Source of the DNA: a virus
Length of the DNA: 64,000 nucleotides
IMG/VR virus record: IMGVR_UViG_3300032308_002775
Span: 1 to 64,000 of that record
Reading direction: 5' to 3' (one strand)
Below, in pieces: positions 1 through 64,000 of this stretch. The notes below the pieces were generated by a model. The model was not told the DNA's origin. It ran no database searches and saw nothing but the letters and a program-made list of their open reading frames with translations. A program made the translations under genes and the position numbers. Numbering within the stretch: the stretch's first letter is position 1; each line of letters opens with the position of its first letter.

Positions 1-35
1 CACCGGCGCTGGCCGGTTCTTGTTCAGGGTTTTTC

Positions 36-63
36 TTGACAAGATACTGCGCTACGCTATCTT
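36..63 (+). promoter_or_regulatory. Sigma70-like promoter
   Basis: TTGACA (36-41), a 16-base spacer and TATCTT (58-63). The -35 is perfect and the -10 matches 4 of 6. Transcription would start near base 70, almost on the ATG at 71, so the message would be leaderless or nearly so. No ribosome binding site precedes that ATG, which fits. Confidence 0.5.
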
Positions 64-70
64 GGCCGCT

Positions 71-874
71 ATGAAAACGCATTATTTCATCTCGGGTCTG
101 CCCCGAGCGGGCTCGACCCTGCTGTGCAACATTCTGGCGCAGAATCCGAAGTTTTACGTGTCGCCCGCAACGTCGGCGTGCCACGACATTCTGTTCAACA
201 TCCGCAATCAGTGGGACAAGCTCACGGAACATCAGGCCGAGGGCGTGGATTACGACCAGCTTCGGCGGGTGCTGGCGGCGGCGCTGAACGCTTATCACAC
301 GACGGACAAAACCACTGTTATCGACAAGGGCCGCGGCTGGCTGAGCCTGATCGAGCTGGCAGAGTTCACCACGGGCGTGCCGGTCAAGATTCTCGTGCCC
401 GTCCGAGACCTGGCCGAGATATTCGCCAGCTTTGAACTTTTGTGGCGCAAGACGTCCGGCCAGACGCAATGGTCGTTCGAGCAGTCGGAGTACTTCAAGG
501 CTCAGACAGTCGAGGGGCGTTGCGACATCTGGGCGGGCGCCAGTCAGCCGGTCGGCCTGGCCTATAACCGCGTGAAGGATGCGCTGGCGCGCGGCTATCA
601 CGACCGCTTGTTGTTCGTCGAGTTCGATGACTTAACGCAGCGACCGCGGGCGACGCTCGAGCGCATCTACGCGTTTCTGGGCGAAGAGCCGTTTACGCAC
701 GACGTCATGCGCGTCGAGCAGGTCACGCGAGAAGACGACGTCAACGTTCACCGGATTCCGGGGCTTCACACCATTCGGCCGCATGTGCAGCCCGTCCCCC
801 GGCGCGCGCTGGAGGTGCTCGGGCCGGAACTGCTCCAGAAATACAGTAACCTGGAGTTGTGGCGCGCGCGCTAA
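71..874 (+). CDS. Sulfotransferase family protein
   Basis: Probable PAPS-dependent sulfotransferase moving a sulfuryl group to a glycan or small acceptor. The N-terminus has the 5'-phosphosulfate loop (SGLPRAGSTLL, residues about 8-18). A VPVRDLAEIFASF segment near residue 107 fits the 3'-phosphate binding strand and helix. About 267 residues, normal for the family. I chose the ATG at 71, just before the conserved first strand; an in-frame TTG at 20 adds an unconserved tail that overlaps the promoter. It lies next to glycosyltransferases, so sulfation of a virion or host surface glycan is the likely role. The acceptor is unknown. Confidence 0.8.
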   Translation: MKTHYFISGLPRAGSTLLCNILAQNPKFYVSPATSACHDILFNIRNQWDKLTEHQAEGVDYDQLRRVLAAALNAYHTTDKTTVIDKGRGWLSLIELAEFTTGVPVKILVPVRDLAEIFASFELLWRKTSGQTQWSFEQSEYFKAQTVEGRCDIWAGASQPVGLAYNRVKDALARGYHDRLLFVEFDDLTQRPRATLERIYAFLGEEPFTHDVMRVEQVTREDDVNVHRIPGLHTIRPHVQPVPRRALEVLGPELLQKYSNLELWRAR

Positions 875-889
875 GTCGCGGTTATGAGG

Positions 890-901
890 AAAGATATCTA
901 A
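890..901. repeat. GATATC palindrome site 1 (AAAGATATCTAA)
   Basis: Copy of the window-wide palindrome AAAGATATCTTT, here with two changes on the right. It fills the spacer between the ribosome binding site (GAGGA, 886-890) and the ATG at 901, so a bound protein could affect this gene's expression. Confidence 0.6.
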
Positions 902-1851
902 TGGGCAGAGCGGCTGAGACCATTCCCGTCGATTTCGTGGAGCATTTCCGCGGGTACTTTCCGCCAGCGCATACAGACACCGCGGCGGTGCTGTGCTACT
1001 TCAACGCCTGCGAGTACAAGGCGCCTTTGGCGAACGCCCTTGCCGTCGTCAACGACTTGCGCCAGGCGAACATCCCGCTGTACCTCATCGAGCTGTGCTA
1101 CGGCGATCAGCTCGGCGTGATGCCGGAACCTACGATGCGCGTCCGGGCGCAGTCGTGGATGTTTCACAAGGAAAACCTGTTCAATCTTGTCACGCCGCAC
1201 ATTCCAGCCCAGTACACGAAGCTGGTCTACCTCGACAGCGATGTGCGTTTCAACTGCGCCGACTGGCTCGACCGGGCGTCGCGCGTCCTGGACCGTTGCG
1301 ACCTGATGCAGCCAATGGACTGGTGTTACTGGTCAGAGTCGTACAACCGCCAGGCGATGGCTGTGCGCGTGTCTCGAAGACTCGCCTGTGACCCAATGCA
1401 GGCGCATCCGGGATTTGCGCTGGGCGTTCGGCGTGAGTGGCTCGCGAAGCTGGGCGGTTTTTTCGAGTTGGCGATGACCGGCTCGGGCGATGCCTGTATG
1501 TGGCACGCCATCGGGAGCGCGCTTAAAGATAATTCCGGGTGGCAAACGTGCGGCTATCCCGGGCACGAAAGCGAGCGCTGGTTAAACAAATGCCCCGGTT
1601 TTGCGAAATATGTTGAGCACGCAAAAGCGCATCCGGCGCGCGTCGGGTTCACCATGGCCTGTTCGATGGGGCACATGCCGCACGGCACGCACAAGAACCG
1701 CCAGTATTACGATCGTGTAGATAAAATGATGCACGCAGGAATTGAAACGACAAGAAACAGCGACGGCGTGCTGGAGCTCGTTCACGAGCAAGATCGGCAG
1801 ATCATCGCTGACTACTTCAAAAGCCGCCGCGATGACGATAATGACGACTGA
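901..1851 (+). CDS. Glycosyltransferase, GT-A type
   Basis: A nucleotide-sugar transferase of about 316 residues. The sequence YLDSDVRF carries a DxD metal-binding motif (D112, D114), the hallmark of GT-A enzymes that hold the nucleotide sugar through Mn2+ or Mg2+. The C-terminus ends in an acidic run (DDDNDD). The start at 901 has a GAGGA ribosome binding site; an upstream in-frame GTG at 859 would overlap the sulfotransferase and lacks a site. It probably acts with the sulfotransferase on the same glycan. Donor and acceptor are unknown. Confidence 0.7.
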   Translation: MGRAAETIPVDFVEHFRGYFPPAHTDTAAVLCYFNACEYKAPLANALAVVNDLRQANIPLYLIELCYGDQLGVMPEPTMRVRAQSWMFHKENLFNLVTPHIPAQYTKLVYLDSDVRFNCADWLDRASRVLDRCDLMQPMDWCYWSESYNRQAMAVRVSRRLACDPMQAHPGFALGVRREWLAKLGGFFELAMTGSGDACMWHAIGSALKDNSGWQTCGYPGHESERWLNKCPGFAKYVEHAKAHPARVGFTMACSMGHMPHGTHKNRQYYDRVDKMMHAGIETTRNSDGVLELVHEQDRQIIADYFKSRRDDDNDD

Positions 1852-1872
1852 GCGGCCAGTCGCGCCGCCTGA

Positions 1873-1945
1873 CCCGGAGTGGAGAAATCGGTATCTCGCT
1901 GCCCTCATAAGGCAGAGTTTGCGCGTTCGAGTCGCGCCTCCGGCA
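1873..1945 (+). tRNA. tRNA with anticodon CAU (Met, or Ile2 if modified)
   Basis: A full cloverleaf can be drawn. Acceptor CCGGAG/CTCCGG (1874-1879 with 1938-1943); D stem GAGA/TCTC with a GG-containing loop; anticodon stem CTGCC/GGCAG with loop CTCATAA (anticodon 1906-1908); five-base variable loop; T stem GCGCG/CGCGC with loop TTCGAGT. Position 1 (C1873) faces C1944 as a C-C mismatch, giving six paired acceptor bases. CCA is not encoded. The three G-C pairs in the anticodon stem typical of initiator tRNA are absent, so an elongator Met or a lysidine-modified Ile tRNA is more likely. Confidence 0.8.
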
Positions 1946-1977
1946 TTGGTATCGTTTCCCGGTCACATGAGGCAAGG

Positions 1978-2358
1978 ATGCCCGCAAAAGACCCTGACGT
2001 ACGCCGCGCAACCTGGCGGCGCTGGTATCAGAACAACAAGCACAAGCAAATTAAACGGGTGCGCAGCCAGTCTCGGCGCAACCGCACAGAGATCCAGCAG
2101 TACAAGAGCGCCACGCCCTGCGCCGACTGCAAGCAGTGCTATCCGCACTACGTTATGGACTTTGATCACGTCACCGGTGAAAAGCTCGCCAACGTCGCCG
2201 ACCTGACACGCACGAATCATTCTCGTAAGCAGGTCTGGGAAGAGATCGCCAAGTGCGAGCTGGTCTGCGCGAACTGCCACCGGGCGCGCACGCACTTCCG
2301 GCGCCAGGAACGGAAGAACAGCAAACACAAAGACGACAACGGCGCTACGGCTGCGTAA
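1978..2358 (+). CDS. HNH endonuclease
   Basis: Small zinc-binding HNH nuclease of about 126 residues. Visible features are a CxxC pair (CADCKQC), the DFDHV strand carrying the first catalytic His, and a second zinc pair CANCHRAR near the C-terminus. The basic N-terminus (RRWYQNNKHKQIKRVRSQSR) probably binds DNA. The ATG at 1978 follows GAGG at 1969-1972; longer starts would run through the tRNA. The position just after a tRNA is typical of free-standing homing-type nucleases in phages, but a packaging or defence role cannot be excluded. Confidence 0.8.
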   Translation: MPAKDPDVRRATWRRWYQNNKHKQIKRVRSQSRRNRTEIQQYKSATPCADCKQCYPHYVMDFDHVTGEKLANVADLTRTNHSRKQVWEEIAKCELVCANCHRARTHFRRQERKNSKHKDDNGATAA

Positions 2359-2394
2359 CGCCAGCGATCAGCGGCATCGAACACAGGAGCGACC

Positions 2395-2700
2395 ATGGCA
2401 AACGAGGTAGATGAGATGTCCGCTGCATCGCGTGGTTCTCGGCCGGTGGCTTGGGCGGTCTGGTCGCCTGCCTTTGGCTACCCGTTTGGCGATGCGGCAA
2501 TCTTCAAGCGGAACGAACTTGCAATCGAAATGTGCGTGATGAATGGGTACGGCGTGGACGACATTGTTCCGCTGTATCGCAAGCCGATGCTGGAAGACGA
2601 GGAGTTGAAGGCGATCCGAAGGGCGGCGGCAATGGCGCGAGAGATGCATGACACGCGGCTAGAGGCTGCGTTGGGTGGCCTACTGGAACGACTAGGCTGA
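2395..2700 (+). CDS. Hypothetical protein, 101 residues
   Basis: Not recognised. The ATG at 2395 has an AGGAG ribosome binding site eight bases upstream. The N-terminal half is rich in Trp, Pro and Ser; the C-terminal third (EDEELKAIRRAAAMAREMHD) is a clear amphipathic helix. There is no signal peptide or membrane segment. It sits between the HNH nuclease and a heptosyltransferase gene and is probably co-transcribed with both. Confidence 0.6.
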   Translation: MANEVDEMSAASRGSRPVAWAVWSPAFGYPFGDAAIFKRNELAIEMCVMNGYGVDDIVPLYRKPMLEDEELKAIRRAAAMAREMHDTRLEAALGGLLERLG

Positions 2701-2716
2701 GAACGCTGGGTTTCCC

Positions 2717-3640
2717 GTGCATCCGCGCAACTACTCTCACATTCCGCGCCGCAAATACATCGAACGGCAACCGGGCGCGCAGAACCTCGCCGGGTTGGAG
2801 GTCTTGCTTCACCTGGACTCGTTCTGCCTGGGCGACACAGTCTGCCTGGCTTCGTGCCTGCCGGACTTTGTGCGCCACCACCGGCCCAAGAAACTCTGGG
2901 TCACCACGTTCTGGCCCGAACTGTTCGACCAGGCCGCCGAGTTCGAGATCCTGGACGCTGTCTCTGCGAGCGCCGAGCCGCTCGAGTGCGATAAGCTCGT
3001 CCTGGCGGGGTATCGCAAGCAGAGCCTGACGCACACGACCCGCGGCATGTTTTACGCCGCCCGGGACTCGATGGGGCTTCCGGAAGCTCCGCCTGGCGCG
3101 GCGCCCACCCGGCCGCTTCTCCGGCGGCCCATAAGCGGGACTTACCAGCCCAACAAGATCGTGATCGCGCCGGAGAGCACCAAGCAAATTGCGCGTTGGG
3201 ACTATCTGGGCATAGATATCTATGGCTGGCAGGCGGTCGTGGACAACTTAGTTCAGCGCGGTTACGAGGTGCACGATATTTCCTACGAGCACACGCTGAT
3301 GCTCCGCGGCGTCACGAAGCACGGCGGTGACGCAGACATTCAGTCCGCGGTGCAGCATCTCTGCGAAGCGCGCCTGTTCATTGGCCTGAGCTCGGGACTT
3401 GCCTGGCTGGCCTGGGCACATGTAATTCCAGTAGTCATGATCGCGGGTTTCACCAAGCCGCAGAACGAGTTTCCCTGCTACCGGGTCGAGAATCCGTACG
3501 CCTGCTCAGGTTGCTTTAACGTGTTTCCCAACATTCAGCGCGCCTGCCCGCTTTTTCAGGGCACGCCGCGGGAGCACGAGTGCCACCGAACGATTACGCC
3601 CGCGATGGTCCTGGCGCAGGTCGATCGGGCCCTGGTTTGA
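2717..3640 (+). CDS. TibC/Aah-like O-heptosyltransferase (GT9-related)
   Basis: About 307 residues. The middle (KIVIAPESTKQ, and SSGLAWLAWAHVIPVVMIAGF) matches the GT9 heptosyltransferase fold. The C-terminus carries a cysteine cluster (PCYRV, ACSGCF, RACPLFQG, HECHRTIT) like the iron-binding finger of the autotransporter heptosyltransferases TibC and Aah, which glycosylate Ser residues on adhesins. The next genes encode long fibre-like proteins, so protein O-heptosylation of tail fibres is an attractive inference. The GTG start at 2717 lacks an obvious ribosome binding site and is uncertain. The gene contains a perfect 14-base copy of the GATATC palindrome. Confidence 0.75.
   Translation: MHPRNYSHIPRRKYIERQPGAQNLAGLEVLLHLDSFCLGDTVCLASCLPDFVRHHRPKKLWVTTFWPELFDQAAEFEILDAVSASAEPLECDKLVLAGYRKQSLTHTTRGMFYAARDSMGLPEAPPGAAPTRPLLRRPISGTYQPNKIVIAPESTKQIARWDYLGIDIYGWQAVVDNLVQRGYEVHDISYEHTLMLRGVTKHGGDADIQSAVQHLCEARLFIGLSSGLAWLAWAHVIPVVMIAGFTKPQNEFPCYRVENPYACSGCFNVFPNIQRACPLFQGTPREHECHRTITPAMVLAQVDRALV
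3211..3224. repeat. GATATC palindrome site 2 (CATAGATATCTATG)
   Basis: Perfect 14-base palindrome inside the heptosyltransferase gene. It is read as I-D-I-Y and is followed by GGCTGG, as at the site near 31914. Confidence 0.6.
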
Positions 3641-3683
3641 TATCATTGAGACGTGAAAACTCCAGAAATTCTCGGGTTGCGCC

Positions 3684-4205
3684 ATGGTTCGCAAGAAGAT
3701 CTCCGACCTTGACCCGAAGGGCAATCTGGCGCCGACGGACATCATTCCGATCGTCGACACGGAGCTCAACCGGCGCAAAACCAAGCGCACCACGGTTCAG
3801 GACCTGATTAACGAGGTCAACGCCGTCACGCAGCCCGAAAAGGGCGCAGCAGGCGGCGTGGCGACGCTGGACTCGAACGCCCGGCTGAATACAGCGCAGC
3901 TCCCGGCCCTGGCCGTCACCGAGACGTTCACCGTCAGCTCAGAAGCGGCCATGCTGGCGCTTCCGGCACAGATGGGCGACGTGGCGATTCGCGAAGATCT
4001 CGGCCAGACATACATTTTGCAGGGCCAGAACGCCACGGTGCTTGATAACTGGGCGCTCTTGGCCGTGACCTCGCAGACGCTTGTCGGGTTAACCGACGTA
4101 GCTGATACAATACCGACTGATCGCGCCGCCCTTGTGTACGACCCGGACACAAACCAGTGGCGCCCCGCCAAACTCGACCGCCTCACGGATGGGGGCGCGT
4201 TTTAA
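3684..4205 (+). CDS. Tail-fibre-associated protein
   Basis: 173 residues. The N-terminus (KKISDLDPKGNLAPTDIIPI) resembles the segment found at the start of many phage fibre proteins. The middle (GVATLDSNARLNTAQLPAL and LTDVADTIPTDRAALVYD) is typical fibre-shaft sequence. The C-terminus ends in LTDGGAF, close to LDGGTF at the end of the next gene, suggesting a shared trimer cap or attachment tip. No catalytic motif. It directly precedes the 1002-residue fibre gene. Confidence 0.6.
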   Translation: MVRKKISDLDPKGNLAPTDIIPIVDTELNRRKTKRTTVQDLINEVNAVTQPEKGAAGGVATLDSNARLNTAQLPALAVTETFTVSSEAAMLALPAQMGDVAIREDLGQTYILQGQNATVLDNWALLAVTSQTLVGLTDVADTIPTDRAALVYDPDTNQWRPAKLDRLTDGGAF

Positions 4206-4246
4206 CAACATTTTGAGCAGGGTTTACGTAACAACGGAGTGCACTC

Positions 4247-7200
4247 ATGGCTAATACGCTTCGCATCAAGCGCCGCACCACTGGCGCGTCTGGCGCCCCT
4301 TCGAGCCTCGCTAACGCCGAGCTGGCGTTTAACGAGGTCAACAACACGCTGTATTACGGCAAGGGCGACAGCGAAGGCGCGGCCACCAGCATCATCGCCA
4401 TCGGCGGCGACGGCACGTTTGCCACGAAGAGCTACGTCGACAGCGCCGTCTCCGGCGCGGCGCCCACGGGCGTGGCTTATTTGGCGCAGGACAACACCTG
4501 GGACGCCACAAAGACCAACACCTTCAACGGCACGGTGAACCTGGAAGGTACGTTCAAGATCGACAACGTCACGGTCTCCACCAGCGCTGACGAGCTGAAT
4601 CTGCTCGATAACGCACAGGCTAACACGGTCGTCAACAGCAAGGCGGTGATCTACGGCTCCGCGGGCCAGATTGCCGCGGCGACGCTGGATACGACCGGCA
4701 ACGTGACGGTGGGCGGCAACCTCACCGTGAACGGCACCACGACCACCGTGAACAGCACGGTAGTCACGATCGACGACCCGATCTTCACCCTCGGCGGCGA
4801 CGTGGCAGCCGCAGCCGACGACAACAAGGACCGCGGCATCGCCTTCCAGTGGCACACCGGCAGCGCGGCCAGAATTGGCTTTTTTGGCTACGACGACAGC
4901 GCGGCTGCGTTTACGTTTATTCCGGACGCTACGATCTCGAGCGAAGTTGTCTCGGGCACAGCGGGCGACCTGATCGTGGGCAAGGTCAACAACGTCACGT
5001 TTACGTCGCCCGCGAGTGCCGCGACGCTGACGCTGGGTTCGGGCAAGACGGTCTCGATCAGCAACACGCTGACGTTCACTGGCACGGACAGCTCTAGCGT
5101 GGCTTTTGGTGCGGGCGGCACGGTGACCTACACGAGCAACACGCTGGCGGTGTTTGCGGCCACCACGTCATCGCAGCTTGCTGGCGTGATCTCTGACGAA
5201 ACGGGCACTGGCGCGCTGGTGTTTGCGAACACGCCGACTCTGGTGACGCCCGTGCTGGGCACTCCCACGTCGGGCACGTTGACGAACTGCACCGGGCTGC
5301 CTGTCGCGACGGGTATCTCCGGCCTGGCTACTGGCGTGGCTACGTTTTTGGCGACGCCGTCTAGTGCGAACCTGGCCAGCGCCGTGACCGATGAGACTGG
5401 TTCGGGCGCCCTGGTGTTTGCCAACACGCCGACGCTCGTGACGCCCAATATCGGCGTGGCGACGGCGACGACCGTCAACAAAGTGACGCTCACGGCTCCG
5501 GCGACCGGCAGCACGCTGACCATTGCTGACAGCAAGACGCTCACCGTGAGCAACACGCTGACCTTCACCGGCACCGACGCCAGCTCGGTGGCTTTCGGTG
5601 CGGGCGGCACGGTGGCCTACACCGGCAACAAGCTCTCCGTGTTCGCGGCGACCAGCTCCAGTGAGCTGGCGGGCGTGATCTCTGACGAGACGGGTACTGG
5701 CGCCCTGGTGTTTGCCAACACCCCGACGCTGGTTACCCCAGTGCTCGGTACGCCGACCTCGGGAACTCTCACGAACTGCACTGGCCTGCCGGTGAGCACG
5801 GGTATCTCCGGCCTGGCTACTGGCGTGGCTACGTTTTTGGCGACGCCTAGCTCGGCCAACCTCGCGTCGGCCGTGACGGATGAGACAGGCACCGGGGCGC
5901 TGGTGTTCGCGAACACGCCGACCCTGGTCACTCCAGTGCTCGGCACGCCGACCTCGGGCACCCTGACCAACTGCACCGGCCTGCCGGTGAGCACTGGCAT
6001 CTCCGGCCTGGCTACTGGCGTGGCCACGTTCCTGGCGACTCCCTCGAGCGCCAATCTCGCCAGCGCCGTGACCGATGAGACTGGTTCGGGCGCTCTGGTG
6101 TTTGGCACGGGTCCAACGATTACCACGAGTATTCTTTCTGGTAGCGCCACGCTGGCTGTGTTCAACACCACGGCCACCACGGTGAACGCCTTTGGCGCCG
6201 CGACGACGCTCAGTATGGGAGCCGGGTCTGGCACGACGACGATTAACAACAATCTGACCGTCACTGGCAACCTGACGATCAACGGCACTACGACCACGGT
6301 GAACAGCACGGTAGTCACGATCGACGACCCGATCTTCACACTCGGTGGAGACACGGCGCCCGGCTCTGACGACAACAAGGACCGCGGCATCGAGTTTCGG
6401 TGGTACAGCGGCTCGGCCAAGGTTGGCTTCTTTGGCTTCGACGACAGCACCGGCAAGTTCACGTTTATCCCCGACGCCACGAACACCAGCGAGGTGTTCT
6501 CGGGCACGCTGGGCACGATCGACGTGGGCGCCGTGCACATCAACGGCTCGCAGATCGCCGCCAGCAACCTGAGCAACGGCACCACCGGCTCGGGCACCAT
6601 CGTCCTGGCCACCAGTCCGACGCTGGTCACGCCTGCCTTGGGTACGCCCAGCTCGGGTACCCTGACCAGCTGCACGGGACTGCCTGTCTCGACGGGCATC
6701 TCGGGCCTGGGCGCGGGCGTGGCGACGTTCTTGGCCACTCCCAGCTCGGCGAACCTGATCTCCGCGGTGAGCGACGAAACTGGCACCGGGGCGCTGGTGT
6801 TTGCGAACACGCCGACGCTCGTGACGCCCGTCCTGGGCACACCTACCAGCGGCACTTTGACCAACTGCACGGGTCTTCCGGTCAGCACGGGCGTTTCGGG
6901 CTTGGGCACTAACGTAGCGACGTTCCTGGCTACGCCCAGTTCCGCGAACCTGGCCGCGGCGCTCACCGACGAGACGGGTTCGGGGAAGGTCGTGTTCGAC
7001 ACGAGTCCTACTCTGGTCACGCCGACGCTCGGCGTCGCTTCGGCCACGAGCATTAACAAGGTCGCGATTACAGCGCCTGCCACCAGCGCGACTTTGACCA
7101 TTGCGAACGGCAAGACGCTCACCGTAAGCAATACGCTCACGTTTACGGGAACCGACAGCTCTTCGGTGGCTTTTGGAGCTGGCGGAACAGTGGTGTACGC

Positions 7201-7255
7201 CGATACGGTCTGCTCGGCCATTGCTAACTGCACGCTGGACGGCGGCACGTTCTAA
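4247..7255 (+). CDS. Large repetitive tail fibre protein
   Basis: 1002 residues, very rich in Thr, Ser, Gly and Ala with almost no Cys. The N-terminus (RIKRRTTGASGAPSSLANAE) is a common fibre attachment motif also seen in the 7367 gene (KIQIRRSATASAAPTAGQLD). The body has three repeat types: a unit of about 65 residues containing TPTLVTPVLGTPTSGTLTNC; a longer block around TVNSTVVTIDDPIFTLGGD (twice); and a block around LTVSNTLTFTGTD (three times). This suits a trimeric beta-rich shaft. GGAG lies nine bases before the ATG. Adhesin or side-fibre function is inferred. Confidence 0.8.
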   Translation: MANTLRIKRRTTGASGAPSSLANAELAFNEVNNTLYYGKGDSEGAATSIIAIGGDGTFATKSYVDSAVSGAAPTGVAYLAQDNTWDATKTNTFNGTVNLEGTFKIDNVTVSTSADELNLLDNAQANTVVNSKAVIYGSAGQIAAATLDTTGNVTVGGNLTVNGTTTTVNSTVVTIDDPIFTLGGDVAAAADDNKDRGIAFQWHTGSAARIGFFGYDDSAAAFTFIPDATISSEVVSGTAGDLIVGKVNNVTFTSPASAATLTLGSGKTVSISNTLTFTGTDSSSVAFGAGGTVTYTSNTLAVFAATTSSQLAGVISDETGTGALVFANTPTLVTPVLGTPTSGTLTNCTGLPVATGISGLATGVATFLATPSSANLASAVTDETGSGALVFANTPTLVTPNIGVATATTVNKVTLTAPATGSTLTIADSKTLTVSNTLTFTGTDASSVAFGAGGTVAYTGNKLSVFAATSSSELAGVISDETGTGALVFANTPTLVTPVLGTPTSGTLTNCTGLPVSTGISGLATGVATFLATPSSANLASAVTDETGTGALVFANTPTLVTPVLGTPTSGTLTNCTGLPVSTGISGLATGVATFLATPSSANLASAVTDETGSGALVFGTGPTITTSILSGSATLAVFNTTATTVNAFGAATTLSMGAGSGTTTINNNLTVTGNLTINGTTTTVNSTVVTIDDPIFTLGGDTAPGSDDNKDRGIEFRWYSGSAKVGFFGFDDSTGKFTFIPDATNTSEVFSGTLGTIDVGAVHINGSQIAASNLSNGTTGSGTIVLATSPTLVTPALGTPSSGTLTSCTGLPVSTGISGLGAGVATFLATPSSANLISAVSDETGTGALVFANTPTLVTPVLGTPTSGTLTNCTGLPVSTGVSGLGTNVATFLATPSSANLAAALTDETGSGKVVFDTSPTLVTPTLGVASATSINKVAITAPATSATLTIANGKTLTVSNTLTFTGTDSSSVAFGAGGTVVYADTVCSAIANCTLDGGTF
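5200..7040 (+). repeat. Tandem and dispersed repeats inside the fibre gene
   Basis: Units of about 195 bases (65 codons) start near 5710, 5905 and 6100, with further diverged copies starting near 5220, 6610 and 6800. Neighbouring copies differ mostly at third codon positions, so the repeats are old enough to drift but remain alignable. Confidence 0.8.
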
Positions 7256-7264
7256 ACTGACGCG

Positions 7265-7296
7265 GCCGGGGCCCAAAGATATCTTTGAGCCCCGGC
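7265..7296. terminator. Hairpin built around a GATATC palindrome
   Basis: Inverted repeat GCCGGGGC (7265-7272) with GCCCCGGC (7289-7296) encloses the perfect palindrome CAAAGATATCTTTG (7274-7287). It lies ten bases after the fibre stop codon. As RNA it forms a long stem and could stop transcription or protect the 3' end, but no T run follows, so a protein-binding site is equally possible. Confidence 0.5.
7274..7287. repeat. GATATC palindrome site 3 (CAAAGATATCTTTG)
   Basis: Perfect 14-base palindrome in the gap between two fibre genes, and the only copy flanked by an extra perfect 8-base inverted repeat. Confidence 0.7.
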
Positions 7297-7299
7297 TGG

Positions 7300-7328
7300 T
7301 TGTCGGCTGTTTCGCCAGGCGCTACGAT
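7300..7328 (+). promoter_or_regulatory. Possible sigma70-like promoter
   Basis: TTGTCG (7300-7305), 17-base spacer, TACGAT (7323-7328); four of six matches in each box. It would drive the fibre gene at 7367 and lies just after the palindromic hairpin. Confidence 0.35.
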
Positions 7329-7366
7329 CGGGAGCGGTTTTTGACCTCTAGCGCAGCTGTTTTCTC

Positions 7367-9289
7367 ATGCCAAACAAGATTCAGATCAGGCGCAGCGCGA
7401 CAGCTAGCGCCGCGCCCACTGCCGGGCAGCTCGATGCCGGTGAACTGGCCATCAACACAGCTGATGGACGTCTGTTCGCCAAGAATTCTGCTGGTACGGT
7501 CATTAATCTGCCAGTTACAAGCATTTCTGGGCAGACAATTACGCCAGCCAAGATTGTTGGCGGAAGCGGCACCGCCGCTTTAGGCGCGCTCGCTATGGTC
7601 GGCGGCGGAGCGGAAAACACCGCAACAGGCGACTACTCAGCCGTGCTCGGCGGCCGATACAACACCGCGAGCGGCTTTTATGCCGCAGTCGGCGGCGGGC
7701 AGTACAACCTGGCGACAGCCGACTGGACGACGGTAAGTGGCGGCCGATACAACACTTCGGGCAGCGTGTACGGTACCGTTAGCGGCGGTTATCGTAACTA
7801 CGCGGCTAACACAAGCGCGACGGTCGGCGGCGGCGAATCGAACACGGCGTCTGGAATATTTTCGACTATTTGTGGCGGTAGTGGTCACATCGTTTCTGCT
7901 TGGGGCGCAGTGGTTGGCGGCGGTCAAGTAAATGTCGCGTCTGGTCGCTGGGCCACGGTTTCTGGCGGCGGGTACAACACGGCGTCTGGTGTTAATTCAC
8001 TTTCTGGCGGACTTAAAAACACAGCCAGCGGCGGCTCAAGCGTTATCTCTGGCGGCGGTATTTCTGGCACATTTACTGTCACGATCGCCAGCCCGGCTGT
8101 GATCACCATGTCGCTTCACGGCCTGGTAGCCAATGACACAGTCGTGTTTCAAACCACCGGCGCGTTGCCCACCGGCTTAACGCCGGGCACGACGTATCAC
8201 GTGCTCAGCACGGGCCTGACTGAAAGCGCGTTTCGCGTGGCCGCAACACAGGGCGGCACGGCGATCAACACGAGCGGCACGCAAAGCGGAACGCATACGC
8301 TGTATAGTTTTTCTGTCTTTCAGCTCGCTTCTGGTAACTCAGCAGTGATCAGCGGCGGGCAGAAGAACACTGCGTCTGGCGTAGTCTCTGTCGTAGGCGG
8401 TGGTCGTCGCAATACGGCCAGCGCGCTTGGTGCAGTTGTTGCAGGCGGCCGCGGTTGCATTGCGAGCGGCGCTAATGGATTTGTCGGCGCAGGTCGATAT
8501 AACACGGCCAGCGGCTATGACAGTACAACGGGTGGCGGGTTTAGCAGTCGCGCGACTGGTAATTGGAGCGCCGCGCTCAGTGGTTATGGAAACAGCGCAA
8601 CAGCAAACGTAAGCACTATTTGCGGCGGCAAAAACAACACTACCAGCGGCACGTATTCGAGTATTCTTGGCGGGCAGTCTAATAACACAGCGTCGTTTAG
8701 CAACGCACACATCATTGGCTCAAACATCACGGCCGACGCTGCCGACACGACGTTTGTTAATGCGCTCAAAATTGGCGGCAATGTTGCGCTGCATGCGGGC
8801 AACTACCTGAGCTACGTCACGAAGACGCTGCTGATATTCACACCAGACCAAGGGCAGCCCCCGGCGAGCAGCTTCGCCACGTTTGACACGCGTAATTCGG
8901 TGCTCGTGCTCGATTTTGATCCGCTCGCGGACGAGTCGATTGTGTTTATTGGCTGCGTGCCAACCAACGCCACGCTTACCAGCGGCCTCAAGGTGCGCAT
9001 CAACTGGACGGCCAGCACGGCCACGTCCGGCGCGTGCATCTGGAGTGTTGAGTTTGAGCGGATGAACACCGACATCGACGCTGACTCGTTTGCGACGGCT
9101 GCTACCGGTACCACGACGACCAACGGCACCAGCGGCGTTCCCAACGTCACCGAGATCACGATCACGACGATCGACTCGCTGGCGGCCGGAGAGTTCTTCC
9201 GGCTTAGGATTACTCGAGACGCCGACGCGGCAGGTGACACCATGGCGGGCGACGCGGAGCTGATCTCCGTGGCGGTGGAGATACCATAA
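7367..9289 (+). CDS. YadA-head-like tail fibre/adhesin
   Basis: 640 residues. Residues about 75-210 and 325-445 consist of repeats of about 14-16 residues with pattern GGxxNTASGxxxxVxGG, like the left-handed beta-roll of YadA-type trimeric autotransporter heads. A non-repeat domain of about 90 residues (from GTFTVTIASPAVITMS) is inserted between the two repeat blocks. The C-terminal 150 residues form a different beta-rich domain (VLVLDFDPLADESIVFIG). The N-terminus shares the fibre attachment motif with the previous fibre. It is probably a second, receptor-binding fibre. No clear ribosome binding site precedes the ATG. Confidence 0.75.
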   Translation: MPNKIQIRRSATASAAPTAGQLDAGELAINTADGRLFAKNSAGTVINLPVTSISGQTITPAKIVGGSGTAALGALAMVGGGAENTATGDYSAVLGGRYNTASGFYAAVGGGQYNLATADWTTVSGGRYNTSGSVYGTVSGGYRNYAANTSATVGGGESNTASGIFSTICGGSGHIVSAWGAVVGGGQVNVASGRWATVSGGGYNTASGVNSLSGGLKNTASGGSSVISGGGISGTFTVTIASPAVITMSLHGLVANDTVVFQTTGALPTGLTPGTTYHVLSTGLTESAFRVAATQGGTAINTSGTQSGTHTLYSFSVFQLASGNSAVISGGQKNTASGVVSVVGGGRRNTASALGAVVAGGRGCIASGANGFVGAGRYNTASGYDSTTGGGFSSRATGNWSAALSGYGNSATANVSTICGGKNNTTSGTYSSILGGQSNNTASFSNAHIIGSNITADAADTTFVNALKIGGNVALHAGNYLSYVTKTLLIFTPDQGQPPASSFATFDTRNSVLVLDFDPLADESIVFIGCVPTNATLTSGLKVRINWTASTATSGACIWSVEFERMNTDIDADSFATAATGTTTTNGTSGVPNVTEITITTIDSLAAGEFFRLRITRDADAAGDTMAGDAELISVAVEIP

Positions 9290-9933
9290 TGGCTTACTCC
9301 TTTAATGGAAGTTCGCAATATCTTAGTTGCCCGACAGGCGACCTTTTCGCCGACCTGCCAATTACTCTGGCCTGCTGGTTTAAGACCGCATCAAACACAA
9401 CAAATCAGGGATTGCTCAACATCTGCGACGCCGCGACAGGCGGGCAAGGCATTCGCATGAATGCGCAGGGCGCTGTTGCCGGAGACCCCATTCGTATTTT
9501 GGCGGTTGGCACTGCGACAACAGCCGTTGATACAACAGCCGGTTTTACAGCGAACACATGGACGCATGCCTGCGGCGTTTTTGCGAGCACGACCAGCCGC
9601 ACGGTGTACATCAACGGCGGAAACGCGAATACAAATACCGCAAGTTCGTCAGCCACCGGCGAGAATCGTTTGTTTATGGGCGCCACCCGTGCCGCGTCCG
9701 CGTTTTCGGGCTATTTGAACGGCCACCTCGCCGAAGTGGGCGTATGGAACGCGGCGCTTACCGCCGCCGAAGTAGCTTCGCTCGCGACCGGTGTATCACC
9801 GCGGTTGATTCGGCCAGAGAGCCTGACGGTTTACGCGCCGTTGCTGCGCGAGCTTATCGACGTGGGCGGCGTGGTTACAATCACCAACAACGGCGCAGCC
9901 ACCGTCTCCGACCACACGCGAGTCTATTCATAA
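9289..9933 (+). CDS. LamG/concanavalin-like lectin fibre protein
   Basis: 214 residues. The start SFNGSSQYLSCPTG, followed by ITLACWFKT and later GENRLFMGA and GYLNGHLAEVGVWNAALTAAEV, matches the LamG_3 jelly-roll pattern used for carbohydrate binding. The stop and start overlap with the previous gene as TAATG, so the proteins are translationally coupled and probably assemble together. A role as sugar-binding tip or fibre-bound lectin is inferred. Confidence 0.75.
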   Translation: MAYSFNGSSQYLSCPTGDLFADLPITLACWFKTASNTTNQGLLNICDAATGGQGIRMNAQGAVAGDPIRILAVGTATTAVDTTAGFTANTWTHACGVFASTTSRTVYINGGNANTNTASSSATGENRLFMGATRAASAFSGYLNGHLAEVGVWNAALTAAEVASLATGVSPRLIRPESLTVYAPLLRELIDVGGVVTITNNGAATVSDHTRVYS

Positions 9934-10349
9934 TGCTCTACTACAACATCGAAACATACGAACAGGTCGACATTCCCGAGTCGTTGCTCGCGACGTGGGC
10001 GGAGACGAACAATCCCAAGGCTGCGGGTTACCTGCCGGTGCCCGAGAAACCTGCCGAGAATGCCGTCTGGGGGCAGGGCGCGTGGCTTATTCCGCCGCCG
10101 GTCATTCCGGAGAGTGTGACGGCCCGGCAGATCCGGCTGTGGCTCGTGCAGCACGGATACAGTCTGGCGACTGTCGAGGCAGCGATTGAAGCTATTCCCG
10201 ACCCCCTGCAGCGCGACATCGTCCGCATTGAGTGGGAATACGCCCCCTACGTGGAGCGGTCGCACCCCATGGTCATGCCGATTGCCGCCGGTTTGGGCAT
10301 GACCGCCGAGGACGTCGACCAGGCGTTTATCGAAGGAAACCAGCTGTAA
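9933..10349 (+). CDS. Tail-fibre accessory protein
   Basis: 138 residues, starting on a TAATG overlap with the lectin gene. The C-terminal half (TARQIRLWLVQHGYSLATVE and IVRIEWEYAPYVERSHPMV) is a helical domain common at the end of fibre operons in many phages, often annotated only as hypothetical. The N-terminus YYNIETYEQVDIPESLL is also typical. A chaperone or fibre-attachment role is likely from position; nothing in the sequence gives a catalytic role. Confidence 0.55.
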   Translation: MLYYNIETYEQVDIPESLLATWAETNNPKAAGYLPVPEKPAENAVWGQGAWLIPPPVIPESVTARQIRLWLVQHGYSLATVEAAIEAIPDPLQRDIVRIEWEYAPYVERSHPMVMPIAAGLGMTAEDVDQAFIEGNQL

Positions 10350-10428
10350 GAGCCGGTCTCCGCCAGCCAGGTATACTGGGGCTCCGCTCGGCAGGGAAGC
10401 CGGGCGCCCCTCATAAGGGACCCTGAGC
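10350..10428 (+). promoter_or_regulatory. Leader before the metallopeptidase gene
   Basis: Contains TATACT (10372-10377), an excellent -10 box but without a recognisable -35, and a 7-base-pair hairpin GCTCGGC/GCCGGGC (10386-10392 with 10399-10405). TATACT also appears before the tail sheath gene. Confidence 0.3.
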
Positions 10429-10785
10429 ATGGCGGCTCGTTTTTCGAAGTACCAGGCCCTGGTGCGCATGTTGAAGAAGCACTGTCCTCCCGCTTATCCG
10501 ATTTCGGTGAAGCGCAAAAAGCTGCCCAAAAAGCTTGAAGGTCGGTGCTGGAAGGACGGCAAGCGGTTCTTCATCGAGATCGATAAGTCGATCGACGAAT
10601 ACCGAACCATGGACGTACTACTTCACGAGTGGGCGCACGCCAAGGCCTGGAACCACATGCTGGATGCCGCCAAGGACGACGAGGCGTTCAACAAGCTGGC
10701 CCACGACGCCGCCTGGGGCGTGGCCTATGCCGAGGTCTACTGCGTGTACGAACAGCAGTTCATTCCAGCCGTGTCCCGGATTTGA
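10429..10785 (+). CDS. Small HExxH zinc metallopeptidase-like protein
   Basis: 118 residues. LLHEWAHAKAW contains HExxH (H66, E67, H70), the zinc-binding and catalytic helix of gluzincin- and SprT-like proteases. A downstream E in AEVYCVYEQQ could be the third ligand. The protein is basic at the N-terminus (KKLPKKLEGR), which could bind nucleic acid or protein. The size is near that of single-domain minigluzincins. The substrate is unknown; structure prediction would test whether a third zinc ligand is in place. Confidence 0.6.
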   Translation: MAARFSKYQALVRMLKKHCPPAYPISVKRKKLPKKLEGRCWKDGKRFFIEIDKSIDEYRTMDVLLHEWAHAKAWNHMLDAAKDDEAFNKLAHDAAWGVAYAEVYCVYEQQFIPAVSRI

Positions 10786-10796
10786 AAGATATCTTT
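10785..10796. repeat. GATATC palindrome site 4 (AAAGATATCTTT)
   Basis: Exact copy. Its first A is the last base of the metallopeptidase stop codon, and it ends ten bases before the ATG of the zinc-ribbon gene, directly upstream of its GAGG ribosome binding site. Confidence 0.7.
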
Positions 10797-10805
10797 GAGG
10801 CTGGC

Positions 10806-11012
10806 ATGATCCTGGGACTCTGCTACGCCTGCGACTCCAAGACCGTGGAGATTCGCGGCAAGCGCGTTTGCCAGAATTGCGATATGATCTTGGAGACTTG
10901 CTGCGAGGGTGGCCCTTGTAGCTATTCTCCTGGAGAAGCGGCGCATGACGCTGGACGAGCTGATTTTGAAAGTGGAAGACTGGGCGGAAGCGCGGAAGAT
11001 CGTTCCGAATAG
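10806..11012 (+). CDS. Small zinc-ribbon protein
   Basis: 68 residues. CYACDSKTVEIRGKRVCQNC gives two CxxC pairs 13 residues apart, and a further Cys pair follows (TCCEGGPC). GAGG lies seven bases before the ATG. The last 68 bases overlap the MazG-like gene in another frame, where the zinc-ribbon sequence becomes low complexity, so the functional part is the first 40 residues. Such ribbons bind nucleic acid or proteins. A longer reading through the upstream gene in this frame is not supported. Confidence 0.55.
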   Translation: MILGLCYACDSKTVEIRGKRVCQNCDMILETCCEGGPCSYSPGEAAHDAGRADFESGRLGGSAEDRSE

Positions 11013-11247
11013 CACGCCCGAGGCGCAGCTGCTTAAGTGCATGAGCGAGCTGGGCGAGCTGGCCGACGCAACGCTCAAGAACGACATGCCCGAAAGAATC
11101 GATGGCTTGGGCGACGTGCTGGTCACGTTGATTATCTACGCGCGGCTCTCTGGCCTGAGTTTGCGTGCGTCGCTCGAGAGCGCCTACAACACGATCAAGG
11201 ACCGCAAGGGCACGCTCATGCCCAACGGCGTATTTGTGAAGGAGTAA
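10945..11247 (+). CDS. MazG-like nucleotide pyrophosphohydrolase
   Basis: 100 residues. MSELGELADA followed by ERIDGLGDVLVTLIIYA is the MazG-family pattern (Glu pair in one helix, Glu/Asp in the next) that binds Mg2+ and cleaves NTPs to NMP and pyrophosphate. Phage MazG proteins clean nucleotide pools or may alter alarmone levels. GGAG is 11 bases before the ATG at 10945; a longer GTG start at 10909 is possible but adds nothing conserved. It overlaps the zinc-ribbon gene. Confidence 0.75.
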   Translation: MTLDELILKVEDWAEARKIVPNSTPEAQLLKCMSELGELADATLKNDMPERIDGLGDVLVTLIIYARLSGLSLRASLESAYNTIKDRKGTLMPNGVFVKE

Positions 11248-11251
11248 ACAC

Positions 11252-11503
11252 ATGCCGCACGAAATCACAACCACAATAACGAAAGACGAAATTGCGGCGC
11301 TCGATCGAGCTTGGGTGTTTCTTGGCCGGTTTAACGATTTGCGCAGCTCAAATGCAACATCCGCGGAACAGTATCGGCGTATGTTGCAGTTGCTCGGCTT
11401 AGACACACTTGCTGAAGCTTTGGTTGCAGACGAAAAAACGTTTAAGCATTTTTTAGTGCGGCTTGATACGGCGCAGGAAAAAAAGGAAAAAAGCAATGGC
11501 TGA
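11252..11503 (+). CDS. Hypothetical protein, 83 residues
   Basis: Not recognised. AAGGAG is eight bases before the ATG, so the gene is probably real. It is predicted to be mostly helical, has no Cys and ends in a lysine-rich tail (AQEKKEKSNG). It overlaps the cupin gene by eight bases, so the two are translationally coupled. Confidence 0.6.
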   Translation: MPHEITTTITKDEIAALDRAWVFLGRFNDLRSSNATSAEQYRRMLQLLGLDTLAEALVADEKTFKHFLVRLDTAQEKKEKSNG

Positions 11504-11924
11504 ACCCGCCAAAAGATTCATTCTCAACGTCGAGCAGCGCGTCTACGTGGAGAAATCCTGGGGCCATGAGGATTGGATCTACAACGGCCGGTATTGCGGC
11601 AAAAAGCTGCACGTCCGGAAGGGCAAGGAATGCTCGTTCCACTACCACCGGGTCAAGGACGAGGTGATGTACCTCGAGTCTGGTAAAATCCTGCTTACGT
11701 ACGGCTGGGACGAGGACCTGAGCCATGCGGCGCAGATTACCCTGACGCCGGACATGGCGTTCCATATTCCGCCCGGAATGTGGCACAAGTTCCAAGGCCT
11801 GGAAGAGTCAGTAATCACGGAGTTCAGCACGCACCACAACGACAAGGACGTGGTGCGCGCGGGCAAAGACGGCATGGAGGCCGCCGACGATGAAGAAGCG
11901 GAAGAAGCAGGCGCCGTTAGGTAA
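11496..11924 (+). CDS. Cupin, sugar-phosphate isomerase-like
   Basis: 142 residues. VEKSWGHEDWIYNG is the opening strand of the type II mannose-6-phosphate isomerase/guanylyltransferase cupin. ECSFHYHRVKDEVMYLESG is cupin motif 1 (metal ligands His, His, Glu), and PPGMWHKFQGLEESVITEF is motif 2 with the third His. One small beta-barrel metal enzyme or binding protein. It could supply or epimerise a sugar for the nearby glycosyltransferases. The acidic C-terminal tail (EAADDEEAEEAG) overlaps the next gene. Confidence 0.7.
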   Translation: MAEPAKRFILNVEQRVYVEKSWGHEDWIYNGRYCGKKLHVRKGKECSFHYHRVKDEVMYLESGKILLTYGWDEDLSHAAQITLTPDMAFHIPPGMWHKFQGLEESVITEFSTHHNDKDVVRAGKDGMEAADDEEAEEAGAVR

Positions 11925-14900
11925 TTCTCCCCTGGAATTCGGCATCAAGTTCGCCCAGGGTCCGGCGACGCTAAAACCGGCCGCCACGCCGCCGTCCAAT
12001 GCCCTGCTGCCGTACAACATTCAGGGCTTTGGCGGCACGAGCAGTGCGCTGACCACTCCGCCTCCTGCGCCGCCCGCGAGAACGCCCGCTGTAAATTTCG
12101 CGCGGCGACTGGCCGACCCTACGCCGTTGATTCCAGGTCCGGCAAGCAGTCCAAAACCGCAGCCGCGGACCAACGCGCTAACAGCGTACAACACGTATGG
12201 CGCGGCAGGTCGCGACCTGGAGAACCAGGCGCTTGCGCAGGCCGCGCCTAGTGCGCCCAAGCCACCGGCGAACGCGACTCGCGCCGTAGATTTGGCTCGG
12301 CGACTGGCGGACCCGCGGCCTTTGATTCCGAGGCCGCCCATCAATCCGCAAACCAGCGCCTTGAATGCGTACAACACGTATGGCGCGGCAGGTCGCGACC
12401 TGGAGAACCAGGCGCTTGCGCAGGCAACAGCGCCGCCGCCACCCGCGGCGCCGCCTACGCCGATTCAGCAGGAGCTGCGCGCTCGGCAGACAGCGCTCGC
12501 GGAAGCCCGCGCGCGAAGTGAAGCGGCGGCCCGCGCCGAATCGGGCGACTGGTGGGCCAACCAGCTATCCGCCACCGACTACCTGACGGACGGTGGTGCG
12601 CGTTCCTTTGGCGAGAACGTGGCGTATCCCGCGCGGCAGGCGGTTGGGCAGGGCGTGGGCGCTGTTTCTCAGACTTTGAAAAACCAGGGCGTTCGCGGCG
12701 CCGGTCTTAGCAACACGATCAACTCTGGCATTGGCCAGTGGGGCAAGTGGCTCACGTCGCCGTGGAGCGCGCCCAAGCCGTTTACAGACGCCGAGCTCAA
12801 GGATTACCGCGCGCTGCAGGCGGCGAATACGCTGGGCGAACGCCGGATGACGCCTGAAGAGTTGTCGCGGGCGTCGGCCTACGATGAGCGGCAACGCGCG
12901 TTGAATCAGGAAAGAGTTCGCCAGGACTACTGGGATACCTATTCGACGCAGGCTGTGAACGATTCCGACAAGGCGTTTGCTACGGCGAAAGAAGTCACCG
13001 ATATGCTCGATCGGGGCGACAGCTTCGACGGCGTCAAGGCCGAGATCGTCAAGAGTCCAGGCGGCCAGCAACAGGTCGCCACTGTTCCCGTAGACCCGAT
13101 TCTCCGGGAGAAGCAGCGGCTGAACGAGCAGGCGGGCTACAACGAGTCGCCCTCGACGCTGGGCGCGCTCAGCAACGTCACGTATGGCGTAGGCGACGCG
13201 GCCTCGCAAGCGGCGCCGGGCATGATGGCGCTCAGTGGTGTGGGCACTGCAGCTAACACGGTCAGAGCGCTCAATGCTGCGCGGGCAGGTGGCGCCATGG
13301 CCGGACTGAATACGGCTGCAAACAGCGCCAACATGTTCAACCCGGCGGTGACGTTGAATCCGTTGAACGTCACAACGCTGCCTGGCGCGTTGGGGTACGG
13401 CGGCGCGATGATTGGCGGGGCAACCGCGGCGCCTGGTCTTGCGGAAGCCTTTGGCTCGAACGACGCGCAGCAACAAATGGATGCAGGCGCGGGACTGTTT
13501 AACAATAGCTTGACAGGCGGATTTTTGGGGACCGCCGCCGGGTCGCTCGCGCCCGCCGCGCTTGCTAATCGCGTCTATCCTGCCACCGCGGCCGCGACGC
13601 AGGCGACTACCGCAGCGGCGCCCGCGAGCAGCCTGCTGAATCGGGCGGTTGCCACGGCCGCGCCGCCTGTTGCCGTGGGTGCGGCGGCCGGGTATGCCGA
13701 CGGCGCGCGCAGAGACGCGCAAATGCAGGCCGACGACCAGGCGAGCGAGGTAGAGCCTAACGCGCAAGCGATTGCCGAGCAGCAGCAACAGCCAGGCGCA
13801 GCCAGCACTCTGGACATGGATCGCATTTCGCCTGCGTTTGCGGGCGCTGCTTCCAGGGTCAATGCAGGTAAGGGAACTGGCCAGGTCGGAACGCCGGTGA
13901 TGGGGCGACCTGATCTTGGGCAGCAGGGCGTCGTTCGGACCGAAGAAGATTCGGATTTTTACAACTGGATGCAGAGCAGCGACGCTTATCGCACGCCTGA
14001 CGGCAAGCCGGGCGCGATCGAGACGCAGGCGCTTGGCGCGGGCCAGGCAGCGTACAACGACGTTTTCCAGAAGACAGGCAGCAAGCAACAGGCGCTCGAG
14101 GCGCAGCAGGTGGCTTACGCGCAGACGTACACCGGCGCGTATCGCAAAGATCAGTCCGCGCAGTATGAGACCAGCGCGCAGCAGCTTGAGAAGCTGTTTG
14201 GCGACAACGCACCGCCCGAGCAGATTCAGACGCAGGCGCAGAAGACGATGCAGCATCTGGTGCGCTCTGACCCGCAAAACGCGGAGCAGGTTAAGCAGTA
14301 CACCCAGTGGCTCGATGCGCAGCAACGCGGCGAGCCGGTCGATAATCCTGCGGCCGTGGCCACCGATGAGGCCGCCCGCAAGAGCTTTGCTGCGCAGGCG
14401 GCGAAGGCCGCGCCTGCTGCAGGTGCAGCGCAAAATGATCCCAACGCGTTCGGTCAGTACATGGGCGGGATCATGGACCAGTTCAACAATCTGCCCACTG
14501 AGGCCAAGGCGGCGATCGGCATCGGCCTGCCGCTGGCGCTGGTGGGAATGCTCATGAATGCTTCCGGCGAGGGCGGCGGGCTGGACGGCATGTTATTTAC
14601 GGTCCTCGGCCTGGGCGCTGCCGGTTTGGGCGCTGCCGGTTCAGGCATGCTTGGCGACGGCGCACAGCAAATGGTCGGCAGCGGAATCGGCGGCCTGGCC
14701 AAGCTTTTTGGCGCGAACATTCCCAAGGACGGCGTGGACCTCTCGGCGCTTCTGTCCAAGGACGTCGTGGGGGACATCACCGCGCAGGCAGGCGGAGGCG
14801 GCGTCGGCGGCAAACTTAACGCTCTCTGGAACCTGGCCTCGGGCAACGCCGACGTCGAGGGCAAGCTGAAGCAGGTCGATCAGCTCAAGCAGCTCACCAG

Positions 14901-15162
14901 TCTGCCGAGCTTCATTGCCATTCCGATGTTGCGCTCGCTCGACCCCAAAAACATCCAGACGGCCGAGCAGGCGCAGCTGGCGTACAACAACGCCATGAAA
15001 CTTCGTCAGCAGCTCGACGACCCGAAATCGCAACTGGCGCAGATGATTAATCAGGGGCGGCAACTGGTAGACTCTAAGAAGCAACTCGCCGCCGGTGTCG
15101 ACAAGGCCAAAAGCTGGGCCAGCGATGGTTGGAACAAGGTTGTAGGCGCATTTGGAGGATAA
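11890..15162 (+). CDS. Large Ala/Gln/Pro-rich protein, probably virion
   Basis: 1090 residues, family not recognised. It starts with a basic patch (MKKRKKQ), then a proline-rich region with repeats around AYNTYGAAGRDLENQALAQ. A long Ala/Gly/Asn central part follows, including small-residue stretches near residues 420-520 and 860-930 that look membrane-seeking (GIGLPLALVGMLMNA). A helical C-terminus (LDDPKSQLAQMINQGRQLVD) completes it. Size and composition suggest an internal or ejected virion protein, possibly tape-measure-like, but no lytic or protease motif was found. The ATG lies inside the cupin gene. Confidence 0.55.
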   Translation: MKKRKKQAPLGNSPLEFGIKFAQGPATLKPAATPPSNALLPYNIQGFGGTSSALTTPPPAPPARTPAVNFARRLADPTPLIPGPASSPKPQPRTNALTAYNTYGAAGRDLENQALAQAAPSAPKPPANATRAVDLARRLADPRPLIPRPPINPQTSALNAYNTYGAAGRDLENQALAQATAPPPPAAPPTPIQQELRARQTALAEARARSEAAARAESGDWWANQLSATDYLTDGGARSFGENVAYPARQAVGQGVGAVSQTLKNQGVRGAGLSNTINSGIGQWGKWLTSPWSAPKPFTDAELKDYRALQAANTLGERRMTPEELSRASAYDERQRALNQERVRQDYWDTYSTQAVNDSDKAFATAKEVTDMLDRGDSFDGVKAEIVKSPGGQQQVATVPVDPILREKQRLNEQAGYNESPSTLGALSNVTYGVGDAASQAAPGMMALSGVGTAANTVRALNAARAGGAMAGLNTAANSANMFNPAVTLNPLNVTTLPGALGYGGAMIGGATAAPGLAEAFGSNDAQQQMDAGAGLFNNSLTGGFLGTAAGSLAPAALANRVYPATAAATQATTAAAPASSLLNRAVATAAPPVAVGAAAGYADGARRDAQMQADDQASEVEPNAQAIAEQQQQPGAASTLDMDRISPAFAGAASRVNAGKGTGQVGTPVMGRPDLGQQGVVRTEEDSDFYNWMQSSDAYRTPDGKPGAIETQALGAGQAAYNDVFQKTGSKQQALEAQQVAYAQTYTGAYRKDQSAQYETSAQQLEKLFGDNAPPEQIQTQAQKTMQHLVRSDPQNAEQVKQYTQWLDAQQRGEPVDNPAAVATDEAARKSFAAQAAKAAPAAGAAQNDPNAFGQYMGGIMDQFNNLPTEAKAAIGIGLPLALVGMLMNASGEGGGLDGMLFTVLGLGAAGLGAAGSGMLGDGAQQMVGSGIGGLAKLFGANIPKDGVDLSALLSKDVVGDITAQAGGGGVGGKLNALWNLASGNADVEGKLKQVDQLKQLTSLPSFIAIPMLRSLDPKNIQTAEQAQLAYNNAMKLRQQLDDPKSQLAQMINQGRQLVDSKKQLAAGVDKAKSWASDGWNKVVGAFGG
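12184..12242 (+). repeat. 59-base direct repeat, copy 1
   Basis: Identical to 12367-12425, starting GCGTACAACACGTATGGCGC. It encodes AYNTYGAAGRDLENQALAQ. Identity at third codon positions implies recent duplication or gene conversion. Confidence 0.9.
12367..12425 (+). repeat. 59-base direct repeat, copy 2
   Basis: Exact second copy, 183 bases (61 codons) downstream of copy 1. Recombination between them would delete in frame. Confidence 0.9.
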
Positions 15163-15163
15163 C

Positions 15164-15733
15164 ATGTCGAACTTTCGCGAACTTTACACGCAGTGGGCTG
15201 AGAAGCAGGCGGCCGTTGAGCTCGCCATGAAGGCTGCGCGCTGCTGGTCCGGTTACGAGCCGGTGCCGGGTAAGGCGCCTTACAGCGAAGACTCCTGCCG
15301 CCCGGTCGGCAGCAAGAAGAAGAAGGAAAAGACTAAAGAAAAGAAGGCCGCCAACTCGGCTTTCCCGGCCTCCGGTCGCCCGACGATGACGCAGATGGCG
15401 CCGAAGCCTGCCGGTGCGCCGGTAGCCAAGCGTGTTTTCCCCACGAACTACAAGTACCACTCGGAAGGCCAAGCGGCAGCGGACGCTGCCGCAAAGAAGC
15501 GCGGGCAGAATATGCCCGCTCCGGTCAACACGGTGGTCAAAGGTTCGTCGGTGCGCGCCGCCGTGAAGTGGGCGGCCACGACCGTCTACAAGCTCACCGA
15601 GAAGAAAGATGAGCCCGTGGTTAACGGCGCGAAGCCGTCGCACGAGTGCTCGAAGCAGGTCGAGGTGAAGCGCCCCGAGCCCAGCAAAAGCGAAGACCTT
15701 CGGCCCGAGGAAGTGCAGCCGAGCAAGTCGTAA
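15164..15733 (+). CDS. Hypothetical basic, Lys-rich protein
   Basis: 189 residues, not recognised. GGAGG is five bases before the ATG at 15164 and overlaps the stop of the previous gene, so coupling is likely. It contains a run of about 15 mostly Lys/Glu residues (KKKKEKTKEKK) and Ala/Pro-rich linkers, so it is probably largely disordered. Its calculated character suggests binding DNA or acidic proteins. No enzyme motif. Confidence 0.6.
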   Translation: MSNFRELYTQWAEKQAAVELAMKAARCWSGYEPVPGKAPYSEDSCRPVGSKKKKEKTKEKKAANSAFPASGRPTMTQMAPKPAGAPVAKRVFPTNYKYHSEGQAAADAAAKKRGQNMPAPVNTVVKGSSVRAAVKWAATTVYKLTEKKDEPVVNGAKPSHECSKQVEVKRPEPSKSEDLRPEEVQPSKS

Positions 15734-15744
15734 TAGATATCTTT
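15733..15744. repeat. GATATC palindrome site 5 (ATAGATATCTTT)
   Basis: One-mismatch copy in the gap between the Lys-rich gene and the PhoH gene, beginning on the last base of the stop codon, as at site 4. Confidence 0.6.
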
Positions 15745-15775
15745 CCCGCCTGCCACGGAAAGGAATCCTGGCGTC

Positions 15776-16492
15776 ATGCGGAAACAACCAGCGCGGGCCG
15801 CGGAAAAGAAAACCGCTGAGAAAGCCCGCCGCCGACAAGAGCGCCAGCAAACCCGCGAACAGCAGGTGCGCCAGCCGCTTGAAATCACCTGGCGCACGCC
15901 AGCCCAGAAGTCGGCCTGGGAAGCGTTGGAAAATAACCTCGTCACGTTTCTTCTCGGCTCTGCCGGTTCCGGCAAGACGTTTCTCGCAATGGCGTACGCG
16001 CTGAATGCCGTACTGACCAACCAGGTCGAAAAGATCGTGCTCACCCGGCCGATCGTCGAGGCGGGCGAGAAGCTGGGCTATCTCCCGGGCACCTTTGGCG
16101 AGAAGGTCAACCCGTACATGCAGCCGCTGTACGACGCCATGGACGCCCTGGTCGGCAAGCAGTCGGCCAAGCGGGAGCTGATCAACAAGGCCGTGGTGCT
16201 GGCGCCCTTGTGCTACATGCGGGGTCGCACGTTCAACAACGCCATCTGCGTCTTTGACGAGGCCCAGAACGCGACCTACGGCCAGCTCAAGCTGTTTCTG
16301 TCGCGCTTCGGCGAGAGCAGCAAGATGATTATCACAGGCGACCCGCAGCAGTCCGACCTGCCGTTCTCACCGCCTCCGCTCAAAGAAGTCGTTGGTAAGC
16401 TGGAGAAGGCCAAGAACATTACGGCGATACAGTTTGCCAACAGCGACGTCGTACGGCATCCGATCGTCTCGACCATTCTGGAACGGTTGTAG
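15776..16492 (+). CDS. phoH: PhoH-like ATPase
   Basis: 238 residues. Walker A GSAGSGKT (about residues 62-69), Walker B ICVFDEAQN (about 160-168) and the family motif VLTRPIVEAGEKLGYLPG are all present, as is GDPQQSD. PhoH proteins are ATPases related to the N-terminal half of superfamily 1 helicases, common in phages and thought to act on RNA or under phosphate stress. The basic N-terminus (RRRQERQQTREQQVR) is an extension that could bind nucleic acid. AAAGGAA precedes the ATG. Confidence 0.9.
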   Translation: MRKQPARAAEKKTAEKARRRQERQQTREQQVRQPLEITWRTPAQKSAWEALENNLVTFLLGSAGSGKTFLAMAYALNAVLTNQVEKIVLTRPIVEAGEKLGYLPGTFGEKVNPYMQPLYDAMDALVGKQSAKRELINKAVVLAPLCYMRGRTFNNAICVFDEAQNATYGQLKLFLSRFGESSKMIITGDPQQSDLPFSPPPLKEVVGKLEKAKNITAIQFANSDVVRHPIVSTILERL

Positions 16493-16498
16493 TTTCGC

Positions 16499-16526
16499 TT
16501 GACCTATACACGGGTCGCGCTACACT
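16499..16526 (+). promoter_or_regulatory. Sigma70-like promoter
   Basis: TTGACC (16499-16504), 16-base spacer, TACACT (16521-16526): five and four matches. It lies immediately after the PhoH stop and 43 bases before the next ATG, leaving room for a leader with an AGGAGG site. Confidence 0.55.
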
Positions 16527-16568
16527 CGTGCCACCGCGTGAATTCGTCGCGCGGCCGCAGGAGGCGTT

Positions 16569-17240
16569 ATGTCGGCAACGGCGTGCCGGTACGAGACAAT
16601 TGCGGTTGAGTTTACGCAGGAAGAACGAAAGCTGGTGGCGCATCACGCAGAGCAGGCCAGGCTGCCCGTGGGTCGCTCGAAGATCTTCACAGGCAGCCCC
16701 GACCAGCTTGCCCTGCGCGAGCAGGAGCGCGGCGAAAACCAGTACGTCGGCATGGGCGTCGAGGCGGCGCTTTCGAAGTGGGGCGACTTCCTGGGCGCGG
16801 GCGGTTTCAACGCTTTCGTAACGCGTCGCGAGCTGCGCAACCAGAACAAGTTCGCCGGTGACAACGGCGTGGACTGTTATCTGCTCGACGGCAAGGTTCC
16901 GGTCGACACCAAGGGCTCCGAGCCGCCCAAGGGCTGGGTCTTTGACGAGGACACGGCGATGAAGCTGTGCCTGACCCACGAGCGCGACATGCCGCTCGAA
17001 AAGATGCGCGACATCGTCTACGTGTTTGGTCTGACCGAGCGGGCCCACGGCGAAGAGTGCCTGGCGCCCTACGTCGTGCTCCTGGTGGGCTGGCTTTACG
17101 GCCACGAGCTGCATGGTCGGGAGGACCGCGCGTTTCTTAAAGGGTGGTCGGCCGAGGGGCGTTCGCTCCGCAAGATGCACACGCTGCAGGGCTGTTTGCA
17201 GGCCAAGCTGCCCGTTGCGCCCGTTATCGAGACGGCATAG
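16569..17240 (+). CDS. Hypothetical protein, possible nuclease-like fold
   Basis: 223 residues. The start has AGGAGG five bases upstream and its own promoter. The segment DNGVDCYLLDGKVPVDTKGS resembles the D...(D/E)xK strand pair of PD-(D/E)xK nucleases, with D and K where catalytic residues would be. The rest (LAPYVVLLVGWLYGHEL) is helical and unassigned. This is only a resemblance; no other nuclease motif was found. An alternative is a phage-specific structural or regulatory protein. Confidence 0.5.
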   Translation: MSATACRYETIAVEFTQEERKLVAHHAEQARLPVGRSKIFTGSPDQLALREQERGENQYVGMGVEAALSKWGDFLGAGGFNAFVTRRELRNQNKFAGDNGVDCYLLDGKVPVDTKGSEPPKGWVFDEDTAMKLCLTHERDMPLEKMRDIVYVFGLTERAHGEECLAPYVVLLVGWLYGHELHGREDRAFLKGWSAEGRSLRKMHTLQGCLQAKLPVAPVIETA

Positions 17241-17276
17241 ACTTTTCGTGACGGTTCTGCCCCACACGGAGGACAT

Positions 17277-17573
17277 ATGCGGGAGAGGCGCAGGGAGGCG
17301 GTCCCGAGCTGGCCGCGGTCGTCACAAGCGATCGCGCCGCGACGGAAAGAGTACTTGCGGGAGCGGCCTTCCGAACCGGGCCGTGTCTGTACCCCATCGG
17401 GCAGCCGGGGTGCCGGGATGCTGCGGAAAGATATCTTTTCGCGCTTAACGCTGGTTGCTGGGTTTCCAACGCCGTCCGAGCGCCTCCTTCGCCCCAACGA
17501 CACACGAGCACAAGCAGGACGCGAGCGGTCCTGCTGCCAGCGCCCAGCCCGTTTTCTTGGAGTCACGCAATGA
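17277..17573 (+). CDS. Possible Arg-rich small protein
   Basis: 98 residues. In favour: CGGAGG five bases before the ATG, and a stop that overlaps the next start as ATGA. Against: strongly skewed composition (many Arg, Pro, Ser), no predicted fold, and a 23-base hairpin plus a palindrome copy inside it. It may instead be an untranslated leader. It encodes K-D-I-F at the palindrome. Confidence 0.4.
   Translation: MRERRREAVPSWPRSSQAIAPRRKEYLRERPSEPGRVCTPSGSRGAGMLRKDIFSRLTLVAGFPTPSERLLRPNDTRAQAGRERSCCQRPARFLGVTQ
17427..17438. repeat. GATATC palindrome site 6 (AAAGATATCTTT)
   Basis: Exact copy, about 140 bases upstream of the ferritin-like gene and inside the doubtful Arg-rich gene. Confidence 0.7.
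17513..17535 (+). terminator. Hairpin upstream of the ferritin-like gene
   Basis: AGCAGGAC (17513-17520) pairs perfectly with GTCCTGCT (17528-17535) around a 7-base loop. There is no T run, so it is more likely a leader structure or stability element than a terminator. Confidence 0.35.
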
Positions 17574-18046
17574 AGATTGAACAGTTTCTGGAATTGATGA
17601 ACGAAGACCTGATGCGCGAGTGGACGCATCTGAAGTTTTATCTTTACCACGCCAGCGCCGTGACCGGCCTGCATGCCGTTGAGTTTCGCGAGTGGCTCAC
17701 CAGCGCAGCCAAGGGCGAGCTGGAGCACGTTCAACAGTTTCTGGACCGGCTGTTTGGCTTGAGCTATCAGCGCCCAGCGCAGAGCTCGCACGATTTTCCG
17801 CGGCTCCTCCTGCCCGCCGACATCCTGGCATACGCGGCCAAGCTGGAAAACGAAGTCGTCGTGAACTACACCGAGCGGCTCAAACAGCTCGAACTGCTCG
17901 AGCATCCTGCGGCGGCGTACCTGAAGGTGTTTTACGAGGATCATCTCCAGGACAGCTTCGAGGATTGCGAACGCATTCTGCGCATGCTCAACGGCGAGGT
18001 TGGCGAGGCGCATATCCGCCAGTATCGGTATATTCCCAAAGACTAA
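17570..18046 (+). CDS. Ferritin-like (diiron four-helix) protein
   Basis: 158 residues, all helical. Glu/His positions fit a ferritin-like diiron site: E in MREWTHLKFYLYHA, ExxH in AKGELEHVQQF, E in LENEVVVNYTERL and E/H in FYEDHLQDSFEDCE. Bacterioferritin- or DPS-like proteins store iron or protect DNA from peroxide, so a phage copy could do either. TTGGAG precedes the ATG, which overlaps the previous reading frame. A rubrerythrin- or hydroxylase-like role is possible. Confidence 0.6.
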   Translation: MKIEQFLELMNEDLMREWTHLKFYLYHASAVTGLHAVEFREWLTSAAKGELEHVQQFLDRLFGLSYQRPAQSSHDFPRLLLPADILAYAAKLENEVVVNYTERLKQLELLEHPAAAYLKVFYEDHLQDSFEDCERILRMLNGEVGEAHIRQYRYIPKD

Positions 18047-18070
18047 ATGTTGCTGATAGAGGGAGCGCAC

Positions 18071-19651
18071 ATGCGCGTGCTTGCTTTAACAGTGTCGGAT
18101 CGCGTTTTCTTTTCCGGCACGCTGGCCGCAGTTAACTCGCTGTTGCACTATTCTGCGAACTGGCCTGCTGATTGGGTGTTGGATATCGCTGTTGTTTCAA
18201 GTGGCGAATACAACGAAGCGCTGACCGCGCCGCAAATAAACATGCTGACTCGCGGCGGCGTGCAGGTCTACAAACACACGGACTTTACAGCGCCTGGCCG
18301 CGTTCTAGGCGCCTGGCAGCTAAAAGCGTACGCAGCAAATGATCTCGCGCAACGCAATCAACACGCCGTTATTATCGGGTTTGATTCGGATCTTTTGTTC
18401 GCATCAGACGTGCGCGACGTTGTGACTCAGTGTCACGCGGACGGCAACTTTTGTGGCGGCGAAGACGGAAAAGGCGCGACTTACACCGCAGAATACGCCG
18501 CGTACGGAATTCCGGCTGGGTTGTCTGCTCCGTACATGTCGACGTCGTGCTACTTTTGTCCGCTCACCGATACCAATAAACACATCCTGCACGAGTGGGC
18601 GGAAAAAACGAATACGGCAAAATATGGGCCGCAAACAACTAAGGTCTATGCCGGGCACGGTGATCAGGGCGTGCTGAATGCCGTAATTGCGGCACACACG
18701 CGCGCCGTTAATGTCGTGCTTTTACCAAATGCGCTGTGGAGTCAGCACTGGCGCTACGAAACAGATGTTGTTGAATGGGACGGGCAGCATCTTGTTAACT
18801 ACACGGCAAGCAAACAGCCAATGCGAGCGTTGCATTGCGGCGGCAGTGATAAATTTTGGACACCAGCGCATTCGGCGCGCCGACTAAACGGCGGACAAAG
18901 TCAGCGGTGGAGCTACGCGCACTTTTTACGTTTCTTCCACTTTGGCCCGTTGTCGGTATGGGACATCGATCCGTTGATGGTGATTCCTGCCGAGCATCTG
19001 CATCTTTTTTCAGACGTTTTAAACTACCATCAGTTGATTTTTGCTATGGCGCCCGACGTGCGGAAGAAGTGGGCCGCATTGAGCTCGCAGTGGCTAGATC
19101 GCGCCATTTCTTCCGAAAAGGTTCGGCGCGCCATGTCTTTGCACGCCGACGGAAATGGTTCGATGAACGTCTATGTAGAGTTGGCGCGTGAGCTTTCGGC
19201 TGGCGGCACGTTAGTTGAAGTGGGTTCTTTTTACGGCGGCTCTGCAGTAACAGTTGCCGCTGCCACGCGTCATAACAACGTGCGTGTCATCTCGGTCGAA
19301 TCGTTCACGGGCAATCTTGACAATACTGTAGATGGGTTACCGCTTCCCGCAATTACAGAATATGTGCGCAATGTAAAGCAGGTATGGCCGTACCTAAACA
19401 TTGATACGGTAGCTCTGCCGGGGCAATTAGCGGCCGACATGTTCGAAGACAATTCTTTGGACATGGTATTTATTGACGGTGACCACTCAACGGCTGCCGT
19501 CCTGCGCGATATTGCAGTGTGGTGGCCAAAAGTTGCGCTCGGGGGCGTGCTGGCTGGCGATGATTACAGTTGGCGTACAGTAGCGGCTGCAGTCAAAGAA
19601 CGGTTTCCGCACGCGTCAAATAAGCACTCGGTGTGGTGGGTGAAAAAATGA
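18071..19651 (+). CDS. Glycosyltransferase-methyltransferase fusion
   Basis: 526 residues in two domains. The N-terminal half is a GT-A-like transferase with HAVIIGFDSDLLFASD containing DxD. The C-terminal part, about the last 170 residues, is a class I SAM methyltransferase of the Methyltransf_24 type: VEVGSFYGGSAVTVAAA (SAM loop), MVFIDGDHSTAAV and GGVLAGDDYS. The start at 18071 has AGGGAG six bases upstream; an ATG at 18047 touching the previous stop lacks a site. The fusion suggests sequential transfer and methylation of one sugar. This gene is visibly more AT-rich than the structural genes. Confidence 0.7.
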   Translation: MRVLALTVSDRVFFSGTLAAVNSLLHYSANWPADWVLDIAVVSSGEYNEALTAPQINMLTRGGVQVYKHTDFTAPGRVLGAWQLKAYAANDLAQRNQHAVIIGFDSDLLFASDVRDVVTQCHADGNFCGGEDGKGATYTAEYAAYGIPAGLSAPYMSTSCYFCPLTDTNKHILHEWAEKTNTAKYGPQTTKVYAGHGDQGVLNAVIAAHTRAVNVVLLPNALWSQHWRYETDVVEWDGQHLVNYTASKQPMRALHCGGSDKFWTPAHSARRLNGGQSQRWSYAHFLRFFHFGPLSVWDIDPLMVIPAEHLHLFSDVLNYHQLIFAMAPDVRKKWAALSSQWLDRAISSEKVRRAMSLHADGNGSMNVYVELARELSAGGTLVEVGSFYGGSAVTVAAATRHNNVRVISVESFTGNLDNTVDGLPLPAITEYVRNVKQVWPYLNIDTVALPGQLAADMFEDNSLDMVFIDGDHSTAAVLRDIAVWWPKVALGGVLAGDDYSWRTVAAAVKERFPHASNKHSVWWVKK

Positions 19652-20634
19652 CCGTGGCGCCCCGCAAAATCATTTTTCAAAACTGGCAAAGCCCGGGCGA
19701 CATCGTGATGCTGCTGTTCGCGCTCGACAGCCTGCATCGTAGCTATCCGGATGTGTTTATCACCGACGTGCGCTGCACGGCGCGCGAGATCTTCCACGGC
19801 AGTCCATTTATTACGCCGCTTGACGATAACGAAGAGGGCGTAATGGTCATCAAGGCCGAGTACCCCTCAATTCACCGTAGCAACACGCACCCGGTGCGCT
19901 TCGTTACCGCCTTTGCCGAGCACATGGAACAGCGCCTCGGCGTGCGAATTCGACCGGGGCCGTTTCATAGCGTGGTGCACATTACGGCAGAAGAAGAACG
20001 CTGGGTTTCCGCGGTGCATGAGGTTCTCAAGCGCGACGTGCCGTACTGGATCATCAACGCGGGGCACAAAAGCGATTTCACGGCGAAGGCCTGGGACTTC
20101 GAGCGCTACCAGGCGCTCGTCGACCGCTTTCCTGAGATCTGGTTTGTGCAGGTTGGTTCGCCGGAGCACACGCATCCGCCGCTGACAGGCCCTAACGTAC
20201 TTAACTTCGTGGGGAAAACCGACACGCGACAGCTCATTCGGCTCGTGTGGCACTCCTTCGGCGTTATTTCTGGCGTCAGCTTCCCGATGCACCTCGCCTA
20301 TGCTGTGCCGCCGCATCCGCGTTTTAATCGCAAAAGCCGCGCCAATATCACGATCGCCGGGGGTCGTGAGCCTGCACACTGGGAGGAGGGCCCGAACCAC
20401 CACTATCTGCACACCTGCGGTATGCTGCCCTGCTGCGACATGGGCGGTTGTTGGAAGAGTCGCGTGGTGCCGCTTGGCGACGGCGACGGGAAAGACAACA
20501 GTCTGTGCGTATCGCCGGTGATGCTTGGCAGCGGCCAGTGGATTGGTCGTTGCATGGAAATGATTAGCGTGGATGACGTGGCCCGGGTTATTGAGAAGTA
20601 CATGACCAACCTCGAGTACGAACCAATATCGTGA
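19648..20634 (+). CDS. GT9-like (heptosyltransferase-related) glycosyltransferase
   Basis: 328 residues. The start KIIFQNWQSPGDIVMLLFAL matches the GT9 opening strand and helix, which reads GDIVxxxPAL in ADP-heptose transferases. The C-terminal half has NAGHKSDFTAKAWDFERYQ, QVGSPEHTHPPL and LIRLVWHSFGVISGVSFPMH, the second Rossmann domain. A cysteine-rich insertion (TCGMLPCCDMGGCW) is unusual and recalls, but does not copy, the TibC iron finger. It starts on an ATGA overlap with the fusion gene. Confidence 0.6.
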   Translation: MTVAPRKIIFQNWQSPGDIVMLLFALDSLHRSYPDVFITDVRCTAREIFHGSPFITPLDDNEEGVMVIKAEYPSIHRSNTHPVRFVTAFAEHMEQRLGVRIRPGPFHSVVHITAEEERWVSAVHEVLKRDVPYWIINAGHKSDFTAKAWDFERYQALVDRFPEIWFVQVGSPEHTHPPLTGPNVLNFVGKTDTRQLIRLVWHSFGVISGVSFPMHLAYAVPPHPRFNRKSRANITIAGGREPAHWEEGPNHHYLHTCGMLPCCDMGGCWKSRVVPLGDGDGKDNSLCVSPVMLGSGQWIGRCMEMISVDDVARVIEKYMTNLEYEPIS

Positions 20635-20891
20635 ATGATTTCAGCTGGACGACCGCCCTGACGGTGTTCGTCGTGTACGTGTTCTTTGACATCCTCTACG
20701 CTCTTTACGTTTTGTGCGTCAGCCGCAAACAAGCGATGTCTGCTAGCTTGATCAGCTCTGTGCTGTACAGCCTCGGCGCCTACGGGGTAATGAACTACCT
20801 GCATAACCCCTGGTACCTGATTCCTCTTGCGTGCGGCGCTTTCCTAGGCACGTACGTTGCCGTGAAGTACATGGGAGACCTGCACGCATGA
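20631..20891 (+). CDS. Small membrane protein, three segments
   Basis: 86 residues with three hydrophobic stretches (ALTVFVVYVFFDILYALYVL, about 45-60 and 63-80). The GTG start overlaps the previous stop as GTGA, so translation is coupled. No Cys or enzymatic motif. Its place amid glycan genes hints at moving or anchoring a glycan intermediate, but this is inference only. Confidence 0.6.
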   Translation: MNDFSWTTALTVFVVYVFFDILYALYVLCVSRKQAMSASLISSVLYSLGAYGVMNYLHNPWYLIPLACGAFLGTYVAVKYMGDLHA

Positions 20892-21307
20892 CGCCGCGCC
20901 GCTCGACGACAATTGGGTTGGATTTTGACTGCACGTTTACCTCAGACATCGAGTTCTGGCGGCTATTCGTGCAACTTTGCGTCAAACGCGGGCACCAGGT
21001 CGTGCTTGTTACGGCGCGACACGACACGCCCGAGAATCACGCATTGGTGCGCGATGTGATTGGGGGGCCGACGCTCTTGCAGCTGGCGGGCGTGGTGTTT
21101 ACGAGCCGCGGACCCAAGCGGCCGCATGCGACTGAGCGCGGATTTCAAATTGATATCTGGATCGACGACTTGCCCGAGTTTGTTGGTAACGCCAGCCTGG
21201 AACTGCTGGAGGTGATCAAGAGCCAGCAGTCCATCCACGAAACGCTGCCCGTGGTGCAGATCGGCGCCGTTGACCCTGACGCAGTGTGGCAGCCCGATGC
21301 AGAGTGA
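20888..21307 (+). CDS. HAD-superfamily phosphatase-like protein
   Basis: 139 residues. IGLDFDCTFTSD gives the HAD motif I DxDxT, with the nucleophile Asp in DFD; VVLVTARHDTP is motif II (T/S in LVTAR); IDIWIDDLPEF gives the acidic motif IV. Motif III Lys is plausibly in RGPKRPH. Short with a minimal cap, like small phosphatases acting on sugar phosphates or nucleotides. Starts on ATGA. Confidence 0.7.
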   Translation: MTPRRSTTIGLDFDCTFTSDIEFWRLFVQLCVKRGHQVVLVTARHDTPENHALVRDVIGGPTLLQLAGVVFTSRGPKRPHATERGFQIDIWIDDLPEFVGNASLELLEVIKSQQSIHETLPVVQIGAVDPDAVWQPDAE

Positions 21308-21626
21308 AACTGTTTATCTCCTGCTGGCCTTTGCGCTGGGCTACCTGACCGGCCGGGCGGATTCCCTGTACCGCGCGCTGTGGGACAAGTTTGGCTCTTC
21401 GCCGAAAACCGGGTTCTTCGCCGAGCAGACTCAACCGCCGCGGCCGCAGCACAATGGCCAGCCCGCGCCAAAGATATCTATTGACGAGCGCAAGGTCGTC
21501 TCAGAGATCAGCACGGCGGGCATCGCCAAGTCCGACGCCGCCGCCAGCGAGCTTGGGACGAAAACGGTACAGTCTGATAACATCGACGCGTCGGTGAGCA
21601 AGCTGGCGCAACTCAAAGGGAGATAA
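21297..21626 (+). CDS. Membrane-anchored hypothetical protein
   Basis: 109 residues. The ATG at 21297 begins with a single N-terminal membrane segment (TVYLLLAFALGYLTG), followed by a hydrophilic, probably disordered tail ending in VSKLAQLKGR. It overlaps the HAD gene by 11 bases and ends two bases before the actin-like gene. A membrane anchor for that filament protein is an interesting but untested idea. Confidence 0.55.
   Translation: MQSETVYLLLAFALGYLTGRADSLYRALWDKFGSSPKTGFFAEQTQPPRPQHNGQPAPKISIDERKVVSEISTAGIAKSDAAASELGTKTVQSDNIDASVSKLAQLKGR
21470..21481. repeat. GATATC palindrome site 7 (AAAGATATCTAT)
   Basis: One-mismatch copy, read as PKISID, a different frame from the K-D-I-F/Y copies. 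Confidence 0.6.
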
Positions 21627-21628
21627 TC

Positions 21629-22633
21629 ATGGCCAAGGGGCTCGACGTCGGTACTTCTTTCGTGGTCCTGGCCAGCGACGCCGCTGACGGCGCGGTGGTT
21701 TACAAGGATTTTCGGGACGCGTTCTACACGATCAAGCCCTCGAGTCCCGTGGCGCTGAAGATGATTGAGAAGGGCCTCGCCGGGCGGGTGTTCGTCAAGG
21801 ACGCCGACGGGACGTTTATCCTGCTCGGTCAGGACGCCATCGAGAAGGCCGTCGAGCGCAACGACTCGGCCAAACGACCCATGCACCGCGGCGTGGTCTC
21901 CGCCAAGGAGAAGGACGCCAAGCGGATCCTGGCCTACATCCTGAAGGAAGTCGCGGGCCAGGCCAGCGAGCCGGGCGAGAAGCTGGTGTTTTGCATTCCC
22001 GCCCAGCCGGTGGACCAGGAGGACGAGGATTTCGACGTCGGCTACCACGAGGACGTTGTCAAAACCATCCTCGCCGAGTGCGGCTACGAGGCCCGGGCGA
22101 TCAACGAAGCCGAGGCCTTGTGCTACTCGGAGCTCGAAAACGACGACTACACCGGCGTGGCTTTGTCTTGCGGCGCCGGGATGGTGAACTGCTGCGTGAT
22201 GCTCAACGGCGAGCCCACGGTCATGTTCAGCACCACCAAAAGCGGCGACTGGATCGACCGGATGACCGCCGTGGCCACCGGTGAGCCCGACTCGGTTGTT
22301 CAGGCCGAGAAGGAGCACGGGGAGTTCACGATCGGCCAGCCCAACGAGAACCCGATCCTGGCGGCCGTTTCGAGCTACTATGAGCGACTTATCGACTACA
22401 CGACCAAGCAGCTCGCTGCCGCTATGACTGGGCACAGGCTGCTTCCCAAGTTCAAGAATCCGCTGCCGGTTGTTATCGCAGGCGGAACCAGCCAGGCGAA
22501 CGGTTTTGTGCCGCGGTTTCACGAAAAGCTCGCGGAGAACGGCTTTCCGCTGGCGCTGAAGGAAGTACGACACGCCAAGGATCCGCTGCACGCGGTAGCC
22601 CGCGGGTGCCTGGTAGCCGCCAAAATCCTGTGA
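21629..22633 (+). CDS. Actin-like ATPase (ParM/FtsA-type)
   Basis: 334 residues. GLDVGTSFVVLAS is the first phosphate-binding loop, GVALSCGAGMVNCCVML the second, and VVIAGGTSQANGF the adenosine motif, the order of the actin/Hsp70 superfamily. NEAEALCYSEL fits the connecting helix. Length and lack of a chaperone domain favour a ParM-, MamK- or Alp-type filament protein over DnaK. In phages such proteins move DNA or organise virions. A ParR-type DNA-binding partner was not recognised; the palindrome family could be its target only if one exists. Confidence 0.7.
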   Translation: MAKGLDVGTSFVVLASDAADGAVVYKDFRDAFYTIKPSSPVALKMIEKGLAGRVFVKDADGTFILLGQDAIEKAVERNDSAKRPMHRGVVSAKEKDAKRILAYILKEVAGQASEPGEKLVFCIPAQPVDQEDEDFDVGYHEDVVKTILAECGYEARAINEAEALCYSELENDDYTGVALSCGAGMVNCCVMLNGEPTVMFSTTKSGDWIDRMTAVATGEPDSVVQAEKEHGEFTIGQPNENPILAAVSSYYERLIDYTTKQLAAAMTGHRLLPKFKNPLPVVIAGGTSQANGFVPRFHEKLAENGFPLALKEVRHAKDPLHAVARGCLVAAKIL

Positions 22634-22636
22634 GCA

Positions 22637-23671
22637 ATGAGCAACCCGGCTGTCGACGATATTGAACAGCGGTTGCGCGCGCTTCCGTACGGCGCGCCTG
22701 AAACCGGTGAGCTGCATTTGGCGTTGGCGCAAAATGCAGACAGTCTGGACAGGCTGGTCGGCTGCAATTTCGCGCCGCTCGTGATTCCGCCGCGCCATCC
22801 GGGTTGGACGTTCAAAAATCCGAGCATTGCACGGAATCCGGCGGGCGGCTACTACTGTGCGCTCCGGTACTCGTCGTGGCCGCTGATTCGCGGCTTTGCG
22901 TCACACTCCGAGTTGGCGGTGGCGACGCTGAATGATTTGTTAGAGCTTACCAGCGTTCAGTACGTTTACCCGCTCGCGCGCGAAACTATAGTGCCTGTTT
23001 TTGCGGCTTTCGGACCAGAAGACGCGCGGTTGTTTCGGGTGTACGACCGCTGGTTTGCTACGGCCTCGTTTCGTGACGTGCCGGAGTGTGCCGCAACGCC
23101 GCAGTTCTACTACTGCATGGGGTTGATGTCTTTTGACAATAACTTTAATTGGACTCAGCTTTCGATTCTTCCAGGCCGCGTACCGCAATCTGAAAAGAAC
23201 TGGATGCCGATTGAGGGCGAGTTATCGTGGCTCTACAGTCCGTTTAATACGTTAAAGTGTCGCGTTCAACACGAAGATCAAAAACTGGTCTACTCGCCGC
23301 CGCTTGCCACCCCGCCCGACTTGCAGTTCGCCCGAGGCGGAACACAGATCGTCGCCATTAATCAGGACTACTTGATCGGCATTATTCATGAAACGATTAT
23401 GAACGTCCCGGATGCCGAGACGCGCGAGCACGGGTGGCGGCGCGCCTACGTACACCGGTTTGTTCTGTATCGGCGCGAGCCGTTTTGCGTTGCGGCGCTC
23501 TCTCCGCCCTTCCATTTTTTGACGCAGTGCAGCACCGAGTTTGCCGCAGGTCTCGCCTACAAAGACGGCAAACTGATTGTTTCCTTCGGGCACCATGACA
23601 CGTCCAGCTGGCTGGCCGAGGTCCGCCTGGCTGACGTTCAACGTGTTTTGCGGCCCGGTGCGTCGTCGTAA
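22637..23671 (+). CDS. Five-bladed beta-propeller glycosidase/phosphorylase-like protein
   Basis: 344 residues. WTFKNPSIARNPAGGYYCALRYSSW, GPEDARLFRVYDRW, and the later GELSWLYSPFNTLKCR and GGTQIVAINQDYLIGIIHE show the blade pattern of GH43/GH130-like propellers, where a GPED segment carries an active-site acid. It may cut or rearrange a surface glycan. It directly follows the actin-like gene but belongs with the glycan module, and is AT-richer than the structural genes. Confidence 0.6.
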   Translation: MSNPAVDDIEQRLRALPYGAPETGELHLALAQNADSLDRLVGCNFAPLVIPPRHPGWTFKNPSIARNPAGGYYCALRYSSWPLIRGFASHSELAVATLNDLLELTSVQYVYPLARETIVPVFAAFGPEDARLFRVYDRWFATASFRDVPECAATPQFYYCMGLMSFDNNFNWTQLSILPGRVPQSEKNWMPIEGELSWLYSPFNTLKCRVQHEDQKLVYSPPLATPPDLQFARGGTQIVAINQDYLIGIIHETIMNVPDAETREHGWRRAYVHRFVLYRREPFCVAALSPPFHFLTQCSTEFAAGLAYKDGKLIVSFGHHDTSSWLAEVRLADVQRVLRPGASS

Positions 23672-23681
23672 CGGTTGCGTA

Positions 23682-23690
23682 TGTTAAAAT
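23682..23690 (+). promoter_or_regulatory. Extended -10 promoter
   Basis: TG-T-TAAAAT (23682-23690) matches the extended -10 pattern TGnTATAAT with one mismatch. No -35 is seen, as allowed for this class. It lies 31 bases before the HAD-like gene start. Confidence 0.5.
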
Positions 23691-23720
23691 AGGCCTGCCG
23701 CGGTCAACGCAGGGTTTTTT

Positions 23721-25016
23721 ATGCGCAGCTGGGATTTTTTTGACACGCTTTTTGGGCGGGCTTGCGGCGAGCCGTGGCGCGTGTTTGAGCTCATGGGCGG
23801 CGAAGAGTTTAAGCATTTTCGCCAACAGGCTGAGCAAAAAAGCGACAAGACGTTTGCGGGGATTTATCGGGAACTTCGGCAAATTACAAATTGGCCGCGG
23901 GAGCGCGTAGACACACTGCAGGCAGAAGAGTGGGAGTGGGAGCGGCGGCTTTCCTTTCCGATCTTTGAAAATGTACGCGACGTCAAATCGGGTGATTTGA
24001 TCATCACTGACACTTATTTTGACGCGCAGCAGGTTCGCGAGTTGGCAGACTGCATTCAGTTGCCCGCTGTAGACATCATTGCAACGTACGGCGGAAAACA
24101 TCACGGCACAGTTTGGAAAAATTTGCGCCGGTCGTCGCGCAAAATTGCAACACACACAGGCGATAATCGCCACGCAGACTATGACCAAGCGCGCAAACAC
24201 GGTTTTACGGCAATAAACTATCGCGCAGGTAGTTTTACGGGGCTTGAAAAAACTTTGATTATGGCGGGGCATTGGGACGTTGCAGGCTTAGCGAGAGCCG
24301 TGCGACTCCAAAACCCGCACCGGTCTCCAAGCTTGTTGTGGGGCGCGTGGAACAAACAGGCGCAGTACAATATTCCGTTCCTGTTGTTGTGCGCAGCAAA
24401 ATTACGGCAATATGTTGCCGATAACAATCACCAGCATGTTTGGTTTTTGTCGCGCGATACATGCCTGCTGCAGCGCGTTTTTATGGCGCTGTACCCCGAG
24501 GTTCCCGCGGAGACGTTCTACGCTAGTCGCCAGACGTATACGCACTCGTCGGAATCTTTTATTACCTATGCGCGCGCCGCAATCAACAAACCACGCCCGT
24601 TGTTTGTAGACCTTCAGGGCACCGGCAAAAGCGCGGCTGAATTTATCAACAAAACCCAAATTGCCTTGCCGTACCTGTTTTGCGCCATACCCAGCACGCT
24701 GGCCGCTTTTACGCCAGCATTGTATCGATTGAACTTTATCGGCACTGAGTTAGAAGTCTTCAATTACGATGTTCAAGGGCGGGTAATTGACGTGTTTGAT
24801 GGGCAGCCTGTGCGTGCGGCGCTGGAATACGATAAGAAAATAGTGCAGGCAAGCCACGCCGCAGTGGACTGCCTTTTGAAGCACATTTTTCGTTCGCCCG
24901 GAGCGCCAAGCAATGAGTTAATGGACATGTTGTTCCGGCATGTCCGCCGTCATGCGCCGCGAGAGTTGCTTAAACAACACCAGGCGCATCATCCATTTAT
25001 TCAATCAAAGGATTGA
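23721..25016 (+). CDS. HAD-like protein of the glycan module
   Basis: 431 residues. The start SWDFFDTLFGRAC carries a HAD motif I variant (DFFDTL). LIITDTYFDAQQVRELA is the second motif (T in ITDTY), and TGDNRHADYDQARKHG the acidic third. The C-terminal 230 residues are unassigned. Long proteins starting with DxFDTL are common in polysaccharide clusters, where they may act on sugar phosphates. CAGGG precedes the ATG. Confidence 0.55.
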   Translation: MRSWDFFDTLFGRACGEPWRVFELMGGEEFKHFRQQAEQKSDKTFAGIYRELRQITNWPRERVDTLQAEEWEWERRLSFPIFENVRDVKSGDLIITDTYFDAQQVRELADCIQLPAVDIIATYGGKHHGTVWKNLRRSSRKIATHTGDNRHADYDQARKHGFTAINYRAGSFTGLEKTLIMAGHWDVAGLARAVRLQNPHRSPSLLWGAWNKQAQYNIPFLLLCAAKLRQYVADNNHQHVWFLSRDTCLLQRVFMALYPEVPAETFYASRQTYTHSSESFITYARAAINKPRPLFVDLQGTGKSAAEFINKTQIALPYLFCAIPSTLAAFTPALYRLNFIGTELEVFNYDVQGRVIDVFDGQPVRAALEYDKKIVQASHAAVDCLLKHIFRSPGAPSNELMDMLFRHVRRHAPRELLKQHQAHHPFIQSKD

Positions 25017-25018
25017 GT

Positions 25019-25642
25019 GTGGACTACAGTCAGATTCCGGCGTTTTGTGTCAATTTGGCGGCGCGCGCTGACCGCTGGAGTCAAGCACAAATCGAATTTG
25101 CGCGTATTGCGTATCCGGTTACGCGGTGGTTTGCGGCGCATTATGCGCAGTCGCCTTATCCGGGTCTTTCTACTGGCGCCGCCGGGTGTCTAGACAGCCA
25201 CAAGGCGCTCTGGCGGCATTGTCTCAATGAAAACCTAGATATGATTGCTGTTTTTGAGGACGACGTCGTCTTTTCAAGTGATTTTGCCGCCGTGTTTCCA
25301 CTGGCCGCGGCCGAACTACCGGAAGATTGGGACGTTTGGCACCTCCACTCGTCAAAAGTGCCGCAGTCGGGCGCAGGCAAGTACCTCGTGCGCGCGCGCA
25401 ACAAGCTTTGGGGCACGCACGGCTATCTAATCCGCCGCCGCGGCTGCGAAAGGGCGCTAGCGCTGCCTGACGACGTACCGGCGGACTACCGCTTGAGTGA
25501 ATACCTGGATCAGCGGGGCGGGCAGGTGTACGCCACCCGGCAAGAACATGCCCTCGCGTTTCAACAGGGAGACGACTCCGACATTCCCCGTACGGCGCAG
25601 CTTGAGTTTTGGCGCGAACAGCGTCAACGATTTTGTCGTTGA
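25019..25642 (+). CDS. GT25-family glycosyltransferase
   Basis: 207 residues. FCVNLAARADRWSQAQIEFA and GAAGCLDSHKALWRHCLNEN, then MIAVFEDDVVFSSDF (metal site EDD) and WGTHGYLIRRRGCERAL match the LPS GT25 family (Lob, LgtB type), galactosyltransferases in many Gram-negative bacteria. The GTG at 25019 follows AAAGGA by six bases and fits better than a TTG on the previous stop. It ends the glycan cluster. Confidence 0.8.
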   Translation: MDYSQIPAFCVNLAARADRWSQAQIEFARIAYPVTRWFAAHYAQSPYPGLSTGAAGCLDSHKALWRHCLNENLDMIAVFEDDVVFSSDFAAVFPLAAAELPEDWDVWHLHSSKVPQSGAGKYLVRARNKLWGTHGYLIRRRGCERALALPDDVPADYRLSEYLDQRGGQVYATRQEHALAFQQGDDSDIPRTAQLEFWREQRQRFCR

Positions 25643-25713
25643 AACAATCCTTATGGGGCTAGGCACGCGCAGCATCTTGCGCTATTTGTAATGCTGCCCG
25701 CTCGCTGCGTCCT

Positions 25714-25742
25714 TTGACAACCTGGTTTTGCGCTCGTCTGTT
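25714..25742 (+). promoter_or_regulatory. Promoter of the structured RNA
   Basis: Perfect TTGACA (25714-25719) with a weak -10 (TCTGTT, 25737-25742) at 17 bases. The predicted start, near 25749, falls at the 5' strand of the closing helix of the RNA that follows. Confidence 0.4.
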
Positions 25743-25746
25743 AAGA

Positions 25747-26022
25747 CGTGATAAATTGGTGTTTACGGGCGAAAGTCCGTAAATACCGCGAGTTGGTCGT
25801 GGTGGCCGACTGGTTAGGTGCTATTTCGGGCTGCATGGATGCACCCGGGGTAGCTGGATCCGTGGTCAGAGCATGACGTGAACACGGTCGGAGGCGCGGT
25901 GAATGCCACACGGGGCGAAAATATGCCTTTGTAAGTCACCGCTTAACCCCGGTTCGCCGGGGTCGGACCTGTGGGTAGGGGATCCCAGGAGCTTGCGGTA
26001 TACCAACAGCACTCTTATCGCG
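25747..26022 (+). ncRNA. Structured non-coding RNA or leader, family unknown
   Basis: The 395-base gap between the GT25 gene and the next protein is dense in helices. A closing helix pairs 25747-25754 (CGTGATAA) with 26015-26022 (TTATCGCG). Then: a 13-base-pair hairpin with a GAAA tetraloop (25759-25788); an 8-base-pair hairpin AGTTGGTC/GGCCGACT (25791-25811); a GGTGC/GCACC stem (25817-25844); CCGTG/CACGG enclosing GTCA/TGAC (25860-25887); GCGGTGA/TCACCGC (25896-25942); and a 7-base-pair UUCG hairpin (25946-25963). No good reading frame covers it. Two short stretches recall RNase P RNA (GCGGTGAATGCCACACGGGG, and ACAG...TTATCG at the 3' end), but I cannot draw its P4 helix. It could be a trans-acting RNA or a cis leader of the gene at 26038. 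Confidence 0.6.
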
Positions 26023-26037
26023 CCGGGAGCCAGCGGG

Positions 26038-26376
26038 ATGTTTATGGACCTGACTCATCCAATCTGGGTATTTCTCAGCGCCTTTGGAGTGTCGTCTTTT
26101 GCGGGTCTGGCCACGTACTTGCGCTTTTCGCGTAAAATGACGCGGCTTGGGTTATTTAGCGCCATGTTAAACGCGGGCTGCCTGGGCCTGGCCATTGCGC
26201 TGTTCTGGTATGAACACTACCGGGATTCGGAGAACATTTACGGACTGATCGGCATCTGCGTGTTCGCTGGAATGAGCGGCTCAGCGGTGACCGACGTTCT
26301 GTGGTCGATTTTGTCGGGCGCCGGAATCAAGGTAAAAATCACGCACGAGCACAACAGGAGTAACGAAGATGACTGA
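26038..26376 (+). CDS. Holin-like membrane protein
   Basis: 112 residues with three hydrophobic segments (IWVFLSAFGVSSFAGLATYL, FSAMLNAGCLGLAIALFWY and YGLIGICVFAGMSGSAV) and a charged C-terminal tail (KITHEHNRSNEDD), a typical holin shape. The ATG at 26038 follows GGGAG by nine bases; the upstream part of this frame runs through the structured RNA and is not expected to be translated. A general small phage membrane protein is the alternative. Confidence 0.5.
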   Translation: MFMDLTHPIWVFLSAFGVSSFAGLATYLRFSRKMTRLGLFSAMLNAGCLGLAIALFWYEHYRDSENIYGLIGICVFAGMSGSAVTDVLWSILSGAGIKVKITHEHNRSNEDD

Positions 26377-26521
26377 CCGTAAACTTCGACACACGCTCTC
26401 CGCCGCTGCCTGGGCCTGCACGCTGTTGTGGTCGCTTGCTCTGCTGTCGTCTGCCATGGCTGTTTCGAGCCACGCGCGGGCGATTGCGGGCGCGCAGACC
26501 GAAACACGACCGCAACCATGA
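26369..26521 (+). CDS. Small membrane peptide, 50 residues
   Basis: AGGAG is six bases before the ATG. It has one hydrophobic segment (AAWACTLLWSLALLSSAMAV) after a basic N-terminus and a short polar tail. It overlaps the previous gene by eight bases and the next by ATGA, so all three are coupled. Could be an antiholin or spanin-like component; no lipobox was seen. Confidence 0.5.
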   Translation: MTDRKLRHTLSAAAWACTLLWSLALLSSAMAVSSHARAIAGAQTETRPQP

Positions 26522-27084
26522 CTTTTTTTGCCGCCATGATGCTTGAATCGCCTTCTGGAAAGCGGCGCAGCTTTGCGGCCTGGTGGGCCGTAGCCGCGTC
26601 GATTCTTTGCGCCCTCCTGCTCTGGCGGTACGCCGCCGCCCTGAACGCTCGCGAGAGCGAGCTGGTCAAGATCATTAACTACTCAGCGGACGCCGTGATC
26701 GTCTGCGACCGCTCCGGCAAAGTGTTGTTCGCCAATGACGCCGTTTGGGCGATCACCGGCTATACCGAGCGGGATTTGGTAGACCACGGCTTATCACAAC
26801 TCATTCCAGATTACCTGCGCGACCGGCATCTCCAGGGCCTGGATCGCGCCAGGACGAAAAGCGACCGCGGCGTTGAAGGCATTCATTACCGCGCCGTCTA
26901 TCCGGTGCTGCGCAAGCAAGGTTCCCCAGTCATGTGCCTGGTAAGCGTAGGCAGCGTGCTTCATTTCGGCGGGCCGCAGTTTTTTGCGTTTATCACGCCG
27001 ATCGCCAACCTGCCGGAAGAAGAAGAAAAAAAGCCCGCAAACTCGGCTGATCTGTCAGTCATTCCGCCCTCGGATCTGAATTGA
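26518..27084 (+). CDS. Membrane-anchored PAS domain protein
   Basis: 188 residues. An N-terminal membrane segment (AAWWAVAASILCALLLWRYA) leads into a PAS domain from about residue 45: IINYSADAVIVCDRSGKVLF, AITGYTERDLVDHGLSQLIP and the core HYRAVYPVLRKQGSPVMCLV. PAS domains bind heme, flavin or small ligands. There is no kinase or cyclase output domain; the C-terminus is a short acidic tail (PEEEEKKPANS). This could be a sensor that times lysis or a dominant-negative partner of a host PAS kinase. Both are inference. Confidence 0.65.
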   Translation: MTFFAAMMLESPSGKRRSFAAWWAVAASILCALLLWRYAAALNARESELVKIINYSADAVIVCDRSGKVLFANDAVWAITGYTERDLVDHGLSQLIPDYLRDRHLQGLDRARTKSDRGVEGIHYRAVYPVLRKQGSPVMCLVSVGSVLHFGGPQFFAFITPIANLPEEEEKKPANSADLSVIPPSDLN

Positions 27085-27094
27085 GGCGCTGGCC

Positions 27095-28720
27095 ATGGAC
27101 GGCTTTTCTATTCTCGATCCTTTGGCGTGGGACCCGGCGGCTATCAAGCTGCACCCCGCCTACGTCGCTGGCAACACGGCGGCTTGCCTGTCGAAGACCG
27201 GCGCCGCCAACGGCACTAACCACTATCTGGCCGGGCGGCTGTACGTCTCCAAGAGCGGCTGGCTGCTCTTGTCGGTGCCCAACGCCCTGGTGCGCGGCGT
27301 ATTCGACGCCATGACCGCTCCGGGCGCCGAATTACCGCTCGCGGGCGCGCTTAACGTTCCGGACGTTAAACCCGACCTGCTCAACGCCCACATCTCGGTG
27401 ATGACCGCCGAGGAGGTCAGCAAAATCGGCGGCGACAAAATCAACGAGCGAGGGCACAACTTTCACTACGCTTTGGGCCCAGTCAAAGAGATCACGCCCA
27501 AGAACATTGACGGCATCAGCCGCGTCTGGGCGATCCAGGTCGCCAGCCCCGAGCTGGCCGCCCTGCGCAAGAGCTACGGCCTGTCGGCCCTGCCCAACGG
27601 CGACCACCCGTTCCACATCACGGTGGCTGTACGCAGGAAGAACGTCCTGGGCGCCAACGAGGTTGCCAAAGTCGACGGCAGCCGCGGCGAGCTGAAGGCG
27701 GCAGCAGTCTACAACTTTGAAGGCGACGTCCAGGGCGTCAGCCTCCGCAAAACCTTGCACCGGGTGCTCGACGATTTGAATCGCCCCGGCGTGATGTACA
27801 ACAACGCGCGAACCAGTGAGGCCCGCGCGGTGATTCCAGGTTCTAAGATGCAGCGCGAAGAGGTGTTAGATCTGTTGCGTTTCTATCTGTCGACGCGCAG
27901 CGGCCGCAAAGGGCCGCTTCAGGAAGGCGTGGACTACAAGATCACGCCGCTGCCCCAGGAAAAAGAGAAGCTGCGCAAAGTTACCATGCGCCCCGCCGAT
28001 GTGCAGAAGTTCGTCCGCGCGCAAGGTTTCAACCAGCTGGCAGCGGAGAACGAGGACTATCAGAAGCAGTGGCTCGGCGAGCGTTACCGTCTGCAACCTG
28101 ACGCCCGCGGCAATCTTCGCGGCGCCGTGCCTGATCTGGCGCACAAACAGCTCTTTAGCGGCGAGCCGGTTTACAACTATCAGCTGACGCCCGGCTGGAA
28201 CGGCACAAAAGACGCCCAAGAACTGTTGTCCGGCGGCGAGGCGGACCACAAGCCCGATAGCGAGTTTCCCCAGGAGGCCTTGGCAGAAGGCAAGAAGCAT
28301 GAGCGCGAGCACACAGACAATGCAGAAGTCGCCAAAGAAATTGCCAAGGATCACCTGTCCGAAGACCCGGCCTACTACGAAAAAGCCGAAATCCTAGAGA
28401 AGCTGTCAAACAGCGTTTACTTCAACCAGGCGCTGCAGGCGTTTAATCCCGCCGCGATCAACGCGCCGATTGCGTACGATCCCAACAAGCCAGTTTTTGA
28501 GAATCTCAGGAATCAGCTCGGCGAGGCCAAGCGCCGCGGCGACTTCATTCTGCAGACGCAGCGCAACCAACGGGCTTGGCAATCGGCGCTCGACCCGCAG
28601 TACCGTTACCAGCTGGCGATGCAGGCGATCCGCGGCGAGATGCCCCAGCCGAGCGTCACTGACCAGCTCATCGAGATGTACGGCGACCAGGCGCTAGCTC
28701 GTACCGGACTTGGGAGATAA
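27095..28720 (+). CDS. 2H phosphoesterase-like N-terminal domain with unknown C-terminus
   Basis: 541 residues. The N-terminal 200 residues contain NAHISVM (H99-x-S101) and PFHITVA (H174-x-T176), two Hx[ST] motifs 75 apart, the active-site signature of 2H phosphoesterases, which cleave 2',3'-cyclic and other cyclic or linear nucleotides. The phage anti-CBASS protein Acb1 belongs to this superfamily. The C-terminal 340 residues are hydrophilic and helical with no recognised domain; EHTDNAEVAKEIAKDHLSED is notably acidic. A lone enzyme injected with DNA, or a tRNA-repair enzyme, are alternatives. Confidence 0.6.
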   Translation: MDGFSILDPLAWDPAAIKLHPAYVAGNTAACLSKTGAANGTNHYLAGRLYVSKSGWLLLSVPNALVRGVFDAMTAPGAELPLAGALNVPDVKPDLLNAHISVMTAEEVSKIGGDKINERGHNFHYALGPVKEITPKNIDGISRVWAIQVASPELAALRKSYGLSALPNGDHPFHITVAVRRKNVLGANEVAKVDGSRGELKAAAVYNFEGDVQGVSLRKTLHRVLDDLNRPGVMYNNARTSEARAVIPGSKMQREEVLDLLRFYLSTRSGRKGPLQEGVDYKITPLPQEKEKLRKVTMRPADVQKFVRAQGFNQLAAENEDYQKQWLGERYRLQPDARGNLRGAVPDLAHKQLFSGEPVYNYQLTPGWNGTKDAQELLSGGEADHKPDSEFPQEALAEGKKHEREHTDNAEVAKEIAKDHLSEDPAYYEKAEILEKLSNSVYFNQALQAFNPAAINAPIAYDPNKPVFENLRNQLGEAKRRGDFILQTQRNQRAWQSALDPQYRYQLAMQAIRGEMPQPSVTDQLIEMYGDQALARTGLGR

Positions 28721-28722
28721 CT

Positions 28723-28998
28723 ATGCCAATCTTTCCGTGGAAACCCAAGAAGCCCGACAATCCAGAACCGCCGCCGGAACCGGCCCCCGCGCCGGTCAAC
28801 CCGGACGACGTGGCCAATCCGGCCCGCGCTGCCTGGTTAAAAGCCTGGCTGCTCCTGCGGCAGATCGACAAGCAGAAGCTCGGCGCGGCGGTGTTCACCG
28901 TTCCCGTAATGGTGTTCCTGGCCCTGTCGGGCGTGGTACTCTGGGGCTATGTCGCAATTCGCGGCCTGGTTCGCCTGGTAAGGGCCGCCTTCCGATGA
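28723..28998 (+). CDS. Single-pass membrane protein
   Basis: 91 residues. A proline-rich N-terminus (PEPPPEPAPAPVNPDD) precedes one membrane segment (AVFTVPVMVFLALSGVVLWG). GGGAG is seven bases before the ATG. It could be a spanin or holin partner from its neighbours; no functional motif. Confidence 0.55.
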   Translation: MPIFPWKPKKPDNPEPPPEPAPAPVNPDDVANPARAAWLKAWLLLRQIDKQKLGAAVFTVPVMVFLALSGVVLWGYVAIRGLVRLVRAAFR

Positions 28999-29102
28999 AG
29001 ATCCGTAAGCGACCCGCCGACCCGATCGCGCGATTCATCTACACCATGATCGCCCTGGCTGCGCTTCTCGCAGGGGGCTTAGTGGTATTTATCCGACAGT
29101 AA
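28995..29102 (+). CDS. 35-residue membrane peptide
   Basis: Starts on ATGA with the previous gene. A basic N-terminus (MKIRKRPADP) is followed by a single hydrophobic helix (IYTMIALAALLAGGLVVFI). It matches the charge pattern of small inner-membrane peptides. Confidence 0.45.
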   Translation: MKIRKRPADPIARFIYTMIALAALLAGGLVVFIRQ

Positions 29103-29107
29103 CAGCG

Positions 29108-30112
29108 ATGACGACAGCCAAAGATATCTTTGAGTGGCAGCGGGTTCCCGAGCGGGTGGCAGCATTGCTTCCCGAGGCGGCGAAGATCCGCGTAGCCCAC
29201 GAGAAGGCCGCTCTGGCGTCGCACATCTTGCCGCTTGCCGTGGCGACGTGGATGCCCGAGGCAAACGTCGTCACTCTTTGGTCGCACAAGCCGCTCGCCG
29301 AGAAACAGGCCGCCGCGTATCGCGAGCACCTGGGCGATTACGGCTGCACGCGCCGCATTCTGACTGCAGAGTTGCCCGCTGATGAGATTCTTATCAAGTG
29401 TGGCAGCGCAGTTTTAATTCCGGGCCTTGATAAGGTCTGGCAGTACGGTAACAAGGCTTTGGGCGGACCTACGCCCCTGTCCAACGGCATCGTCTCGGCG
29501 TTGCTGTTGGGCGGCCTGGGTTACGGTGGCGGCGCCCTGGCCGAGAACCTGTTTCCTGAGCGATACCTCGAGCGCGGGAAACTGCGCCGGTCGCTCGGAA
29601 CCGTGGGCGCGCTTTCCGGCCTGGGCCTGGGCGCCATGAACGCCTACGCCAACAGTCGTGCGATGAACACCGGCTTTCTCAAAGGCCTGGTCACCGACAA
29701 TCGCGCGATTCCGCCCTATCTGGAAGAGAAGAAGTCGTATTACACGCCCGCCGGGCCGGGCTTTTACTACCAGGGAATCAACGTTCCCCAGTTCAACCAG
29801 GCGGCCTGGAACGACGTCAACAAAGGGTTCTACAACCCCATGGGGATGCACAGCCCGCCGCAGTTCGCCGCCGTGACCACTGGCATGATGAGCGGAATCA
29901 GCGCGGGAATGAACTCGCCGATCATCCGCCCCTCCGACGTGGTCAAGGGCTTCGTCTCGGCGGGCGTGGGGCTGGCGACGGCCAATATTGCCGGGAAAAC
30001 CTTGGCCGCCCTGGCCGGGTTAACCCCCGAGGCCCAAAACAAACTGCAGGATATGGGACTTTGGGCCGGAATGATGCACGCGGTAGTTCCTCCCCTTTTT
30101 GGGCGGCGCTAG
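29108..30112 (+). CDS. Gly-rich protein, probably virion or membrane-associated
   Basis: 334 residues, not recognised. The N-terminal 100 residues are globular. The C-terminal two thirds contain small-residue stretches (GIVSALLLGGLGYGGGALAE and LGTVGALSGLGLGAMNAYAN, later VGLATANIAGKTLAALAG) like those in the 35932 and 49872 genes. These three may be a family of internal or membrane-penetrating virion proteins. No ribosome binding site is evident. The palindrome copy at its start encodes K-D-I-F. Confidence 0.5.
   Translation: MTTAKDIFEWQRVPERVAALLPEAAKIRVAHEKAALASHILPLAVATWMPEANVVTLWSHKPLAEKQAAAYREHLGDYGCTRRILTAELPADEILIKCGSAVLIPGLDKVWQYGNKALGGPTPLSNGIVSALLLGGLGYGGGALAENLFPERYLERGKLRRSLGTVGALSGLGLGAMNAYANSRAMNTGFLKGLVTDNRAIPPYLEEKKSYYTPAGPGFYYQGINVPQFNQAAWNDVNKGFYNPMGMHSPPQFAAVTTGMMSGISAGMNSPIIRPSDVVKGFVSAGVGLATANIAGKTLAALAGLTPEAQNKLQDMGLWAGMMHAVVPPLFGRR
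29119..29132. repeat. GATATC palindrome site 8 (CAAAGATATCTTTG)
   Basis: Perfect 14-base palindrome at codons 5-8 of the Gly-rich gene, followed by AG, as at sites 3 and 4. Confidence 0.7.
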
Positions 30113-30178
30113 GAGTTGCGCAAAGTGGCCTGTCTTGGCAGAATAGCCGCGCCTTGTAGCAAAAGGAGAAAAACCGCT

Positions 30179-30547
30179 ATGGCGACTAAGAAGCCGATTT
30201 CGACGATTCGTGCTGAGTTGCGTGAGCTGGGAGAAGCCGCTGATGAAGTGGCGCCGTCCGGCTCGAATGATTGGTTCACCCCCGAGTTTTGGACGATGGT
30301 CGTTTCGGCCATCACCAACCTAGTCGCGGTGGGCGTGGTGCTGGGTTGGATCAGCGGCAGCGACGCCGAGACGATCAACAAGAGCCTTGCGGCGCTGCTC
30401 GGCGCTGCGCAGGTGATCATCGTCAACGCGGCGATCGTCTGGAAGTACATCTCGGCCCGCGTGGCCGTGAAGGAAGCCATGATCGACGCCCGGTACCGTT
30501 ACATGGAAGCCATTGCTGTCGAGCGCATTCGCGCCGAGAAGGAATGA
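30179..30547 (+). CDS. Two-helix membrane protein, holin-like
   Basis: 122 residues with two hydrophobic segments (WTMVVSAITNLVAVGVVLGW and SLAALLGAAQVIIVNAAIVW) and a charged helical C-terminus, the usual holin layout. AAGGAG lies ten bases before the ATG; an in-frame upstream reading has no support. A weak promoter-like pair (TTGCGC at 30116, CAGAAT at 30139) lies upstream. Confidence 0.55.
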   Translation: MATKKPISTIRAELRELGEAADEVAPSGSNDWFTPEFWTMVVSAITNLVAVGVVLGWISGSDAETINKSLAALLGAAQVIIVNAAIVWKYISARVAVKEAMIDARYRYMEAIAVERIRAEKE

Positions 30548-30548
30548 C

Positions 30549-30962
30549 ATGACTCCCGATGATCTCCAGGAGCGGATCGAGAACTCCCCGGCACTGAAGA
30601 AGCTGCGCAACCGACTTCAGGATGAAATCGCGTTTCGCTCTCCGCAGGGCTACGAGTTCAGTCCGCTCCTGGTGATCTCGGTCATCTCGATCATCGTCCA
30701 GATCGTGATCCACTGCCGTGAGAAGCGCACCGCCAGCGACGTGCGCCTCGACATGCGCGACCTGCGAAACCTGGGTCCCATTCAGACTGTGCGGCTGCAG
30801 CGCAAGTTGAACCGGCTGTGGCAAGACCATTGCCCGCCTGACTTGTTACAATCAGAGAATCCACTGCTGGAGGCTGTTTACGACCTCAGCGACAGCGCCG
30901 ACGACGAGGCGCTCGACGAGTTGCTGTGGCTGGGAGACAGGTATAAGCCGCCCGGCGAATAA
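30549..30962 (+). CDS. Single-pass membrane protein
   Basis: 137 residues. One membrane segment (SPLLVISVISIIVQIVIHC) near the middle, with basic and acidic helices on each side. The stop of the previous gene and this ATG are one base apart. Likely part of the envelope module. Confidence 0.5.
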   Translation: MTPDDLQERIENSPALKKLRNRLQDEIAFRSPQGYEFSPLLVISVISIIVQIVIHCREKRTASDVRLDMRDLRNLGPIQTVRLQRKLNRLWQDHCPPDLLQSENPLLEAVYDLSDSADDEALDELLWLGDRYKPPGE

Positions 30963-30991
30963 CCGTATTTCTCGCAGGGACGCGACTTATC

Positions 30992-31801
30992 ATGGCAAGG
31001 ACGCCATCAAATCACGTTCTGCCGACCGGAGAAATCCTGCGCAAGCTTTTTGCGTTCGGATACTTTGGCTCAAAGACCTGGGCCAAGGTTCGGCAGATCA
31101 AAGGCGCAGAGCTGACGCGCGCCATCCGCGAGTACCAGCGTTTTCACGGCCTGGATCCGGATGGCCGCGTCGACGAAACCACGGCGCACGTACTTGAACG
31201 GCGCCGCTGCGGGCTGCCCGACTTCAACTTTTCGGCGGGCGACACGGAGTGCAAGTGGCCGCACAAGGCGATCACCTACCACCCCAAGCTTGTGCTGCCA
31301 GGCATCAACGCCGAGCAGGCCAAGCAGGCGTTCGACATCGCTTTCAGTCAGTGGGCTCGTGTTTGCAACATTGAGCCGGAGTACGTGGAGGATCCGAAAA
31401 AAGCCAACATCCTGGCGCGTTCGGGCAAGGGCAAGAAGAGCGGCCTGGACGCCCGCGGCGGAACACTGGCCTGGAGTGAGCTGCCCTGCGGCGTTCACGA
31501 GAACATCCAGCTCGACCAGATGTACGACGAGGCGGAGGCCTGGAGCTTTAACATGGCCGTCGCCGTGATGTGCCACGAGCTGGGGCACGCCCTGGGCCTG
31601 CCCCACCTGGCCAACGGCAACCTGATGGCGCCCTACTACGACCCGAACGTCACCGAGCCCCAGGAAGGCGACATCCGTGAGATCCAGGACCTGTACGGCA
31701 AGCGCAAGGTGCCGTACTCCAAGCTCAAGGACGCGTCGATCGAGCTGGGCGGCACGATCATCATCAACGGCAAGCCTTACGTCCTCGTCCCAAAAACTTG
31801 A
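30992..31801 (+). CDS. Matrixin metalloprotease with cysteine switch
   Basis: 269 residues. Residues about 8-68 resemble a PG_binding_1 propeptide domain (REYQRFHGLDPDGRVDETT). R72-C73-G-L-P-D is the cysteine-switch motif of matrix metalloproteinases, whose Cys blocks the zinc in the zymogen. HELGHALGLPH (H195, E196, H199, H205) is the full matrixin zinc motif, and the Met-turn is M212 in NGNLMAPYY. A late domain (TIIINGKPYVLV) is beta-rich. No secretion signal, so it may be carried in the virion or leave through a holin. Substrate unknown; a protein-based cell envelope is possible. Confidence 0.85.
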   Translation: MARTPSNHVLPTGEILRKLFAFGYFGSKTWAKVRQIKGAELTRAIREYQRFHGLDPDGRVDETTAHVLERRRCGLPDFNFSAGDTECKWPHKAITYHPKLVLPGINAEQAKQAFDIAFSQWARVCNIEPEYVEDPKKANILARSGKGKKSGLDARGGTLAWSELPCGVHENIQLDQMYDEAEAWSFNMAVAVMCHELGHALGLPHLANGNLMAPYYDPNVTEPQEGDIREIQDLYGKRKVPYSKLKDASIELGGTIIINGKPYVLVPKT

Positions 31802-31850
31802 GTTCTGCTAGACTCTGTCAGGTTATGCCAGTTTTGCGCACGGAGGTACC

Positions 31851-32156
31851 ATGACCACGTTTCAGCTCCTCGCCCTGCTTCTGTTTGCCGGTGTGGTCCT
31901 CGCGGCCTACGGCAAAGATATCTATGGCTGGGTCAAGGCCCGCCTGCCCAAGCTTCCCGAGCCGGTGGTAAACCCCGCCGCGCCGGTCACGCCAGGCGCC
32001 CCGGACGTCCCCACGGGCGACCTGCTCGTTGACGACCTGCTCGACGTCGCTGCGATGCGCGACCGCTTCGAGGCCGAGGGTTGCGCCGAGGGTGTCGAGG
32101 CCTGTTCGCTCCTGCTCAAGATCCTGATCGACCACAAGCATCCGCACGCGGGGTGA
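31851..32156 (+). CDS. Membrane-anchored protein
   Basis: 101 residues. One N-terminal hydrophobic segment (FQLLALLLFAGVVLAAYG), a Pro/Val linker, and a C-terminal helical part (LLVDDLLDVAAMRDRF) with two Cys. CGGAGG is three to four bases before the ATG. It belongs to a run of short secreted or anchored proteins between the metalloprotease and the papain-like protease. Confidence 0.55.
   Translation: MTTFQLLALLLFAGVVLAAYGKDIYGWVKARLPKLPEPVVNPAAPVTPGAPDVPTGDLLVDDLLDVAAMRDRFEAEGCAEGVEACSLLLKILIDHKHPHAG
31913..31926. repeat. GATATC palindrome site 9 (CAAAGATATCTATG)
   Basis: One-mismatch copy, read as K-D-I-Y, followed by GGCTGG as at site 2. Confidence 0.65.
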
Positions 32157-32161
32157 ATATC

Positions 32162-32665
32162 ATGAAGAAGCTCATTTGGCCTGCCGGGATCCTGCTCGCC
32201 GTTGCCATGCTGTTTCCCAACGGCATCTCTATCAAGCTGCCCAGCGGCCCCGTGACGCCCGTGGCGCCGGTGAACCCGGTCACGCCCGTGGTGCCGGAGC
32301 CGGTGGTCAAGGACGCCAAGACCGCGGAGCTGCTCGCCAGCGCGTCGCCCGCGGACAAGGGGCGCATCCGAGGCATTTACTCGGCCATGGCGACGGTCTT
32401 GCAGCGCGACAGCAAGACGGGGCTCATCAAGACGACGGAGCAGGCGGCGCTGTGGCAGGCGAACACGCTCAAGGCCGCCGTGGACGACTCGATGCGGGGC
32501 AAGTACCCCGGACTCGACGTCGCCATCGAGGCGGTCTTTGACAAGAAGATGCGCGAGCTGGATCCCGAAGGAAAGCGCGACCCCAAGGACGTGCAGTCGG
32601 TCGACGACGCGGTGCGCGCCAAGTTGATCGAGGCCTGTACGCTGATCGCGGATTCGGCCCGTTAA
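32162..32665 (+). CDS. Secreted or anchored hypothetical protein
   Basis: 167 residues. A basic start and hydrophobic run (KKLIWPAGILLAVAMLFPNG) act as a signal peptide or anchor. A Pro/Val linker (VTPVAPVNPVTPVVPEPVV) resembles that of the previous gene, then a helical domain (VQSVDDAVRAKLIEACTLIA) follows. The shared linker suggests the two genes are related or were shaped alike. Confidence 0.55.
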   Translation: MKKLIWPAGILLAVAMLFPNGISIKLPSGPVTPVAPVNPVTPVVPEPVVKDAKTAELLASASPADKGRIRGIYSAMATVLQRDSKTGLIKTTEQAALWQANTLKAAVDDSMRGKYPGLDVAIEAVFDKKMRELDPEGKRDPKDVQSVDDAVRAKLIEACTLIADSAR

Positions 32666-32674
32666 GGGGCCCCG

Positions 32675-33169
32675 ATGAACACAGCGTTTGTCACCATACT
32701 TGTTGTTTACGCGTTGGCGTTAATCATCGCGTGGTGGTTAACAGACGTTAAAACTGTTCCAACGCCGGTAGAGTTGAAAACCAGTCAAATCGGGAGAGAT
32801 GTTATGGCAGATGTGCTTGTGTACAAGGTTTCCGTCGGCCCGGTGGTCGACAAGGACGTGGTGGAGCGCCAGCTGGTCGTCGCCGTGAATGGCGTCGGCT
32901 CGCCGGACGAATTCGTGGTCTTCTCGGCTGATTCCACGGATCTCGGTGAAATCCGGGCGAAGCAGAACGACAAGGTCCTTCTCACGCTCGTCGACGTCGA
33001 CGACGCGGGCAACCGCTCGGAGCCCGCGGTGCTTGAGTTCGTGGCCAGCGACACGCTGCCCCCGGCGCAGCCCGGCGCGTTCGGTGTGACGCTCGTGGCC
33101 GAGGAGGAAGAGGTTGAGGTCGAGGAGGACGAGGGCGAAGAACCTGAGACTCCGTCGGACAACGCCTGA
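32675..33169 (+). CDS. Membrane-anchored protein with Ig-like domain
   Basis: 164 residues. An N-terminal anchor (FVTILVVYALALIIAWWL), a beta-sandwich of about 95 residues (VERQLVVAVNGVG and KVLLTLVDVDDAGNRSEPA, an FN3/Ig-like pattern), and a strongly acidic tail (EEEEVEVEEDEGEEPE). Such phage Ig-like domains usually bind carbohydrates on cell surfaces. Confidence 0.55.
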   Translation: MNTAFVTILVVYALALIIAWWLTDVKTVPTPVELKTSQIGRDVMADVLVYKVSVGPVVDKDVVERQLVVAVNGVGSPDEFVVFSADSTDLGEIRAKQNDKVLLTLVDVDDAGNRSEPAVLEFVASDTLPPAQPGAFGVTLVAEEEEVEVEEDEGEEPETPSDNA

Positions 33170-33190
33170 ACGAAGTAACCGGAGGTTGCC

Positions 33191-34216
33191 ATGGACGGCG
33201 AAGTTTTCTTTGAATCGGTTTTCGACGTACAGAAGGCCTACGAAGAGGGTTTCGTCGGCGCGATGTGCGACCCTGAGCATACGGACATGCTCAAGGCCGC
33301 CATTGCGGAGGCAGGCGGCCTTCCTGAAGGCGCGATGGCCTGCGCGGCCTACGGTCTTCAGGAAACCGGCAAGGGAAAGCTCAGCGCCCCGTTCCTGGAC
33401 GTTCTGTCGCTCTACCCGGACTGCCTCCCGGGTGGCGCCCAGGGACGCGGCGACTGCGTTTCGTGGTCGACCCGCAACGCCGGGCTGGTCACGATGTGCA
33501 CCGACATTACCAGCGGACTGGCCGACGAGGAGACTGGTAACGTCGAAGGCGCGCCGGAGATCTCCGACAAGGCCCGACTGAACGGCGTGCTCAGCACCGA
33601 GGCGATTTACAACTGGCGCCGTCATGGCGGGGACGGCTGGTTCTGCTCGGACGCCGCTCGGGTCGTCATGAAGGAATCGGGTCTCTGGATTCGCAGGGCG
33701 TATCCCGAGATTAACGTCGACTTCGAAACGTACTCTTCGCGCAACGCCGGGCTTTACGGTTCGCGCACGCCGCCGGAGTCCTGGCTCAAGATCGGTCAGC
33801 AGCACCTGATCCGCTCGACCACGGTGCTCGAGAGTTACGAAGAGGTTCGCGACATGCTCGCGAACGGTTACGGAATTAGCTCCTGCGGCGGCGAGTCGTT
33901 CTCGTCGGAGCGTGACGCAAATGGCGTGTCGCGACGCACGGCAAAGGGCTGGGCGCACGCGATGGCCTACATTGCGGTTGATGAGCGCCCCGAGATTATC
34001 GAGGTTTACAAAGAGCCCCTGATTTGCGTCCAAAACAGTTGGGGAAATTGGAATGACGGAAGTCGCAAGATCATGGATACGAACCTCCTGATCCCCATCG
34101 GCGCCTTCTGGGCGCGCTGGAGCGACCTGAAGAACCGCGACGCGATCGCCTTCTCGAGCTTTAACGGCTGGAAGCGCAAACCGCTGCGCAACTGGGGCGC
34201 GCTGGGCAACATTTAA
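33191..34216 (+). CDS. Papain-like (C1 family) cysteine protease
   Basis: 341 residues. Catalytic Cys89 lies in GRGDCVSWSTRNAGL with Gln84 in place for the oxyanion hole, His256 in KGWAHAMAYIAVD, and Asn282 in CVQNSWGNWNDG (the NSWG motif). This full set is strong evidence for papain-like peptidase activity. No propeptide or signal is evident. It lies three genes from the matrixin, so the two proteases probably act together on host envelope or other proteins. GGAGG is five bases before the ATG. Confidence 0.75.
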   Translation: MDGEVFFESVFDVQKAYEEGFVGAMCDPEHTDMLKAAIAEAGGLPEGAMACAAYGLQETGKGKLSAPFLDVLSLYPDCLPGGAQGRGDCVSWSTRNAGLVTMCTDITSGLADEETGNVEGAPEISDKARLNGVLSTEAIYNWRRHGGDGWFCSDAARVVMKESGLWIRRAYPEINVDFETYSSRNAGLYGSRTPPESWLKIGQQHLIRSTTVLESYEEVRDMLANGYGISSCGGESFSSERDANGVSRRTAKGWAHAMAYIAVDERPEIIEVYKEPLICVQNSWGNWNDGSRKIMDTNLLIPIGAFWARWSDLKNRDAIAFSSFNGWKRKPLRNWGALGNI

Positions 34217-34239
34217 CTCCTCGCACGGGAGACGGTAAC

Positions 34240-34740
34240 ATGATCGAGTGGCTTTACATCATGCTGTTCGCGCCGGTGGTGTCCTATGCCGACCCCGCAC
34301 CAACCCCCGACTATATCGGCATGGTCGCTGCAGAGGCTGCTTATGCTGCTCTGCTTCCTGCGGCGCCCCAGCCCGACAAGCCCGAACCGCAGCCCATTGA
34401 TCCGAATTGTCCGACCTGCAAAGGCACCGGCCGAGTCCGCTCCGGCGACGGCCACGAGTGGACGAAGTGCCCGACCTGTCAGCCGCTAGCGGCGCCTGCC
34501 GCGCTGCCCCGCGCGAAGTCGACGTTGCCGCCGGGCCCGTTTGCTAAGCCGCAACAAACGTCGGTTGTTCCGCCTGCGCCAGCGCCTAAGACTGCTGCAG
34601 CCGCGCCAGTTATTGTGCCGCACGCGCCTTGCGCGACTGGAGCCTGTCCCGTAGAAAAAGCGGCGCCTGCGGCGCCGCTCATGGGAGTTCCGTTCGTCAC
34701 GGCGCCAGTGCCGTCTAGGCGCGTCTTTCGGAGAAGGTAA
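34240..34740 (+). CDS. Secreted protein with DnaJ-type zinc finger
   Basis: 166 residues. An N-terminal signal-like segment (LYIMLFAPVVSYA) is followed by CPTCKGTGRV and KCPTC, a CxxCxGxG-type zinc motif as in DnaJ. The rest is Pro/Ala-rich with two more Cys (PCATGAC) and a basic end. A redox-active or metal-binding secreted protein is possible. GGGAG precedes the ATG. Confidence 0.5.
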   Translation: MIEWLYIMLFAPVVSYADPAPTPDYIGMVAAEAAYAALLPAAPQPDKPEPQPIDPNCPTCKGTGRVRSGDGHEWTKCPTCQPLAAPAALPRAKSTLPPGPFAKPQQTSVVPPAPAPKTAAAAPVIVPHAPCATGACPVEKAAPAAPLMGVPFVTAPVPSRRVFRRR

Positions 34741-34743
34741 GTA

Positions 34744-35235
34744 ATGCCTGTCGAGAACACAGTCGGTAAGTGCTACTCCTGGCGCGACCTGAAGTTTTAC
34801 GCCAAAAACGGCTTTATCTGCCTTCACGACGAGGAAGACGGCTCGTTCATCGTCCTCACCCGCAAGGAGTTTCTCCAGCGCGCCCAGGCGCTCTCGGACG
34901 AAACCAAGCGGCTTCGCGAGCAAGCCGTAAAAAACCCTGGAAAGGCCTGGATCCTGGCCGATCGTTTGGAGTTACAGCAGGCAATTGAGAACATGGTGGA
35001 GTGTTGCAAGGATGCGAAGGAGCAGGGCGACCGGAACGATCCGGAGGTCGCCGCCTGGTTTTCGCGTCACCGGCCGCACAAGCGAGGTCGGGTGTCGATG
35101 GCAACCGCGGCGAATTTCACCACGGCGCTGCCGGGCGCTTTGCCGCTGGGCAAAGACACCGGAAAGTACGTCACACCAGACTTCTCGGCCGGGCAGACCA
35201 ACCCCAAGAAACTGATCTTGCCAGGAGATTTCTGA
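34744..35235 (+). CDS. Hypothetical protein, possibly structural
   Basis: 163 residues. N-terminal domain (CYSWRDLKFYAKNGFICLHD, beta-rich) and a helical middle (ETKRLREQAVKNPGKAWILA). No known motif. It ends with a TGATG overlap into the next gene, showing coupling. Position suggests a virion component near the start of the assembly block. Confidence 0.5.
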   Translation: MPVENTVGKCYSWRDLKFYAKNGFICLHDEEDGSFIVLTRKEFLQRAQALSDETKRLREQAVKNPGKAWILADRLELQQAIENMVECCKDAKEQGDRNDPEVAAWFSRHRPHKRGRVSMATAANFTTALPGALPLGKDTGKYVTPDFSAGQTNPKKLILPGDF

Positions 35236-35567
35236 TGTCCGACGAAAACAAGGACGCGTTCAAACTCGGCTTTTTGACCCGTTGCGCCGAAGAGGGCCTG
35301 ACGGGCGAAAAGCTCGCCTCGCGGCTCGACCTGGCTGAAAAAGCCGCTGAGGGCAAACTTACGGGCGCACTGACTGCGCTGTACGGCGTGCCGATCGGCC
35401 TTGGACTTCTTGGCGGCGGCGCGCTCGGTTACGGCACGGCCAAGCTGATGGAGCCGAAACTCTCCGATGACGAAATCAAGGCGCAGGAACTCGCCCACAC
35501 CTATCGCGTGATGGGCGATCGGTTAAAGGCGCGTCGACGGATGAAGCAATATCGCCCCGGCATGTGA
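35235..35567 (+). CDS. Small Gly-rich, membrane-seeking protein
   Basis: 110 residues starting on TGATG. One hydrophobic stretch (VPIGLGLLGGGALGYG) in the middle, with a charged helix on each side and a basic tail (KARRRMKQYRPGM). Similar small-residue stretches occur in the 29108, 35932 and 49872 genes. Confidence 0.5.
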   Translation: MSDENKDAFKLGFLTRCAEEGLTGEKLASRLDLAEKAAEGKLTGALTALYGVPIGLGLLGGGALGYGTAKLMEPKLSDDEIKAQELAHTYRVMGDRLKARRRMKQYRPGM

Positions 35568-35577
35568 GGATTGTTGC

Positions 35578-35928
35578 GTGAGCATGCGCAAGTATCACGG
35601 CGAAATGGCTGGGCCGCAGCACGGAGATTCCGTGCTTAACTGGCCGGGCACGATGGACGGCTTTCCGGTGCTTGGGCCGCGCGGCCAGGTCAACGATCTC
35701 AAGAAAGAAGAGCTCGACAACCTCGATCTCCGATTCGACTTCAAATCGCGGATGTTTGAGCTGTGGGAGCCGGATCAGAAGGCCGATTTTGACGACGTAA
35801 ATGATAAGATAGTGAACGGTTGGTACCGGCTCGTGAAACGGTCCGACAACTGGGACGACGAGAAAAAACACTTTCGCGTGTGGATGGAATGGTTCCAGGT
35901 TTACGGAATGATTCCACCGAGGCAGTAA
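35578..35928 (+). CDS. Hypothetical protein, 116 residues
   Basis: Not recognised. Rich in Trp, Asp and Lys (WYRLVKRSDNWDDEKKHFRV), acidic then basic; no membrane segment. GTG at 35578 or ATG at 35584 are possible starts, and neither has a strong ribosome binding site. Context suggests a virion or assembly role. Confidence 0.5.
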   Translation: MSMRKYHGEMAGPQHGDSVLNWPGTMDGFPVLGPRGQVNDLKKEELDNLDLRFDFKSRMFELWEPDQKADFDDVNDKIVNGWYRLVKRSDNWDDEKKHFRVWMEWFQVYGMIPPRQ

Positions 35929-35931
35929 ACC

Positions 35932-36849
35932 ATGGCAGAAACCAAACAAAGCGCTTCGAACTGGACCAGCTATTTTCTCGGCGAGTCCACCAGCCCGGCC
36001 ACGCAGATGTTTAACAAGGCGCGGGAGGCTGTAACCGCTGCGGATACAGCCAAGTGGAATCAGCAGCACGGCCAGACCCTGCTCAACACGATGGCGCTCA
36101 CGGGCGGCGTCGGCATGGGCGGCCTGGCGCTCTACCACCTGCTCCGCGGCCTGAAGCCGACCGGCAAGAAGGAGCGGAAGTACCAAAACATTGCCGCGGG
36201 TTCGCCGGTCATGGCCAAGTCGCCGCTTGAGGCGCCGCAGGAGAAGGCGGCTGTTCTCGACCAAATCGTCAGCGGTGTCGGATCCGTGCCGGGCGCGATT
36301 GTTGACTCTTTCCCCAGGCTGTTCAAGTCGCTGGGTGAAGCTGGCGCCGCGCCCAAAGATCCCAACATGCTGCGCGGTGCGGTCGCCACGACGCTCGGCA
36401 CCGGCCTGGGCCTGGGCGCCCTGTACGGCGGCGGCAAGCTGATCAACTCGATCATGGCAAAGAAGCAGAAGGACGACGCGACCGACGAAGTCGAAGAGGC
36501 CCGCGCCCGGTATCACGCCATTCTCGCGGGCAAGGAAGCCGCCGCGCTCGACAAGCTGTATGCCCGTTATCAGGAAAAGCGCGCCGAGGGCTGGCTGGAC
36601 GGTTTGTTGGAAATTGGCACGGATTCGGCGCCCCGCGTGGCTTTGACGTCCATGCTGCTGGCCGGACTCGGCGCGGGCGGCATTGGCGCGAAGTACATGT
36701 ACGACCAGACGGCAGCGAAGACCCGCGGCGAAAACCTGGCCAAGGCCCAGGCATCGCGCGCGCGCATGAAGGGCCTGCCGACGATGTGGGTTGACCCGGA
36801 AGAACTTGTGAAGGTTAAGCAGCTGGCAGAACAAAGCAGCGATGAGTGA
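35932..36849 (+). CDS. Gly-rich virion/membrane-associated protein
   Basis: 305 residues. Three small-residue hydrophobic stretches (LLNTMALTGGVGMGGLALYH, VATTLGTGLGLGALYGGGKL and VALTSMLLAGLGAGGIGAKY) separated by charged helices. Like 29108 and 49872 it looks suited to crossing or penetrating a membrane during DNA entry. It ends on a GTGA overlap with the polymerase gene, so the two are coupled. Confidence 0.5.
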   Translation: MAETKQSASNWTSYFLGESTSPATQMFNKAREAVTAADTAKWNQQHGQTLLNTMALTGGVGMGGLALYHLLRGLKPTGKKERKYQNIAAGSPVMAKSPLEAPQEKAAVLDQIVSGVGSVPGAIVDSFPRLFKSLGEAGAAPKDPNMLRGAVATTLGTGLGLGALYGGGKLINSIMAKKQKDDATDEVEEARARYHAILAGKEAAALDKLYARYQEKRAEGWLDGLLEIGTDSAPRVALTSMLLAGLGAGGIGAKYMYDQTAAKTRGENLAKAQASRARMKGLPTMWVDPEELVKVKQLAEQSSDE

Positions 36850-39800
36850 GCGCAATGCCAGACTCGATCCTCTCCGGTCCGCCTGCGCCCATCACGCCGA
36901 CGCCGCAACCACAAGCGCCGCTGCAGACGCGCTCGTTCGGTGACATCGGCGCGCTGCGCACCAACATCTTTGATCGGGCGCTGCAGAGCGCTTCTTCTCT
37001 CGAGCCGATCAAGAACGACCTCTACACGCTGCAGCTTGCGAACGTCGCATACACCGGGCCGGAAAGGTTCACCAAGGCCGATCAAAAGAAGGCCGTGCTC
37101 ACGGGCAACTCGCTCCATCGGCGGCTCACGGGCACCTGGAACCTGATCGACAACACCACCGGTGCGCCGATCGCCACCCGGCAGCAGACGATCGCCCACG
37201 TGCCGTATCTCACCGACTCTGGCACGTTCGTGAACCGGGGTGTCGAGTACACCCTGGCCCACCAGATGCGGCTCAAGGCGGGCGTCTACACCCGCGAGAA
37301 GGACAACGGCGAGCTGGAGGCCCACGTCAACGTGCTGCCCGGCAAGGGGCGCATGCACCGGTACTTCCTCGACCCGAAGACCGGCGTGATGAACATCAAC
37401 ATCGGCCAGGCGAAGATTCCGCTGATGCCGCTGCTCAAGGCGATGGGCGCCAAGGACTCCGACATCCGCGCCGCTTGGGGCAACGAGATCACCGCCGTCA
37501 ACATGGAGAAGGGCGATGCGGGAACGCTCGACAAGCTCTACCAGCGTTTGGTCTACCGGCAGACTCCCGGCATCGACGCAGCTGCCAAGCAAAAGGCAAT
37601 TGCGGACGAGTTTGCCCGCATGGAACTCGACCCCGACGTTACGCGGCGCACTCTTGGCAAGGAATACAAGAACCTTACCCCCGAAGCAATTCTCGACATT
37701 ACGAAAAAGCTCATCGCCCTCAATCGCAAAGAGGCCGACCCCGATGACCGTGACGCAATGGCGTATCAAAGCATCGTTGGGCCCGAGGATCTGATCTCCG
37801 AACGGTTCACCAAAGACAAGCAGGCGCTGCGCAAGTTGCTCTGGAAGGCGACGGCTAAGAAGAACCTTGACCACGTCCCGACCGGCGTGTTCAACAAGGC
37901 CATCCAGGCCGCGCTGATTGGCTCTGGGTTGGGCAGTTCGCTCGAGGAAATCAACCCGGCCGAGATTTTCGACCACCAGGGCCGCGTGACTCGCATGGGC
38001 GAGGGCGGCATCGGCTCGCTTGACGCCGTGCCCCAAGAGTCGCGCTCTGTGCAGCCCAGCCACCTGGGCTTTGTGGACTTCCTGCGCACGCCAGAGTCTG
38101 GCAAGGTGGGCGTCGACATGCGTTTTGCCCGCGGCGCCATGAAGGGCACCGACGGCAAGATCTACACGCCGGTCGTGAACATACAGACCGGCGAGACAGA
38201 GATGAAGACGCCAGGCGAGCTGGCCGAGACGCCGCTCGCTTTTCCGGGCGAGGAAAAGACCGACATGCCGATGGTCGCGGCACTCGTTGGCGGCAAGATG
38301 CAGTACGTGCCGCGTGAGGAAGTCCAGTTCTCGCTGCCCAACATGGACAGCACGTTCTCCGCGCTTTCGAACATGGTTCCGCTGAAGAGCATGATGAAGG
38401 GCCAGCGCGCGGTGATGGCCAGCCGCATGTTTACCCAGGCGCTGCCGCTCTCGGGAGCCGAGGCGCCGCTCGTGCAGTCGGCCGTCGTCGACAAGGACGG
38501 CGTGTCCCACGAGGACGAGATGGGCGAGAAGCTCGGCGCCGTGAAGGCCCAGTTTCACGGCCAGGTCGTTTCGGCCGAGCCGGGCATGATCGTGCTGCGC
38601 GATCGTGAGGGCAAGAAGCACGAGATCGACCTGTACAACGACATGCCCTTTAACCGGAAGACATTCTGGCACCAGACGCCGGTCGTGAAGCCAGGCGACG
38701 TGATTAAGCCGGGGCAGCTTCTGGCCCACTCGAACTTCACGGACCCTAGCGGCACAGCGGCGATGGGCAAGAACTTACGTGTCGCCTATTTGCCGTACCA
38801 GGGGAAAAACTACGAAGACGCCGTGGTGATCTCGGAATCGGCGGCCAAGAAGCTCACCAGCGAGCACATGTACCAGCACGAGGCTGAGTGGACCGAGAAC
38901 AGCCACGTCGGGAAGAAGGCGTTCGTTGCGCTGTTTCCGGGCGAGTACGACAAGAAGCAGCTCGAGAACTTCGACGACAAGGGCGCGATCAAGAAGGGCA
39001 CGGTCGTGAACTACGGCGACCCGCTGATCCTCCAGGCCAAGGCCAAGGAGACAACCTACGGCAAGGTGCATCGCGGCCGGGCGGGAAACTTCATGAACGA
39101 GACGCTGACTTGGGAGCACCACTCGCCGGGCGTGGTTACCGACGTTGAGCACACCGACAAGGGCGTCTCGGTCGTTGTGAAGAGCCAGGCCGAAATGCAG
39201 GTGGGCGACAAACTTACGGGGCGCTACGGCGACAAGGGCGTGGTAGCCGACATTGTTCCAGACCACCGCATGCCACAAGACAAGGACGGCAGTCCGTACG
39301 AGGTGCTTGTTTCGCCGCTGGGTCTGATCTCCCGCGTGAACCCGGCGCAGGTCGTCGAAGCGGCGCTCGGCAAGATTGCGGCGAAGACCGGGCAGCCGTT
39401 CAAACTCAAAGACTTCGACAGCGCGCAGGACCTCGTAGAGTTTGCCCAGAACGAGCTTGGGAAGCACGGCCTCTCCGATACTGAGGACGTCACGGATCCG
39501 GAAACCGGTCGTAAGATCAAAAGCGTGCTGACCGGCAACCGGTTCTTCATGAAGCTCCATCACACCGCGGAGTCCAAGGGCCAAGGCCGCGCGATGAGCA
39601 GCTACACGGCGGAGGGCACTCCGGCCAAGGGCGGCAGCGAGGGCGCCAAGCGCGTCGGCATGCTGGACCTGGGCGCGCTGCTCTCCCACGGCGCGGGCAA
39701 AGTCATTCGTGACGCCAAGATGGTCCGCGGGCAGGCGAACCCCGAGTACTGGTCGCAGTTCATGGCGGGCTACACTCCGCCGCTGCCCAAGGTGCCGCAC

Positions 39801-41261
39801 GTCTACGAGAAGTTTGTTAACCAGCTCAAGGGCGCTGGAATTAACACCGTGCGCGAAGGGACAAAGACGCACATCATGGCGGTGACCGACCGCGACATCG
39901 ATGAGCTGGCCGGGGCCCGCGAGGTCACCAACTCCGAGACAGTCGACTGGAAGGGGCGGCTCAAGCCGATCAAGGGCGGCCTGTTCGATGAAACGCTCAC
40001 CGGCGGCCACGGCGGCAACCGCTGGAGCAAGATCACGCTTCACGAACCGATGCCCAACCCGGTCATGGAGGAGCCAATCCGCCGGGTGCTCGGGCTTACC
40101 GAGAAAGAGTTCCGCGGAGTGCTCGCCGGGCAGGTGCAGCTGTTCGACAAGACCGGCCCGGAGGCCATCCAGGGCGCCCTGGGGCGGATCAACCTGCCCA
40201 AGGCGATCGAGCAGGCCAGGTTAGATATCAAATCGGGACGCAAGACTTTGCGCGACGCCGCCGTGCGGAAGCTGGGATACCTCAAGAACGCTGAATCGAC
40301 CGGCGTCCATCCCAAGGACTGGATGATGAGCAAGGTCGGCGTGCTCCCGCCGATTTTTCGGCCCGTCTCCACGATGGGCGCCAAAAAGTTACCGCTCGTG
40401 GCCGACGCGAATTACCTCTACAAGGAACTGCTCGACGCGAACGACACGCTCAAGGAAGCCTCCGGCGCCCTGAGCGAATACAGCGACGAACGGCTGGGCC
40501 TGTACGACGCCATGAAGGCCGTCTCCGGGTTGGGCGATCCGACGCAGCCCAAGAATCAGGAACGCCGTGTGAAGGGCTTTTTGCAGCACGTCTTCGGCAG
40601 TTCGCCCAAGTACGGCACCGTGCAGCGCAAGCTTCTCTCGACCACGGTCGACTTGGTGGGGCGGGCAGTTATTACGCCGAACCCGGACCTCGACATGGAC
40701 CAGGTCGCGCTTCCCGAGGACAAGGCCTGGGAGGTCTACAAGCCGTTCGTGGTGCGGGGCCTGGTGCGCCGCGGAATGCCCCGGATGAATGCGCTGGACG
40801 CCGTCGAAAACCGCAACAAGGCGGCGTACGACGAGCTGAACACGCAGATGTCGTCCCGGCCGATCGTCATTAACCGTGCGCCGGTGCTCCATCGATACGG
40901 TATGATGGCGTTTTATCCGAAGCTCACCAAGAACAAGGTTATGGAGGTTAACCCGGTCATTACCAAGGGTTTTGGCGCCGACTTTGACGGGGACGCGATG
41001 CAGTATCACGTTCCCAGCACCGAGGACGCCGCCAAGGAAGCCGTCGAAAAAATGCTTCCAAGCAAAAATCTCTTTTCGACGGCAAGCTTCAAGGCCCACT
41101 TTGTTCCGAACAGGGACTATCAGACCGGGGTTTACCTGGCTTCGAGCCGGGTCGACAAGAAACAGAAGCCGAGGGTATACAAGTCACGGCAGGACGCCAT
41201 GAACGCCTATCGCCGCGGGGAGATTGACGTCGACACCCCGGTGCATATCGTCGAGAGTTAA
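36846..41261 (+). CDS. RNA polymerase beta/beta' fusion (beta' N-terminal part)
   Basis: 1471 residues. Residues about 640-830 are the beta core: YQGKNYEDAVVISES (E657, D658) and GDKLTGRYGDKGVVADIV (K789, K797 match the two catalytic lysines). HGAGKVIRDAKMV follows. From about residue 1000 it becomes beta': PKDWMMSKVGVLPPIFRP, GRAVITPNPDLDMDQVALP, SSRPIVINRAPVLHRYG and the Mg2+ loop ADFDGDAM (D1379, D1381, D1383). Beta' stops shortly after this loop; bridge helix and trigger loop are in the 42243 gene. The 41261 stop is clear. The GTG at 36846 or ATG at 36855 starts it. No sigma or alpha subunit was recognised here. Confidence 0.9.
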   Translation: MSAMPDSILSGPPAPITPTPQPQAPLQTRSFGDIGALRTNIFDRALQSASSLEPIKNDLYTLQLANVAYTGPERFTKADQKKAVLTGNSLHRRLTGTWNLIDNTTGAPIATRQQTIAHVPYLTDSGTFVNRGVEYTLAHQMRLKAGVYTREKDNGELEAHVNVLPGKGRMHRYFLDPKTGVMNINIGQAKIPLMPLLKAMGAKDSDIRAAWGNEITAVNMEKGDAGTLDKLYQRLVYRQTPGIDAAAKQKAIADEFARMELDPDVTRRTLGKEYKNLTPEAILDITKKLIALNRKEADPDDRDAMAYQSIVGPEDLISERFTKDKQALRKLLWKATAKKNLDHVPTGVFNKAIQAALIGSGLGSSLEEINPAEIFDHQGRVTRMGEGGIGSLDAVPQESRSVQPSHLGFVDFLRTPESGKVGVDMRFARGAMKGTDGKIYTPVVNIQTGETEMKTPGELAETPLAFPGEEKTDMPMVAALVGGKMQYVPREEVQFSLPNMDSTFSALSNMVPLKSMMKGQRAVMASRMFTQALPLSGAEAPLVQSAVVDKDGVSHEDEMGEKLGAVKAQFHGQVVSAEPGMIVLRDREGKKHEIDLYNDMPFNRKTFWHQTPVVKPGDVIKPGQLLAHSNFTDPSGTAAMGKNLRVAYLPYQGKNYEDAVVISESAAKKLTSEHMYQHEAEWTENSHVGKKAFVALFPGEYDKKQLENFDDKGAIKKGTVVNYGDPLILQAKAKETTYGKVHRGRAGNFMNETLTWEHHSPGVVTDVEHTDKGVSVVVKSQAEMQVGDKLTGRYGDKGVVADIVPDHRMPQDKDGSPYEVLVSPLGLISRVNPAQVVEAALGKIAAKTGQPFKLKDFDSAQDLVEFAQNELGKHGLSDTEDVTDPETGRKIKSVLTGNRFFMKLHHTAESKGQGRAMSSYTAEGTPAKGGSEGAKRVGMLDLGALLSHGAGKVIRDAKMVRGQANPEYWSQFMAGYTPPLPKVPHVYEKFVNQLKGAGINTVREGTKTHIMAVTDRDIDELAGAREVTNSETVDWKGRLKPIKGGLFDETLTGGHGGNRWSKITLHEPMPNPVMEEPIRRVLGLTEKEFRGVLAGQVQLFDKTGPEAIQGALGRINLPKAIEQARLDIKSGRKTLRDAAVRKLGYLKNAESTGVHPKDWMMSKVGVLPPIFRPVSTMGAKKLPLVADANYLYKELLDANDTLKEASGALSEYSDERLGLYDAMKAVSGLGDPTQPKNQERRVKGFLQHVFGSSPKYGTVQRKLLSTTVDLVGRAVITPNPDLDMDQVALPEDKAWEVYKPFVVRGLVRRGMPRMNALDAVENRNKAAYDELNTQMSSRPIVINRAPVLHRYGMMAFYPKLTKNKVMEVNPVITKGFGADFDGDAMQYHVPSTEDAAKEAVEKMLPSKNLFSTASFKAHFVPNRDYQTGVYLASSRVDKKQKPRVYKSRQDAMNAYRRGEIDVDTPVHIVES

Positions 41262-41274
41262 CACGGAGGTTTCC

Positions 41275-42009
41275 ATGAGTTTCACGGTCAATCCCGAACT
41301 GCTGAAGATGGCGCGCCATGCCCTCGAAAAGTCGGCGGTGGTGCCATCCGACGCGGCGATGATGGCGGCAGGCGGCGCGCCCCCAATGGGCGGCGAACCG
41401 CCCGATCCTTCCATGCTTGGCGTTCAGGGCGCCGCCCAACCGGTTGACCCAGCGACTGCTGCCATGGGCGCCGCGCCGCCTCCGGGCGCTGACCCGACTG
41501 GCGCGGCCACCGCTGCGGCGCCCCCTGCCGCGGCGGCCCCGGCTCCGATGCCACCGGCCACGCCGACTGGCGGCGCACCTGGCCAGCAGAAGCTCAAGCC
41601 CGAGCAGATGATGCAGATGCTCGACTACCGGCTTTACAACATGCAGCAGCAGCTCACGGCGATCATGAACGCCATGGGCGTTCAGGTTCCCCCCGAGTCG
41701 CTCGTCCTGCCGCCCGGCACGACCGGCGCGCCTCCAGCCGAGACCGCGCTGCCCGGCGGACCGATGGCTCCGCCGCCCCAGGACCCTAACGCCGCTGGTG
41801 GTCCGATGCCTCCAGGCGGCCCGGTGCCCCCGGGCGGCCCGATGGATCCCAGCCAGCCTCCGATGGACCCCGCCGCTGCCAAGCAGGCGAACTGGTGGGA
41901 TAAGCCGTTGGCGAAGTTTGCTGAAGAACAACCTGACGAGCCGACGTCGATCCAGAATCTGGCGGCGGCGGCGGGCATCCTGCTGAGGAACATGGGGCGT
42001 GCGCGTTAG
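41275..42009 (+). CDS. Pro/Ala/Gly-rich protein between polymerase genes
   Basis: 244 residues, about 70% Ala, Pro, Gly and Met (GAAPPPGADPTGAATAAAPP). Only a short helical core (KPEQMMQMLDYRLYNMQQQL) and a C-terminal helix (LAKFAEEQPDEPTSIQNLAA) look ordered. CGGAGG is eight bases before the ATG. It overlaps the next gene. It could be a flexible linker or assembly factor for the polymerase, but this is position only. Confidence 0.55.
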   Translation: MSFTVNPELLKMARHALEKSAVVPSDAAMMAAGGAPPMGGEPPDPSMLGVQGAAQPVDPATAAMGAAPPPGADPTGAATAAAPPAAAAPAPMPPATPTGGAPGQQKLKPEQMMQMLDYRLYNMQQQLTAIMNAMGVQVPPESLVLPPGTTGAPPAETALPGGPMAPPPQDPNAAGGPMPPGGPVPPGGPMDPSQPPMDPAAAKQANWWDKPLAKFAEEQPDEPTSIQNLAAAAGILLRNMGRAR

Positions 42010-42241
42010 ATTTCAGAGCAAGTTGCAGCCGACCGTCGCACCCGCGGACAGCGTGGTGATCGAGGACGACCTGGGAAACCCGCTCTTCGTGGCGTCTCAG
42101 CTCACCGACTCGATCATTTTTGCTGATGCGCGGGATGCAGATTTTCACGCGCTTATACGCCAGCTCGGCATCGACAAAGTGGTTTCCGTTAACGAGGTCG
42201 CGCCTAAACCGCTGAACAAGAACGTGATCTGGACGCCGTAA
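41999..42241 (+). CDS. Hypothetical 80-residue protein
   Basis: GTG start with GAGGAA upstream, overlapping the previous gene by 11 bases, and ending one base before the beta' C-terminal gene. A compact alpha/beta pattern (SVVIEDDLGNPLFVASQL). It does not resemble the missing part of beta', so it does not bridge the split. Confidence 0.5.
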   Translation: MRVRFQSKLQPTVAPADSVVIEDDLGNPLFVASQLTDSIIFADARDADFHALIRQLGIDKVVSVNEVAPKPLNKNVIWTP

Positions 42242-42242
42242 C

Positions 42243-44123
42243 ATGCTCAAGACGACGCTCGGTCAAATTCTCGTAAACGAGGCGCTGCCCGAGGACATGC
42301 GCAACTACGAGCGCGTCCTGACCAAAAAGGAAATGGGCAAGCTGGCCACGGAGCTGGCGCAGAAGTACCCGGACAAATACCGGGACGTCATGAAGCGCCT
42401 GCACGACGTGGGCCGCGACGCTGCGTACACCACGAACGGCCTGTCGTTTGGGCTGAAAGATATCAAACCGACGGTGGCCGCCCGCGACGTACAACTGCGG
42501 GTGCAGCGGCAGCTCCGCGGCATTCTGGCAAACCGCGACCTGGACGATAAGACCCGCTCGCTGGCCATTCTCAAGCTGGCCGCTGGCGCGCAGAAAGAGC
42601 TTGTCGAGCGCGTTTACGATGAGGCGCGCGGCAACGACAACCCGCTCGCGCATCAGGTAACCGGGTCTGCCGTCGGCAACAAGTTCAGCCTGAATTCGCT
42701 GATCGGCGCCGACATGCAGTATGTCGACCACAAGAACGACCCAATTCCGATTCCGGTGATGCGGAGTTACGGCCAGGGGCTTCGACCCGTGGAATATTTT
42801 GCGGGCGCCTTCGGCACCCGCAAGGGGTTGATGGACCTAAAAACGGCGACGGCCGACGCGGGCTTTTTCGGCAAACAGCTCGCCCAGATGACGCACCGGC
42901 TGCTCGTCACGGCCGACGATGACGACGATCAAGAGCGCAATGCCACTGCGCAAGACCGCGGCTTTCCGACCGACGTGGACGACGTCGACAACGAGGGCGC
43001 GCTTCTGGCGCGACCGGTGGGGCCGTACAAGCGCAACACCGTCCTGACGCCAAAGATTCTTAAAGACATCAAGGAGATGGGCATTCAGGACATCCTGGTG
43101 CGCAGCCCGCTCACCGGCGGCCCGGACGACGGCGGCGTCTACGCCAAAGACGTCGGCTACCGCGAGAAGGGCAAGCTGCCTCCAATCGGCGACTATGTCG
43201 GTATCGCCGCCGCCCAGGCCCTCTCCGAGCCGGTGACTCAGGCGCAGATCAGCTCGAAGCACTCCGGCGGCGTGGGCGGCGCGGCCTCAATCTCGGGCTT
43301 CAAGGCGATTAACGCGCTAGTCCAGGTCCCGAAAAAGTATCCCGGCGGCGCCGCGCATTCTCAGCTTGACGGATTCGTGCAGGAAATCCGCGAAGCGCCC
43401 CAGGGCGGCCATTACGTTCAAATCGGCGGCGAAGATCATTACGTGCCGGTCGACCAGGAGCTGACGGTCAAGAAGGGGCAAGAGGTCGAGGCGGGCGACT
43501 CGATCACCAATGGCATGCCCAATCCGGCCGAAGTCGTCCGGCACAAGGGCATCGGCGAGGGGCGCAGGTACTTTGTGCAGGCCATGCGCCAGGTTCTCCA
43601 GAACTCCGGCGTGTCGCCTCACCGCCGTAACATTGAACTGCTCTCGCGCGGGCTGGTCAACCACGTTCGCATGACCGACGAATACGGTGATTACAACCCC
43701 GACGACGTGGTGCCGTACTCGATGCTCGAGCGTGCTTGGCAGCCGCGTCAAGGAAGCGTGACGGGCGTGCCCAAAAGCCTGCAGGGGCATTACCTGGAGC
43801 GGCCCGTGCTCCACTACTCGGTCGGCACGAAGATCGGCAAGAATGTCGCCAGCACGCTTCAAAAGTACGGCATTAACAATGTCGAAGCGCACCGGGAACC
43901 GCCGCCCTTCCAGCCTGAAATGGTGCGCGGCATGTCGAACATCTCGAACGACCCAGACTGGATGACCCGAATGCTCGGTTCTTACCAGCAAAAGGGCCTG
44001 CTCAGCAGCGTGCACCGCGGTTCGACCAGCGACGCGGCTGGAAGCAGCTTCGTTCCCGCGCTGGCCCGCGGCGAAACGTTCGGCGTGACCGGCGCGACGA
44101 GCGGATGGCGCCCGCAAACGTGA
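42243..44123 (+). CDS. RNA polymerase beta' C-terminal part
   Basis: 626 residues. GNKFSLNSLIGADMQ resembles the bridge-helix region. YGQGLRPVEYFAGAFGTRKG then LKTATADAGFFGKQL fits the trigger-loop helices, and HRLLVTADDDD matches VVTEDDC of bacterial beta'. DYVGIAAAQALSEPVTQAQI with KHSGG matches GIIAAQSIGEPGTQL and FHxGG near the C-terminus. Thus it supplies the part missing from the 36846 fusion. A split at this place, with beta and beta' otherwise fused, is unusual. The first ~100 residues are unassigned. The start is two bases after the previous stop. Confidence 0.85.
   Translation: MLKTTLGQILVNEALPEDMRNYERVLTKKEMGKLATELAQKYPDKYRDVMKRLHDVGRDAAYTTNGLSFGLKDIKPTVAARDVQLRVQRQLRGILANRDLDDKTRSLAILKLAAGAQKELVERVYDEARGNDNPLAHQVTGSAVGNKFSLNSLIGADMQYVDHKNDPIPIPVMRSYGQGLRPVEYFAGAFGTRKGLMDLKTATADAGFFGKQLAQMTHRLLVTADDDDDQERNATAQDRGFPTDVDDVDNEGALLARPVGPYKRNTVLTPKILKDIKEMGIQDILVRSPLTGGPDDGGVYAKDVGYREKGKLPPIGDYVGIAAAQALSEPVTQAQISSKHSGGVGGAASISGFKAINALVQVPKKYPGGAAHSQLDGFVQEIREAPQGGHYVQIGGEDHYVPVDQELTVKKGQEVEAGDSITNGMPNPAEVVRHKGIGEGRRYFVQAMRQVLQNSGVSPHRRNIELLSRGLVNHVRMTDEYGDYNPDDVVPYSMLERAWQPRQGSVTGVPKSLQGHYLERPVLHYSVGTKIGKNVASTLQKYGINNVEAHREPPPFQPEMVRGMSNISNDPDWMTRMLGSYQQKGLLSSVHRGSTSDAAGSSFVPALARGETFGVTGATSGWRPQT
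42456..42467. repeat. Half-symmetric GATATC site (AAAGATATCAAA)
   Basis: Left half matches the palindrome; right half is replaced by AAA. A similar one (TTAGATATCAAA) lies at 40221-40232. Both are in the polymerase genes. Included for completeness, and may be chance. Confidence 0.3.
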
Positions 44124-44204
44124 TTCTGTAGGATGTAAGAGCTGCGACACGGTAAATTGTTGCTTACACGTGTCTTAAGATTGTGCCGCACGGAGGTGGC
44201 TACT

Positions 44205-46580
44205 GTGTACAACCGGAAGAAGACTGCGTCGTCGACGGCGCACTGGCTGAATGTGGTCCGTTCGCATAGTCGGACCCAGACCAAGCAGGCCAATTTCGGC
44301 GGGAAGGGCGACTCGGCCTCGTTCGAGCAGGCCTTTAGCAATCTGGCGCACGCCTACCTCCGCGACTCGGCGCCGAAGCTGCTTGATCACGAGATCGGCT
44401 TTCAGCTGCTCGACCGGGACCGCGAAAACACCAAGGCGATTGGCGTTTTTGCTTTCAAAGTCGGCTCTAACTGGCTGTACGCCCCGGTTTTTTTCCTGAA
44501 CGGCGACCTCAAGGGCCACGAACTCCTGTACATCAAGAACCAGGACATGTTCGTGCCGCTCAAGGAAAACTGGATTAACTACCTTGTCAACCGCAAGCCC
44601 AACATCCTGGGCAATTCGGTGGACCGCAACATGTCCCAGCTGGGCATGCGGCAGCCCGACTTCACGCAGCTCTCGCGCAGCCCGGCCAAGTTCGGCTCCG
44701 CGCGGCCGACGCTCAAGGAGATGATGACGGCCGTTATGCCGACCCTGGCCAAGACGGCCACGATGAACACGGCGCTGGCGTTCCAAGAAATTGGCCGCGT
44801 GCTCGATCTGCCGAAGTTTCTCAAGGAAGCTCGCGTCACGACGATCGACATGCTCGTCAAGACGTTTCAGGACGCCCCGGCGCTCGCCAAGGCGTTTAAC
44901 GACTTTCACGGCCTGGACGTGATCAAGGAGGCCATCGCGGTCGCAAAGGACCGCGAAAGCCGCCCGAAGATCGCCAGCGTGCTGTCGGAAGCCCCGGAAA
45001 AGAGCCCGGCTGTCGCCGGGCTCAAGATCATTTCCTACTCGAAGACCGTGCAGACGATGCTGCCGCCGGAAACGACTGAGGAAGACCAGGAGAAGCTGCT
45101 GCGCGACGGCGTGCTTATCCTCGACCAGCGCGACCGTGACAACGTCTCGATTCCCTACCACATCCAGGTTGAAAAGAAGCTTTGGAACCCGACAAAGAGC
45201 GGGCTGTACGACATCCTCGTTAAGCCGGGCAACATCGAACGGGTTTACATCGCCATGTTCCCGATGGGCGCCGCAAAGCGTTCAAACTTCTGCACGATTG
45301 TTCGGACCGAGGGCAAGCCCGAGTGGATCAACACTCGTAGCGACCAGGTCTTCTGCATCGCGTGCCCTTCTCAGAAAGAGGAGGAAGCGTGGTTTGACGG
45401 CTTGCCCGACGCCGATAGCCTGCCTTCTGGGGGCCGGTACATGCTCATCAGCAAGCGCGGTGACGCCACCGTCCCGGTCCGCGTGATCCGCGAGTACGGC
45501 GAGAGCGCGTACGGCACGACGAGCTACGAGGTCCACATGGAGGACCACTCGAAGTTCCCGCCCAAGGGATCAATCGGCCCGTGCGGCTACATCGACCCGC
45601 TGAATTACGACAAGTACCGCGACGGCGTGCGGCTGCACCTCAACGGCAAGAAGGGCAGCCAGCTCCGCGCGAGCATGGGCGACATCTTCGTGCCCGAGGG
45701 CTTCAAGCTTCTCAAGTGCGCCCCTGGCGAGGACGACGCCGAGACAGCCGAGGACCAGGGCGCCTGCGGCTGCGGTCAAAGCGAGATGCCGCCGCTGATG
45801 CCGGGCAACCTGGCGGATGCCCAGCTCGAACTGATGGGCAAAACGGCCAGCCTTGAGGTCTACCACAACGGCACCGAGGTCACGATCAACAAGGAGGCGG
45901 CCCGCAGCCCGATCGCCGCGCTGGTGACGCTCGTCGAGCATCACGGCCTGCGCGAGGACGCCGCGCGCGAGATTCTCAAGCAGGCGGCCGCCAAGCGGAA
46001 GTTCTCCTGCCATGTGAAGTACGCCAACCCTTATGGCGCGCCGATGATGGTCAACCAAGGCCCGACCGCCCCGAGCGATCCGGGCCCGGTGATGGGCGGC
46101 GAGACGATCATGGGCGCCGACGTGCCGACCCAGATGGGCATCGACATCGGCATGCCGGTGGCGGACATGTCGGCCAGTCTCACGGACCGGCAGATCTACA
46201 ACCCGAACACGCGGCTCGACAAGAAGGACGTCCGCAGCGTGCTGCAGGCGGCCCAGTCCGGCCAGAAGGAAGTGTTCGACACGGCGATGATCGGCAGCAT
46301 GCTCCGCGCCGTCCGCGACGACTCGATGGTTGATCGCTACATGGGCGACCTGACCAACGGGCTCGACAAGCTCGGCCGCATCCTGTTCATGTTCTACTGG
46401 CACGGCGACCGGTTTGCTGATCGGTACGGCAAGTCTGACATGCCGGAGCTGGAGGACTCGCTGCGCAACGCCTTCGAGATGCTCGGCGACGTGATTCTCT
46501 TCCTCAAGCAGAAGACTATCGAGCCGTATCCGGAAGAGGTTGGCTCAGACGCCGATCTCTCTAATGTCGCAAGCGCTTAA
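44205..46580 (+). CDS. Large virion protein, family unknown
   Basis: 791 residues. I chose the GTG at 44205, eight bases after CGGAGG; an upstream start at 44157 adds 16 residues from the spacer. Mixed alpha/beta, with a beta-rich centre (YDILVKPGNIERVYIAMFPM) and a Cys-rich spot (QGACGCGQSEMPP). The C-terminus is helical (LGRILFMFYWHGDRFADRYG). It opens the structural operon, where a portal would be expected, but I see no portal motif. The 81-base gap before it holds no clear promoter. Confidence 0.5.
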   Translation: MYNRKKTASSTAHWLNVVRSHSRTQTKQANFGGKGDSASFEQAFSNLAHAYLRDSAPKLLDHEIGFQLLDRDRENTKAIGVFAFKVGSNWLYAPVFFLNGDLKGHELLYIKNQDMFVPLKENWINYLVNRKPNILGNSVDRNMSQLGMRQPDFTQLSRSPAKFGSARPTLKEMMTAVMPTLAKTATMNTALAFQEIGRVLDLPKFLKEARVTTIDMLVKTFQDAPALAKAFNDFHGLDVIKEAIAVAKDRESRPKIASVLSEAPEKSPAVAGLKIISYSKTVQTMLPPETTEEDQEKLLRDGVLILDQRDRDNVSIPYHIQVEKKLWNPTKSGLYDILVKPGNIERVYIAMFPMGAAKRSNFCTIVRTEGKPEWINTRSDQVFCIACPSQKEEEAWFDGLPDADSLPSGGRYMLISKRGDATVPVRVIREYGESAYGTTSYEVHMEDHSKFPPKGSIGPCGYIDPLNYDKYRDGVRLHLNGKKGSQLRASMGDIFVPEGFKLLKCAPGEDDAETAEDQGACGCGQSEMPPLMPGNLADAQLELMGKTASLEVYHNGTEVTINKEAARSPIAALVTLVEHHGLREDAAREILKQAAAKRKFSCHVKYANPYGAPMMVNQGPTAPSDPGPVMGGETIMGADVPTQMGIDIGMPVADMSASLTDRQIYNPNTRLDKKDVRSVLQAAQSGQKEVFDTAMIGSMLRAVRDDSMVDRYMGDLTNGLDKLGRILFMFYWHGDRFADRYGKSDMPELEDSLRNAFEMLGDVILFLKQKTIEPYPEEVGSDADLSNVASA

Positions 46581-46589
46581 AGGTGAAAC

Positions 46590-46985
46590 ATGGCAAGTAC
46601 GATTTGGTCCGGCGAGACGACGTTTGAAGCAACCAGCGGTTCACAGACTGTAGTCCCGATTCGGGTGCCGCACCGCGGTATTCTCCGCGGCTACAGCCTC
46701 ACGCAGACCAGCGGCGCCAACGCCGGTGCCGCCGCGGCTTTGTACACCAGCAAGCAGGACACCGCGCCAAACAACACGCTTCCCGCCGAGGCGTTTCACA
46801 TTCTCGACATCACGCTACCCACGGCGGCCAAGGTCGACGACCACAGCGCCGAAGTTGCGTACATCAACCGAGATGGCACGCCCACGAACCCGCAAAGATA
46901 TCTTTACTTGAAGATCACTCCGGCGGGGTCGGGCGCCAAGAACTTTGTGTTCTCGGTGACGATTGAAGTCCCGAAGATGGGCTAA
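46590..46985 (+). CDS. Small virion protein, beta-rich
   Basis: 131 residues. AAAGGTG is seven bases before the ATG. Strands alternate throughout (TVVPIRVPHRGILRGYSLTQ and KNFVFSVTIEVPKMG). No enzyme motif. Its stop overlaps the next start (TAATG). It could be a decoration or head-fibre protein. Confidence 0.55.
   Translation: MASTIWSGETTFEATSGSQTVVPIRVPHRGILRGYSLTQTSGANAGAAAALYTSKQDTAPNNTLPAEAFHILDITLPTAAKVDDHSAEVAYINRDGTPTNPQRYLYLKITPAGSGAKNFVFSVTIEVPKMG
46893..46906. repeat. GATATC palindrome site 10 (CAAAGATATCTTTA)
   Basis: Exact 12-base core near the end of the small virion gene, read as QRYLY, the third reading frame used by the family. Confidence 0.7.
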
Positions 46986-47914
46986 TGCTTCAAGCACTCC
47001 GCGATAACCCGCGCCGCGCACCGAACTGGCGCTGGCTGCGGGCTGTTCAGATCGACGGCGGCGGCCCCAAGGCGACTCGCGCCATGGACGGCGAAGAGGG
47101 TTTTGCCTGGATCCGCCGAGCGTCGCGAATGAAGCGGCGTTACGAAAAAGCAGGCAACCGCCCCGACGCGCTGTACCGGCTGATCCAGTATGACCGGGAC
47201 ATGTTCTGGGCGCACTCGATGTGGCTCGACGAAAAGCAACCCACGCGGTGGGCCGTCGAAGCCTGCATTCTGGCGGGTGAGGAAACCACGAAGATCGCTG
47301 AGCGCCTGGGAACCAATCCGGCGATCATCGAGGCATACGAGAAGGTGTTTTTCGACGTTCGAGACCGTCTTGCCGAGAAGCTTTACATCGTGAACGTGGT
47401 CATGGCCGACGCCGTGGTTCGCGGCGTTTCCGAACGCCAGTACGACCTGCTTTGGAAGCTTTTCGGTTATCACGGCGGGCCCCACGTCCTGGACGCTGTG
47501 ATTTCCAAGGTTTCTCCGATCGCCAAGCCGGAGCGGGCGGACGACGTTGGCCAGTTCTTCCAGGACTTTGCCGTGAATACCGTGAAGCACAAGGCGGCCA
47601 TCGCCACCTTGACCGTGCCCATTAACACCCACACCCAGCTGGCGATCATCGACAGCTTCGTGCAGTACTCGCAGATCGAGAAAACCAGCGAGAACGCCGG
47701 AAAGGCTCACGCCACGATCGTCGAAAATATCGGTGCCATGCTCGGCGCGTTGCCCTTCAAAATCGGCACAAAACTGGATTCGGCAGCCGACAAAATGTTA
47801 CCGTATGACAATGGCGCGGCGGAGCTGCGCAACGACGAACTCATGATCGTGGCTGCGGGTGGTAAACTATCTACCCAGCAAACCATCGAAAACCTGCGGT
47901 TCCCGGGAGAATAA
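46985..47914 (+). CDS. Hypothetical protein with helix-turn-helix-like segment
   Basis: 309 residues starting on TAATG. CILAGEETTKIAERLGTNPA then IIEAYEKVFFDVRDRL resembles a HTH motif as in small terminase subunits or regulators. The rest is mostly helical. It lies in the head block, which would fit a packaging subunit, but no other terminase feature was seen. Confidence 0.45.
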   Translation: MLQALRDNPRRAPNWRWLRAVQIDGGGPKATRAMDGEEGFAWIRRASRMKRRYEKAGNRPDALYRLIQYDRDMFWAHSMWLDEKQPTRWAVEACILAGEETTKIAERLGTNPAIIEAYEKVFFDVRDRLAEKLYIVNVVMADAVVRGVSERQYDLLWKLFGYHGGPHVLDAVISKVSPIAKPERADDVGQFFQDFAVNTVKHKAAIATLTVPINTHTQLAIIDSFVQYSQIEKTSENAGKAHATIVENIGAMLGALPFKIGTKLDSAADKMLPYDNGAAELRNDELMIVAAGGKLSTQQTIENLRFPGE

Positions 47915-47916
47915 CC

Positions 47917-49860
47917 ATGCAGCCACTTTCCAAGGCCGCGGAAACCAAGCTAATCGGCGCCATCGAGCGCGCCGCGGCTTATGTGAACGGCGGACTGGCG
48001 CCCAACGACGCCATCGTGAAGAGCGCCGCCGAGTCCGATATTCCGGCGGGGCATATCAACCTCATGGTCCACGCCTACAACACGGGCCGGACCACCAAGC
48101 AGCGCGAACAGGGCAGCGACACCCTGGAAAAGGCGGCCGACTTTCCGCTCGCTGACGCGCAGACTGTGCTCGACGCGCTTTATCCCAAGGCCGTGAAGAC
48201 CTCCGCTGAGATTTCACGCGCTCATGTGGTTTCTGCTGAATACGCTGTGAGCCCCGCCGGAATGCTGGCGCGCCGCAAGGCGACTCAGTCCAAGGAGGCG
48301 GCCGCAAAGATATCTTTGCCCGAGAAGACGTGGACCCCTCCGCCCCGTGACGAAGAGGCTGCTGCCCGCCGGGCTGCCTCGGAGAAGCGCGCCGCAGAGT
48401 TGGCCCAGCAGGAGCTGCGACGCCAGGCCACGGTTGCCTACACAAAGGCTGCTGCGGCGATGGAAGAGCTTCACGAGTATTTCCGTCATCCGGGCAATAT
48501 GAGTTTCCAGGACGCCGTGCGCGAGACCGAGCTGCGCTACGGCGAAGACGGCGTTAACGTGCTGAACAAGCTCGCCGCCGTCTATCCGCATTTGACGAAG
48601 CAGGCCGCCACCGGTGACGTGTTCATGGGCGAGTGCCAGCCCTGCAAGCTGGCCGAGACCGTGCTCAGCGCGATCGAGGCTTACAACGAGGCGCAGGCGC
48701 GGGTGCCTGTGGCGAAGCAGGCCTCGTCAAAAAAAGCTGAACCAGCGGTCGTCACCGGGAGCATTCTGTACGACCCGGTCGCCGAACCGCTGGAGTTGAA
48801 GAACGCCATGGCCGCGGGCGATCGCTACGGCCTGGTCGATCCGCCGCGTAAAGGACAAGAGGGCGCGCCGCGACTCGGTAATAAAGGTGTCGAGGTCGAC
48901 CCAGCGGCGCACGCGTCTTTTGTACAGCGCCGCCCGCCGCCGGGTGATCCGGCAGAATTTCGCCTGGTTATGCCGGACAGAAAGCGCGGCAACCCAATTT
49001 GGGTGCATCTGAACGAAATAATGGCTGAGGACGCATTCGACCGGATGAAGGCAGAGCAACTTGCGCACGAGGCTGCTAATCGCGCTGCGCGCCAGCAGCA
49101 ACAGGCGGGCGGAGGTTCTGGCAACGGCGGATCTGGTGGTGGTGGTCCCGGCGGCCCGGGTGGTGGCGGGAGCGGCTCGCTTGTTGACATGCTGAATGCT
49201 TGGGTGGCGGGTGGTGCCGGTGGCGGTGGCGCTGGAGGTGGCGGTGGCGCTGGAGGTGGCGGTGGCGCTGGAGGTGGAGGCGGCGCTGGAGGTGGAGGCG
49301 GGGCAGGCGGCAATCCACCGGCCGGGCCGATTCAACTTCTCACGCGAAACGTAGCCGCGCGAAATCAAAACAACCAGCGCAACAACCAGCGTAACGACGG
49401 CGGCCAACGGCGCGGCGGTAACAACAAGACGCCAGAAAAGCCTGGTTTGATGTCAGCGCCCGGTCGAATTGCTGGCGGCATGGTGCGCGGAATGCTCGCC
49501 AATCAGACGACGCCTGCGGATTTGCGGCGCGGCGCTTTTGAAAGCTTGACCGATCCGGAGCACGAGACTGAACTGCGCAACATTCGCGCGCAAAGCATTC
49601 TCCACGACCTGGTCATGAACGACCCGGTTATTTCCGGTTATGATCCGGCCGAGGTGGCCAACGCGTTTAACGAATTGGCCGACGTTGCCCCGAACTTTGT
49701 GAACTCGCCTGCTACAATGCAAGCTCTCCTGCGCAAGCGCCTCGAAGCCGGACAGATGGCCGACTTCGACGTGAAGCAGCTCATTGACATGGAAAAGTCG
49801 AGAGCTGAAACGGACAAGGCGCGCATCGAGGCGTTGCAGAAAGAACGCGAACTGATCTGA
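47917..49860 (+). CDS. Large virion protein with Gly-rich repeat tract
   Basis: 647 residues, family unknown. Helical N-terminal half (AAARRAASEKRAAELAQQEL), a CxxC pair in GECQPCKL, and a Gly-rich tract from about residue 390 to 465 (see the repeat entry). The C-terminal third is helical (LIDMEKSRAETDKARIEALQ). It probably has a head or internal role. No ribosome binding site is needed if coupled to the gene ending two bases upstream. Confidence 0.5.
   Translation: MQPLSKAAETKLIGAIERAAAYVNGGLAPNDAIVKSAAESDIPAGHINLMVHAYNTGRTTKQREQGSDTLEKAADFPLADAQTVLDALYPKAVKTSAEISRAHVVSAEYAVSPAGMLARRKATQSKEAAAKISLPEKTWTPPPRDEEAAARRAASEKRAAELAQQELRRQATVAYTKAAAAMEELHEYFRHPGNMSFQDAVRETELRYGEDGVNVLNKLAAVYPHLTKQAATGDVFMGECQPCKLAETVLSAIEAYNEAQARVPVAKQASSKKAEPAVVTGSILYDPVAEPLELKNAMAAGDRYGLVDPPRKGQEGAPRLGNKGVEVDPAAHASFVQRRPPPGDPAEFRLVMPDRKRGNPIWVHLNEIMAEDAFDRMKAEQLAHEAANRAARQQQQAGGGSGNGGSGGGGPGGPGGGGSGSLVDMLNAWVAGGAGGGGAGGGGGAGGGGGAGGGGGAGGGGGAGGNPPAGPIQLLTRNVAARNQNNQRNNQRNDGGQRRGGNNKTPEKPGLMSAPGRIAGGMVRGMLANQTTPADLRRGAFESLTDPEHETELRNIRAQSILHDLVMNDPVISGYDPAEVANAFNELADVAPNFVNSPATMQALLRKRLEAGQMADFDVKQLIDMEKSRAETDKARIEALQKERELI
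48304..48319. repeat. GATATC palindrome site 11 (GCAAAGATATCTTTGC)
   Basis: The longest perfect copy: 16 bases with full dyad symmetry, inside the large virion gene and read as AAKISL. Confidence 0.75.
49210..49312 (+). repeat. Tandem 18-base Gly/Ala codon repeat
   Basis: Five or so units of GGCGCTGGAGGTGGCGGT with third-base variants, giving AGGGGG repeats. Such tracts change length by slippage. Confidence 0.85.
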
Positions 49861-49871
49861 GAGGACACGGC

Positions 49872-50981
49872 ATGGACGCCGAAAAGCTAGACGACATTTC
49901 GCGTTCCCTTGCGCTTTGCGCCGTGACGGGTAACCGCTCGGAGCTTGTCAAGGTCGCTGCGGAATACACCAAGCAAGCGGCCGGGCCCATGGATTACCTG
50001 GCCAATCCCTATGTGCGCAATGCGCTGCTGGGTCTTGGTGCCGGTGGCCTGGTTGGAATGCTGCAGCCCAAGCGCAAGCTGCGTAACGCGCTGACGTATG
50101 GTCTCGTCGGCGGCCTGGGCGGCGTGGGTTTGACTCCGCTGCTCAATCAACTTGGCGCGGCTGAAGCAGCTGAACCAAAACCCGATCAAACGGCCGGGCG
50201 CGAAGTTAAAGATCTTGGCGCCGCGGCAGAGATGGTGGCAAACGCCGACCCCGAGGCGCGCCGCGCTGTCGGCGCTGGAATCGGCGCCCTTACCGGCGCC
50301 TCAGCAGGTTATCGCGGCACCGTCGGTTTGCTGAAAAACCGTAACGCGCTGCAAAACCTGCTGGACGTGGAGACGAACGCCGCCAATGCTCGCAACTGGC
50401 GAGGGGCGCCGCGGCCCGCGCAGGTCAGTAACGACACTCTCGCTGCGCGCCAGGCGTTGCTGCCCGTGCGAAATGCGCTACAGCCGGGTGCGCCCAGGCC
50501 GCAGCAGCAGGCGTTTGTTGATGAAGTCATCCGCACCGCGCCTGGAGCAAGCCCGTCGGCGTCCCCCGACACGCGGCGGCTTCAGGCATTGGCGACACTC
50601 GGCGACGCCAGCGAAGCGGTGCGCCCTGGCGGCGTTCCGTTTTTACGTCGCGAGTCTCTTCCCGCTTTTATCCGCAACAGGCTCCCTGGGACCGACGGCA
50701 CGCGCGCGCTGGCGGCGCTTTCCGAAGCGGCCCAGGCCGCTGAAACTAGCGGCGCAGCGGCTGCTGGCGCCCCGGTCCGCGCAACACCGTCGGCAAACCA
50801 GCTTCACAGAGCGCTTGCCGAAGCAAACCGGCTTGCGCCCACGACCTGGCGGCAGCGCGCCGCCGGTGGGTTGGGCGCAATGGGCTTGGGCTATCTCGGC
50901 AGCCTTCTTGGTGGCTCGCTTGGCGAAGGTCAGGCAAACTTTGCAAACAGAGCCTTCCAGCAGAAAGCGTTCGGGCAATAA
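49872..50981 (+). CDS. Gly/Ala-rich virion protein
   Basis: 369 residues. A hydrophobic small-residue segment (NALLGLGAGGLVGMLQPKRK then LTYGLVGGLGGVGLTPLL) near residues 50-90, an Arg/Pro/Ala-rich middle, and a helical end with LGAMGLGYLGSLLGGSLGEG. This pattern matches the 29108 and 35932 proteins. GAGGACACGGC precedes the ATG. Confidence 0.5.
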   Translation: MDAEKLDDISRSLALCAVTGNRSELVKVAAEYTKQAAGPMDYLANPYVRNALLGLGAGGLVGMLQPKRKLRNALTYGLVGGLGGVGLTPLLNQLGAAEAAEPKPDQTAGREVKDLGAAAEMVANADPEARRAVGAGIGALTGASAGYRGTVGLLKNRNALQNLLDVETNAANARNWRGAPRPAQVSNDTLAARQALLPVRNALQPGAPRPQQQAFVDEVIRTAPGASPSASPDTRRLQALATLGDASEAVRPGGVPFLRRESLPAFIRNRLPGTDGTRALAALSEAAQAAETSGAAAAGAPVRATPSANQLHRALAEANRLAPTTWRQRAAGGLGAMGLGYLGSLLGGSLGEGQANFANRAFQQKAFGQ

Positions 50982-50982
50982 C

Positions 50983-52440
50983 ATGAGCATGATCAAAGTT
51001 ATCCAGCCGAACTCGCAGGACTTCAGCGAGCCGGTGGCGTCGCTGATCAAAATCTCCAGCCACGGCTTGCTGGGCGCCGACCGCGACGCGTTTGTGAAGC
51101 GCGCTGGGCACGAGTTCGCCGAAAAGCTTGAGCAGGTCAAGTTTGCTGCGGACGAGATTCCCGTCCACCTGATCGCCATTGGCGCCACCGAGGACTACGG
51201 CCCGAACCGTAATGCCGACGGGTTCACGCGTGATTGCTGCCGCAAGTATCACCACACGTTTGAGAAGTACGCGAAGTTTTATCGCGACCACCTCAACAAG
51301 AACCCGGCCAAGAGTTACGGCGTTATCAAGGTCGCTGCCTACAACGAGCCGATGAAACGGATTGAGCTGGTCTGCGCGCTGAACGGCTCCAAAGAGGCGG
51401 CCGAGCGCAACGGCGGTCTACTCGCTGACAAGGAAATGGAGAAGCTGGCGCGGGGCGATGATATCGGCGTCTCGATGGCCTGCAAGATCCCATTCGACGT
51501 CTGCTCCGGCTGCGGCAACAAGGCGCGCACCCGGGCCGAGTACTGCGATTCCGTTGAAAACGGCGGCATGTGCAAGGCAGGCGGCCTGAGACACAACCTG
51601 GGGCGGGTCCTCGACGACGGGCACATCCTGCACGCCGACAACCCTAATCCCAGCTTCTTTGATATCTCGCACGTGTTTCGCCCCGCGGACCGAATTGCCT
51701 ACATTTCTGGGCAACTCAAGGCGGCCAGTGCTGGAGTTCTCTCTGGCGCCGCGCTGGCCGAGGAACTGGGCGTTACGGCGCCGAGCGGTTTTGATCGCGA
51801 GCCCGGCGCATCGCTTCGTTTGGCAACGCAGCTCGACGCGCTCGACAAGCTCGCCGCCGCGGAGGCCGCTGCGGCAAGCAACCTCGCTGGTTGGGGCCAG
51901 GTTGCGTTGGCTGCCAACTCCGCGGTTCAGCCGCGCGTCGACTTTGTCCCCTGCGAGCACGTCAAGCTGGCCGAGGCTCTCCGGGCGCTGGCCGACGCGG
52001 GCGTAATCCTTCCGGTCCGCGAGTTCCTGGCGCTCACCGTAAAGTCGGCGGGCGACGAATTAGTTCATGCTGTTACTAGCGCGCTGGACGGCGTCTTCAC
52101 TAAACTAGCGAGTGACCCCGATGTTGTCGTGGCGCTCGAAACTAACGCGTATTTCCCGGCTGCTGTTGCTTCTGGCAAGGTTCGCGCGTGGGCGGAGAAA
52201 GTCGCGTTAACGCACAGTATTCTTCCGCAAGCGGTGGAGAAGCGCGCCTATCAGGCCGCGCTACGAAACGCGCAGGTGGGTGAGTTAGTTAGGGAGAAGG
52301 GCGCCAGTTCGACCTCGGCGGTGGGCCTTGCGCGGCAGTACGCTTTCTATAAGATTGCTGCCTACGCGTCCCTTAGCGAGAAATATGGAAACTGCTGGTT
52401 GACAGCAAACCATTGTGTTCTGCAAAATTATGTCACGTGA
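50983..52440 (+). CDS. Probable prohead protease with zinc cluster
   Basis: 485 residues. The layout fits an HK97-type (U35/S78) prohead protease: NRNADGFTRD, then a His in KYHHTFEKYAKFYRDH, and a Ser in GVSMACKIP where HK97-like enzymes have LSIGF. The Ser is followed at once by CSGCGNKARTRAEYC, a Cys cluster that looks metal-binding and is unusual for this family. The last 250 residues are an Ala-rich helical extension (AAAEAAAASNLAGWGQVALA). It directly precedes the scaffold, as proteases usually do. Function is inferred from order and weak motifs. Confidence 0.5.
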   Translation: MSMIKVIQPNSQDFSEPVASLIKISSHGLLGADRDAFVKRAGHEFAEKLEQVKFAADEIPVHLIAIGATEDYGPNRNADGFTRDCCRKYHHTFEKYAKFYRDHLNKNPAKSYGVIKVAAYNEPMKRIELVCALNGSKEAAERNGGLLADKEMEKLARGDDIGVSMACKIPFDVCSGCGNKARTRAEYCDSVENGGMCKAGGLRHNLGRVLDDGHILHADNPNPSFFDISHVFRPADRIAYISGQLKAASAGVLSGAALAEELGVTAPSGFDREPGASLRLATQLDALDKLAAAEAAAASNLAGWGQVALAANSAVQPRVDFVPCEHVKLAEALRALADAGVILPVREFLALTVKSAGDELVHAVTSALDGVFTKLASDPDVVVALETNAYFPAAVASGKVRAWAEKVALTHSILPQAVEKRAYQAALRNAQVGELVREKGASSTSAVGLARQYAFYKIAAYASLSEKYGNCWLTANHCVLQNYVT

Positions 52441-52485
52441 ACGGAATCCGCGCGCTAAAGCGTGTGGGGCCTAAAGGAGAGAATC

Positions 52486-53796
52486 ATGGCACGGATGCAA
52501 CGATCGCTTTTCGCGCAGCTTAACGCACTGGCTGAAGAGATTTCACAGAACTCTGTGAAGTCCGCCGCTGAGAAGAAGGCGGAAGGCGGCCCCACCCCCG
52601 CGGACCCGGGCGGATACATGGGTGCTTCTTCGCACCCCAGCGCTCACGTCGACAACGACGTGCAGAAAGCCGACACCGGCGCCCGCGCGGCCGAGTACGA
52701 AGCCGACATCAAGAAGCAGCAAGGCGCGCTCGCGGTGGACAACACCCCCGAGCTTCCCTACGAGGGTCGCCAGGACGAGGTGCAGCAGAACATTGGCACC
52801 AACGTCGCGGCCACCGGAGAAGACCCGGCTGCCGAGCACGACTACAAGGGCACGAAGGACGATCCGGGCACCGCGCATCCGGCCAAGACCAACGACGGCG
52901 AGAAGTACAGCTCGGTGACGTTCAAGGAAGCGCGCGACCGCGCGGCCGCCCTGGGCAACGACATTCTTGCCGCGCTGGTTAACGCCAGCACCGAGAAGGC
53001 GGCCGAGATGCCCGCCTTTCTCAAGGACAAGAAAGAAGAGTCCAAGAGCGAGTCCAAGAGCGAGTCCAAGGGCGAGCTGAAGGGCGACCAGCACAAGCTG
53101 GACGTCGATAACGACGGCAAGATCGAGGGCTCGGACCTCAAGGCGCTCCGCGAAGGCAAGGAAGCCGCTTTCAAGGCAGGTTACGACCTGGCCAAGGAGC
53201 TGGGGCTTTCGAAGGAAGCGGCTGAAGCTTCCGTGCGCGAGATCTGCGCCAACACGCTCCGCGAGGCCGACGAAATGGCCGACCTGTTCATCGGTTTTGT
53301 CAGCCAGAAGGCTGCCGCGGCCGACCCGAGCGAAGAGGCCGCTGAGGGCGAGGATCACTCGGCTCCCGGCGACGACGAGTCGGGCGCGAGTCCGATGGGC
53401 GAAGCGGGCGGTGCTCCGGCGGGTCTCGAGGGCATGATGGGCGGCGAGGCCCCGATGCCCGAAGGCGATCCGATGGCCGGTGGCGCTGGCGCTCCGTCTG
53501 AGGACGAAGCGGTCCAGGAGTTGGCCATGGCGCTGGAAGAGCTGGGCATCCCGCCCGAGGCTCTGCTCCAGGCTGTCCAGGGCGGCGCTGGCGCTGCTCC
53601 GATGGGCGCTGGCCCTGAAATGGCACCCGAGATGGCTCCCAAGATGGCTGCTGCGAATGACCTGAAGTCGATCGGCACCGCCGTGCTCAACTTCAAGCGG
53701 AGCGGCAAGTTCCAGGTCAAGGAAGCCCGCACCAAGCGGTCGCGTCAGCTGCGCGACATCATGAAGCAGCACGTCCTGGAACTCGTCAACCGGTAA
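52486..53796 (+). CDS. Capsid scaffold protein with EF-hand-like loop
   Basis: 436 residues, acidic and helical with Ala/Gly/Met-rich low-complexity parts. AAAGGAG is nine bases before the ATG. DVDNDGKIEGSD (residues 206-217) is a canonical calcium-binding loop with acidic or polar ligands at positions 1, 3, 5 and 12 and Gly at 6. Position between the protease and the decoration/major capsid genes, high charge and low complexity all fit a scaffold. Calcium could control assembly or scaffold release; this is inference. Confidence 0.6.
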   Translation: MARMQRSLFAQLNALAEEISQNSVKSAAEKKAEGGPTPADPGGYMGASSHPSAHVDNDVQKADTGARAAEYEADIKKQQGALAVDNTPELPYEGRQDEVQQNIGTNVAATGEDPAAEHDYKGTKDDPGTAHPAKTNDGEKYSSVTFKEARDRAAALGNDILAALVNASTEKAAEMPAFLKDKKEESKSESKSESKGELKGDQHKLDVDNDGKIEGSDLKALREGKEAAFKAGYDLAKELGLSKEAAEASVREICANTLREADEMADLFIGFVSQKAAAADPSEEAAEGEDHSAPGDDESGASPMGEAGGAPAGLEGMMGGEAPMPEGDPMAGGAGAPSEDEAVQELAMALEELGIPPEALLQAVQGGAGAAPMGAGPEMAPEMAPKMAAANDLKSIGTAVLNFKRSGKFQVKEARTKRSRQLRDIMKQHVLELVNR

Positions 53797-53817
53797 ATCA
53801 CACGGAGGTTTGAAATC

Positions 53818-54246
53818 ATGTCCAACTGCACCAACCCGCTTGTCCAAAACATCGTCGACTACATCGGTTACTCCGATGCGGCGATGACCAAGGCCGCGGC
53901 GGTTCTCAAGGAGCGCGAGGAGCAGGTCGAAAAGCTTGCCAACCTCATCCCCGAGGCCGTCAAGGTCTGTCTCGAGAACGAGCGGATCGAGCCGCACCAG
54001 AAAGAGGCGCTTGCAAAGGCCCTCGAGAATCCGGTGCGCGCCGTGGAACTCGTGATCAAGCTCGCGGCGCATAAGAACGCTGCCGAGATGGCACGCCTGG
54101 GCACCCCGGTGGCTTCGACGAAGGCCGCCGGTTATGACCCGTCGAACAGCCTGACGAGCGGGTATGTGGGCGCTCGTGATGGCAAGCTCAAGGCCTCGGA
54201 TATCAAACTGTTCCAGGGTCTTGGTCTGAACCCGCCCACTGCCTGA
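53818..54246 (+). CDS. Small head protein
   Basis: 142 residues, helical (DAAMTKAAAVLKEREEQVEK), ending in a Gly/Ser tail (NSLTSGYVGARDGKLKASDI). CGGAGG lies 12 bases before the ATG. Its position between scaffold and decoration protein suggests a head assembly role. Confidence 0.55.
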   Translation: MSNCTNPLVQNIVDYIGYSDAAMTKAAAVLKEREEQVEKLANLIPEAVKVCLENERIEPHQKEALAKALENPVRAVELVIKLAAHKNAAEMARLGTPVASTKAAGYDPSNSLTSGYVGARDGKLKASDIKLFQGLGLNPPTA

Positions 54247-54294
54247 TTTCACATGGATCTGTGATTACCACGAAAAAGACATGGAGGTCTTAAC

Positions 54295-54840
54295 ATGGCA
54301 ACTGCTCCCAATCTGATCACTGAGAAGGGGCTCGACGTCAAAAAGGGCTGGTTCCAAATGGCCGCCCTCGACTACGACGCCAAGCTCGCTTCGGCTGTCT
54401 CCTTCGACGTTCCGCGCGGTCGCGTGGTCCACGTCGACTCGGACGGCAACTTCCGCCCTGGTGCGCACAACACCGGCGTTGCGATCTTCCTGCTCAACGG
54501 CTCGGCCGAGGCGGACGTCAGCAACCCCGGCACCACGGCTTCTGGCAACTTCATGCACCGGGCCATCGCCCCGACCGGCAAGATGTCCGGCCTCGTGGCG
54601 ACGGGTGGTTACGAGATTGCGTCGACTGAGTTCGACTCGTCCCGCACCTACACCCCGGGCGATCTGCTCACCGCGACGGCTTCGGATTCGAACGCCACGA
54701 CCGGTGGTCGGATCACGAACCAGTCGGTCACGCAGTTTGTGACGCCGGTGGTCGGCGTTGTGTCGTCCGGTAAGGCCAAGAACCACAACGGGGTCTACGC
54801 GCTGTCCTTCTGGTCGGCGTGGCTCCCGGGCGAAGCCTGA
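54295..54840 (+). CDS. Head decoration protein
   Basis: 181 residues, beta-rich: SAVSFDVPRGRVVHVDSDGN, GVAIFLLNGSAEADVSNPGT, TTGGRITNQSVTQFVTPVVG. This resembles the small beta-barrel decoration proteins next to major capsid genes (gpD/SHP-like). TGGAGG is nine bases before the ATG. Fits a capsid-surface stabiliser. Confidence 0.6.
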   Translation: MATAPNLITEKGLDVKKGWFQMAALDYDAKLASAVSFDVPRGRVVHVDSDGNFRPGAHNTGVAIFLLNGSAEADVSNPGTTASGNFMHRAIAPTGKMSGLVATGGYEIASTEFDSSRTYTPGDLLTATASDSNATTGGRITNQSVTQFVTPVVGVVSSGKAKNHNGVYALSFWSAWLPGEA

Positions 54841-54880
54841 ATCCATCCTTAGTCACACCCGGAACATGGAGGTTCCTTAA

Positions 54881-55807
54881 ATGCCTACTCAGCAAGAAAT
54901 CCAGCTGCTCAACGAGACCCTCTTCGAGCAGCTCGACACCCCCGGCATGCAGAAGCAGGCCGTTGACGCTGTTAACGACTTCACGCGCACCAAGATGCGT
55001 GAAGACGGGTTCTATCGGCGGATTATGCCGCCGCTCACCATCACCAATGACGAGCTCGACCGCCAGGTCGATACCGACAAGCCGGTGAAGGTGGTCGACA
55101 AGGAACCCGATTCCCCCGCGGCTGTGTCGCTTCCGTTCGCGACGCTCCCGATCAACTTCTACATCCGTGGCCCGCGCTACCGCGTCATGTTTGACCGGAT
55201 CGTGTCGCCCCGCGCTGTGAAGGACGTCGACGAGCTGCGCACCTACGTGATCGACATCCGGCAGGTTCTTTCCGACAACATGATCAAGGACATGTTGGCG
55301 GAAGAGGACTCGAAGTTCATCGCGGCCCTCGACGCCGTCCTCCCGACCCCGGGTGTGGCGAACGTCGCTTCGGGTGCGGTGCAGTACGAGGAAATCCACG
55401 GCGGCATCACGCGTGAGACGATTGTCGACGCGCTGAAGGTCATGCCGCGGACGCCCTCGCACTTCGAGGTCGAGACCTGCCTGGTGAACAACATCACCAT
55501 CAAGGAGCTGCTGAAGTTTGGCCGCGACGAGATGGGTGGTGACTTCTCGCAGGACATCATCAAGAACGGTTGGGCGGAGACCAACTTCCTCAACTGCCGC
55601 TGGATCGTCACGATCAAGCGCGACCTTGTTGACGACGACACGATGTACATGTTCGCGTCGCCCAAGTTCATTGGCAAGAATTACGAGCTCGAGCCGACCA
55701 CGATGTACATCCGTCGTGAGGCTTACATGCTCGAGTACTTCGCCTACAACACGCAGGGCGGCTCGTTCGGTCACACGAACGGCCTGGCCCGCGTGGACTT
55801 CAAGTGA
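54881..55807 (+). CDS. Major capsid protein
   Basis: 308 residues. It follows protease, scaffold and decoration genes. Mixed alpha/beta sequence with LFEQLDTPGMQKQAVDAVND, the long helix IRQVLSDNMIKDMLAEEDSK and strands such as CRWIVTIKRDLVDDDTMYMF fits an HK97-fold shell protein; the C-terminus (GSFGHTNGLARVDFK) is also typical. TGGAGG is eight bases before the ATG. I cannot confirm the fold without a structure search. A strong hairpin follows. Confidence 0.75.
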   Translation: MPTQQEIQLLNETLFEQLDTPGMQKQAVDAVNDFTRTKMREDGFYRRIMPPLTITNDELDRQVDTDKPVKVVDKEPDSPAAVSLPFATLPINFYIRGPRYRVMFDRIVSPRAVKDVDELRTYVIDIRQVLSDNMIKDMLAEEDSKFIAALDAVLPTPGVANVASGAVQYEEIHGGITRETIVDALKVMPRTPSHFEVETCLVNNITIKELLKFGRDEMGGDFSQDIIKNGWAETNFLNCRWIVTIKRDLVDDDTMYMFASPKFIGKNYELEPTTMYIRREAYMLEYFAYNTQGGSFGHTNGLARVDFK

Positions 55808-55825
55808 TGCCGTGAGACTCGGAAC

Positions 55826-55860
55826 GGGAGGGCGGGCGCCTCGTAAACGCCCGCCCTCCC
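55826..55860 (+). terminator. Strong hairpin after the major capsid gene
   Basis: GGGAGGGCGGGCG (55826-55838) pairs perfectly with CGCCCGCCCTCCC (55848-55860) around a 9-base loop. There is no T run after it. It probably attenuates transcription or protects the 3' end of the capsid message. Confidence 0.7.
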
Positions 55861-55884
55861 CGACCACCCCCAAGGAGAGCACAG

Positions 55885-56280
55885 ATGGATAACGTTAAGG
55901 TTGCGGCTGAGCAGGCTTACAGCACGATCGTGTCGGAACTTGCCGCGCCGTATTTTTTCGAGAAGCTCGCCGCGCACGGCCTGTCGCCGCGTTCGGAGAA
56001 GGAGGCTGCGGACATGTGGACCGCCGCCACCAAGCTTCATGTGCTCTTCACGGCTGAGCGGGAAAAGGCGGCCGCGGCGAGCGCGACGAATCTGGACGCC
56101 GTGAACGAGCGGCTGGACCAGATGCTCGACGCTGCGGGTCTCGGCTCCTCGAACACTGTCGCTGAAAAGTCGGCTGCGTTCTATGGGGCTGCGGACGTTG
56201 CGGCCGAGCAGCCCGAGATTGCAAAGGCGGTTCTGACGCTGCAAGCCGCCGCCTTCGCGGCCTCGCAGCACGCCGAGTGA
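55885..56280 (+). CDS. Small Ala-rich virion protein
   Basis: 131 residues, helical and Ala-rich (AEREKAAAASATNLDAVNER). AAGGAG is eight bases before the ATG. No motif; probably a head-completion component by position. Confidence 0.5.
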   Translation: MDNVKVAAEQAYSTIVSELAAPYFFEKLAAHGLSPRSEKEAADMWTAATKLHVLFTAEREKAAAASATNLDAVNERLDQMLDAAGLGSSNTVAEKSAAFYGAADVAAEQPEIAKAVLTLQAAAFAASQHAE

Positions 56281-56298
56281 AGAGAAACGGAGTAAATC

Positions 56299-56664
56299 AT
56301 GCCCTACGCCCCCATTGCTACTGGTTTGTATACGACGGTTGAGAACACCTCCGGCTCTACCAAGGTGTTCGGCTTCCTCGGCACGCACGGCAAGCGACTT
56401 GACGCCAACGAGACCTACACGGTCCCCGGCGATCTGGTCAGCAAGCTCGGCGCGCTGCGAAGCCAGCGGAAGTTCAAGGCGCTCGAGACCGCGCTGACCG
56501 AGGGCAATCTCAAGATTGTCAGCTCGCCAGCCGTCTACCTCTACGACGCCGACAACGAAGAGACCCGCGAGCTGTCGCTTGCGGCCGGTGTGCTCGGTAC
56601 GGTCGACCCCCAGTGGGATCCGGCTGGTACTGGCACCTCGGATTTCGTTGACAACGACGGTTGA
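56299..56664 (+). CDS. Small virion protein
   Basis: 121 residues, beta-rich then helical (STKVFGFLGTHGKRLDANET). ACGGAG precedes the ATG. A head-tail joining or minor capsid role is likely from gene order only. Confidence 0.5.
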   Translation: MPYAPIATGLYTTVENTSGSTKVFGFLGTHGKRLDANETYTVPGDLVSKLGALRSQRKFKALETALTEGNLKIVSSPAVYLYDADNEETRELSLAAGVLGTVDPQWDPAGTGTSDFVDNDG

Positions 56665-56690
56665 TCGCGCTCAATCGACGAGCTGTTCAA

Positions 56691-56726
56691 GAGGAAGGCT
56701 GGCTGCATACGCGGCCAGCCTTCTTC
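56691..56726 (+). terminator. Hairpin between small head genes
   Basis: GAGGAAGGCTGGC (56691-56703) pairs with GCCAGCCTTCTTC (56714-56726), 13 pairs including one G-T wobble, 10-base loop. No T run, so probably attenuation or RNA stability. Confidence 0.6.
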
Positions 56727-56743
56727 GCTATCGGGAGCGCGCC

Positions 56744-56848
56744 ATGCGCAACTTCTTTGTGCTGATAACCGCCGCGACCCTGGTCTTCTGGCCTGAGATT
56801 GCTGTCGGTGCGGCGGTCGCCTTGATTATTCGTTCATTCATGGAGTGA
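56744..56848 (+). CDS. 34-residue membrane peptide
   Basis: A single hydrophobic helix (FFVLITAATLVFWPEIAVGA, with AVALII) after MRN. GGGAG is seven bases before the ATG. It ends three bases before the connector gene. Very short, so moderate confidence. Confidence 0.4.
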   Translation: MRNFFVLITAATLVFWPEIAVGAAVALIIRSFME

Positions 56849-56851
56849 ATC

Positions 56852-57868
56852 ATGGTCGTCATCGCCACGCCGAATCCGTACCCCCAGGTGCCGTATCCCG
56901 AGCCCCAACTCTCCAACGGGCAGCTCAATCCGGTTCCCTGCGCCGGGCAGAACATTGTCAGCGCCCCGATCTCCACGGTGAACGGTGCCCCGGTTTACGG
57001 CCGCATGCGGGCCGTCAACTTCACCCAAGGGCAATGCGGCTTTCTGGACTGGCAGATGCACGACAAGGACGGGCACCCAGTCAATTTGGAGCCCTGCGGC
57101 CTTACGGACGGCTCCCAGAGCGTTGCTGACGCCGATTTCAAGGTCGTCCTGCGGCTCAAGGAGCAGCTCGCGCTGGGCAACGCCAAGCGCCCCCTGGAAG
57201 TCGAGGCGGCCATCGTGGACGCGTCCGAGGGGCGCGTACGGGCCGAGCTGACCAAAGGCATGACCGACCTGCCCGGCGTTTACTACGGCGAGATGGCCCT
57301 GGTGAGCACGCAGGCCGAGGCTGCCGGGCAGCCCTGCGTCATCTTCTCGAACATCTTCTCGGTAATCATCAACCGCGGCACCTTCGCGCCCCAGGGCCAG
57401 GAGGGCGGCCCGCCGTCGATTGCTGAGATTCGCCTGCACCTCCGGGACAGTGCGCCCGGGGAAAGCTACCTGCTCGACAACCTGATGTTCGACGACGCCG
57501 AGATCGCTCTGGCCATCGCCCGGCCAATCATGTACTGGAACGAGACGCCGCCACCCCTGGACGACAACTACAACACCCAGAACTTCCCCTTCCGCTACCA
57601 CTGGCTCGAGGGAATCTGCGCCAACCTGTTCATGATGGTCGCCGAGCAGTTCCGCCGTAACGACTTCCAGTACGCCGCCGCGGGTTTGCAGATCAACGAC
57701 CAGAACAAGTCCCAGGCTTATGAGCAGGCCGGGCAGATGCGCTGGCAGGCCTACCGGGAGTGGGTTCGGGCCACCAAGGCCACGATCAACCTCGAGAGCT
57801 GCTACGGCGAGGTCACGAGCACCTACAAGTACTCGGCCTACACCAGCGGCGCCAGGATGCGCTACTAA
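56852..57868 (+). CDS. Head-tail connector or neck protein
   Basis: 338 residues. N-terminal Pro-rich arm (NPYPQVPYPEPQLSNGQLNP), a beta-rich domain with several Cys (CGFLDWQMHDKDGHP), and a long helical C-terminal part ending in TSTYKYSAYTSGARMRY. A beta-tripod-like plus connector layout would suit a neck protein, and the place between capsid and sheath supports it. Not a recognised family. Confidence 0.5.
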   Translation: MVVIATPNPYPQVPYPEPQLSNGQLNPVPCAGQNIVSAPISTVNGAPVYGRMRAVNFTQGQCGFLDWQMHDKDGHPVNLEPCGLTDGSQSVADADFKVVLRLKEQLALGNAKRPLEVEAAIVDASEGRVRAELTKGMTDLPGVYYGEMALVSTQAEAAGQPCVIFSNIFSVIINRGTFAPQGQEGGPPSIAEIRLHLRDSAPGESYLLDNLMFDDAEIALAIARPIMYWNETPPPLDDNYNTQNFPFRYHWLEGICANLFMMVAEQFRRNDFQYAAAGLQINDQNKSQAYEQAGQMRWQAYREWVRATKATINLESCYGEVTSTYKYSAYTSGARMRY

Positions 57869-58053
57869 AACGGGCGGGAAACGCGGGCATATTACATGCT
57901 CCCTGGTTTTGCGGTCAGGGGGGCTTCCGAGGCACATTTTGGCGCGGTAGATTCACGCCAATCTGTGAAACGGGGTTAGATATCTTTGGCGGCCCTATTT
58001 TGGGGCGCCGGGGAGCTGGGCACTTTCCCAGTCACCTGCGGAGGAGACCGACC
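57869..58053 (+). other. Non-coding gap of 185 bases
   Basis: Holds palindrome site 12 and a short hairpin CTGGG/CCCAG (58016-58031). There is no believable reading frame or clear promoter. The ribosome binding site of the next gene (GGAGGAGA) starts at 58040. Confidence 0.6.
57976..57987. repeat. GATATC palindrome site 12 (TTAGATATCTTT)
   Basis: Two-mismatch copy in non-coding DNA upstream of a small virion gene. Confidence 0.55.
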
Positions 58054-58344
58054 ATGCCAGTGGTGATGGTCAACAAAGAAACCCAGATTGCTCTGCGCGC
58101 CATTCGCGACATCAACAAGCGGACGAACGGTCAGCTTGTCGAGAAAGCCGTGGAGAAGGCGCGGGGAGAGACCGTGGAGAGCCTGGGTTTGGGCGAGGCG
58201 CTGGCTCAAGCGATTCGTATCGCCTACGCGCCGTTCGTCATGCTGGCGCCGCCGCCCACGGTGGCGCTGCTCAACGCCTTCATGGCCAAGGTCGATTGGA
58301 ACTATATCGTCGACAACCTTCTGATCCGGCCGGAGCTGAACTAA
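58054..58344 (+). CDS. Small protein, paralogue A
   Basis: 96 residues, helical. The second half (IRIAYAPFVMLAPPPTVALL then VDWNYIVDNLL) aligns with the next protein (IRLAYMSLNAVFLPVAPQFL then IDWVGIARQRM), so the two arose by tandem duplication. GGAGG is 10 bases before the ATG. Role unknown; the site suggests tail or neck assembly. Confidence 0.55.
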   Translation: MPVVMVNKETQIALRAIRDINKRTNGQLVEKAVEKARGETVESLGLGEALAQAIRIAYAPFVMLAPPPTVALLNAFMAKVDWNYIVDNLLIRPELN

Positions 58345-58631
58345 TGAGCCAAACGGCGCAACTGAATCAGATGAGCACGCTGATCCTAGATTGGATCCGC
58401 AGCATGGACGCCGAGGAAGGCCCCACGCTCCGAGAGGTCACGGAACAGTTCGGCTACGAGGGCGACATCGAGAAGATCGGCGAGTCGATTCGTCTGGCTT
58501 ACATGAGCCTGAACGCCGTGTTCTTGCCCGTGGCGCCGCAGTTCCTGCGCGCCGTCTTCGACGACTGCGTCGCCCAAATCGACTGGGTCGGCATCGCTCG
58601 GCAGCGGATGGCCGAGACCAAAAACGAATGA
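58344..58631 (+). CDS. Small protein, paralogue B
   Basis: 95 residues starting on TAATG with its paralogue. Rich in hydrophobic and acidic residues, with FLPVAPQFLRAVFDDCVAQI replacing the matching PPPTVALLNAFMAKV. The pair may form a heterodimer. Confidence 0.55.
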   Translation: MSQTAQLNQMSTLILDWIRSMDAEEGPTLREVTEQFGYEGDIEKIGESIRLAYMSLNAVFLPVAPQFLRAVFDDCVAQIDWVGIARQRMAETKNE

Positions 58632-58647
58632 ACTTCAGAAAAGCGTT

Positions 58648-58685
58648 CGCGCACCGCCCTTCGGGGCGGGCGCGGCGTTTTTCTT
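58648..58685 (+). terminator. Intrinsic terminator
   Basis: CGCG and CCGCCC pair with GGGCGG and CGCG around a TTCG tetraloop (58648-58674), followed by GCG and five T (58678-58682). Classical intrinsic terminator, the best in the window. A TACAAT (58705-58710) follows closely and may be a -10 box for the next gene. Confidence 0.8.
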
Positions 58686-58716
58686 AGCTATCAGCGCGCC
58701 CAGCTACAATAAGCCT

Positions 58717-60024
58717 ATGTCCAGCTTCAAGCGCTTATTTCCGTTCCGCCAGGTGGCCGTGGATCACATGGTCCGCGGCGTCACCCGGGTCTGGTGGCAG
58801 CTGGAGCGCAACTTTAACGACCCCGGCCCGTACGTCTTCCAGCTCCAGTACGGCAACACGCCGCTCAACGACGCCACGGACTGGCGCAACGTCGGCAGCC
58901 CAGTCACCGACGGCTACGTGGCCTACGACGACGCTTGGCGCGCTGCCGGGACGGACATCGTCACCCATTACCGGGTAACACTGACGACCGAGAAAGATAT
59001 CTATGTCAGCGCCCCGGTGAACTGCTTCGGGGAGCTGGCCGAGCGCGACTGGAACATCGCCCGGGAGATCATCCGCAAGGAGCAGCTGCGCCACAAGTAT
59101 GTCTCGGTCTCGGGCTACCTGATCAAGCCGTTCCGTTTCGGGCGGCCCTGCACCCGCTGCCGCGACCAGCTCACCGGCGAAGTGCTCGATTCCAACTGCC
59201 CGGTCTGCTCGGGAACCGGCTTCGAAGTCGGCTACCACCCGGCTCTGCCGCTGCAATGCTGGGACGTGGCGCCCTATACGATTACTGAGGATCAGGAGAT
59301 TAACTCCCTGGGCACGACCCGCAAAGACCACATGACGCGGGCCCGGGTAATTGGCTTTCCGACGCTCAACACCAACGATATCTGGGTTAACGGCACCTCC
59401 GACGAGCGTTGGATCATCCACAGCATTAAGGTCGCCGCGGCCATTCGGGGCGTGCCGCTGATCTACGAGGTTGAAATGGGTTTGGTGCCCCTAACCAACG
59501 CGATCTACGCGCTGGAAGTGGGCGGCGAGCCTCCGGAGCGCCCAGGCCCGACCCTGCCGATCATTGGTTGCGGCTCCGTGGTGGTCGACCACAATTACGG
59601 CGGCGTCGATAACCTGACTTACCGGGATGCCACCGGCTACAGCATCGTCGGCGCTAACGTCTATGTGTTTCCCAAAGATATCTTTGACGCCGCCTACCCG
59701 GACTTGCCCAACCGAAACCTGGCCGTCGCCGGAACCACGACGCGCGTTAACGGCCGCTGGACTGAGTCGCTACTCCTGAATCCGGGCGACTACGCCGTCC
59801 TGTATGAAAAGCCCGGCGAGTGGGGACCGGACACCGATCTGATTACTGTGGTTCCCGCTGACGCGGAAAGCTCCTTTACCTGGGTGCCGAACATCGCCCT
59901 GGCCGCCGAGGAGGGCAGCTCGATTCCTGACGCCACGCTGGCCACAGAGTCGAGCGAGGCGGTCACCACCGAGACCGAGGAAAAGGTTCGGGCGCCGCTG
60001 GACGACGATTTCTGGGCCTTCTAA
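58717..60024 (+). CDS. Virion/tail protein with CxxC zinc motifs
   Basis: 435 residues. An N-terminal beta-rich domain (VWWQLERNFNDPGPYVFQLQ) resembles an Ig-like/FN3 unit. Then PCTRCRDQLTGEVLDSNCPVC gives paired CxxC for zinc. The C-terminal half is beta-rich (YSIVGANVYVFPKDIFDAAY) and ends in an acidic tail (EEKVRAPLDDDFWAF). It lies between connector and sheath genes, so a tail-completion or baseplate role is plausible. It carries two palindrome copies. Confidence 0.5.
   Translation: MSSFKRLFPFRQVAVDHMVRGVTRVWWQLERNFNDPGPYVFQLQYGNTPLNDATDWRNVGSPVTDGYVAYDDAWRAAGTDIVTHYRVTLTTEKDIYVSAPVNCFGELAERDWNIAREIIRKEQLRHKYVSVSGYLIKPFRFGRPCTRCRDQLTGEVLDSNCPVCSGTGFEVGYHPALPLQCWDVAPYTITEDQEINSLGTTRKDHMTRARVIGFPTLNTNDIWVNGTSDERWIIHSIKVAAAIRGVPLIYEVEMGLVPLTNAIYALEVGGEPPERPGPTLPIIGCGSVVVDHNYGGVDNLTYRDATGYSIVGANVYVFPKDIFDAAYPDLPNRNLAVAGTTTRVNGRWTESLLLNPGDYAVLYEKPGEWGPDTDLITVVPADAESSFTWVPNIALAAEEGSSIPDATLATESSEAVTTETEEKVRAPLDDDFWAF
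58993..59004. repeat. GATATC palindrome site 13 (AAAGATATCTAT)
   Basis: One-mismatch copy read as K-D-I-Y, 681 bases before site 14 in the same gene. Confidence 0.65.
59673..59686. repeat. GATATC palindrome site 14 (CAAAGATATCTTTG)
   Basis: Perfect 14-base copy read as K-D-I-F. Confidence 0.7.
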
Positions 60025-60053
60025 TAGCGCGCAACTGTTAAACCGTGTATCGT

Positions 60054-60212
60054 ATGGATAACGACAAGAAACCAAGCCCGATGCTCCCCAAGATCAAGCT
60101 CCGGGGCGCGAAAATCCGGATGCTGCCCCAAATAAAGCTGCGCGGTGAAAGCGCGGCAAAGGACGGCTCGCGTGACCGACTGCAACGACCTGCCGAATCC
60201 GCCGGAAGTTGA
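60054..60212 (+). CDS. Possible 52-residue basic peptide
   Basis: Starts MDNDKKPSPMLPKIKLRGAK and contains a repeated MLP(K/Q)IKLRG. No ribosome binding site and a 41-base overlap with the next gene. Could be a real small gene or just the leader. Confidence 0.25.
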   Translation: MDNDKKPSPMLPKIKLRGAKIRMLPQIKLRGESAAKDGSRDRLQRPAESAGS

Positions 60213-60885
60213 GGCGCTGTTCCCCGAGGGGAGCGTGCCGGAACCGCGCCTGAACAAGGTCAGTGCGCTGTGTTCCTACGGTATGCGGCCGCACGTTATG
60301 ACCGGCCTGATCCGGCAGCTGCTGCTCGGGCACTTTTCGGACCCAGACAATATTGAAGAACCCCGCGTCCGGCGGCAGCTGGCTGAGATCGGCATGTGGC
60401 GGCCGAGTGATAACGGTTTGAACGCGGGCGGCATTCTGATAGAAAGTATTACGCGTTGGCAACCCGCAACCGCTGACAAGCGCCCGGCTGTGTTAATTCG
60501 CAGAAATTCCTGGCGTTGGCAGCGGCAAGGAGTTGGCGACCAAATCGGCGGCAATGTATACGAGGGTTCGCTGAGCTACGCCGGAATGTGGGAGGGCAGC
60601 CACACGTTGTTCTGCCTCTGTCCGAGCGGTGCCGAAACCGAGTTCCTTGCCACGGAAGTCGTTAAGTTTTTACACCAATTCTCCCCCTGGATTCGCGAGC
60701 AGATGAATCTTCACCGGTTCATGGTGAGCGAAGTTGGCGGGATCGGAGAAGTTCAAGAAGCGTTACAGGGTTACGCCGTTCCTGTAACGGTTGCATATGT
60801 TGCCGAGGAAGCCTGGACGCTCCAGCCGTATGCGCCGCGCCTTAAGCGGATTGTTCTGAAGGCGACTGACCTCTTGTCGTACTAA
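60172..60885 (+). CDS. Tail protein upstream of the sheath
   Basis: 237 residues. GTG at 60172 has AAAGGA eight bases upstream. Rich in beta strands and aromatic residues (RNSWRWQRQGVGDQIGGNVY). A tail terminator or similar sheath-end protein often occupies this place in myoviruses. No motif confirms it. Confidence 0.5.
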   Translation: MTDCNDLPNPPEVEALFPEGSVPEPRLNKVSALCSYGMRPHVMTGLIRQLLLGHFSDPDNIEEPRVRRQLAEIGMWRPSDNGLNAGGILIESITRWQPATADKRPAVLIRRNSWRWQRQGVGDQIGGNVYEGSLSYAGMWEGSHTLFCLCPSGAETEFLATEVVKFLHQFSPWIREQMNLHRFMVSEVGGIGEVQEALQGYAVPVTVAYVAEEAWTLQPYAPRLKRIVLKATDLLSY

Positions 60886-60991
60886 GGAAAACCAATCACC
60901 CGCGTGAACAGGTATTTTTTTTCATGACAACGGGTTGGATATACTAACCCAGTCACTACCGTTCACGACACTAGGCATGGAGGCCTGACGC
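60886..60991 (+). promoter_or_regulatory. Leader before the tail sheath
   Basis: 106 bases containing TATACT (60940-60945) without a convincing -35. The ribosome binding site GGAGG (60979-60983) is eight bases before the ATG. TATACT also occurs in the 10350-10428 leader. Confidence 0.35.
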
Positions 60992-63811
60992 ATGTCGAGC
61001 TACGTCAAACCACAAGTTCTTGTTTTTCAAGAATTCCGGATCGTCCCGACCGAGATCACTGAGCCGCTTCGCGCTCACGTCTCCGGCCCGCACGGCGTCC
61101 TGCATCGTTACAGCGACGTCGACGAAAAGCCGCTCTGCAGGCTGGGTCTCTATGACTACCTGAGCGACGTTTGCTACGCCTGGCCGGACCGGCTTCCCGG
61201 TTCGCGCGTCGACACGGGTTACACCAAGCTCTACATCGACGATGCGCTGCTCCTTTATTACGAGCACACGCTCGGCGAAACCGACACCGCGATCACCGCC
61301 GTCTCGGGCCGGACGAACTGGATCGAGGCCAGCGATCTGGCGTTCAAGAGCAACGGCGCGGCGTACCCGCGTAGCTCTGTTTTCGCTGATCGCGATGTGC
61401 AGCTCGGCGACGTTGTTCAGCTTCGCGCTGTCAGCCCCGACTCGGATTGCGAAGAGACGGTCCTTAACACCATTGTGACCGGCTTCGCGAGCGAGACCGT
61501 GGCGGCGGATGTCGGCGCAGCGTCGAACGACGACGACAACCAGGGAACCATCTCGGCCGACACCGACTGGGAAAAGATCGGCGGGCCGGACAACTGCGTC
61601 GACATCGATTCGGTTGACGGCACAGCCTACGACGGCCGCGTCCCGGGCGACGTGACCGAAGAGTACACCATCACCGTGGTCAAGAGCTCTGTCCCGGGCT
61701 GCGCTGCCGCCCGGCTGCGCGTCCGCTCGGCCAGCGGCAACGACGATCAGGACGAGGTGGTGCCGGAGGATTTCGGCACCCCGACGCCGATCGGCACCCG
61801 CGGGCTGACGGTGACGTTCGACTACGACCCCGATTCGGGTTGCTCGCTCTCGGCCGATGAAGCCGAAGTGGCTCCTGATGCGTTTGTCGTGGGTCAGCGG
61901 TGGCAGGTCACCGTGCAGCAGGCGTTCACCGAGGTTAACGCGACTTCGGGTGGCGACTACGTGGGCGACAAGAACGACATCTACGTCGTTGAGTGCACCA
62001 AGGGCGGCACGTGGGCCGAGCTTCCCGAGATCACCGTCCGTACGGTGAAGGGACTCGACTTCTCTGGCCCGACCGAGGTCACCGGCGCGACCACGTTCGT
62101 GAGCATTGGCTCTAAGGGCGTGGAGATCAAGTTCCACGGCGCCACGGAGTCCACGAGCGTCCCTGCGCTTCGCAAGGGCGACAAGTGGTACATCACGGTG
62201 CTTTCCAGCCAGGCTGGCTCGGTGCGCCGATTGATCCTCCGGGATGATATCCCGGTGGACATGGTCGACGCCGCCGACATGGATCTGCGCCTGTTCATTA
62301 AGGACAACATCCAGGTCTCGGAGAATCGGATCGGGTTTGCGCCCCAGACGAACTACGAGCAGGAGCCCACGCAGATCTGCGTGCATGAAGGCGTCATCGC
62401 TTACCACCCCGAGTGGACGAGCGGCGGCGTCGAGCAGCCGCTTGAAGTGCGCGCGGGCACGCTGTACGTCGAGTACCGCGAGTGGCTCACCGACCTCGCC
62501 GACGAGGTAAACGCGATTGGCGACGTGGCCGACCTTGACCAGATCAAGGGCCAGCTCCACCCCGATAACCCGCTGAAGTGGGGCGTTTACAAGGCGCTCT
62601 CCAACAGCAACGGGACCGTGGTGAAGTACACGGCAGTTGCCGAGCCGGAAGACCTCGACAGCTGGGTCCAGGTGCTCGAGCGGGTCAAGGGCCGGGACGA
62701 TCTTTACAACCTCGTCCCGCTGACCTTCGACCGTCGGGTGCAGAACCTGTACGCGGCCCAGATCGACGCCGAGTCCAGCGAAATCAACAACAACTGGAAG
62801 AGCGGCTTCTTCGCTCTGAAGGCTGTGACGAGCAAGATGATCGTCGGCGAAGGCGCCACGATCGCCGGTGTCTCGGGCAACACGATTGCCGACCCGGTCC
62901 TCGCGACCCTTTCGGACGATCCCAACGCCACCAACACGCAGTACACGCTGCTCCGGGTGCTTGAGGGGTCGGGCTACTTCATCACCAACAACGTCCAGCC
63001 GGGCGACCTCGTCCGGTATCTGTACACGACGGACGCGTTCGGTGAGGAGCAGTACGAGGAGTTCGTGGTGGATCGCGTGGTCTCCGAGAACTCGCTCGTG
63101 CTGTTCTCCGGCGCCGACGCTGCGGTCACCGTGGCGGCTCGCGTCGAGATTTACCACAACCTCAACCGCAACGAGATCGCCGACGATCTGGCCGAGCAGG
63201 CCGGATCGCTGTCGAATCGCCGGGTCTGCGCCGTGTGGCCTGATCAGGTGGGCGAGGCGGGCACGCTGATGCCGGGTTACTACCTGGCCGCGGCGCTGGC
63301 CGGTCTTGCTTCGGGCGTTGTCCCGCAGCAGGGTCTCACGAACGTCGAGGTCGCCGGTTTCGACGACTTCACGCGCAGCTACAAGTACTTCAACGAGACG
63401 CAGCTGAATCGGATGGCCGAGGCGGGAGTGTGGATTGTGACTGAAGATCGCGACGGTACGCCGCACTCGCGGCATGCGCTGACGACGGACAACCTCGACC
63501 TGAACCGTCGGGAAGAGATGATCCGCCGCAACGTGGACTCGATGTCGTACCTGTTCCTGCGTCGGTTGCGTCCGTACATCGGCCGCACCAATGCCACGCC
63601 GGGAATGGTCGACCTGCTCGCGAACGAAGTCACCGAGCTGATCGACTTCTTCAAGTCGAATGGCGTGACCGCGGAACTCGGCTCGCAGCTCATCGACGGC
63701 ACGATTCGGATCCTCCGCATTCACCCGCTGTTGCGCGATCGGATCGAGATTGTCCTCGATCTGGTGGTCCCGGCACCGCTCAACAACATCGAACTCCACC
63801 TTGTTGTCTGA
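60992..63811 (+). CDS. Contractile tail sheath protein
   Basis: 939 residues. The C-terminal 200 carry the sheath signature: RRVCAVWPDQVGEAGTLMPG, YYLAAALAGLASGVVPQQGL, VAGFDDFTRSYKYFNETQLN, AGVWIVTEDRDGTPHSRHAL and RNVDSMSYLFLRRLRPYIGR. These match the conserved C-terminal domain that joins neighbouring subunits. The N-terminal two thirds have several beta-rich insertions, making it about 1.4 times a typical T4 sheath (659 residues). It makes this phage a myovirus. A GGAGG site precedes the ATG. Confidence 0.9.
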   Translation: MSSYVKPQVLVFQEFRIVPTEITEPLRAHVSGPHGVLHRYSDVDEKPLCRLGLYDYLSDVCYAWPDRLPGSRVDTGYTKLYIDDALLLYYEHTLGETDTAITAVSGRTNWIEASDLAFKSNGAAYPRSSVFADRDVQLGDVVQLRAVSPDSDCEETVLNTIVTGFASETVAADVGAASNDDDNQGTISADTDWEKIGGPDNCVDIDSVDGTAYDGRVPGDVTEEYTITVVKSSVPGCAAARLRVRSASGNDDQDEVVPEDFGTPTPIGTRGLTVTFDYDPDSGCSLSADEAEVAPDAFVVGQRWQVTVQQAFTEVNATSGGDYVGDKNDIYVVECTKGGTWAELPEITVRTVKGLDFSGPTEVTGATTFVSIGSKGVEIKFHGATESTSVPALRKGDKWYITVLSSQAGSVRRLILRDDIPVDMVDAADMDLRLFIKDNIQVSENRIGFAPQTNYEQEPTQICVHEGVIAYHPEWTSGGVEQPLEVRAGTLYVEYREWLTDLADEVNAIGDVADLDQIKGQLHPDNPLKWGVYKALSNSNGTVVKYTAVAEPEDLDSWVQVLERVKGRDDLYNLVPLTFDRRVQNLYAAQIDAESSEINNNWKSGFFALKAVTSKMIVGEGATIAGVSGNTIADPVLATLSDDPNATNTQYTLLRVLEGSGYFITNNVQPGDLVRYLYTTDAFGEEQYEEFVVDRVVSENSLVLFSGADAAVTVAARVEIYHNLNRNEIADDLAEQAGSLSNRRVCAVWPDQVGEAGTLMPGYYLAAALAGLASGVVPQQGLTNVEVAGFDDFTRSYKYFNETQLNRMAEAGVWIVTEDRDGTPHSRHALTTDNLDLNRREEMIRRNVDSMSYLFLRRLRPYIGRTNATPGMVDLLANEVTELIDFFKSNGVTAELGSQLIDGTIRILRIHPLLRDRIEIVLDLVVPAPLNNIELHLVV

Positions 63812-63833
63812 GATCACTTAGGAGAAAGAATCT

Positions 63834-64000
63834 ATGGCTAATAGCGCATTTGCAGCTGGCGGCGGTAAGGACCAGTTTTTCAACGGTGCCTTTCGCGCTG
63901 ACGATGTGAAGTTGACGTGGACCGGCGGTGGCGCGGGAGAGGGCGCGCTCGTGCAGAGCGCCCAGTGGACCTGCCAGCGGACGGTAAACATGCTGTACGA
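63834..64000 (+). CDS. Tail tube protein (partial)
   Basis: The first 55 residues or so before the window edge (ANSAFAAGGGKDQFFNGAFR). AGGAG is about ten bases before the ATG. Order sheath then tube is standard for contractile tails; QWTCQRTVNM looks like an early tube strand. The product continues past the window. Confidence 0.6.
   Translation, partial: MANSAFAAGGGKDQFFNGAFRADDVKLTWTGGGAGEGALVQSAQWTCQRTVNMLY

Follow-up and report, generated by a model that had tools for sequence, protein, structure and literature searches.

An open reading frame at 2717-3640 of an uncultured large bacterial virus encodes a genuine but divergent relative of the glycosyltransferase TibC that is no standard member of the TibC family, and fibre modification by this TibC-like enzyme is the best-supported reading of its role. 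The stretch of DNA analysed, hereafter the window, comprises 64,000 nucleotides (positions 1 to 64,000 of IMG/VR record IMGVR_UViG_3300032308_002775); the virus's own record (G000) holds 153,669 bases and a sister record 197,309. The protein shares homology, fold, the catalytic Asp and the iron-finger Cys residues with TibC, its gene recurs together with repeat fibres and a sulfotransferase, and the same virus encodes an ADP-heptose epimerase and an HldE-like protein. We rate it slightly above an even chance that the enzyme decorates fibres within a neighbourhood building a sulfated glycan on them.

A short iron-finger relative of TibC

The gene and the two segments that carry the comparison with TibC are the following.

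2717-3640, + strand: TibC-like iron-finger GT9 glycosyltransferase, short form without N-terminal barrel (307 aa, GTG start, open frame)
2834-2836, + strand: codon of Asp-40, equivalent of the catalytic Asp-110 of TibC (by alignment; role from PMC4358343)
3503-3583, + strand: iron-finger segment with Cys-263, Cys-266, Cys-277 and Cys-289 (codons from 3503, 3512, 3545 and 3581; alignment to TibC)

The first-pass annotation had named the product a TibC-like heptosyltransferase with an iron-finger Cys cluster, lying before fibre genes, and its "TibC-like" was confirmed by both sequence and fold. Residues 137-304 matched NCBIfam TIGR04414 (hepto_Aah_TibC) with an E-value of 1.3e-34 and 119.8 bits, under the curated cut-off of 200, and the Pfam GT9 family PF01075 was matched with an E-value of 1e-5 and 25.4 bits, exceeding its cut-off of 22. 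The TibC entries 4rb4 and 4rap (phmmer E 2.2e-19 and 6.6e-19) were the sole solved relatives by sequence at E-values up to 1. A ColabFold model built on a 10-sequence alignment (mean pLDDT 74.5; weak at residues 246-262 and 271-280, which make up much of the iron-finger region) had TibC as its top fold match (Foldseek E 1.7e-16), with Z 22.3 and an rmsd of 3.4 A over 269 residues, which places the predicted structure in the GT9-type GT-B fold; the next matches were the GT9 enzymes WaaF, WaaC and 3tov.

According to PMC4358343, the iron of TibC is held by Cys-339, 342, 358 and 370, Asp-110 is the catalytic base, and ADP-heptose is held by Thr-226, Lys-230, Arg-286 and Trp-305; Ala at Lys-230 or Arg-286 abolishes or largely diminishes activity, and removal of 80 or 95 residues from the N-terminus inactivates TibC. 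The Cys cluster proved real: C263, C266, C277 and C289 align with the iron ligands of TibC, and all of the 107 phage TibC-like locus entries (a set that was not dereplicated and has a few contigs twice) show these four residues, which are predicted to bind iron. D40 and W230, at the positions of Asp-110 and Trp-305, were likewise invariant in the 107 entries aligned. At the position of Lys-230 the protein has A159, with Ala or Ser in all 15 short-branch entries (see below) and Lys in all 92 other phage TibC-like entries; Lys-156, three residues before, was invariant across the 10 short-branch proteins aligned. A211 stands at the position of Arg-286, where Arg is kept in just 19 of the 92 other phage entries. 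Ser-225 occupies the Pro-300 site of TibC; AAH has Ser there and accepts both ADP-heptose isomers, and the P300S variant of TibC gains the same breadth (PMC4358343).

By alignment and in the predicted model, the N-terminal beta-barrel (TibC residues 1-97) is absent from the protein, in which the catalytic Asp lies at residue 40 instead of 110 and which has no space for it. The beta-hairpin thumb region (TibC Phe-265 and Val-266) is 8 residues shorter in the alignment, with no clear hairpin assignment. We considered classing the protein with TibC and AAH as a bacterial autotransporter heptosyltransferase (BAHT) and rejected this because Lys-230 and Arg-286 are replaced, the barrel is absent and the TIGR04414 score is under the cut-off.

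Gene neighbourhood of the window

Further genes to which the argument refers are listed here.

20-874, + strand: sulfotransferase (PF13469 E 5.5e-15; phrog_27463 E 1.9e-50; likely start codon at 71)
859-1851, + strand: 330-aa ORF, suggested by eye to be GT-A-like (YLDSD motif); no family match
3684-4205, + strand: 173-aa fibre-like protein directly 3' of the TibC-like gene (PHROG tail/structural families, e.g. phrog_23595 minor tail protein, E 2.1e-13)
4247-7255, + strand: 1002-aa Thr/Ser-rich structural/fibre protein (phrog_6002 virion structural protein, E 1.1e-89)
7367-9289, + strand: 640-aa fibre with YadA-head-like 15-residue repeats, the proposed acceptor (PF21300 LbR, repeats)
9289-9933, + strand: 214-aa laminin-G/ConA-like lectin-fold protein (PF13385 E 2.2e-22)
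18047-19651, + strand: 534-aa protein with C-terminal methyltransferase domain (PF13578 E 1.3e-16)
19633-20634, + strand: second, weak GT9-like ORF (PF01075 E 0.0068, under cut-off)
25013-25642, + strand: GT25 glycosyltransferase (PF01755 E 4.3e-17)

The sulfotransferase frame is open from base 2, i.e. to the edge of the virus record, and its 56.7 bits exceed the PF13469 cut-off of 27. The motifs P-R-x-x-S-T and R-D...S, which we take to be those of the PAPS site, were invariant in the 14 sulfotransferases aligned, the window's included. The first-pass annotation leaves this gene unmentioned; the comparisons below mark it as a recurrent partner. It is the single PF13469 gene found in the virus's own record, and a 330-aa ORF, an HNH gene and a small ORF separate it from the TibC-like gene.

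The annotated position beside fibre genes with YadA-like heads was borne out, as was the Ser/Thr-richness of the downstream genes, which lie on the same strand. The 1002-aa protein has 19.4% Thr and 10.0% Ser, the highest Thr+Ser among the six proteins measured, and the 640-aa fibre 12.8% and 11.1%. The repeats of the latter, of clear 15-residue period, span residues about 75-229 with a second block at about 320-440; its match to the LbR family PF21300 (E 5e-6, 27 bits) lies slightly under the cut-off of 30, and the repeat DNA pattern matched 4 times in the window vs 0 in 100 shuffles. A single place with LbR was found in each of two records, beside the transferase both times: 7565-8053 in the virus's own (153,669 bases) and 109582-113111 in that of the sister (197,309 bases).

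The GT9-like ORF at 19633-20634 resembles a GT9 protein near record position 95458 (E 2.4e-38). This is a 633-aa protein (L002:1147-3048) with an N-terminal GT9 domain above the cut-off (PF01075 E 6.3e-13), and a further heptosyltransferase-like gene of this virus.

Some other genes of the window may be recorded here. The sole tRNA gene found in it (tRNA-Met, 1873-1945) runs across the start position called for the HNH ORF at 1879-2358. A cupin/lyxose-isomerase-like gene at 11463-11924, near the fibre and glycan genes, is shared with the sister virus (L007:17620-18024). A metalloprotease of the matrixin type (PF00413, E 1.6e-18), which also has a peptidoglycan-binding domain, lies at 30992-31801, and large ORFs at 36846-44123 match phage multi-subunit RNA polymerase beta-subunit families.

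A short branch found in viruses

Two subfamily scans of IMG/VR gave the identical ten loci, which together with the window form 8 clusters at 90% identity. The branch was supported by an SH-aLRT value of 100 in a quick tree that carried SH-aLRT support alone, and the identity of its members with the window protein ranges from 47 to 71%. A cellular origin found no support in that two pattern scans of an 84,980-species genome collection returned 27 and 69 stretches, none holding a relative by those patterns. On these scans of IMG/VR and the genome collection, the short branch is so far virus-only. A comparison of the window protein with 50,697 phage records gave TibC-like matches in only 4 at an E-value of 1e-3; one of the 4 is Microcystis phage Mel-JY01, in which the TibC-like part ends a 1226-aa protein annotated as FkbM methyltransferase.

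The neighbourhood of the TibC-like gene with repeat fibres recurred in all 8 short-branch clusters. In the AT-rich viruses, repeat fibres are typically followed by GT8, the TibC-like gene, a second GT9-like protein (GT9b), the sulfotransferase, an APS-kinase-like and a nucleotidyltransferase-like gene, in this order; L003 and L014 lack sulfotransferase and kinase, and no kinase was seen in L008. In the sister locus, whose TibC-like protein is 70% identical to that of the window, the order is repeat fibres, sulfotransferase, TibC-like gene and a GT8-methyltransferase fusion (L007:10849-12363). GT9b had no family match of weight, and its model (pLDDT 92) is GT9-like (3tov E 1e-10, WaaF E 9e-10); the window gave no hit for it. 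The sulfotransferase accompanies the TibC-like gene in 6 of the 8 clusters, and the records of the other two (G002, G008) held none either.

Repeat fibres, TibC-like genes and sulfotransferases

In the counts that follow, many loci are clipped by contig ends, and locus counts are not independent because some contigs carry two locus identifiers; cluster counts are given where made. In the table of neighbourhood ORFs, the upper coordinate of minus-strand entries is 3 bases too large.

An ORF with at least 3 YadA-head-like repeat motifs was present in 8/8 short clusters vs 3/49 other phage TibC-like clusters in the fetched flank (Fisher p 1e-7, kinship ignored), and shuffled ORFs reached 3 motifs in 15 of 10,365 trials. 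The 3 positive clusters among the 49 were all sulfotransferase-positive. Relatedness weakens these p-values: when kinship on the TibC tree was corrected for, the link between fibre and sulfotransferase typically agreed in 5 of 6 independent pairs and tied in 1 (p 0.06). LbR against sulfotransferase gave [[3,0],[5,41]] (p 0.003) in the TibC-only sample and [[15,2],[5,41]] on a 63-cluster tree, the latter table being biased because some of its rows were drawn from the repeat or sulfotransferase scans.

A scan by the repeat DNA pattern alone returned at least 120 loci; 94 of those listed had a repeat ORF, and 54 of these were at least 8 kb long. Among these 54, which come from the matches listed, the sulfotransferase occurred in 18, GT9b in 20, the APS-kinase-like gene in 6 and the TibC-like gene in 2, and 32, with short flanks, had none of the six profiles sought. 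Control loci (at least 120) were drawn by one arbitrary 16-base pattern and are thus not matched fibre loci; among the matches listed, the fibre, transferase and sulfotransferase features were absent from all 120, and the 18/54 for the sulfotransferase stands against 0/73 control loci of at least 8 kb. Conversely, we examined the best 80 of at least 591 relatives of the window sulfotransferase, 80 loci that form 63 clusters. A repeat fibre was present in 26 of these best 80 (23 clusters), vs 0/120 control loci among the matches listed, GT9b in 38 and the TibC-like gene in 8 (7 clusters). Within this best-80 set, 6/7 TibC-like clusters had a repeat fibre vs 17/56 others (p 0.008), and GT9b showed no enrichment with the repeat fibre ([[11,12],[18,22]], p 1). 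Strong periodicity (period 14-24) was seen in the ORF lying closest ahead of the sulfotransferase cassette in 26/61 cases, and in 13/740 control ORFs, 11 of the 26 having at least 3 YadA-head-like motifs; with ORFs of at least 400 aa only, the figures were 18/29 vs 9/238.

With 46/49 other TibC-like clusters lacking a repeat fibre and 2/54 repeat loci having a TibC-like gene, neither gene requires the other. Because of the repeat-pattern, sulfotransferase and control scans, we regard the sulfotransferase as a more general companion of repetitive fibres than the TibC-like gene, which is one among several transferases occurring with it. A fixed gene cassette was considered and found no support: GT9b was not enriched and gave no hit in the window, two short clusters lack the sulfotransferase, and the 32 repeat-fibre loci above held none of the profiles.

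Other arrangements were also seen. In L368-L374, L376, L378 and L382, GT9b or the sulfotransferase is immediately preceded by a fibre gene of another class, whose repeats are 17 residues long (SNFLG..AG..AT.A). In L388, L389 and L417, a GT9-like protein of about 350 aa and a sulfotransferase lie behind a repetitive gene with, by eye, RCC1-like repeats; in L388 the GT9-like protein gave a faint heptosyltransferase match (E 0.025). L419 (Marine virus AG-345-L05) had the sole GT9b match in the phage collection at an E-value of 1e-10, adjoined by a sulfotransferase; YadA-head-like repeats were absent from its 16.8-kb stretch.

Supply of sugar and sulfate donors

The "heptosyl" part of the annotated function stood only in part. 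In its favour, the virus's own record encodes, at 129714-130682, an ADP-heptose 6-epimerase HldD (TIGR02197, 300.5 bits, cut-off 274.6) and, at 139400-140914, a 504-aa protein that spans both HldE domains; so does the sister virus, with an epimerase at L421:1885-2820 (287.1 bits against the same cut-off) and an HldE-like protein at L424:9432-10952 (221.3 bits). Against it, two donor-binding residues of TibC are replaced. HldE was the best-scoring family for the 504-aa protein even though its scores fall under the cut-offs (PRK11316 224.6/521, TIGR02198 110/345 and TIGR02199 150/181.5 bits). HldD above the cut-off was found only in the virus's own and the sister record (2/10 records), as was PfkB (2/8); the AT-rich records had neither (0/8 and 0/6). 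Among 50,697 phage records, only 16 had the epimerase at an E-value of 1e-30, and two of the 16 bear Salmonella contig names. Given the epimerase and the HldE-like protein, ADP-heptose is a plausible donor in the window's virus and its sister. GmhA-type SIS_2 and NTP_transferase PF00483 each gave 0/10 records, and the 380-aa protein before the HldE-like gene had no family match; with no GmhA found, the heptose-phosphate precursor would be host-derived.

As for sulfate, 38 loci of our sets had an APS-kinase-like gene, 37 of them together with the sulfotransferase, through which many had been fetched; among loci fetched without it, 23 of 24 had both genes (18/18 and 5/6, not dereplicated, the latter among the matches listed). 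Of the kinases tested, only two, both from the sulfotransferase scan (L385 and L377), passed the apsK cut-off of 138.7 with 231 and 229 bits. The protein of L009 scored 65 bits and most others look alike in the alignment, which makes the function of most APS-kinase-like proteins uncertain. The virus's own and sister records gave no APS kinase hit, so the window's virus would use host PAPS; with GmhA absent as well from the 10 records, which may be fragments, both donors would depend on the host.

In 33 of the 38 kinase loci, the APS-kinase-like and an NMNAT-like adenylyltransferase gene are separate genes. In three loci, single ORFs of about 285 aa (L388:6925-7782, L398:11185-12039 and L401:6601-7467) weakly match both profiles at E-values up to 1e-5 and the NMNAT-like one alone at 1e-8; those of L388 and L398 also match NMNAT families. 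From their sequences, these might possibly be minimal PAPS synthases.

Discussion

The protein is very probably an active transferase, a reduced form of the GT-B, iron-finger kind of TibC and AAH. That it acts on a virion protein, be it the virus's own fibre or another, seems rather likely to us; for ADP-heptose as the donor in the window's virus the evidence appears evenly balanced, and sulfation of the product is conceivable, with slightly less than an even chance. During infection, the enzyme would move a sugar, most likely heptose from ADP-heptose, to Ser/Thr in loops of the repetitive YadA-head-like fibre encoded by neighbouring genes. Heptose or a like sugar would be added in the host cytoplasm before assembly, other transferases would extend the glycan and the nearby sulfotransferase would then sulfate it, giving a virion with sulfated, sugar-coated fibres; the linkage is presumed, and the benefit might lie in adsorption, stability or shielding of the fibres.

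ADP-heptose is also an LPS precursor, and the main rival explanation is that the transferase, together with the other glycosyltransferases, HldE/HldD and the sulfotransferase, remodels the LPS or another surface glycan of the host and so excludes competing phages; it would lie near the fibre genes as part of a host-recognition island that includes them too. WaaC and WaaF among the next fold matches fit with this, as do the glycosyltransferases located away from the fibres (GT25 and the GT9 protein near record position 95458), and marine pelagimyophage host-recognition clusters combine tail fibres with glycosyltransferases that are read as O-chain modifiers (PMC7029224). We nevertheless hold host LPS remodelling to be rather unlikely: the closest relatives, TibC and AAH, modify proteins (PMC4358343), the repeat-fibre neighbourhood recurs in several lineages, and what precedes the sulfotransferase cassette is frequently a gene for a short-period repeat protein; a tie to fibre repeats is not predicted by LPS editing.

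A protein glycosyltransferase with a donor other than ADP-heptose, or with another virion protein as acceptor (e.g. the 1002-aa or a capsid protein), would accord with the donor site replaced throughout the short branch, with the high Thr+Ser content of the 1002-aa protein and with the AT-rich records, which have GT8, GT9b and a nucleotidyltransferase-like gene in place but no HldD above the cut-off and no PfkB. The HldE-like protein and HldD in both GC-rich members and the Ser at the AAH-type selectivity position speak against this, and we judge it improbable. Least probable by far is the view of the protein as a relic, decayed or non-catalytic, or as a structural helper, to which the reduced architecture, the replaced donor residues and the low family score might point; the frame is intact, the catalytic Asp, the Trp and the four Cys are invariant over a branch as divergent as 47-71% identity to the window protein, and the position near fibres recurs.

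Fibre modification thus remains our preferred reading, and a wider version of it can be put forward as a tentative proposal that we hold for rather doubtful: uncultured tailed phages might carry a portable gene set for decorating their own beta-roll fibres with sulfated glycans. For the virus of the window, the set would comprise the HldE-like protein and HldD, for most of the ADP-heptose supply, a slim iron-finger transferase and a PAPS sulfotransferase, and in other viruses an APS kinase besides. The recurring neighbourhood offers a testable alternative, namely that the acceptor is the virion's own repetitive fibres. If true, unexplained phage sulfotransferases would be virion-protein-modifying enzymes instead of metabolic genes, the charge and sugar carried by phage fibres would contribute to host recognition or protection at a level not considered when receptors are predicted from sequence, and the short branch would provide a small protein glycosyltransferase of the iron-finger type that could be studied and put to use.

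Comparison with known systems

Phage virion glycosylation is of an already known kind. Mycobacteriophage capsid and tail proteins are reportedly glycosylated, the phages being thought to modify their own virion proteins with their own glycosyltransferases. The system proposed here is alike in using self-encoded glycosyltransferases on virion proteins and differs in transferase families and host, and we know of no report of sulfation for those mycobacteriophage proteins.

Phage sulfotransferases appear as genes without settled function in the parts of PMC10580990 and PMC8290583 available to us. Those of OM43 phages, S-SRM01 and glacier-ice viruses belong to the same family, PF13469, and the cassette sulfotransferase matches S-SRM01 and two other Synechococcus phages. 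In the source texts as available they are listed as metabolic genes, with function left open or general, whereas here they are tied to repetitive fibres and glycosyltransferases. In the CC-licensed PMC literature, to the extent its texts were available, we found no link of phage sulfotransferases or TibC-like enzymes to fibres, nor the short branch, its residue changes or the tie between sulfotransferase and repetitive fibre.

Other phage TibC-like proteins, from uncultured phages and Mel-JY01, share the iron-finger GT9 domain and are likewise virus-encoded. Unlike the short branch, they keep Lys-230, often lie within ORFs of 700-1600 aa and, in most clusters (46/49), have a fetched flank free of repeat fibres.

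TibC and AAH glycosylate the adhesins TibA and AIDA-I with heptose, and TibC binds the beta-helix of TibA (PMC4358343). Compared with them (4rap, 4rb4), the window protein is about 100 residues shorter, barrel-less and altered at Lys-230 and Arg-286; it is virus-encoded, scores under the TIGR04414 cut-off and lies near a sulfotransferase. It is like them in the GT9-type GT-B fold, the catalytic Asp, the Trp-305 equivalent and the four iron-finger Cys, and, presumably, in having a neighbouring partner gene whose product, a surface protein, has many beta repeats.
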